Below the pieces are notes generated by a model, which worked only from the letters and a program-made list of their open reading frames with translations, had not been told where the DNA came from and ran no database searches. Positions 1 to 26,928 of a stretch of 26,928 nt of DNA are shown piece after piece. A program made the position numbers and the translations under genes. The DNA is from a virus. The first letter of the stretch is position 1. Each line of letters begins with the position of its first letter. The stretch covers positions 1-26,928 of the IMG/VR virus record IMGVR_UViG_3300033388_000839. The stretch is one strand, 5' to 3'.

Positions 1-206
1 TATTAGATATATTTGAAGATCATCATAATATATCTGAAGAGATGTTAAAACTTATGTATAGTAAAAGAAACCCAAGGAGGCCAATAGACCATCTTGTTAT
101 ATATACAAACATAGAAGGTGCAGATAAAATTAATAAAGCATTAGATGAATATAAAGTAAAGTCTATTAAAGAGCCTTTGAATTGGAATACCTTAAAACTA
201 GATTAA
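1..206 (+). CDS. Unknown protein, C-terminal part only
   Basis: The reading frame is open from the window edge (first whole codon at base 3) to a TAA at 204-206, giving the last 67 residues of a protein that starts upstream. The tail contains many charged residues and an apparent alpha/beta stretch (HLVIYTNIEGADKINKAL). No family is recognised. Two bases separate its stop from the next ATG (TAAACATG), the same tight junction seen between many genes here, so it probably belongs to one transcript with the next gene. Function unknown. Confidence 0.7.
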   Translation, partial: LDIFEDHHNISEEMLKLMYSKRNPRRPIDHLVIYTNIEGADKINKALDEYKVKSIKEPLNWNTLKLD

Positions 207-208
207 AC

Positions 209-436
209 ATGAAAGATAAAGAAACAGTTGTAGTTGTAAGTACTACAAACTACCCAGGAAGCCATAGTGAAGAATTACCATTTAAAGGGGTTATTCTGGA
301 TACGTATGATCATAAAGAAGGAGCAGTGACTTGTCTAGTAGAATCTGTAAAGACTAAAAGACACTACATATTATTCTTACATGAGATAATGACTAAAGAA
401 GATATAAGTAAGCTTCATGAGGTGTTACTAAGCTAA
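209..436 (+). CDS. Small unknown protein (75 aa)
   Basis: The frame could be extended to a TTG at 182, but that would overlap the preceding gene. The ATG at 209, two bases after the previous stop, is a better start and gives a 75-residue product beginning MKDKETVVVV. The composition suggests an alternating beta-strand core (VVVVSTT, GVILDTY, AVTCLVES, RHYILFLHEI) followed by a short helix near the C-terminus. No signal peptide, membrane segment or known catalytic motif is visible. It is the last gene before the structured RNA at 453-537 and a new promoter at 574, so it ends an operon. Function unknown. Confidence 0.7.
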   Translation: MKDKETVVVVSTTNYPGSHSEELPFKGVILDTYDHKEGAVTCLVESVKTKRHYILFLHEIMTKEDISKLHEVLLS

Positions 437-452
437 TAGTAGCATTACAGAA

Positions 453-537
453 GCTAGTGTTTATGGGGGTTCCAGATGGACTTGGGAGTGTAAAAAATTT
501 GCTAGGCACTCTCTCCAGCCTCCCGCACATAATTAGC
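453..537 (+). ncRNA. Long imperfect hairpin, candidate structured RNA
   Basis: Eighty-five bases fold into one extended stem-loop by hand pairing: GCTA 453-456 with TAGC 534-537; TTATG 461-465 with CATAA 528-532; GGGG 466-469 with TCCC 521-524 (one G-U); TGGA 477-480 with TCCA 514-517; GGGAGTG 484-490 with CACTCTC 507-513 (one G-U). That is 24 pairs broken by small internal loops and bulges, closing a 16-base A/T-rich loop. No T-tract follows, so it is not a simple terminator. It lies between a gene end at 436 and a promoter at 574. It could be a small RNA, a 3' UTR stability element, or a DNA-level site such as a packaging or replication signal. Strand is assumed. It does not fold as a tRNA. 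Confidence 0.35.
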
Positions 538-573
538 AATCCTGGAATAATTAGTAATAAAAGCTATAAAAAC

Positions 574-604
574 TTGTACATTATTATTTAAGTATGTACA
601 TTTG
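574..604 (+). promoter_or_regulatory. Bacteroidota-type promoter, -33 TTG and -7 TACATTTG
   Basis: TTG at 574-576 and TACATTTG at 597-604 are separated by 20 bases, matching the Bacteroidota consensus TTTG-N19/20-TAnnTTTG. Transcription would begin around 610, leaving an A-rich leader of about 22 bases before the ATG at 632. The octamer TGTACATT occurs twice, at 575-582 and 595-602, 20 bases apart, overlapping both promoter elements, so a regulator could bind there. It would drive the genes from 632 through the tRNA. Confidence 0.6.
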
Positions 605-631
605 CCACATTATAAATCCAAACAACAAATT

Positions 632-952
632 ATGAATGAAAACGAAGAACTACCTGAAGATGTAACACCTGAAGAGGTAGAAGAAACTCAAGAGCCTGAA
701 GTAGATATGGTAGAAGAAACTGAACCTAAAGAGATTAAAACAATAGAAGAAGTTAAAGAAGCTATAGCATATGAAGAAGGAGTATATAAAGCTACTGATG
801 TAGATCCTGATGTAGATGAAATGCAAGAATCCCCTGTAAGAGATACTGAATCTATTATAGAAAACATAGAAGAAGTTTTAAATAGAATGGGAACTTTACA
901 AGGAGTAAGTAAATTAAAAGAACTAATAGAAGAATTAAAAGCATCATTATAA
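632..952 (+). CDS. Acidic unknown protein (106 aa)
   Basis: The start is placed at ATG 632. An upstream in-frame TTG at 602 falls inside the promoter -7 box and would probably lie before the transcript start. The first 45 residues are extremely acidic with loosely repeated Glu/Pro motifs (PEEVEE, VEETEPKE), so this part is probably disordered. The last 35 residues form a likely amphipathic helix (SIIENIEEVLNRMGTLQGVSK). No known family is recognised. It is the first gene of the operon and is followed one base later by the GroES-like gene. Acidic proteins in this position can be virion-internal or assembly factors, but nothing here proves that. Confidence 0.75.
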   Translation: MNENEELPEDVTPEEVEETQEPEVDMVEETEPKEIKTIEEVKEAIAYEEGVYKATDVDPDVDEMQESPVRDTESIIENIEEVLNRMGTLQGVSKLKELIEELKASL

Positions 953-953
953 C

Positions 954-1358
954 ATGGCAGAAGAAAAAGTAGACAAGTTACAAACTTGGAAAGATAGAGC
1001 TGAAAAGTCTAAATCAGTAATTGAAAAGTGTATTAAAGAAGGAGTAAGTTGGAATCCATTAGATGATCAAATCCTTTACTGTCAAACAGTAATTCCTACA
1101 TTATCTGAAGAAGATTTAGAAGGAACTGATCCTTTAGTACTAGAAGCTATGTTTGAAGGAGATGTAGAAGGAGAAGTATCTAAAAGAAACTTAACTCTGA
1201 TCGCTATGGGACCTAAGTGTACAAAATCATTTATTAAGCCTGGAACTAAAATTACAGTTAGAGGACATGCTTATAAACTAGATTTACCAGAAGGAACTTT
1301 CTTTACAGTTAGAGAATACGATTTAATAGGATACCACGGTGAAAATCAAGAAGCCTAA
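954..1358 (+). CDS. Probable GroES (Cpn10)/gp31-like co-chaperonin
   Basis: The 134-residue product carries the landmarks of the 10-kDa chaperonin fold. WNPLDDQIL at 33-41 corresponds to the first strand of GroES (typically PLxDRVLV). LIAMGPKC at 82-89 corresponds to VVAVGPG, IKPGTKI at 94-100 to VKVGDKV, and FFTVREYDLIGYH at 116-128 to the C-terminal strand (YLIxREDDILAVI). Between the first strand and residue 80 is a long segment (about 45-75) where GroES has its mobile loop; it contains LVL at 61-63, in the place of the hydrophobic tripeptide that contacts GroEL. An N-terminal extension of about 30 residues is extra compared with the usual 95-100 residues. Phage T4 gp31 is the known precedent, replacing GroES during capsid folding. 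The call rests on motif order recognised by eye. It lies in the operon just upstream of packaging genes. Confidence 0.6.
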   Translation: MAEEKVDKLQTWKDRAEKSKSVIEKCIKEGVSWNPLDDQILYCQTVIPTLSEEDLEGTDPLVLEAMFEGDVEGEVSKRNLTLIAMGPKCTKSFIKPGTKITVRGHAYKLDLPEGTFFTVREYDLIGYHGENQEA

Positions 1359-1360
1359 TC

Positions 1361-1789
1361 ATGAAGAAATTAGTAATTAAAGTATATTTATTCTTAAAAG
1401 GACTGTTTGGTACTAAGATAGAAGGAACAGATAACTCAGGTATCACTGAGCCTGTACCTCTGTCTTGGACAAAGCAGACTGCAAAGCATTTATGGGAGCT
1501 TTTTAATGTAGACGCTCAAGATAAGATAGATTATACCAATACGCACGAAGACCATCATTCAAACTTTAAACATCTTGATGACCCGGAAGATGAAAGATTT
1601 GATAATGTAACTGAACAGGTAGGATTAACGTACGAAGAAGACGGAATGACACCATACAACGCTGCTGAGGTATATGATATGACTTATGAAGAGTATACAG
1701 ATTATAAAGAAAAGATACTTCCTATAGCAAAAGGTAAAAACGCTAGAAAGATTACAAAAGAAGAGTTAGATGCTCTTTATATTAAATAA
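1361..1789 (+). CDS. Unknown protein with hydrophobic N-terminus (142 aa)
   Basis: The ATG lies two bases after the previous stop (TAATCATG). The first 17 residues (MKKLVIKVYLFLKGLFG) are basic then hydrophobic, resembling a short membrane anchor or weak signal sequence, but there is no clear cleavage site. The remainder is acidic and rich in aromatic residues, with a His/Asp-rich patch (HEDHHSNFKHLDDPEDE) that might bind metal. The C-terminus ends with a helix-like KKEELDALY-type segment. No family recognised. It is the last protein gene before the tRNA, whose 5' end is 15 bases beyond the stop, so the two are probably co-transcribed. Confidence 0.7.
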   Translation: MKKLVIKVYLFLKGLFGTKIEGTDNSGITEPVPLSWTKQTAKHLWELFNVDAQDKIDYTNTHEDHHSNFKHLDDPEDERFDNVTEQVGLTYEEDGMTPYNAAEVYDMTYEEYTDYKEKILPIAKGKNARKITKEELDALYIK

Positions 1790-1803
1790 CTAAAAAGAAA
1801 TAT

Positions 1804-1876
1804 CGCAGGGTAGAGAAGTGGTTAACTCGTGGGGTTCATTACCCTAAGATCGGGGGTTCGAATCCCTCCCCTGCTA
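1804..1876 (+). tRNA. tRNA with CAU anticodon, initiator (fMet)-like
   Basis: A full cloverleaf folds: acceptor 1804-1810 with 1869-1875, D-arm 1813-1828, anticodon arm 1830-1846, T-arm 1852-1868 with loop TTCGAAT, discriminator A1876. The anticodon CAT is at 1837-1839. Three features match bacterial initiator tRNA: the 1-72 pair is mismatched (C-U) while the other six acceptor pairs form; the D-stem has A11-U24; the anticodon stem ends in three G-C pairs (29-31 with 39-41). G15-C48, G18 and G19 are present. Oddities are U at position 37, normally a purine, and an A13-A22 mismatch. The 3' CCA is not encoded (A73 is followed by CTA), so a host enzyme must add it. An elongator Met or Ile2 tRNA is less likely given the initiator signature. 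Confidence 0.85.
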
Positions 1877-1879
1877 CTA

Positions 1880-1907
1880 ATACCCATCTTAACAGGTGGG
1901 TATTTTT
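1880..1907 (+). terminator. Rho-independent terminator after the tRNA
   Basis: A nine-base-pair stem (ATACCCATC at 1880-1888 with GGTGGGTAT at 1895-1903, one T-G pair) closes a six-base loop and is followed by a run of T to 1907. It starts only four bases after the tRNA discriminator base. It ends the operon begun at the promoter near 574. Confidence 0.85.
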
Positions 1908-1934
1908 GTATATACATGTTTAACTAATAATAAG

Positions 1935-1942
1935 TACCTTTG
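1935..1942 (+). promoter_or_regulatory. Promoter -7 box TACCTTTG, predicted leaderless start
   Basis: TACCTTTG matches the Bacteroidota -7 element TAnnTTTG. The G of the box is only four bases before the ATG at 1947, so the transcript would start at or next to the start codon. No TTG is found at the expected -33 spacing, so either the promoter is weak or a phage factor is needed. The sequence TTTGTACA followed closely by ATGGAT recurs at the scaffold-gene promoter (7853-7866). Confidence 0.5.
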
Positions 1943-1946
1943 TACA

Positions 1947-2144
1947 ATGGATAAGATAATAGAAGAACTTAGCATTAAATATAACTTACCTAAACCTATT
2001 ATAGAAAAGGTAGTTAGAGATCAGTTTAAGTTTACTGCAGAAGTAATGGCTCAGGGAGAATTTAAGCCAATGCGATTACCTTATCTAGGAGTATTTGGTG
2101 TAAAGCCAGGTAGATTAGAAAAGTTAAATAAAAAGAAAGAATGA
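1947..2144 (+). CDS. HU/IHF-like DNA-binding protein, short form (65 aa)
   Basis: The start is taken at ATG 1947. A longer frame from 1896 runs back into the terminator and promoter. Residues 1-30 form two helices and the segment LPYLGVFGVKPGR matches the HU/IHF core that normally reads GFGTFxVxxR. At 65 residues it is shorter than HU (about 90): the DNA-wrapping beta-arm and the final helix are missing. Related short HU-like genes, usually labelled IHF subunit, are a recurrent feature near the structural genes of crAss-like and similar Bacteroidota phages. It may bind or bend DNA during packaging or act as a protein-protein module. It overlaps the next gene by four bases (ATGA), implying translational coupling. 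Confidence 0.65.
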   Translation: MDKIIEELSIKYNLPKPIIEKVVRDQFKFTAEVMAQGEFKPMRLPYLGVFGVKPGRLEKLNKKKE

Positions 2145-2437
2145 AAGGATATGAGTTTACGATAGTGCAAGACGTTTACACAGAGTCGATAAATGACAAA
2201 GGAGAACCTGAGATTGTGCTAGTTAAACCAAACCTAAAAACAAAGTGGTATTGTAGAGACTTAGATATGATAACAGGATTTGAACAAGTATATAACACTA
2301 AAGGAAACGTTAAAATACACCATACAGCACTTCTAGTGCACGGTGAAGAAAGAATAGTAAAATTACCTTACAATAAAGTAAAAGAGCTTCTAAAAGGCTC
2401 TGAACAACCTAAAATAGGATTTAAACAGAATAGATAA
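2141..2437 (+). CDS. Small unknown protein, beta-rich (98 aa)
   Basis: It starts within the stop of the HU-like gene (ATGA overlap). The sequence predicts a beta-rich domain: YEFTIVQDVYTE, PEIVLVKPNL, KTKWYCRDLDMI, KGNVKIHHTALLV, GEERIVKLPYNKVKELL. No motif is catalytic and there is no membrane segment. The short HU-like gene followed by a small beta-rich protein, then packaging genes, suggests a role in genome packaging or head assembly, but only by position. Function unknown. Confidence 0.7.
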   Translation: MKGYEFTIVQDVYTESINDKGEPEIVLVKPNLKTKWYCRDLDMITGFEQVYNTKGNVKIHHTALLVHGEERIVKLPYNKVKELLKGSEQPKIGFKQNR

Positions 2438-2439
2438 AC

Positions 2440-2979
2440 ATGGGAATATTTGATTACTCTAACCATAAAGTAGTATTACATCCAGACTCAGTAGTAATTC
2501 CTCCATTTATAGATATATGGGAAAGAGATAAGACTAAGCAGAAGCATAAAGCAACAAAAGAACTATCTTATGTATATTTTGTCTGTGATTTCAAGTCTCC
2601 GTATGCTATTTATAACAGTAATGATATAGAAGCTAAAGTACAAGAAGACTTTATTAAAGATGATAAATGGGAACCGGACGATGTAGTAAAAGCAGCTATG
2701 CATAAGTACAACAAATTCCAGGAGACATATACGATGAGATTCTTAAAGTCTGCAAGGGGATTAGCAGAGAAATTACAGCAGTATTTCGATGAGGTTAACT
2801 TCCATGAAGAAGATGAAAAGGGTAATCCTAAATATAAAGCTACAGATGTAGTTAGAAATCTAAAAGAAGTAGGAAAAGTAATGGAATCACTTACTTCTAT
2901 AGAAGAAACAGTAAAGAAAGAATTAGACGCTAAAGCGCAAATTAAAGGTAAAAAAGTAATAAGATCAAGAGAACGATAA
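2440..2979 (+). CDS. Unknown protein; possible small terminase or packaging partner
   Basis: The product has 179 residues. An N-terminal half with an aromatic, beta-like segment (SYVYFVCDFKSPYAIYN) leads into a mostly helical C-terminal half. Residues about 83-118 look like a helix pair, and about 136-170 form a likely coiled coil (VVRNLKEVGKVMESLTSIEE). The tail is basic (KGKKVIRSRER), suitable for nucleic-acid contact. Being two short genes upstream of the large terminase, with a coiled coil and a basic tail, it is a candidate small terminase, but I see no helix-turn-helix. The spacing to both neighbours is one to three bases. Confidence 0.6.
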   Translation: MGIFDYSNHKVVLHPDSVVIPPFIDIWERDKTKQKHKATKELSYVYFVCDFKSPYAIYNSNDIEAKVQEDFIKDDKWEPDDVVKAAMHKYNKFQETYTMRFLKSARGLAEKLQQYFDEVNFHEEDEKGNPKYKATDVVRNLKEVGKVMESLTSIEETVKKELDAKAQIKGKKVIRSRER

Positions 2980-2980
2980 C

Positions 2981-3217
2981 ATGGCAATCACGAACAAACA
3001 ACTAGCCTCAATAGGCTTTACAATGATTAAAGGTAATAAAACAATGGTAAGACCTGTAGGAGATGATATAATTCTTACAGCGTCTCAAGCTCATTTATAC
3101 CTTAACGGAGCTCACTTAATTAACATGGAATTTATAGACTTAGCATTTTTAACTAAGTATATAGAAAAAGTAATACAAGCAAAACGTAAAGCAGATGCCG
3201 GAGCAAAGCCTAAATAA
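2981..3217 (+). CDS. Small unknown protein before the terminase (78 aa)
   Basis: The ATG follows the previous stop by one base (TAACATG). The first half suggests short beta strands (GFTMIKGNKTMVRPV, DDIILTA), and the second half is helical (FIDLAFLTKYIEKVIQAKRK), with a lysine/alanine-rich tail. The last 23 bases overlap the terminase start in another frame, so the two are probably translationally coupled. This conserved-looking arrangement makes a packaging role plausible, and it is an alternative small-terminase candidate. No family recognised. Confidence 0.65.
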   Translation: MAITNKQLASIGFTMIKGNKTMVRPVGDDIILTASQAHLYLNGAHLINMEFIDLAFLTKYIEKVIQAKRKADAGAKPK

Positions 3218-5318
3218 ACTAGAACTATCTCCTATATTTGTTAATTCTGCACTCTTTAACGAAGAAGCTAGAAACTATCAGAAGTCTGGAGATCATGAAG
3301 ATGATAAATTTTACACATCTGCACCTCCAGGAACTGGAACACATAAAGAGTACTGGGATGAGCAAGAAAGAAGATGTAGAGAAGGATATACTGTAGGAGG
3401 TATTAGAATTACGGGAGTTCACTACTTTTATTTAAACTTCTGTAGAATTAAAGTAACCGTAAAAGAAGGTAAGTTAGAACGTAAGATATTTTCTTTCCCT
3501 AAATTTCTAGATGTAGATTATTACTTTTTTCATGAAGTAGAAAAAGCTAGAGAGAACGGAGAAGGTATTATTGTAGCTAAATCAAGACGTAAGGGATTCT
3601 CATTTAAAACAGGGGCCCTTGTAGCACATCAGTATACATTTTATAGAAACTCTATATCTATTATTGGGGCTTATCTAGAAGCTTATTCTGGAGCTACTAT
3701 GGCTATGGTATTAGAGATGTTAAACTTTAACGATCATAAGACAGACTTTGGTAAAGCTAGATTAAGAGATAAACAAGAGCATATTATATCAGGCTTTATA
3801 GAAGACGGTGTAAAGATGGGCTTTAAGAGTGAAGTATTTAGACTTACGTTTAAAGATAACTTCTCTGCAGCGATTGGAAAGACTGCCGATTTAATGCTAT
3901 TTGAAGAAGCAGGTAAATGGCCTAACCTTATTGACTCTTACGCAATTACAGCGCCTGTATTCCGAGATGGTAGTATTATGACAGGAATGCCGATCATATT
4001 TGGAACAGGGGGTGATATGGACGGAGGTTCTAATGACTTTGCTGAAATGTTCTATAGTCCAGAAACTTATTGGTTACGAGCATATGAAAACGAATGGGAT
4101 GAAGGAGGATACGGAACAAGCTGTGGTTTATTTATAGATGATATGTGGTATAAACCTGGAAAGGTAATGATTCCAGCATACCTAAAAGATTCTTATCATA
4201 AAACTGCTCCTCCTTTAGAGGAAATAGACAAGTATCAGGCTAAACACCCTGAAGATATGATTAGTGTAGATGCTGTAGATGATAACGGTAACTCACATAG
4301 ATGCGCAGCTGAGATTGCACTAGAAAGAGAAAGAGCTTCTAAAAAAGAGGGTTCTACTAAAAGGTCCTGGGAGAAGTATGTAACTCAATACCCTAAAACA
4401 CCTAGAGAAGCTTTCTTAAGAACAAGTGGTAACGTATTTCCTACAGTAGAACTTAGTGCTTGGTTAGGAGAGTTAGAAATCAACAGGAAGGCACAGGCTG
4501 CAGGTATGACAGGGGATCTATATTGGCAAGGAGAAGAAGTAAGATGGACTCCTAACTTAGAACTGTATCCAGTAGAGAAGTTTCCACACAAGCCAGATGA
4601 AGATAACTCTGGATGTGCAGTTATATGGGAACATCCTTATAGAGATGAGAATGGAAATATTCCTTATGGTATGTATATAGCAGGGACGGATCCATACGAT
4701 CAAGATAAGTCTACAACGGCTTCTTTAGGTTCTACATTTATCTATAAGACGTTTACACAATTTGATCAAACTTATAACATGATTGTAGCTGAATATACAG
4801 GAAGGCCTGATTTAGCATCTACTCATTATGAAGAAACTAGAAAGCTTTTAGAATACTATAATGCTAAGACTTTATATGAGAATCAAGTAAAGGGACTTAA
4901 GATACATTTTGAACAAAAGAAGTGTTTATATCTACTAAAAGAACAGCCTTCTATTATAGCGGATTTAGTTAAAAACTCTAAAGTGCAACGTGGATATGGT
5001 ATACACATGACTACAGGTATTAAAACTCAAGCAGAGATATATCTAAGAGATTGGTTACTAGAAAAACGTGGAGAAAAAGAAGACGGATCACCTTTAATGA
5101 ACTTACACACTATATACTCTATACCGTTATTACAAGAACTTATAGCATATGATTCTAAACAAGGTAACTTTGATAGGGCTATTGCGTTTATGGTAACTAT
5201 ACTACATTCTCATGAAAACCATAAGGTAAGAGTAGAGGAGAATAGTAACCGGCATAGAAAGCTTAACTCTGGTATTTTTGCTAATAATAGACAGTTGTTT
5301 AGAAAAGCCGGTAGATAG
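3195..5318 (+). CDS. terL: Terminase large subunit
   Basis: This is the packaging motor: an ATPase joined to a nuclease that cuts the genome and drives it through the portal. In the 707 residues, the Walker A-like loop is AKSRRKGFSF at 128-137, Walker B with catalytic glutamates is DLMLFEEAG at 232-240, and the coupling motif is IFGTGG at 268-273. The RNase H-like nuclease half begins near 490. Its likely metal-binding acids are D499 in YIAGTDPYDQ, E562 in YENQVKG, and D660 in GNFDRAIAF. The SRRKGFS form of Walker A departs from GKT but is seen in terminases of Bacteroidota phages. The start at 3195 overlaps the upstream gene by 23 bases. The gene ends with TAG, followed soon by further stops. 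Confidence 0.95.
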   Translation: MPEQSLNKLELSPIFVNSALFNEEARNYQKSGDHEDDKFYTSAPPGTGTHKEYWDEQERRCREGYTVGGIRITGVHYFYLNFCRIKVTVKEGKLERKIFSFPKFLDVDYYFFHEVEKARENGEGIIVAKSRRKGFSFKTGALVAHQYTFYRNSISIIGAYLEAYSGATMAMVLEMLNFNDHKTDFGKARLRDKQEHIISGFIEDGVKMGFKSEVFRLTFKDNFSAAIGKTADLMLFEEAGKWPNLIDSYAITAPVFRDGSIMTGMPIIFGTGGDMDGGSNDFAEMFYSPETYWLRAYENEWDEGGYGTSCGLFIDDMWYKPGKVMIPAYLKDSYHKTAPPLEEIDKYQAKHPEDMISVDAVDDNGNSHRCAAEIALERERASKKEGSTKRSWEKYVTQYPKTPREAFLRTSGNVFPTVELSAWLGELEINRKAQAAGMTGDLYWQGEEVRWTPNLELYPVEKFPHKPDEDNSGCAVIWEHPYRDENGNIPYGMYIAGTDPYDQDKSTTASLGSTFIYKTFTQFDQTYNMIVAEYTGRPDLASTHYEETRKLLEYYNAKTLYENQVKGLKIHFEQKKCLYLLKEQPSIIADLVKNSKVQRGYGIHMTTGIKTQAEIYLRDWLLEKRGEKEDGSPLMNLHTIYSIPLLQELIAYDSKQGNFDRAIAFMVTILHSHENHKVRVEENSNRHRKLNSGIFANNRQLFRKAGR

Positions 5319-5358
5319 ATAACTTAGCTAAAGGATATGAAAAGTAATAACTTATACT

Positions 5359-5366
5359 TAAATTTG
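5359..5366 (+). promoter_or_regulatory. Possible promoter -7 box TAAATTTG before portal gene
   Basis: TAAATTTG in the 78-base gap between terminase and portal genes matches TAnnTTTG. It lies 30 bases before the portal ATG, leaving room for a short A-rich leader. No TTG is present about 20 bases upstream, so support is weak. Confidence 0.35.
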
Positions 5367-5396
5367 CAGACAATGCAAAACATTATATAAGAATAA

Positions 5397-7775
5397 ATGG
5401 GAACAAATATAAAAGATTTACCAAGGCAAAGAATACCTAGATCTAAGAAGACTCTTAAATGGGGTAAGGCTGTTATAGATGACTTAGAAAAGTTAACTAA
5501 TACAGATTCATATAACGGAAGGTCTAGTAACTTTAGAAAGCAAGTTAACTTTGACTTGTATAACGGAAAGATCAATAAAGAAGACTTTGAATACGTTGTA
5601 AATCCATATGGGTTTAAAGAAAACGAATTCCCTGCAACACTTCAGCATTATGATATTATATCTCCTAAAGTTAACCTATTATTAGGAGAAGAAGTAAAAA
5701 GACCTTTTACTTTTAGATGTATTGCTTCAAACTCAGACGCAGTTACAGAGCTAGAAAAGAAAAAACAAGCATTTGTAATAAAAACTTATCAAGACTATAT
5801 AGAAGCATTAGTAACCGGAGAAGATGTAGAAGAAGCTGAAAAAAGAGCTAAAGACATTAACAAATACTTAAAGTATTCATTTTCAGACATAAGAGAACGT
5901 ACTGGCCAAGATATTATTAACTATCTAATGCGAGAGCAAGATTTAGTATTTAAGTTTAACAAAGGATTTAAAGATGCTATTATATCAGGTGAAGAGATTT
6001 ATTTTACAGGAATAGTATCAGGAGAACCTACAATGAGAACTTGTAATCCATTAGATATTACAGTAGTAATGGATCCAAATAGTGACTTTATAGAAGATGC
6101 AGCTGTAGTTATAGAAGAAAGATGGATGTCTTTATCTTCGATTATAGATAACTATTATACTTCATTATCAGATAAAGAAGCTAGAAGACTTGAAGCTGAT
6201 TACGGAGCTGCAGGTAATAACTTTGGAGAAGATAATACTGCATACCCAGTATCCGATATACTGATGAAAGTAGATAACGGTTCTACTAGGTCAGCTAGAA
6301 ATTCTAAAGGTAAAAGAAACCAAGACGCAGACGGTAACATTAGAGTTTTAAGATGTGAATGGAAATCACAACGTAAAGTAGGATTCTTGTACATGATGGA
6401 AGACGGTATTGAAGTAGTAGAACTTGTAGATGAAAAGTTTGAAATACCAGAAGGAGTAGCTAAAGATACTGATGGATATTACCACTTTAACGATATGAGA
6501 CTTAAATGGTATTGGATATCTGAGTATTGGGAAGGTACTAAGATTGGTAAAGATATTTATGTAGATATACAGCCTAAACAAAATCAAAGAAGATCATTAG
6601 ATAATCCATCTAACTGTAAATCAGGATACACAGGGCTTATCTATAACGCTAGAAACTCTGAGTCAGTTTCATTAATAGATAGAATGAAGCCTTATCAATA
6701 TCTATATAATATTATATTCTATAGATTAGAACTAGCACTAGCTAAGAGTAAAGGTAAAGTAGCATTAATGGATGTTGCGCAGATACCTGGATCAGAAGGA
6801 TGGGATGTAGATAAATGGATGTATTACTTAGATGCAATGGGAATAATGTTTATTAATTCTGCTGAAGAAGGTAGAAATGGACAGACTTCTAACTTTAATC
6901 AATTCCAGTCTATTGATTTAACTATGGGTAACTACATACAAACACACATAGCTTTACTGGGACAAATAGAAGATAAAATAGGACAACTATCCGGAGTAAG
7001 TAGACAACGTGAGGGTCAAACTATGGCTTCTGAACTTGTAGGTAACGTAGAAAGATCTATATCACAATCCTCACACATTACAGAAATATGGTTCTACCAA
7101 CATAATGAAGTTAAACGAAGAGCTATAGAATCTTTAGTAGATGTTGCTAGAATAGCATGGAGAAACGGTAAAAAGATTAACTATGTAACTGATGATCTTG
7201 GAAGAGCGTTATTAAGTATAGATGGTACAGAGTTTGCCAATACTCAATATGGAGTACATGTAGGAAATTCAGCTAAAGATAATATGGCTTTAGAAACAGC
7301 TAAGCAGTTATTACAAACAGCTATTCAGTCTGATAAAGTTTCTTTATCTGAAGCAGTAACAGTTTTACAATCTGAATCTTTATCTGACATTAGAGTAGCA
7401 TTAGAGCAAGGAGAACAAGAACAACAGCAAAGAGTACAACAAGCTCAAGAATCTCAACAGAAATCTGCAGAAGCTATAAACCAAGCAATGCTACAAGATA
7501 AACAAGCTGATCGAGATTTACAAAGAGAGAAAAACATTAGAGATAATGAAACTAAATTACAAATAGCGTTTAAACCTGCAGATGCAGAAGTCCAGGATGA
7601 TTCATTAGAAATGGAAAGACTTAATTCAGCTAATCAACAGCATAGAGATAAGATGAATTTAGAAAGAGAAAAGCAAGCTGAAGTATCTAGAAAAAACCAA
7701 GCAGATCTTGAGTTAAAGCGTAGAGATTTAGAAATAAAGAAAAAAGCTGCAAATAATAAACCAAAAAGTACTTAA
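5397..7775 (+). CDS. Portal protein
   Basis: The portal forms the ring at the capsid vertex through which the terminase pumps DNA and to which the tail attaches. The 792-residue product lies directly after the large terminase and before the scaffold and capsid genes, as is usual. The N-terminal region (LQHYDIISPKVNLLLGEE, residues about 81-98) resembles the portal wing/clip start of large Bacteroidota-phage portals. A long helix-rich middle (about 450-600) contains the conserved-looking LSGVSRQREGQTMASELVGN. The last 110 residues are a glutamine- and charge-rich coiled coil (QQQRVQQAQESQQKSAEA) that probably forms the barrel lying inside the capsid. It is preceded by a 78-base leader with a possible promoter. 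Confidence 0.85.
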   Translation: MGTNIKDLPRQRIPRSKKTLKWGKAVIDDLEKLTNTDSYNGRSSNFRKQVNFDLYNGKINKEDFEYVVNPYGFKENEFPATLQHYDIISPKVNLLLGEEVKRPFTFRCIASNSDAVTELEKKKQAFVIKTYQDYIEALVTGEDVEEAEKRAKDINKYLKYSFSDIRERTGQDIINYLMREQDLVFKFNKGFKDAIISGEEIYFTGIVSGEPTMRTCNPLDITVVMDPNSDFIEDAAVVIEERWMSLSSIIDNYYTSLSDKEARRLEADYGAAGNNFGEDNTAYPVSDILMKVDNGSTRSARNSKGKRNQDADGNIRVLRCEWKSQRKVGFLYMMEDGIEVVELVDEKFEIPEGVAKDTDGYYHFNDMRLKWYWISEYWEGTKIGKDIYVDIQPKQNQRRSLDNPSNCKSGYTGLIYNARNSESVSLIDRMKPYQYLYNIIFYRLELALAKSKGKVALMDVAQIPGSEGWDVDKWMYYLDAMGIMFINSAEEGRNGQTSNFNQFQSIDLTMGNYIQTHIALLGQIEDKIGQLSGVSRQREGQTMASELVGNVERSISQSSHITEIWFYQHNEVKRRAIESLVDVARIAWRNGKKINYVTDDLGRALLSIDGTEFANTQYGVHVGNSAKDNMALETAKQLLQTAIQSDKVSLSEAVTVLQSESLSDIRVALEQGEQEQQQRVQQAQESQQKSAEAINQAMLQDKQADRDLQREKNIRDNETKLQIAFKPADAEVQDDSLEMERLNSANQQHRDKMNLEREKQAEVSRKNQADLELKRRDLEIKKKAANNKPKST

Positions 7776-7848
7776 ATAAAAGCTATAATAAAAGTACACT
7801 AACATTAACAATTACAGATATATAAATAAAATATAATTCAATAATAAC

Positions 7849-7856
7849 TAATTTTG
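7849..7856 (+). promoter_or_regulatory. Promoter -7 box TAATTTTG, predicted leaderless start
   Basis: TAATTTTG matches TAnnTTTG and ends five bases before the ATG at 7862, in the 86-base A/T-rich gap after the portal gene. The downstream bases TACAC then ATGGAT nearly repeat those at the HU-like gene promoter. No -33 TTG lies at the usual spacing. It would drive scaffold and capsid expression. Confidence 0.45.
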
Positions 7857-7861
7857 TACAC

Positions 7862-9031
7862 ATGGATATACAAGACAATACAAGTAACGGAATCCCAATG
7901 AACATGGGAGGAGCAAGTGAGATAGATGTAACTAGCGGAGGGGGAGAAGTAATTGACCCTAAACAAATAGCTGCAGAAATTTCTACACAACCAACTGAAG
8001 ATTTATCAAAGACTTCAGCTGAAGGGGACAATACGCCTCCACAAGAAGGAGAACCTTTACAAATCATTGATAAGACTAAAGACTTAGAAGATGACGAAGA
8101 TAAAGAACCTAAACCTACAGAAGATCCTGCACCTTCTCAAAAAACTAAAGAGTCAAATACAGATTCTGGAGAAGCAGAGACTTTTAAAATACTAGGATCT
8201 CACTTTAGTGAAGAGGGAATCTTAGAAGGATATACAGATGAAATGGAAAACACTCCTGAAGCTTTTCAAGAGTTGATTACTAAGACTGTAGAGAAACAGG
8301 TAGAAAACTATAAGAATAGTTTTGAGAATCCTATGACTAAGCAATTTTTAGAGTATATTGAAAACGGAGGTCAGCCAGGTCAGTTTATGGAACTTATGTC
8401 TGGTCCAGATTATAGCAAAATTACAGTTGAAGCAGTAGAAGATAATGATACTACAGCTAAGCAAGTATTAAGAGATTACTTTACAAAGCAAGGTGAAGAC
8501 CCTGCAGAAATAGAAGAAACAATAGAAGCATTTGAAGATGCTGGACATTTAGAGAAAAGAGCTAAATCAGCTTTAGGAAAGTTACAAGCTATCCAGGGTA
8601 AAGAAAGAGAGCAAGCATTAGAAGATCAAAAAGCAGCTAAGATTAAACAAGCTGAAAATGTTGAAAAATATGTAAGCGATCTTAAAACTACTATAGACTC
8701 TAAAGACAGCATTGGAGACTTTGCAATTAATAAAAAGACAAAATCTGAGTTCTTTGATTATATAACAAAGCCTGATCCTAAAACAGGACAAACTAAGTTA
8801 TATATGGATTCACAAGATCCAGAAAAACAACTTATGATGTCTTTCTATTACTTTAATAACTTTAACTTCGATAAACTTTCTAAGAAAGCTAAGAGTGAAG
8901 CTAATAAAGATTTAGCTGCAAAGTTATCTAACTTTACAGATCCTTCTAACAAACAAACTTCTAGAAAAACAACTCCAGTAGATAAAACAGGAGGAGATAA
9001 TCTAGCAGCATTAAAAGCAATATTTAAATAG
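7862..9031 (+). CDS. Putative capsid scaffold/internal head protein
   Basis: The 389 residues are strongly hydrophilic. Residues 1-105 are acidic, rich in Pro, Thr, Ser and Gly and probably disordered. From about 110 to 330 the chain is helical with long coiled-coil stretches (LGKLQAIQGKEREQALEDQ). The C-terminus ends in a small basic helix (DNLAALKAIFK), the type of element that in other scaffolds binds the capsid protein. There is no recognisable protease motif. Its position between portal and major capsid genes is the classic scaffold position. Functional assignment is by composition and order, not sequence family. The gene has its own promoter-like box just ahead. Confidence 0.7.
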   Translation: MDIQDNTSNGIPMNMGGASEIDVTSGGGEVIDPKQIAAEISTQPTEDLSKTSAEGDNTPPQEGEPLQIIDKTKDLEDDEDKEPKPTEDPAPSQKTKESNTDSGEAETFKILGSHFSEEGILEGYTDEMENTPEAFQELITKTVEKQVENYKNSFENPMTKQFLEYIENGGQPGQFMELMSGPDYSKITVEAVEDNDTTAKQVLRDYFTKQGEDPAEIEETIEAFEDAGHLEKRAKSALGKLQAIQGKEREQALEDQKAAKIKQAENVEKYVSDLKTTIDSKDSIGDFAINKKTKSEFFDYITKPDPKTGQTKLYMDSQDPEKQLMMSFYYFNNFNFDKLSKKAKSEANKDLAAKLSNFTDPSNKQTSRKTTPVDKTGGDNLAALKAIFK

Positions 9032-9058
9032 TATTAAACAACAAATAAAAATAAATTA

Positions 9059-10504
9059 ATGAACGCAGTAAATAATTTACAATTAACAAAGACTAAGTAT
9101 CATTCTGGGTTAACTCTTCAGAACCACTTATCTCAAGCATTCTTAACAGAGCCTGAGACTGTTTCTACAATGGTAGCACGTATCTACGGTAGGGCAGGTA
9201 TGAACCCTATTCAGTATTTAACTGATGGTATGGGTAGAAAAAAAGAATTAATGAATAGAGAGTACGATTGGTACTTACAAGGAGATGATGAAAAAGCAAT
9301 CGAAGTAATTGCATTTGACGGAGGTATTACTCCAACTACTCCAGGTATCAACAGACAGCCATTCTCTATTACTTTTGCAGAAAAGCACTTCGCTAACCAA
9401 GAAGTATTAGTAGCAGATGACCGTGCATACAGAGTTAGAGTACAGGAAGATCCTTACTTTGATGGTACTGGATGGGTTTACATTGTAAAGCTAACAGGTT
9501 CTGATGATGACTTTTTCATGGATCCAAACATGGTACAGCCAGGTAGACAGTTCTCTAAAGAATACACTACTGTACCAGAAATGTCTGTAGGTGGAAACAC
9601 TACTTTCAGTTCTCCATTCCAAATGAGAAATCATTTAACTACTTTAAGAAAAGGATACAAAGTATCTAGATCTGCAGCAACTGACGTATTAGTAATTTCT
9701 TTAAAAGACCCTGAGTCTGGACAAGAGTCTACATTATGGACACGTTACGCTGAATGGGAAGCTATGGCACAGTGGTACAAAGAAATCGAAAGATCTATTT
9801 GGTATGCTACTCACTCTAACAACGCACAGGGTGTAACTGATATGGTTGGAAACAACGGATTACCAGTTTACGAAGGTGCAGGTATTAGAGAGCAAATTGC
9901 TCCAGCAAACAGACGTAACTACACTAACTTAACTGAAGACATCATTAGACAATTCTTAATTGATTTATCTTATAATGTAACTCCAGAAGCAAGTAGAGAG
10001 TTTATGTGTTTCACAGGTGAATTTGGATTCGATGAATTTGATAAAGCTTTAAGAGAAGCAGCATCTCAATTTACATTAGTAGATTCTACTTTTATTACTG
10101 GTTCAGGACAAGAATTAGGATTAGGTGGACAGTTCAAGACTTACCAAGGTCTTAACGGAACTAAAATTACACTTAAGCACTTACCATTGTATGATGATCA
10201 AGTAATTAACAGACAGTTACACTTTAAGACTGCTAGACCAATCGAATCTTACAGATTTACTATCTTAGATTTTGGAATCCACGGAGGAGAGTCTAACATT
10301 GTTAAGTGTTATAAGAAAGATTCTGAAATGGTATTATGGCATACAGCTGGTTCTATTGATCCTTACGGAAACACAGCATCTTCTGTATCTACTATGAGAT
10401 CTAACAACGAGGATGGGTACGCTGTACACATGCTTACAGAATGTGGTATTATGATTAAAAACCCACTAGCTTGTGGAGAGTTAATCTGTATTGCTACTAA
10501 ATAG
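9059..10504 (+). CDS. Major capsid protein
   Basis: The 481-residue product follows portal and scaffold genes and begins after a 27-base, very A-rich leader, the efficient-translation type in Bacteroidota. Its makeup, with an N-terminal arm (LTLQNHLSQAFLTEPE), an extended beta region rich in Phe and Gly (about 90-190), a helical spine-like segment (about 225-245) and a C-terminal beta region, is consistent with a HK97-fold capsid subunit of the size seen in crAss-like and related phages (about 480-500). Codons are more uniform than in neighbouring genes, as expected for an abundant protein. A strong hairpin lies just after the stop, separating its transcript from the next genes. No obvious protease-cleaved leader can be identified. 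Confidence 0.88.
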   Translation: MNAVNNLQLTKTKYHSGLTLQNHLSQAFLTEPETVSTMVARIYGRAGMNPIQYLTDGMGRKKELMNREYDWYLQGDDEKAIEVIAFDGGITPTTPGINRQPFSITFAEKHFANQEVLVADDRAYRVRVQEDPYFDGTGWVYIVKLTGSDDDFFMDPNMVQPGRQFSKEYTTVPEMSVGGNTTFSSPFQMRNHLTTLRKGYKVSRSAATDVLVISLKDPESGQESTLWTRYAEWEAMAQWYKEIERSIWYATHSNNAQGVTDMVGNNGLPVYEGAGIREQIAPANRRNYTNLTEDIIRQFLIDLSYNVTPEASREFMCFTGEFGFDEFDKALREAASQFTLVDSTFITGSGQELGLGGQFKTYQGLNGTKITLKHLPLYDDQVINRQLHFKTARPIESYRFTILDFGIHGGESNIVKCYKKDSEMVLWHTAGSIDPYGNTASSVSTMRSNNEDGYAVHMLTECGIMIKNPLACGELICIATK

Positions 10505-10517
10505 TACAATTAAACTT

Positions 10518-10543
10518 AAGAGGGAGAGTAACATCTCCCTCTT
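10518..10543 (+). terminator. Hairpin terminator after the major capsid gene
   Basis: A perfect ten-base-pair stem (AAGAGGGAGA at 10518-10527 with TCTCCCTCTT at 10534-10543) closes a six-base loop. The following bases TATTA give only a short T-tract, so it may terminate partially or protect the capsid mRNA's 3' end, allowing some read-through. Confidence 0.75.
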
Positions 10544-10567
10544 TATTATAAATAATATAAAAACAAC

Positions 10568-11329
10568 ATGCAAGAACAAATCATTTTAAAATCATTAAAC
10601 AGACCAAACTGGGCAGGAATGTCTAGATATATGAAATGCCACGATACTATTGTAGCTGGTGTAGACCGTAGAGGATATAAAACAGGCCTTACAGAAAAAG
10701 AAGCAAAAGAACTAGAAAAAGAACTAGGGTATGAATCAGGAACATTAGCTCCTCACTCTAAATTCTTTAAAGAGTATGCAGTAGTACTTACAGGTAAGCC
10801 GTTACATTTAGATTTAAATGTACCGCAAGATAGATTAGATTATGCACTTATCAAAGCAAGTCCTAGATGTGCTAATTCTGTAAATGAAAAACACTTATGG
10901 CCAAAAGCTGAATATGTAGTGTTTGATAAAGAAGAAGACGCTAAAAGAGAAAATGCAACTATTGATAACGAAGCAAGAGCTATTCATACTTTTACGGAAT
11001 TATCTGCTAATCAAAAAAGAAACTACTTAAAGCTATTAGGTAAAGCTGCTGGAAATATGAGCGACTCTATAGTAACTAACGTACTATTTAAGATTGCTAA
11101 AGATCAACCAACTGAGTTTAATAGAATTTCTACAATGTCTGATTTTAAAACTAGAATTATGATTTATGATTTAGTTTCTGATAAGATAATTAAAGTTAAA
11201 GGAGGACATTACTTCTATAACGAAATTAGCTTAGGGCATGGTGAAGTAGATGCTGCTCGTTATTTAGACGATCCGCACAACCAAGAACTTAAGGTTGCTT
11301 TAAAAGGCAAGCTTGGTAAAAAGAAATAG
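10568..11329 (+). CDS. Unknown virion-region protein after the capsid gene (253 aa)
   Basis: It follows an A-rich leader after the capsid terminator. The N-terminal half carries a charged helix (EKEAKELEKELGYESGT, about 43-59) and a beta-like stretch (KEYAVVLTGKPLHLDL). The C-terminal half has helices (about 140-190) and then VKGGHYFYNEISLGHGEVDAA near 208-229, a recognisable element that in other phages lies near the end of similar post-capsid proteins, although I cannot name the family. A basic tail (KGKLGKKK) ends it. It lies between capsid and connector genes, so a head-decoration, head-completion or capsid-internal role is possible. The next gene starts three bases later. Confidence 0.7.
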   Translation: MQEQIILKSLNRPNWAGMSRYMKCHDTIVAGVDRRGYKTGLTEKEAKELEKELGYESGTLAPHSKFFKEYAVVLTGKPLHLDLNVPQDRLDYALIKASPRCANSVNEKHLWPKAEYVVFDKEEDAKRENATIDNEARAIHTFTELSANQKRNYLKLLGKAAGNMSDSIVTNVLFKIAKDQPTEFNRISTMSDFKTRIMIYDLVSDKIIKVKGGHYFYNEISLGHGEVDAARYLDDPHNQELKVALKGKLGKKK

Positions 11330-11332
11330 ATA

Positions 11333-12211
11333 ATGAACGTATCTCAAATGCATAATGCAATACGAATCCTAGTGGACAAAATGGACTCACTAGGATTTGT
11401 TAATATAGAGCCTAGCGAAATTGACTTCTATTTAAATAGAGCAATGGAAAGGTTTATAAAGACAAGAGCTTTAGGACCTAATGCAGGAGGTAAAGGATTT
11501 GAGGAAACTCAAAAGAGAATGGATGATTTACGTAATGTAACTAAAAACGCCATTCTTACTCCAGACCCAGTATCTGTAGATAATAAGCCAAATGGTAGAT
11601 TTGTAACTCTACCAACTGATTTATCAGATACGTATTGGTTTTCTATAAATGAAGAAGCTAATATATTAGTGGAATCATGCAACTCTAACATAACTTCTGG
11701 GGACATTAGTACAGGTGTAACGTACTTAGTTTCTTCAGGTAGTATTATATATAACTCAGTTACTTATAACGCAGGAGAATTGTTTACAGGAGTTACAGGA
11801 GATGTAGGAGGTAGTCCATTTGAAATTAAAACATTTACAGGAACAGGAACTGTTAAAGCTACAGAGCTTAAAAGGGTAGAGGTTAAGCCTATACAACACG
11901 ATGATTATAATAAAGTAGTAAACGACCCATTTAATAAGCCAGTAGTATCTAATCAGTTTAATCAACTAAATCGTCTTCAGTTAGGAGGCAAGATGGAAAT
12001 ACTATTACCGGAAGGAAATACATTCTTAGATTATTATATAATAAGATACATTAGGAAACCGTTAGATATTTCATTAACTTCGCTAACAGATTGCGAATTA
12101 GCTGATCATACACATCAAGAGATTGTTGATATGGCTGCTTCAAGTATATTAGAAACGATTGAGTCTGGGCGTTATCAGACTAACTTAAATGAGCTTAATA
12201 AGCTTGAGTAA
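11333..12211 (+). CDS. Head-tail connector (neck) protein with inserted beta-domain
   Basis: The N-terminal 50 residues (VDKMDSLGFVNIEPSEIDFY onward) match the helical start of connector/ring proteins of Bacteroidota phages, which stack below the portal. Residues 84-117 and 178-205 (RVEVKPIQHDDYNKVVNDPF) resemble the two halves of the connector beta-core. Between them, about 118-176, lies a Gly/Thr/Ser-rich beta segment (GVTYLVSSGSIIYNSVTYNA, then GELFTGVTG) that looks like an inserted surface domain. The C-terminus (CELADHTHQEIVDMAASSIL) is helical again. The family assignment is by pattern and position. The gene starts three bases after its upstream neighbour. Confidence 0.65.
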   Translation: MNVSQMHNAIRILVDKMDSLGFVNIEPSEIDFYLNRAMERFIKTRALGPNAGGKGFEETQKRMDDLRNVTKNAILTPDPVSVDNKPNGRFVTLPTDLSDTYWFSINEEANILVESCNSNITSGDISTGVTYLVSSGSIIYNSVTYNAGELFTGVTGDVGGSPFEIKTFTGTGTVKATELKRVEVKPIQHDDYNKVVNDPFNKPVVSNQFNQLNRLQLGGKMEILLPEGNTFLDYYIIRYIRKPLDISLTSLTDCELADHTHQEIVDMAASSILETIESGRYQTNLNELNKLE

Positions 12212-12244
12212 TTTAAACAATATAAATAACCTAAATTATTAAAA

Positions 12245-13234
12245 ATGGTAAGAGACGTAGTAACACATTTATTAATTGGAGAAGATGTAGCACAAGACGC
12301 TACTAGTTTAGCAAACTTAGACGCAGGAGAAATCTTGTTTATTGATAAAGGAGGAAATCCTTTAGATAAATCAGCTTTAACAGAGTTAGCACCTAATGAG
12401 CCTTTTTATATAGCAGAAGGTAAAAAAGGAACAGCTACAAAACATATAGTTAGTCCTAGATTAACTAAGGCAAGTATTACTGCATATAGAGGATCAAGCT
12501 ATGCAGCAGAAGTTCAGCAAGTATCTTATATCGGAGATAATGGAAATACTACAGGAGATATTAACGTGTTAAATAACACTGAGTATGCTTTAACAATTTC
12601 TTTTGGATACGATAAAGACATTTATTCTCAACGTAGAAATATTAGAAGATTTAACTATACTTCTAGTGCTGCTGAAACTGTAACTGGAATTGTAAATGCT
12701 TTTGTAACTATGATGAATAAAGATAAAGACTTTGCAAGACAAGCTGTAGCTGAAGTTGAAACAGGCGGAGGCGGTAAAGGTATTAAAATTACAGGTAAAA
12801 ATTTACCAGATTCTAACACTGAAAAGCCTTTATTAGTTTCTTTTGAAATTACTTTAGAATTAGGATTTGACGCTACTGTATTATTAGATGAATTCGGATA
12901 CGATCAGTCTGTAGCACCTAAGCCAGGCGTTGGTGATTTTGATTCTATTAAAGCATTAGAAAGAAACGGATTAGGATTTACTGTAGGTCAAACTAACTTA
13001 CGTAAGTTTCCTATTGTAGGACCTGATTCTAGAGTATCTCCTACAGGTACTTATGACATGTACGTTATTGATTACTTTAACGAGCATAAAAGCGGTGAGA
13101 TTGGACTAGGAGCTACACGTAAAGCATACGGTCAGATTATAATTGCAAATAACATTGCAACTACTGTTAATAGTACTACCGGAGAATTAGAATCTAGAAT
13201 AGAAGCAGCTTCAGGGATAACTGTTAACTTGTAA
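12245..13234 (+). CDS. Putative major virion protein, possibly tail tube or decoration
   Basis: The 329-residue product follows an A-rich leader and is followed by a strong terminator, as is the capsid gene, which suggests high and separately tuned expression. It is Gly/Thr/Asn-rich and beta-dominated, with one predicted helix around 137-160 (ETVTGIVNAFVTMMNKDK) leading into AVAEVETGGGGKGIKITGK. That helix-then-strand pattern occurs in phage tail tube/sheath-type modules and is echoed in the gene at 14673. The C-terminal 70 residues (TGTYDMYVIDYFNEHKSGEI and beyond) look like a beta-domain. Whether it is tail tube, tail sheath-like or head decoration cannot be told here. Confidence 0.65.
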   Translation: MVRDVVTHLLIGEDVAQDATSLANLDAGEILFIDKGGNPLDKSALTELAPNEPFYIAEGKKGTATKHIVSPRLTKASITAYRGSSYAAEVQQVSYIGDNGNTTGDINVLNNTEYALTISFGYDKDIYSQRRNIRRFNYTSSAAETVTGIVNAFVTMMNKDKDFARQAVAEVETGGGGKGIKITGKNLPDSNTEKPLLVSFEITLELGFDATVLLDEFGYDQSVAPKPGVGDFDSIKALERNGLGFTVGQTNLRKFPIVGPDSRVSPTGTYDMYVIDYFNEHKSGEIGLGATRKAYGQIIIANNIATTVNSTTGELESRIEAASGITVNL

Positions 13235-13255
13235 AAGCTAATTAACTAAATACCC

Positions 13256-13291
13256 AAAGGGAGGACGGTCTTGAATCTTCCTCCCTTTTTT
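13256..13291 (+). terminator. Rho-independent terminator
   Basis: AAAGGGAGGA at 13256-13265 pairs perfectly with TCCTCCCTTT at 13279-13288 around a 13-base loop, and the run of six T ends at 13291. This separates the head/neck genes from the tail-fibre genes. Confidence 0.85.
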
Positions 13292-13309
13292 ATTTTAAAC
13301 TAAAAACAA

Positions 13310-13876
13310 ATGGCGTTAGAATTAAAATTTAGCATATGTATAACAGATAACTGTAAAGCAATAAACTTTAGAGATATTACTGGGATATATGATGCTACAA
13401 CAAATGCAGGCGGATGGGGAGACACAGTTAATACTACAGATGCTACAGGGGAGTCTTTAATAGTAACTAGTCCAGGAGGAACTACTTATCCTTCGTTTGA
13501 TCTAGATACTTTAGGATTTCCAACAGATAATGCGTACTTACCAAAAGAAATAAAAGCTTCAGATATAGATTCTTCATTAACATCTTTTACAGATGGATTT
13601 TGGAAGTTTACATATGTAGTAGAAACTGAAGGAGGTACATATAACCAAACAAAGACTTTCTTCTTTTACTGTAATATAAAAAAACAAGTAAATGCTTTAA
13701 TAGCAGCTTTAAGATTATCTGATTGTACGTGTGACTCTGAGAAAGTATTAAGAGCTACCCAAATGCATTCCTATTTACTAGCATTAGAATATGCAGTAGG
13801 ATTAGGAGATACTGTAAGTGCTAATGAACTATACACAGCATTACAGAGATTAATAAATTGTTCAATTTGTAAATAA
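13310..13876 (+). CDS. Unknown tail-region protein with C-terminal cysteine cluster (188 aa)
   Basis: It begins after an A-rich leader (AAACTAAAAACAAATG). The first 130 residues are a beta-rich, Gly/Thr-rich domain containing CITDNCK near the start and FFFYCNIKK at its end. The last 50 residues carry a helical, Cys-bearing domain, LSDCTCDSEK ... LINCSICK, which looks like a compact cysteine cluster able to bind metal or form disulfides. I have a general memory of similar Cys-tailed proteins beside fibre genes in Bacteroidota phages, but no named family. It is the first gene after the terminator and lies next to a collagen-like fibre, so a tail-adaptor role is plausible. Confidence 0.65.
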   Translation: MALELKFSICITDNCKAINFRDITGIYDATTNAGGWGDTVNTTDATGESLIVTSPGGTTYPSFDLDTLGFPTDNAYLPKEIKASDIDSSLTSFTDGFWKFTYVVETEGGTYNQTKTFFFYCNIKKQVNALIAALRLSDCTCDSEKVLRATQMHSYLLALEYAVGLGDTVSANELYTALQRLINCSICK

Positions 13877-13882
13877 TATATA

Positions 13883-14662
13883 ATGTGTACAAACGGATGT
13901 CAAGACCCTTATGAATTACCTACGGGACCACAAGGGCCAGCGGGAGCTGACGGAATACAAGGATTAACAGGACCTGCCGGAGCAGATGGAACTCAAGGAC
14001 CAGCAGGAACTAATGGAACTAACGGAGTTGATGGCAACGACGGAGCTAATGGAGCAGACGGTTTACAAGGTACTAGTTTTAGACAAGGAGTAGGAGTACC
14101 TTCTACATCTATTGGAAATTTAGGAGATTCATATGTAGATTTAAGTAGTGATGATTTAAGACTGTATACTAGAGGTAGTTCTTTTTGGACAGATACAGGA
14201 ATAGGCCTTAAAGGAACTAACGGAGCTGATGGATCTGATGGAGCTGATGCTACATTTAATTACATAGAAAGAGGGTTTACAGCAAGTGATGTAAGTGCTA
14301 TATTTGAAACAGATGTAATAGACAGTTATATATTCTCTAGCCCTGTAGATTCTACTCCGGGTAATGTAAATCAAGATGCAGCACGATTAAAAGTTACGTT
14401 TTCATGTAAGTCTGTATCTCTTAACGAAGGAGCTAATGCAGTATTAACTTTAAGATTATACCAAGGAAGTAATGAAGTATATTCAACACAGCAAACAGTA
14501 CTGAACGATGGAAGGATAGATATGATTTCTTTTAGTTTTATGATTGAAGATTATAAAGGGTACACACAAGAACTTATTAAAGTAACTGCTCAATCAGATA
14601 GTACTCAAGTAAATTTAGAAGTACCTTATATGATTTTAACATCTAACTCAATAACTAGCTAA
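13883..14662 (+). CDS. Collagen-like tail fibre protein (259 aa)
   Basis: Residues 15-65 are 17 uninterrupted Gly-X-Y triplets (GPQGPAGADGIQGLTGPAG and onward), and a second block of five triplets lies at 108-122. Such repeats form a triple helix, so the protein is probably a trimeric stalk. Between the blocks (66-107) is a short domain with RQGVGVPSTSIGNLGDSYVD, similar to linkers seen between collagen-like blocks in other phages. After residue 123 a beta-rich C-terminal globule (about 135 residues) follows, a likely receptor-binding or trimerising tip. The N-terminus has CTNGC, a possible disulfide or metal site. Its neighbours are tail-fibre proteins. Confidence 0.85.
   Translation: MCTNGCQDPYELPTGPQGPAGADGIQGLTGPAGADGTQGPAGTNGTNGVDGNDGANGADGLQGTSFRQGVGVPSTSIGNLGDSYVDLSSDDLRLYTRGSSFWTDTGIGLKGTNGADGSDGADATFNYIERGFTASDVSAIFETDVIDSYIFSSPVDSTPGNVNQDAARLKVTFSCKSVSLNEGANAVLTLRLYQGSNEVYSTQQTVLNDGRIDMISFSFMIEDYKGYTQELIKVTAQSDSTQVNLEVPYMILTSNSITS
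13925..14077 (+). repeat. Collagen-like Gly-X-Y repeat block
   Basis: Seventeen consecutive nine-base codon triplets, each starting with a glycine codon (mostly GGA), encode residues 15-65 of the fibre protein. Both X and Y positions vary among P, A, D, T, N, Q, L, V and I. A second set of five triplets lies at 14204-14248. Confidence 0.9.
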
Positions 14663-14672
14663 AATTAAACTA

Positions 14673-15287
14673 ATGAATTTACCAATATACAACACAGATG
14701 ACTTAAATGTAAGAAAAGCTGTAGCAGCTAGTGGTATTGTAAAAAAGGCAGTAGGATTAGCGAAACATTCTAAAGCAGGTTCAGTAAACATTAAAGAACA
14801 AAAAGCTTTAGAAATGGCAGTTTTACAGTTTGAAATTATAAAAGACTATAAGATACTTGCGACTTCTGCAATAGGAATAATCACTCCTTTAGGTAATTCT
14901 GGAGCAGATACAACTACAACTATATTAATAAATGGGTCAGTAGCTTCTGATCCATTTGTTGTATCTTCTAATAACCTAACTACAGCTACTAATATAGTAA
15001 ACGCTATAAACAATTTAGATAACGAATACACAGCTGTTTTAGTAGGGAATGAAGTACATATAACTAGTACAATAAAAGGAAGTAGTTATAATAATTATAG
15101 AGTTGAGTATAATTTAACAGTTCCAGGAGTAACATTTAGTGCTATAGATTTATTTGGAGGCCAAGATGGTATTGAAGAAGAAGATAATAATATAACTGAG
15201 ACTACATTAGAAGCTTTGTTTAACAACATATTTAATATTACAGGGTGTGGATATGCCCCTTTAGGAACTAAATACCGAACAGCATAA
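14673..15287 (+). CDS. Unknown tail protein with sheath/needle-like module (204 aa)
   Basis: The first 65 residues are helical (EQKALEMAVLQFEIIKDYK). Residues 75-165 are beta-rich: TTTTILINGSVASDPFVVSS, then TNIVNAINNLD, then EYTAVLVGNEVHITSTIKG. This order (small beta sheet, IVNAINN-type helix, then V-x-ITxxxxGSxYNNY strand) is the recurring module of phage tail-sheath and fibre-associated proteins. The C-terminus (AIDLFGGQDGIEEEDNNITE ... CGYAPLGTKY) is acidic. A comparable helix-strand pattern occurs in the gene at 12245. The ATG is ten bases after the previous stop, and the gene ends by a TAATG overlap with the next one. Exact function unknown. Confidence 0.6.
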   Translation: MNLPIYNTDDLNVRKAVAASGIVKKAVGLAKHSKAGSVNIKEQKALEMAVLQFEIIKDYKILATSAIGIITPLGNSGADTTTTILINGSVASDPFVVSSNNLTTATNIVNAINNLDNEYTAVLVGNEVHITSTIKGSSYNNYRVEYNLTVPGVTFSAIDLFGGQDGIEEEDNNITETTLEALFNNIFNITGCGYAPLGTKYRTA

Positions 15288-16672
15288 TGGCAGAATTAAA
15301 TAACATAAAAAACTTACTTTTACCGGCTATAGGTAACTATAAAAAAGCTTATAATAATTATCCTAAAATAGATGATATAGATAAAGTTACAAAGCTTTTA
15401 TATAATGATTTAGTAAAACTTAATAATGATATAGAAAGTGAAATTACTTTAACACCTGAACAAATAGAAACTTTAAAATACTTTGTTTACAATCCTGTAA
15501 CAGATAAACTTGAAGCCGCTAAAGCATTAGTAACAACCCTTTCATCTTTATTTTTAGGTGAACAGCATGCTATGCAGTCAGGAGGAGAGAATGTATTTTT
15601 TACAAACCAAGTCTCTAAGACTACTTACTATCCTATGTGGGGCGGTCTTAAAGATATGAATATTCTAGAAAATAGAAGCCAAGACGGTATAATAAAACCA
15701 AGCGGCAGGAATTATTTTGGATACGGAGAATTTGAACTTAACGGGGTTTTAGGGACAGGAGTAACAGATTGTTCTGATATTGTAACAATTCCACAAAATA
15801 CTTCTGGTATTGGAGCAGAAATAGTATTTGAAGAAAGAATACTACCTGAAGAAACAGTTTACTATGAAGTTTGGTGGGGTACAGATGACGCAGGAGTGCA
15901 GGCGTTTGAAGATAAAAAAAGAGGATTAGATATCCAACCTGGAGACTTAGTAGATTGGATATACACACATCCTTTAGAATCTAAAACAGGGCAGGTTGTT
16001 TTAGCACGTTTAAGAGTAGAAGGTACAGATGGTAATTTTAGAGTACTACAGTGTAGAAAATCAGATACAGGCAAACCTTATTTTAAACTAAAAGCTTTTG
16101 GATTTACAGATGATAATTTAGCATTTGAAGGGGATACTTCTACTTTTATTGGATGGCAAGATTTTGCAGACTCTAATACTTCTGAAGCTAGTCCTATAAT
16201 ACAACCTACTGTTAATGGAGGAGAAGTAGCATTAACAAATAACAATAACGATACTTTAACTGACGGTAATACTTCTGTAAACGCAGAGACATCTATTACA
16301 GGACTAAATGATTTATGGAATACTACTACAAATACTTTTGATTTTGCAGGTACAGGTATAGAAAAGAATGACTTACTTTCTTTAAGAATACACTTAAACA
16401 TAGCTGCTTCTATTATTGCTCAAGACTTTAGTCTTAGATTTGACTTCTATGATAGTCCTGGAGCAACTGGTAACTTTATATTTAGTCTTAATCAACACGT
16501 AGCTACTGAAGCTTTAAGTGCAGGTGTATTTAGAGAAAGAATAACTACTATAGATGCATTTATTGGAGAATCTATTGTAAATGGTTCAGCTAAGGTGTAT
16601 CTTGTAGGCACTAAATCATTTGAAGTAGAAGTAATTGGATTTAATATAAGAATATTTAAAATAGCAAGATAA
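15287..16672 (+). CDS. Probable tail fibre/adaptor protein (461 aa)
   Basis: The gene is coupled to its neighbours by TAATG at both ends. Residues 1-90 are helical and charged (LPAIGNYKKAYNNYPKIDDI), probably a coiled attachment region. From about 90 the chain is beta-rich with Trp, Gly and Asn. Recognisable points are GGENVFFTNQVSKTTYYPMW (99-118), WWGTDDAGVQAFED, and a C-terminal jelly-roll-like domain from about 330 (TTTNTFDFAGTGIEKNDLL and beyond). This fits a tail-fibre or baseplate-associated protein, since it is placed between known fibre genes, but no family is recognised. No chaperone or enzymatic motif is visible. Confidence 0.65.
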   Translation: MAELNNIKNLLLPAIGNYKKAYNNYPKIDDIDKVTKLLYNDLVKLNNDIESEITLTPEQIETLKYFVYNPVTDKLEAAKALVTTLSSLFLGEQHAMQSGGENVFFTNQVSKTTYYPMWGGLKDMNILENRSQDGIIKPSGRNYFGYGEFELNGVLGTGVTDCSDIVTIPQNTSGIGAEIVFEERILPEETVYYEVWWGTDDAGVQAFEDKKRGLDIQPGDLVDWIYTHPLESKTGQVVLARLRVEGTDGNFRVLQCRKSDTGKPYFKLKAFGFTDDNLAFEGDTSTFIGWQDFADSNTSEASPIIQPTVNGGEVALTNNNNDTLTDGNTSVNAETSITGLNDLWNTTTNTFDFAGTGIEKNDLLSLRIHLNIAASIIAQDFSLRFDFYDSPGATGNFIFSLNQHVATEALSAGVFRERITTIDAFIGESIVNGSAKVYLVGTKSFEVEVIGFNIRIFKIAR

Positions 16673-19600
16673 TGGCAATAAAAATTATAAAAGATCAAGC
16701 AGGTACATCAGCATTAGTAGAAGGTATTGATGTGGAACCAATACCATTAAATGCTTTTCTATGTAGTGTAACTGCAGGAAATGGAGGTATAACTATATTT
16801 AATCCAGAAGCACCAGATAACAATGGAAATCCTACTAGGATAATGAAAAACGTACCTTTTACAGAATTTGTTAAATCAGATGGTACTATTCCAGTAGATG
16901 CGAATGATTTAAAAGCAGATATAGATGCACAGCTAGAACAACCTGCTCCAACAGATGTTAATATAGGGTATAAAAGTGTATATCATGCAAATACTAATGT
17001 TCCTGACATTATTGCAGATATAAATGATTATAAAAACGGTGATTGGTTTTTTGTAGAAACTACGACAGACGAGTTTACTGTAGATTTAGGAAATGGCAAT
17101 GTAACAGTTAAAACTAATGACCAAGTAAAACTAAGTGTTATACTTGATAGTGGCGGTACTGAAACTGATAGGTATTGGACGGTTATAAGTGATAATTCTG
17201 CTACAGTAGATGATATTACAAATAGTACATTAGATAGATTTGACATACATGTTGATGGAGACTATACAGGTTCTATACAAACAGGTTCAAGTATGCAACC
17301 GTTTAGCAACATACCTGCAGCTTTAGCGGTGTCCAGCCCTAACGACTCTTTGCTGCTTAAAGGTGATTTAAGAGAGCCTAATACTACTAGTGATTTATAT
17401 GTGTTACCTCATAGTTTAAATATATACGCAACTGAAGATTGTGTAACAGGTTATGAGTCTTATAATGCAACTAATGGTACTGCATGGAAATGGGAAGGTA
17501 CTGACTATACTGCAGAATTTAAGTTTTATGATGTAAAAGTTAGACACGCAGGTAAATATGGAATACACTTAATTAAAGGAGCTAAATGGGAAGGTCGAAG
17601 ACTAGATGTCCAATTCTGTGGATGGGACGGTGATTTAACAGTATTTAACCCTTATGTACCTACTACTATTTCAGGTGCTACATATGGTTCAGATTCTACT
17701 GATCTTTCCGGATTTTATCCTAGTGCACATGCGTCTGATGGTGGTGCTATTAGAATAGAAGAATTTACAAGAGAGCTAGATGTTGCGCATACAATTACAA
17801 ACAACCTTAGAGCATTACGACTTCAAGACTGTGGTGTAGGAGGTAACGGGTTTCAAACTCGTAACAGAATATACGGTAATATTGAAAGTGGACTTTATTA
17901 TGCACTAGGTACTACGTTTTATGGATGTCAAAATATGACTTCTATGAAAAACTATATAGCATACAACGCTAACAATGGTGGTTTAATAGTTGGTGGTATT
18001 AATAACAAATTTGGTGCAAATGAAATACATTCTAATTGGAATGCTGGAGTATGTAACTTTGCAGGAGCTAACGTTACTATTAGAGATGCTGGTATTTACA
18101 ACAACAATAGAAGTGCTAAAAACGGTATTGGTAACAATGGAGATGCTATGGGAAGTGTTCAATACAATGACGCTTATAGTTATCTAGCTACTACGTTTAG
18201 TGTTAATCCAGATAGAAGATTCTTAATGTCTGTAACTAACACGCAGATACATAATACAGGATTAGGTAAAAACACAGAAACAACAGGTATATTCTTTGAT
18301 GTAGAATTAAGTAATTTACCTGCATCTGATAAAAACATCATTTCAATAGACAACGTTGAATTTATCGGCCAGGATGTTGCAATAGATATGAGTGCAATAG
18401 ATACGACTAATTTAACTATTGTTAAAGGAGATAACTCATACATAAATGTTAAAAACAAAGTTAAAGAGCCACTAGACGGTTACTATTATGAACTTCCATT
18501 TAGTAATCACGTAATAAGCCTTGAAGAAGCAAATTTTTCAGTAACAAATACTGGCAACGTTATTATTAAAGACGGTGTAAGTGGTACGCCACTAAATCCT
18601 TATTTTGTAAATGATCTACAAGCACTTGCACATGGCTCTGACATTAAAATAGTACTTAAGGGTACAAGAAAAATACAGTTTACAGTACCAGTATCGGGAT
18701 GTTCAATAGGAAATTCTATGGTTAATTCTGTATTAGCTTTAGCTTTAGTTCAACTTAACGACTTACTTACTAATACTGCTGGATTTGCAAGTGGAGGCAA
18801 TCCTGTTACAGATTTTTATTTAAGTGGTAATGACCTTGTAATTATTTTACAAGATGGAACGAGTTATACTGCAGATGTAACTACATTAGGAGTTGACGAA
18901 AATAAGTTTGTAGAAGATTTCGAATTAGTTGGTAGTAATTTAGTATTAACTATGAACGACGGTGTTACAACACACACTGTTAGTGTATCGAACATGATTA
19001 ACGGAAGTACTTTACCAGCTAGAGCAGAAAATTGGTATATTGCTTATGGTAATAATGCAGGAGATGAAGTTGTATATGCTAGTGTAGTTGCAGATATAAA
19101 AGCAAAACAACCTTTTTACAATGGCGATTTCTTAGAAAAAGGAGAAGAATACGTTTGGACTAATAATATATCTGGTTATTCTGTTTTAGGAATTTACACA
19201 GGCCCAGAAACAACTTCAGAAGAGGATATTGTTTTTGCAGACAATAAGTGGGCTGTTAATTTTAAATTCATTAGTTCAAAAGTATCTCCATCATCTATTG
19301 GCGTTGACGTTTCTTCAAGATATGCTAGCGGTTATGATATTACAAATAATACTGTGTTAGCTTTAAGATACGGCAATGATAACTACTTATATTTATTAGA
19401 CATTTCTAATGGAGATGAAGTTATAATTGGAAAATCTAATTTAGCTTTAGTTGGTGATTCTGTAACTATTTTTATGGGAGGTGAAAATCAACCTAACGCT
19501 AAATTCCCTGTGATGGTTAAAAGGTTTGAACAATGGGCAATTGTACATGATTATGATAACAGTGAAAACGGTGAGTGGAATGATGGTGTAGAAATTGACA

Positions 19601-21165
19601 CAATTATTAAGTCTAATATGACTTTAAATCCAGGAGAAAAAATACTTTTAAATGTAAACTATTTTGGTAGGGCAGAGCGAATAGGATTAGGATATACTGG
19701 CGCAGCTACAGGAGTTTCTAACGCATTTACTAATATAGAATATGCATTAGTTTACAACTCAGCAGAATTGCTTTTTGCTGATGATACCCTAGCTGCTGCA
19801 GGAGGTTCTTGGACTTGGAATCAAAACGCAAATTATTTCTGGAATCCTAACGGAGATGGAAGTTCTACAGGTTATTGGAACAACGGAGGCGTAGGAAACT
19901 TAGGTCTTATTTCTTTTATTTATAACACTGATAATACTGTACAATTGTATCACGAAGGAAATGGTGAGTTTATTGCTGACTTGGCTACTACTTTAGATGG
20001 AAGCCCTATTAATTTATATATTGGGTTTAATGAAGCGCACCCTGTGCAGAGAATACCAGCTATTTCTAGACAAGATTTAAACGGAGGCTCACAGCCAGTT
20101 ACAACTTTTGCACCAGATATCAGTGACCAATCTTTTGATTTAACAGAAGGAGAGGCATTTAATGTAGAAATTGCTTTAGATGCTGGGTCGGATATAGTTA
20201 ACATTTTTGGGGAAGAAAACGCTCCTAGTTGGGCTGTATTAAATCAAGCTACAGGTAAATTTATAGGTACTGCTCCTGCATGGTCTAACAACGGTGATAC
20301 TTTTGTAATTAATTGTAAAGCTGCAAATGCTTTAGGTGGTATTACTAGTTTTACTGTTACTTTAAATGTAATAGAGCAGACTTATACTAACACTAAGTCT
20401 TTAAAGTTTGTAGACGGAGTTAGTTCTTACTTAGGAGGTAATGCTGCTTTAGTTACTGCATTAGAAAGAAGTGGAAATGGCTCAGGTGCTTCGGATGCTT
20501 GGACGTTTGAAGTTTGGCTTAAAGGTTCTACCTCTAACACAGGGCAAACATTGCTTTATTATGGTGCTAATGATGTTGTTAACGGTGGGTATATTGAACT
20601 AAAACAAACTAACCATAATGGATTAAAAAGATTGCGTTTTAGATATGGTTCTAACGTAAACCACTTACAATTAACTACACCTAGTGGTTCAATAAATCCT
20701 AACGCTTGGCAACACGTTTTAGTTAGTTATGATGGTGGAACAACAGGAAGTTCAAGCGGTTCTATATCGAGTTATTACTCTAGGTTTAAAATTTATATTA
20801 ATAAAGTTTTACAAACTACTAGTAACACACATAATAATTATGGTTGGAGTGGGTCTATAGTAGGTCAAAATTACAGAATTGGTAGATTTAGTAGCGGTAA
20901 CTATTTAAAAAATGTTTTACTAAATCAATTAGCTATTTGGAATAGCGACCAGTCTAGTAACGTTGTAGGGCTTTACAATAATGGAGATACGCAAGATATT
21001 AGCTTGTTAGCCGCAGGAGTTGGAAGTATGAATACTAACTATTTAGAGCCAGATCATTATTACGAAATTGAAACGAGTGTAACAACTATTCAAGATTTAA
21101 TTGGTAATGCTCACTTAGTGGGTTATAATTTTAGTAGTAGTGATTTAGTTAATGACGCACCTTAA
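16672..21165 (+). CDS. Large tail spike/receptor-binding protein (1497 aa)
   Basis: The largest gene here, joined by TAATG to the previous one. Residues 1-190 form a likely virion-anchoring region. At 208-218 PFSNIPAALAV is the characteristic opening of a pectin-lyase-type right-handed beta-helix, and Asn/Gly-rich rungs (for example NANNGGLIVGGINNKFGANE) run to about 600. Two short repeated modules (SGNDLVIILQDGTSYT and VGSNLVLTMNDGVTTH, about 716-775) follow. A Trp/Asn-rich lectin-like region occupies about 785-1140. An Ig-like domain is at about 1147-1235 (DISDQSFDLTEGEAFNVEI). A LamG/concanavalin-type jelly roll ends the chain (about 1240-1450; AWTFEVWLKGSTSN, AWQHVLVSYDGG). Such spikes bind and sometimes cleave surface polysaccharides. 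Catalytic residues could not be identified. A weak terminator follows. Confidence 0.85.
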   Translation: MAIKIIKDQAGTSALVEGIDVEPIPLNAFLCSVTAGNGGITIFNPEAPDNNGNPTRIMKNVPFTEFVKSDGTIPVDANDLKADIDAQLEQPAPTDVNIGYKSVYHANTNVPDIIADINDYKNGDWFFVETTTDEFTVDLGNGNVTVKTNDQVKLSVILDSGGTETDRYWTVISDNSATVDDITNSTLDRFDIHVDGDYTGSIQTGSSMQPFSNIPAALAVSSPNDSLLLKGDLREPNTTSDLYVLPHSLNIYATEDCVTGYESYNATNGTAWKWEGTDYTAEFKFYDVKVRHAGKYGIHLIKGAKWEGRRLDVQFCGWDGDLTVFNPYVPTTISGATYGSDSTDLSGFYPSAHASDGGAIRIEEFTRELDVAHTITNNLRALRLQDCGVGGNGFQTRNRIYGNIESGLYYALGTTFYGCQNMTSMKNYIAYNANNGGLIVGGINNKFGANEIHSNWNAGVCNFAGANVTIRDAGIYNNNRSAKNGIGNNGDAMGSVQYNDAYSYLATTFSVNPDRRFLMSVTNTQIHNTGLGKNTETTGIFFDVELSNLPASDKNIISIDNVEFIGQDVAIDMSAIDTTNLTIVKGDNSYINVKNKVKEPLDGYYYELPFSNHVISLEEANFSVTNTGNVIIKDGVSGTPLNPYFVNDLQALAHGSDIKIVLKGTRKIQFTVPVSGCSIGNSMVNSVLALALVQLNDLLTNTAGFASGGNPVTDFYLSGNDLVIILQDGTSYTADVTTLGVDENKFVEDFELVGSNLVLTMNDGVTTHTVSVSNMINGSTLPARAENWYIAYGNNAGDEVVYASVVADIKAKQPFYNGDFLEKGEEYVWTNNISGYSVLGIYTGPETTSEEDIVFADNKWAVNFKFISSKVSPSSIGVDVSSRYASGYDITNNTVLALRYGNDNYLYLLDISNGDEVIIGKSNLALVGDSVTIFMGGENQPNAKFPVMVKRFEQWAIVHDYDNSENGEWNDGVEIDTIIKSNMTLNPGEKILLNVNYFGRAERIGLGYTGAATGVSNAFTNIEYALVYNSAELLFADDTLAAAGGSWTWNQNANYFWNPNGDGSSTGYWNNGGVGNLGLISFIYNTDNTVQLYHEGNGEFIADLATTLDGSPINLYIGFNEAHPVQRIPAISRQDLNGGSQPVTTFAPDISDQSFDLTEGEAFNVEIALDAGSDIVNIFGEENAPSWAVLNQATGKFIGTAPAWSNNGDTFVINCKAANALGGITSFTVTLNVIEQTYTNTKSLKFVDGVSSYLGGNAALVTALERSGNGSGASDAWTFEVWLKGSTSNTGQTLLYYGANDVVNGGYIELKQTNHNGLKRLRFRYGSNVNHLQLTTPSGSINPNAWQHVLVSYDGGTTGSSSGSISSYYSRFKIYINKVLQTTSNTHNNYGWSGSIVGQNYRIGRFSSGNYLKNVLLNQLAIWNSDQSSNVVGLYNNGDTQDISLLAAGVGSMNTNYLEPDHYYEIETSVTTIQDLIGNAHLVGYNFSSSDLVNDAP

Positions 21166-21174
21166 GTAAATAAC

Positions 21175-21196
21175 AGGAGGGTGTAATAGCCCTCCT
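21175..21196 (+). terminator. Hairpin, weak terminator after spike gene
   Basis: AGGAGGG at 21175-21181 pairs with CCCTCCT at 21190-21196 around an eight-base loop. The tail TCTTAAT is T-poor, so termination may be incomplete and read-through to the lysis genes is likely. Confidence 0.6.
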
Positions 21197-21227
21197 TCTT
21201 AATAATTAAAAATAAATAAAATATGAA

Positions 21228-21476
21228 ATGAAAAATGAAGTAACTGAAGTACTAGAACAGGCCCCGACAGTACTACAGAAATATCCTACAATAGGACTAG
21301 GTGGGGGATTAGGTGGAGGAATACTCTACTGGATTGAAATAGCAGGGCCTATATTATCTTTTATAGGGGTTTGTTTAGGGGTTGGAATAGCCGCTATAAC
21401 ATTCTACCTTAAGATCGTGGAATTAAAACTAAAAAGAAGAAAACTAAAACAAAGAGACAAACATGAAACTAAGTAA
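21228..21476 (+). CDS. Small membrane protein, probable holin
   Basis: The 82-residue product has an acidic N-terminus, a glycine-rich segment (GLGGGLGGG, 23-31), then a long hydrophobic region at about 32-62 that spans the membrane once or as a tight hairpin. A strongly basic tail follows (LKLKRRKLKQRDKHE). This is the typical layout of small holins, and the M15 endolysin gene overlaps its end by 14 bases. The start at ATG 21228 is chosen because the ATG at 21223 gives only Met-Lys-stop. That mini-frame overlaps the start codon as ATGA. An antiholin or other membrane role is the alternative, since a second holin-like gene follows. Confidence 0.65.
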   Translation: MKNEVTEVLEQAPTVLQKYPTIGLGGGLGGGILYWIEIAGPILSFIGVCLGVGIAAITFYLKIVELKLKRRKLKQRDKHETK

Positions 21477-21954
21477 TAACTTAACATTAAAAGAAGCAAT
21501 TAAGTCGATAACTGCAATTAAAAGGGGAGTAGATAACTCCCCTAATGCAGAAGAAATAGAGAAACTAAAAGTAACAGCTGAGAAAGTATTTCAGCCTGTT
21601 AGAGACCATTTTAATATACCTATAGGTGTAAATTCTATGTTTAGATCTAAAGCTCTTAATAAAGCTATTGGAGGAGCTTCAGGTAGCCAGCATATGAAAG
21701 GAGAAGCTATAGATATTGATGCTGATAGATACGGAGGTAAAATAGAAGTATCTGGAGAAATGGTTAACTTTACCAACAAAATGATCTTTGACTTTATTAA
21801 AGATAACTTAGACTTTGATCAGCTTATATGGGAGTACGGAACTTCAGATGAACCAGATTGGGTTCACGTATCTTATAACCCTGTAGGTAATCGTAAAAGA
21901 GTATTAAAAGTAATTAGAGGAAAAGACGGAAGATCACACTATTCAATATACTAA
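21463..21954 (+). CDS. Endolysin, M15-family peptidoglycan peptidase
   Basis: The 163-residue enzyme shows the zinc-peptidase signature of the M15 family: SQHMKGEAIDID at 75-86, with H77 and D84 as metal ligands, and DWVHVS at 132-137, with H135 as the third ligand and D132 as the likely catalytic acid in D-x-x-H. The region GVNSMFRSKALNKAIGG (55-71) matches the family's SxYRxxxxN-type substrate loop. It would cleave peptide cross-links or stem peptides in the cell wall during lysis. There is no signal peptide, so it needs a holin to reach the periplasm. It overlaps the small holin-like gene by 14 bases and the 3TM holin by TAATG. Confidence 0.85.
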   Translation: MKLSNNLTLKEAIKSITAIKRGVDNSPNAEEIEKLKVTAEKVFQPVRDHFNIPIGVNSMFRSKALNKAIGGASGSQHMKGEAIDIDADRYGGKIEVSGEMVNFTNKMIFDFIKDNLDFDQLIWEYGTSDEPDWVHVSYNPVGNRKRVLKVIRGKDGRSHYSIY

Positions 21955-22463
21955 TGGAAAAAGAAAAGAAAGCATTTAAGGATACTCTGTTTGGAAAGAT
22001 AGTTAACAAAGCTGGAGGCATAGTTACTGACTTACCTAAAGTTATGGGACAGGTAGCTACAGGAAACTATATAGGAGCTATTGCAACAGTTGCAGGAGAT
22101 CTAACTAAAAGTAAGTCTACTAAAGCACCTGCTATATTAAGTGAACTTCATGTTAGAATGGCAGAGATAGAACTTGAACTAGCTAAAGTAGAAATAGAAG
22201 AATTTAAAAGAGCACAGGAGAATGTAACTAAACGCTGGGAAGCAGATATGAATTCAGACTCTTGGCTTAGTAAAAATATCAGACCTATTGGAATGTCCTG
22301 GGTATTAGTTATGACTTCATTGTTAATGATAGTTGCATGGTGTGGAGTATCTACTCCAGAATCAGTGATTATGATGTTTGGAGGATTGGCTACATCTATA
22401 ACAGGCGGTTATTATGTTCTTAGAACAGTAGAAAAAAGAAACAGTAGAAAATACAATAAATAA
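21954..22463 (+). CDS. 3TM-type holin (gene-transfer-agent holin family)
   Basis: The 169-residue product resembles the family of three-TM holins described for gene transfer agents. The hallmark here is RWEADMNSDSWLSKNIRPIG, residues 94-113, followed by two hydrophobic segments at about 114-131 and 136-156 and a basic tail (EKRNSRKYNK). The N-terminal 50 residues contain an amphipathic or weakly hydrophobic segment (GNYIGAIATVAGDLT) that can be the first span. A charged helix lies at 60-95. It directly follows the endolysin with TAATG coupling, so it belongs to the lysis cassette. The small protein at 21228 may be a second holin or antiholin. Confidence 0.75.
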   Translation: MEKEKKAFKDTLFGKIVNKAGGIVTDLPKVMGQVATGNYIGAIATVAGDLTKSKSTKAPAILSELHVRMAEIELELAKVEIEEFKRAQENVTKRWEADMNSDSWLSKNIRPIGMSWVLVMTSLLMIVAWCGVSTPESVIMMFGGLATSITGGYYVLRTVEKRNSRKYNK

Positions 22464-22469
22464 TATATA

Positions 22470-23735
22470 ATGGCATTAAAACATTCTGCAAAGTCTTTAC
22501 AATTACTTAGAGATGGAGCTACACCACACGGAAAAGAAAAGTTTAAGTTTGATAACGAAAGTATCAGACCGTCTCATTTAGATAAAGCTGTAAAAGCTAT
22601 CTATGAAGATATAGAAGCTGTAGATAGTAAAGAAACAGGAGGGACTTCTTTATGGTTAGAAGGTACAGGCCAAGGAGCTTTAAAGCAAAATGAAACTTGT
22701 ACGGCATCTGCAGAAAGTGCTGTTGCTATCGGTAATAGTACTAAAGCTTTAGGTAGATATAGTTCGGCAGAAGGATTTAATACAGAAGCAGGTTTATATA
22801 CTCCAGAAACTACAAATGAAACTGTAGATAATATATTAATGTTAGAACATAACGGAAAGTATAAACCTACATATTTACCATACGATCAAAATAAACGAGA
22901 CTATTATTTAAATGTAGTTGAAGAATCAATATCAAACGGACTTGATGGATTTCAAGTAGTGTTAGAAGATAACTCTGGAAATTCAGCTAATTGGTTAGTC
23001 ACTGGTGCATTTGAAGATAAAGCAGAAATAACACCTGGAACATTTGAAGGAGTATTAGTATTAGATACAGTAAATGGAGGTCCTTATATTTCAAATCCAG
23101 GATTTACATCTTTAAAAATAATAGAACTAATACCTGGAGTAGATAATCACTCAGCGCATTCAGAAGGTATTGAAACTAAAGCTACAGGTAAAGCTTCTCA
23201 TTCTGAAGGCGATAACACAACAGCTAGTGGAGAAAATTCTCATTCTGAAGGGTATAGAACTCAAGCATTAGGAAACAGGTCGCATGTTGAAGGTGCATAT
23301 AGTATTGCTGAAGGTGAATCTTCACATGCTGAAGGTAATAATAACAAGGCAACTGGAACTTCGTCACATGCTGAAGGAATTGCTACAGAAGCAAATGGAA
23401 CTGCATCTCATTCACAAGGCAATCAAACTATAGCAAATGGTAACTATTCACATGCAGCAGGAGATGAGTCCACTGCAAACGGATTAAATTCGTTTGTACA
23501 TTCAAAAGCATCAGAAGTAAACGGTGAGTATTCTGCTGTAGTAGGAGGTCAAGGTATGCAATTAGATGAAAATGATACTGTAGCTGTACCTGATTTACAA
23601 ATACGTAAATCACATGCAATACCAGCATCTACTGCAGATACGGTAGGTGGTCCAGGTAGTGTTACATGGGACGATGACTTTATGTATATTAAAACTACTG
23701 CAGGTTGGAAACGAACTGCTTTAAGTACGTTCTAA
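22470..23735 (+). CDS. Fibre protein with YadA-head-like repeats (421 aa)
   Basis: The N-terminal 60 residues are helical and charged. At 79-108 there is a first copy of the repeat (SAVAIGNSTKALGRYSSAEG). Residues about 109-225 hold a separate, non-repeat domain. From 227 to 360 come about nine 14-residue repeats of the form xSHxEGxxTxAxGx. These are the head repeats of trimeric autotransporter adhesins such as YadA, which build a left-handed beta-roll trimer. The C-terminus (DDDFMYIKTTAGWKR) is a short beta cap of the kind found at phage fibre tips. There is no membrane anchor as in the bacterial adhesins, so this is a phage tail fibre or receptor-binding protein. It starts six bases after the holin stop. 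Confidence 0.8.
   Translation: MALKHSAKSLQLLRDGATPHGKEKFKFDNESIRPSHLDKAVKAIYEDIEAVDSKETGGTSLWLEGTGQGALKQNETCTASAESAVAIGNSTKALGRYSSAEGFNTEAGLYTPETTNETVDNILMLEHNGKYKPTYLPYDQNKRDYYLNVVEESISNGLDGFQVVLEDNSGNSANWLVTGAFEDKAEITPGTFEGVLVLDTVNGGPYISNPGFTSLKIIELIPGVDNHSAHSEGIETKATGKASHSEGDNTTASGENSHSEGYRTQALGNRSHVEGAYSIAEGESSHAEGNNNKATGTSSHAEGIATEANGTASHSQGNQTIANGNYSHAAGDESTANGLNSFVHSKASEVNGEYSAVVGGQGMQLDENDTVAVPDLQIRKSHAIPASTADTVGGPGSVTWDDDFMYIKTTAGWKRTALSTF
23148..23549 (+). repeat. YadA-head-type 14-residue protein repeats
   Basis: About nine tandem 42-base units encode residues 227-360 (units such as ASHSEGDNTTASGE and SSHAEGIATEANGT). The SH-EG core is constant in most units while flanking residues vary. 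Only the last two units (SFVHSKASEVNG, SAVVGGQGMQLD) have decayed from this core. Confidence 0.85.
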
Positions 23736-23756
23736 TACTAAATAAATTTTATATAA

Positions 23757-23787
23757 TTGTAACATACCACTATTATTATTAATTTAG
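23757..23787 (+). promoter_or_regulatory. Likely Bacteroidota-type promoter (one mismatch)
   Basis: TTG at 23757-23759 and TAATTTAG at 23780-23787 are 20 bases apart, the same spacing as the promoter at 574. The -7 box differs from TAnnTTTG at its seventh base. It lies in the 86-base gap before the phosphoesterase gene and leaves a leader of about 28 bases with the A-rich run AATACAAATG. Confidence 0.45.
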
Positions 23788-23821
23788 CGTACATTAAGCA
23801 TTAAAAATCAATAGAATACAA

Positions 23822-24664
23822 ATGAAGCACAGTAATTTAGATTACAATGAATTTTTAGAATGGAAACGTTCTAAAGAACTTAAAAATAAAGTAATAGAAA
23901 CCCCTTCTGTAAAAGATCAGGAGGGGATTCATATTTTAATGGGATGCAATCATGTTCCGTTTGAACATAAACAACTCCATTTAGGCGTACTGGAATTGAT
24001 AAAGGACTTTAAGAAAGAAGTAAAAGGATTCCATTTAATGGGAGACTTCTTAGATTTAAATACTTTAAGTTCTCATGATAAAGGAAAGTTTACAGCTGTT
24101 AGAGGAATGACTTTAGAAGATGAGTACGAAGCAGGTAATCTATTACTTAATAAGTTTGATCAGGCTTTACCAGAGAATTGTTGGAAGACTTATTTATATG
24201 GTAACCATGAAGATAGATATAACAGATGGATGGCTTCTATGGATAATGCAAAGACTCCATTAGAATCTCCGGAAGATGCTTTAAATTTAAAATCTAGAGG
24301 ATATGAAGTTAAAACTAATTGGTCCCAGGATTACTTTACAATAGGAAATGACTTTGATATATTTCATGGTATATACTTTAGTATTCATAGCGCTAAAGCA
24401 CATTTAGATAAACTTAGAACGTCTTGTGCATACGTACACACACATAGAGCTCAAATGTACAGAGAAGGTCAAATGGTAGCCTATAACTTAGGCTCTTGTG
24501 CTGACTTCACATCTAAAGCTTTTAACTATGCTACGAGGCCAATGAAAGCACAATGGGCTAATGGATTTGCTATTAATATAGTAGACAAAGATGGAAAAAG
24601 TAACGTAACTTTGATCCATGTAACTCCAGATGGTCATTTCTATTTTGGAGGAAAGAAATACTAA
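23822..24664 (+). CDS. Calcineurin-like metallophosphoesterase with altered motif I
   Basis: The 280-residue protein has motifs of the calcineurin-type phosphoesterase superfamily in order: GCNHVPF at 41-47, GDFLD at 74-78 (D75), GNHED at 127-131 (N128, H129), FHG at 181-183 (H182) and VHTH at 205-208. In typical members the first motif is DxH; here the Asp is replaced by Cys42 while His44 remains. The second metal-binding Asp, the Asn and the other His residues are kept, so two-metal chemistry may be altered. Known relatives hydrolyse phosphodiesters or phosphomonoesters of nucleotides or proteins. It stands alone between fibre genes and has its own promoter, which is an odd place for a DNA-metabolism enzyme. 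Substrate unknown. Confidence 0.75.
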   Translation: MKHSNLDYNEFLEWKRSKELKNKVIETPSVKDQEGIHILMGCNHVPFEHKQLHLGVLELIKDFKKEVKGFHLMGDFLDLNTLSSHDKGKFTAVRGMTLEDEYEAGNLLLNKFDQALPENCWKTYLYGNHEDRYNRWMASMDNAKTPLESPEDALNLKSRGYEVKTNWSQDYFTIGNDFDIFHGIYFSIHSAKAHLDKLRTSCAYVHTHRAQMYREGQMVAYNLGSCADFTSKAFNYATRPMKAQWANGFAINIVDKDGKSNVTLIHVTPDGHFYFGGKKY

Positions 24665-24674
24665 ATAAGATATA

Positions 24675-24965
24675 ATGAACGCATTTATAGAAATACAAAG
24701 AGATATACAAAGACTCCTCTCTCTTACAATGGGAGCTAATAGAAGTCCTATTATTATAACAGGGACTGATGAGAAAACTATTAAACGTGGATATTGTATT
24801 CACTTTAAAGAGATAACTCAAATAGAAAGTATTACGTATGATGCAGAACCTGAGTCAGATCCTTTAGAACTTGAAGCATTTGCAGCAGGCGATAGAATAT
24901 TTCTTAAAAACATAACATCACTAAAGTTAGCTTCTGGAGCTGCTTTAGTTTATACTTTAGGCTAA
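24675..24965 (+). CDS. Small unknown tail-region protein (96 aa)
   Basis: Ten bases after the phosphoesterase stop, this 96-residue protein has a helical start (AFIEIQRDIQRLLSLTMG) and then a beta-rich remainder (PIIITGTDEKTIKRGYCI, IFLKNITSLKLASGAALVY). It resembles a small attachment or baseplate-linked protein, but no family is recognised. Its TAATG overlap with the next gene (24963-24967) suggests that it is made with the fibre proteins that follow. No transmembrane segment or enzyme motif is visible. Confidence 0.6.
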   Translation: MNAFIEIQRDIQRLLSLTMGANRSPIIITGTDEKTIKRGYCIHFKEITQIESITYDAEPESDPLELEAFAAGDRIFLKNITSLKLASGAALVYTLG

Positions 24966-25963
24966 TGTCAGGAATGCACCCAAATGTACTTGCACTATAT
25001 GTAACTAATCCATTATTTACTCCTGGGGGAGGCGATCCTGCAGTAGTAGAAAACACTACGGGTTCTTATTCAGAAGAAGTAAATCCAGGAGATACATTAA
25101 TATTACCAGATGAAACTATACAGATCTTAGATGCTAATGATAATATAATAGATACTGATACTAATCCTGTTTATGATGAAAAAGTCATAAATATGACTTC
25201 ATTTAGACCAGCAGAGAAGCTAGATTTTATATTTACAGTAGATACTACTATACCTAATGTTAGTCCCGCTGATAGTTTTCAATTGTCTTGGACTAGTACA
25301 CCTAATTGTGTAGTTTATTGGGGAGACGGTACAAGCGATATACTTAACGCTCTAACAATTACTTCTGGTAATACACTAACACATCAATATCCAACACCTG
25401 GAATTTATGACATAGAAATTGATGGTCGATTTAATTATCGAACTACAGTACCAGCCTCACACGATTGCCTAAAACTTATTGCTATTAAACAATGGGGAAT
25501 GGGTGTTTTTACTACTATGAATTATGCCTTTGGTAATAGTCACAACTTAGCAAGCGTTCCACAAAATGAGACTTTGAAAATGGTAGGTAATGACTTTAGG
25601 TTAGCTTTTTATAGATGCGGAACAAATACAGGACTATCTAATTTTGGTAAAATAAGTACTTATGGTTATTCCACATTTCAACAAACATTCCAAGATACTA
25701 ATTTTGACTATAATGTAGGAGATTGGAATATGACTCAAGCAACCGTATTAACTAATATGTTTTTAGGTACTTCAATGTCAGTAGCTAATTGCGATGCAAT
25801 ACTTACTGGATGGACTAGATGGGCAAACGGACAAGCGAATATACAACTTAGACCTAACTTATCTCTTCACTTAGGGAATACAGATTACACAAGGGGAGGA
25901 GATGCAGAAGTAGCACATGATTATTTAGTAAACACTCTAGGGTGGACAATAACTTTTGGATAA
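24965..25963 (+). CDS. BspA/PKD-like surface protein, paralogue A (332 aa)
   Basis: After an N-terminal segment with the module LPDETIQILDANDNIIDTDT (about residues 50-69) and EKLDFIFTVDTT, there is a PKD-like stretch (VYWGDGTSD ... LTHQYPTPGIYDIEIDG, about 119-160) with the family's GDG and GxYxI motifs. The C-terminal half contains BspA/DUF285-type elements (YAFGNSHNLASVPQNE; FDYNVGDWNMTQATVLTNMF) that form repeated strand-turn units. The last 87 residues (246-332) share 69 identities with the end of the next protein. Such domains are typical of bacterial cell-surface proteins, so this may be a host-derived recognition or tail-fibre module. It starts within TAATG. Confidence 0.7.
   Translation: MSGMHPNVLALYVTNPLFTPGGGDPAVVENTTGSYSEEVNPGDTLILPDETIQILDANDNIIDTDTNPVYDEKVINMTSFRPAEKLDFIFTVDTTIPNVSPADSFQLSWTSTPNCVVYWGDGTSDILNALTITSGNTLTHQYPTPGIYDIEIDGRFNYRTTVPASHDCLKLIAIKQWGMGVFTTMNYAFGNSHNLASVPQNETLKMVGNDFRLAFYRCGTNTGLSNFGKISTYGYSTFQQTFQDTNFDYNVGDWNMTQATVLTNMFLGTSMSVANCDAILTGWTRWANGQANIQLRPNLSLHLGNTDYTRGGDAEVAHDYLVNTLGWTITFG
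25700..25963 (+). repeat. Paralogue A copy of the shared C-terminal module
   Basis: These 264 bases encode residues 246-332 of paralogue A and align without gaps to 26620-26883. By hand the protein identity is 69 of 87. Residues 19-48 of the alignment are identical in both proteins, although their 90 bases differ at 17 silent positions. Confidence 0.85.
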
Positions 25964-26883
25964 TGATAAAGATAATAAGAGATTATGCTACGGCCTTAAT
26001 AAGGAACACTAGCAGTACATATACAAAGACAATAGAGACTACTGAGGAAGTTGTACTACCAGATGAGACTATTACAGTTACAGATAGTACTGGTAACTCT
26101 ACGAGTACCACTAACCCAGTATACGATGATGTTGTTGTTAATTTAGATATACTACCTCCAGAGGAAAAGCTAGATTTTATATTTACTATTGATACTACTT
26201 TAAGCGGTTCTAGCCCTAGTGATAGTTTTACTTTGAACCTTCTTTGGGGCAATGATAAAGTCGGTTTAATCAAATGGGGGGACGGTACGCAGCAATATTA
26301 TACTACAAATCAAACAGATATAATGCACCAATACGCAACAAGTGGTATTTATGATATTACAATACGCGGTTCTTATGCTTTAGAATATATGATTGACAGA
26401 AGAAAAATAATAAAGGTTAAGCAATGGGGGCGGTGCGATTTTGCTTCATGTAGAAGTGCTTTCCAAGATGCTATAAACCTGCAAAGTGTTCCACAGGATG
26501 AAACTTTTTTTTGTTCTGGAACTGATTTTACTAAGTTGTTTTTTCTTGTTCCTTTATCTAATTTCGGTAAGATTAGCGTTGCAAAAAGTAGAGATTTAGA
26601 TAGTTTTTTCAGAAATACTAATTTTGATTATAATATAGGAGATTGGAACGTAGCAAATGTAAATTTTATGCCTAACATGTTTCTTGGCACTTCTATGAGT
26701 GTGGCTAACTGTGATGCAATACTTACAGGTTGGACTAGGTGGGCAAACGGTCAAGCAAATATTACACTTAAACAAAACGTATCTTTGCATATGGGTAATA
26801 CAGATTACACGCGTGGTGGAGATGCAGAGGATGCATTTAACTACTTAGTTAACACATTAAATTGGACTATAACATTTGGATAA
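25963..26883 (+). CDS. BspA/PKD-like surface protein, paralogue B (306 aa)
   Basis: The start is placed at ATG 25963 (TAATG), because a longer frame from 25942 overlaps the preceding gene. The layout repeats paralogue A: N-terminal LPDETITVTDSTGNSTS, EKLDFIFTIDTT, a PKD-like region (IKWGDGTQQ ... MHQYATSGIYDITIRG), then BspA-like units (DAINLQSVPQDE; FDYNIGDWNVANVNFMPN). The C-terminal 87 residues (220-306) differ from A at 18 positions. The middle regions are much more divergent. The two proteins are therefore tandem duplicates or modular recombinants, both joined to their neighbours by TAATG overlaps. Likely a virion or surface-binding protein. Confidence 0.7.
   Translation: MIKIIRDYATALIRNTSSTYTKTIETTEEVVLPDETITVTDSTGNSTSTTNPVYDDVVVNLDILPPEEKLDFIFTIDTTLSGSSPSDSFTLNLLWGNDKVGLIKWGDGTQQYYTTNQTDIMHQYATSGIYDITIRGSYALEYMIDRRKIIKVKQWGRCDFASCRSAFQDAINLQSVPQDETFFCSGTDFTKLFFLVPLSNFGKISVAKSRDLDSFFRNTNFDYNIGDWNVANVNFMPNMFLGTSMSVANCDAILTGWTRWANGQANITLKQNVSLHMGNTDYTRGGDAEDAFNYLVNTLNWTITFG
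26620..26883 (+). repeat. Paralogue B copy of the shared C-terminal module
   Basis: Second copy of the module, encoding residues 220-306 of paralogue B. The differences from the first copy are concentrated in alignment positions 11-18 and 49-58, and around 71-81. Confidence 0.85.
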
Positions 26884-26928
26884 TGATAGATAACATTAAA
26901 TTCATACTAGAAAACTTTACAGGCAAAG
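26883..26928 (+). CDS. Start of another gene, cut by window end
   Basis: The ATG overlaps the stop of paralogue B as TAATG (26881-26885), repeating the junction type of the preceding genes. Only 15 residues (MIDNIKFILENFTGK) are visible, helical and with a hydrophobic/charged mix. It may be a continuation of the tail gene series. Product unknown. Confidence 0.5.
   Translation, partial: MIDNIKFILENFTGK

Follow-up and report, generated by a model that had tools for sequence, protein, structure and literature searches.

A U37 initiator-type tRNA in a clade of crAss-like phages and a matching base before their late start codons

A fragment of an environmental crAss-like phage carries the gene for an initiator-type tRNA in which the CAU anticodon is followed by U at position 37, and the late genes of phages that share this tRNA most often have A, the complement of U37, directly before the start codon (position -1). 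We consider it probable, from the agreement between these two sequence features, that U37 of the phage initiator pairs with A(-1) in late mRNAs and that late starts have thereby been switched from the host initiator to that of the phage. Longer contigs from outside this group of phages give mixed results, and therefore the relation between positions 37 and -1 is put forward firmly for this clade only. The question of why phages carry tRNAs is old and is usually answered by codon usage or by evasion of nucleases. In this case, one initiator-type tRNA is accompanied, across the late arm, by a matching change in the base that precedes the start codons.

The DNA analyzed (the window) is the entire 26,928-base IMG/VR record IMGVR_UViG_3300033388_000839. 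When searched at the DNA level against the phage collection, the window gave no close match, and its terminase and capsid proteins are less than 60% identical to those of gut crAss-like and Flavobacterium phages. Several other window genes have repeated or duplicated parts. The adjacent ORFs at 24965-25963 and 25942-26883 are paralogues with near-identical C-terminal parts and look like a tandem duplication, the ORF at 13883-14662 encodes a collagen-like protein with GPQGPAG repeats, and the product of 22470-23735 contains repeated SHAEG/SHSEG motifs and resembles trimeric adhesin heads. The tRNA gene and its parts are located as follows.

1804..1876, + strand: initiator-like tRNA(CAU) gene, 73 nt, CCA not encoded (ARAGORN, Rfam RF00005, conservation in 20 related contigs)
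1837..1839, + strand: anticodon CAU, positions 34-36 (ARAGORN position 34)
1840..1840, + strand: U37 in every clade tRNA (the cellular Bacteroidota initiators sampled have A37)
1879..1904, + strand: intrinsic terminator directly 3' of the tRNA, 11-pair stem and T tail (1 found, 0.3 expected)

ARAGORN reported a single tRNA in the window, tRNA-Met(CAT) at 1804-1877, and the full Rfam model RF00005 matched at 1804-1876 (55.1 bits, E 1.6e-9). Direct reading gives an acceptor end with a C1xU72 mismatch, G2:C71, C3:G70, and A73, which is followed by CTA, so that CCA is not encoded. The D stem includes A11:U24, the anticodon stem has G29G30G31:C39C40C41, and the anticodon loop reads U32 U33 C34 A35 U36 U37 A38. 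The first-pass annotation had described a CAU tRNA with three initiator hallmarks, and all three (C1xU72, A11:U24, and the GGG/CCC stem) are present. It had also held that classification as elongator Met or Ile2 would count against an initiator. Neither class fits, given that the acceptor end and D stem are of the initiator kind: elongator tRNA-Met needs a paired 1:72 and Y11:R24, and tRNA-Ile2 (CAU, lysidine) needs the elongator-type paired 1:72. The assignment of the gene as a phage initiator-type tRNA is supported, with every sequence determinant that could be assessed in its favor. Bacterial tRNA-fMet, as sampled in cellular Bacteroidota, likewise combines CAU with an unpaired or weak 1:72, G2:C71, C3:G70, A11:U24, the GGG/CCC stem, and A73. 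The window tRNA differs in having U37 rather than A37, in being phage-encoded, and in lacking an encoded CCA.

A terminase search yielded 54 related contigs, and a CAU tRNA lies upstream of the terminase gene in 20 of them, in most cases as the sole tRNA found. Because of these homologues, the window tRNA is not a chance occurrence. Conservation was counted over 19 distinct tRNA sequences (window included), whose stems are retained with compensatory changes. All 19 have U37, and positions 33-37 (UCAUU) are invariant, in relatives that share about 55-82% terminase identity with the window. The 1:72 position is unpaired in 18 of the 19 (U:A in one), G2:C71 occurs in 19 and C3:G70 in 18, and A11:U24 is found in 16 (U:A in three). 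Few of them have the strict GGG/CCC stem; U.G or G.U is frequent at 31:39, and among the three pairs 29-31:39-41 only 30:40 (G30:C40) is clade-invariant. U37, the oddest feature of the clade tRNA, is thus also among its most conserved. One close relative (L002 6205-6674, L010 6205-6674) carries five extra tRNAs (Gln, Thr, His, Phe, and Arg) beside the initiator-like tRNA, and none of these occurs in the window.

The terminase gene served as the landmark for the late arm of the window, whose start codons have the following context.

3195..5318, + strand: terminase large subunit gene (phrog_6681, E 1.1e-134), the landmark for the late arm
5396..5399, + strand: portal gene start, A(-1)ATG (phrog_6547)
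9058..9061, + strand: major capsid gene start, A(-1)ATG (phrog_11589)
5397..26883, + strand: late genes downstream of terminase, with A or C and never T at -1 of the called ATG starts

For all genomes, ORFs were called by one mechanical rule, and ATG starts without a nearby rival start were kept ("strict" starts). An overlap-free set was then made by removing strict ATG starts that overlap the upstream gene. Nine U37 phages were compared with seven control crAss-like phages that lack the tRNA. The arm opposite to the tRNA in one U37 relative (G002) carries DNA polymerase, ribonucleotide reductase, and rIIA, and the opposite strand was therefore taken as the early/replication arm; the early and late labels accordingly rest on gene content, and the start sites are predicted ones.

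The 18 strict starts of the window have A13, C4, G1, and T0 at -1, with mostly A downstream of terminase and mixed bases for genes near the tRNA. Near-complete U37 relatives show A(-1) on the strand of the terminase and tRNA genes and T(-1) on the opposite one, and the major capsid gene has A(-1) in all nine U37 genomes. Over the overlap-free starts of these nine genomes, the -1 counts are A123, T38, C22, and G6 in the late arm versus A22 and T40 in the early arm, and the controls have A23 and T61 (late) and A24 and T57 (early). The use of A versus T in U37 late arms differs both from that in control late arms (OR 8.6, p 2e-13) and from that in the early arms of the same genomes (OR 5.9, p 2e-8); no difference was found between U37 early arms and controls (p 0.48) or between control late and early arms (p 0.86), and all of these gene-level p values overstate certainty because related genomes and orthologues make the gene counts non-independent. 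When each genome is treated as one observation, late-arm A/(A+T) at -1 ranges from 0.63 to 1.0 in the nine U37 phages and from 0.14 to 0.40 in the seven controls, with no overlap (p 5e-4). Furthermore, the per-position chi-square for U37 late arms versus controls is 59 at -1 and at most 15 at any other upstream position. Position +5 also differs in this comparison, which would fit a frequent alanine second codon, and within U37 phages some positions besides -1 also distinguish the early arm from the late arm.

Three other sources of the shift were considered and set aside. Coupling through TAATG, which is common in the U37 late arm, is rejected as the cause because the shift persists after overlapping starts are removed. 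An artefact of start calling or composition is rejected because the identical caller yields T(-1) in the controls and in the early arm. Pairing of position 38 with -2 is rejected as a main factor because the controls also have frequent T(-2), and because T(-2) persists, with few C, in the G38 member (L044/G007).

In U37 phages, the base complementary to position 37 is thus enriched at -1 as A(-1) in late genes, and T(-1) prevails in controls and early genes. This distribution leads us to propose a switch of late starts from the host initiator to the phage initiator. The phage tRNA would be charged with Met by the host MetRS (CAU, A73) and formylated by virtue of the open 1:72, G2:C71, C3:G70, and A11:U24. 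In the 30S P site, its anticodon would pair with AUG, and U37 would form an extra pair with A at mRNA position -1 (AAUG). The host initiator would instead pair A37 with U(-1), and early genes, being read by that initiator, would keep U(-1). Late genes would be made after the phage tRNA accumulates, when A(-1) would favor the phage initiator and disfavor that of the host. The predicted outcome, in hosts that initiate without Shine-Dalgarno pairing, is a start signal that is biased toward the phage and specific to one stage of infection. Whether the U37 initiator and AAUG late starts go so far as to replace host A37/UAUG by an initiation channel that is stage-specific and partly orthogonal is a proposition to which we give even chances. 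The effect on translation start that the first-pass annotation had attributed to this tRNA gains support from the corresponding shift in the base that precedes late start codons.

An extended interaction of 37 with -1 in bacterial-type initiation was reportedly proposed by Esposito et al. in 2003 (EMBO J; cited in PMC9841429), with in vivo support, and is said to have involved the conserved A37 and U(-1). The geometry and complementarity rule considered here are the same, but with U37 and A(-1) on phage late genes. In the P site, A37 is stacked between U36 and A38, and in free tRNA it forms a triple with G29-C41 (review, PMC4611024), so that a local rearrangement would be required for 37 to pair with -1. 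Instead of Shine-Dalgarno pairing, Bacteroidota depend on other features, among them A at -3 and -6 (PMC6847099, PMC8710568), which would leave more room for an effect of the 37/-1 pair. Two sampled Bacteroidota chromosomes show a mild preference for T(-1). Should U37 indeed pair with A(-1), these phages would provide natural evidence that initiator position 37 reads the -1 base in vivo, and an example of a virus that shifts protein synthesis to late genes in a phylum without Shine-Dalgarno pairing. The same arrangement points to a simple way of designing a start signal that is partly separate.

An unlikely but not negligible alternative is that U37 protects the phage initiator from a host nuclease, for example VapC, with a cleavage site in the anticodon loop of tRNA-fMet. 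Initiation would then survive loss of the host tRNA-fMet, and the -1 change would be a secondary adjustment to the sole surviving initiator. Anticodon-loop changes in phage tRNAs have been proposed to act against VapC, PrrC, and colicins (van den Berg et al. 2023, PMC10264068), and a change in this loop is common to those tRNAs and ours, but here the mRNA start context changes too, and nuclease evasion is hypothetical. Initiator-like tRNAs with U, G, or C at 37 recur in many unrelated phages, and the phages with C37 or G37 follow no clear -1 pairing rule, which suggests a second pressure on position 37. However, evasion predicts neither the -1 change nor the early/late contrast, and it leaves the invariance of U37 unexplained, since any non-A base might escape. 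Phages also generally avoid encoding tRNA-fMet where VapC targets tRNA-fMet (PMC10264068). Evasion may nevertheless have been the origin of the change at 37. The first-pass annotation had suggested that an abnormal U37 might affect modification or confer nuclease resistance; the abnormality stands, but the data favor a role in pairing over modification or nuclease resistance alone.

Two further explanations do without any reading of -1 by the tRNA. That the gene just adds to the late initiator supply, with U37 as tolerated drift and A(-1) as a product of late-gene layout (TAATG stop-start overlaps and A-rich leaders), seems highly improbable to us: U37 is invariant among relatives with terminases as divergent as those above, and the -1 shift survives overlap removal and is centered on -1 relative to controls. 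The late arm is indeed rich in TAATG and its leaders are A-rich, but controls with similar A-rich leaders keep T(-1). A(-1) at three late genes in relatives without a detected tRNA (see below) also speaks for layout. More improbable still is some other late factor (a phage protein, a modified ribosome, or late promoter overlap) that sets A(-1) independently of the tRNA. The contrast does track the late arm, and several further positions separate that arm from the early one; yet the preferred A is exactly complementary to U37, just as T is to host A37, and the upstream signal relative to controls is again centered on -1.

Pairing of U37 with A(-1) can also be viewed against the nearest relatives without the tRNA. 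No tRNA was found in G008 (81 kb, terminase 59% identical), and none was found in G014, although the latter is an incomplete record that ends at the terminase and does not include the expected tRNA region. Late-arm A/(A+T) at -1 is 0.36 in G008 and 0.33 in G014, which are T-rich overall. Their orthologues keep A(-1) at the capsid gene and two neighboring late genes, and part of the A(-1) signal may therefore reflect the history of the lineage. In the terminase tree, U37 occurs in most of the main branches, whose order is not resolved. The G008 branch could plausibly have lost the tRNA, with the decay of A(-1) lagging behind.

Outside the clade, the association between 37 and -1 is weak. Over 164 distinct non-crAss loci, complementarity of -1 to position 37 exceeds that in label shuffles within GC bins (permutation p 0.007); in the same test, -4 gives p 0.03 and other positions are not significant. 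One phage (G231) follows the rule within a single genome. Among longer contigs, several GC-rich U37 phages have no A(-1) excess, full contigs of C37 phages show no consistent G(-1) (one is T-rich), and full contigs of G37 phages do not clearly follow the complementarity rule at -1. The C37 phages and several GC-rich U37 phages thus give no support to a rule that would hold across all phages.

A37 is conserved in bacterial initiator tRNAs, and the functional definition of an initiator does not require it. A pattern for U37 initiator-like tRNAs matches 102 stretches in viral contigs, and one for G or C37 matches 103; matches to an A37 pattern were too numerous for a full count. In 84,980 cellular genomes, the U37 pattern matches 86 stretches, of which 16 were called as U37 tRNAs, one being identical to a viral copy. 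Among 198 Bacteroidota genomes drawn, 110 match the A37 pattern and three match a non-A37 pattern, two of the latter being already known from the U37 scan. The description of U37 as abnormal is therefore borne out: sampled Bacteroidota initiators have A37, and non-A37 patterns are very rare among them. From this rarity in cellular genomes, we infer that initiator-like tRNAs without A37 are mainly a phage feature, present in several unrelated phages.

Our literature search on phage initiator tRNAs found no matching paper. The first-pass annotation went too far in treating such tRNAs as an exception: Stenotrophomonas phage QDWS359 (annotated tRNA-fMet), Pseudomonas phage D3, and T5-like Demerecviridae (initiator-like tRNA-Met) likewise encode tRNAs with an initiator-like acceptor end. 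Those checked all have A37, whereas the tRNA of the present clade has U37, is usually the sole tRNA found, and matches the late starts. Initiator-like tRNAs with G, C, or U37 recur in viral contigs of many unrelated phages (loci L274-L376 and L056-L153), often as the sole tRNA of the locus. On a contig of Chitinophaga sp. CF418 (L381 1992-2064), a U37 CAU tRNA is identical to that of viral locus L144, which suggests a prophage or a phage contig.
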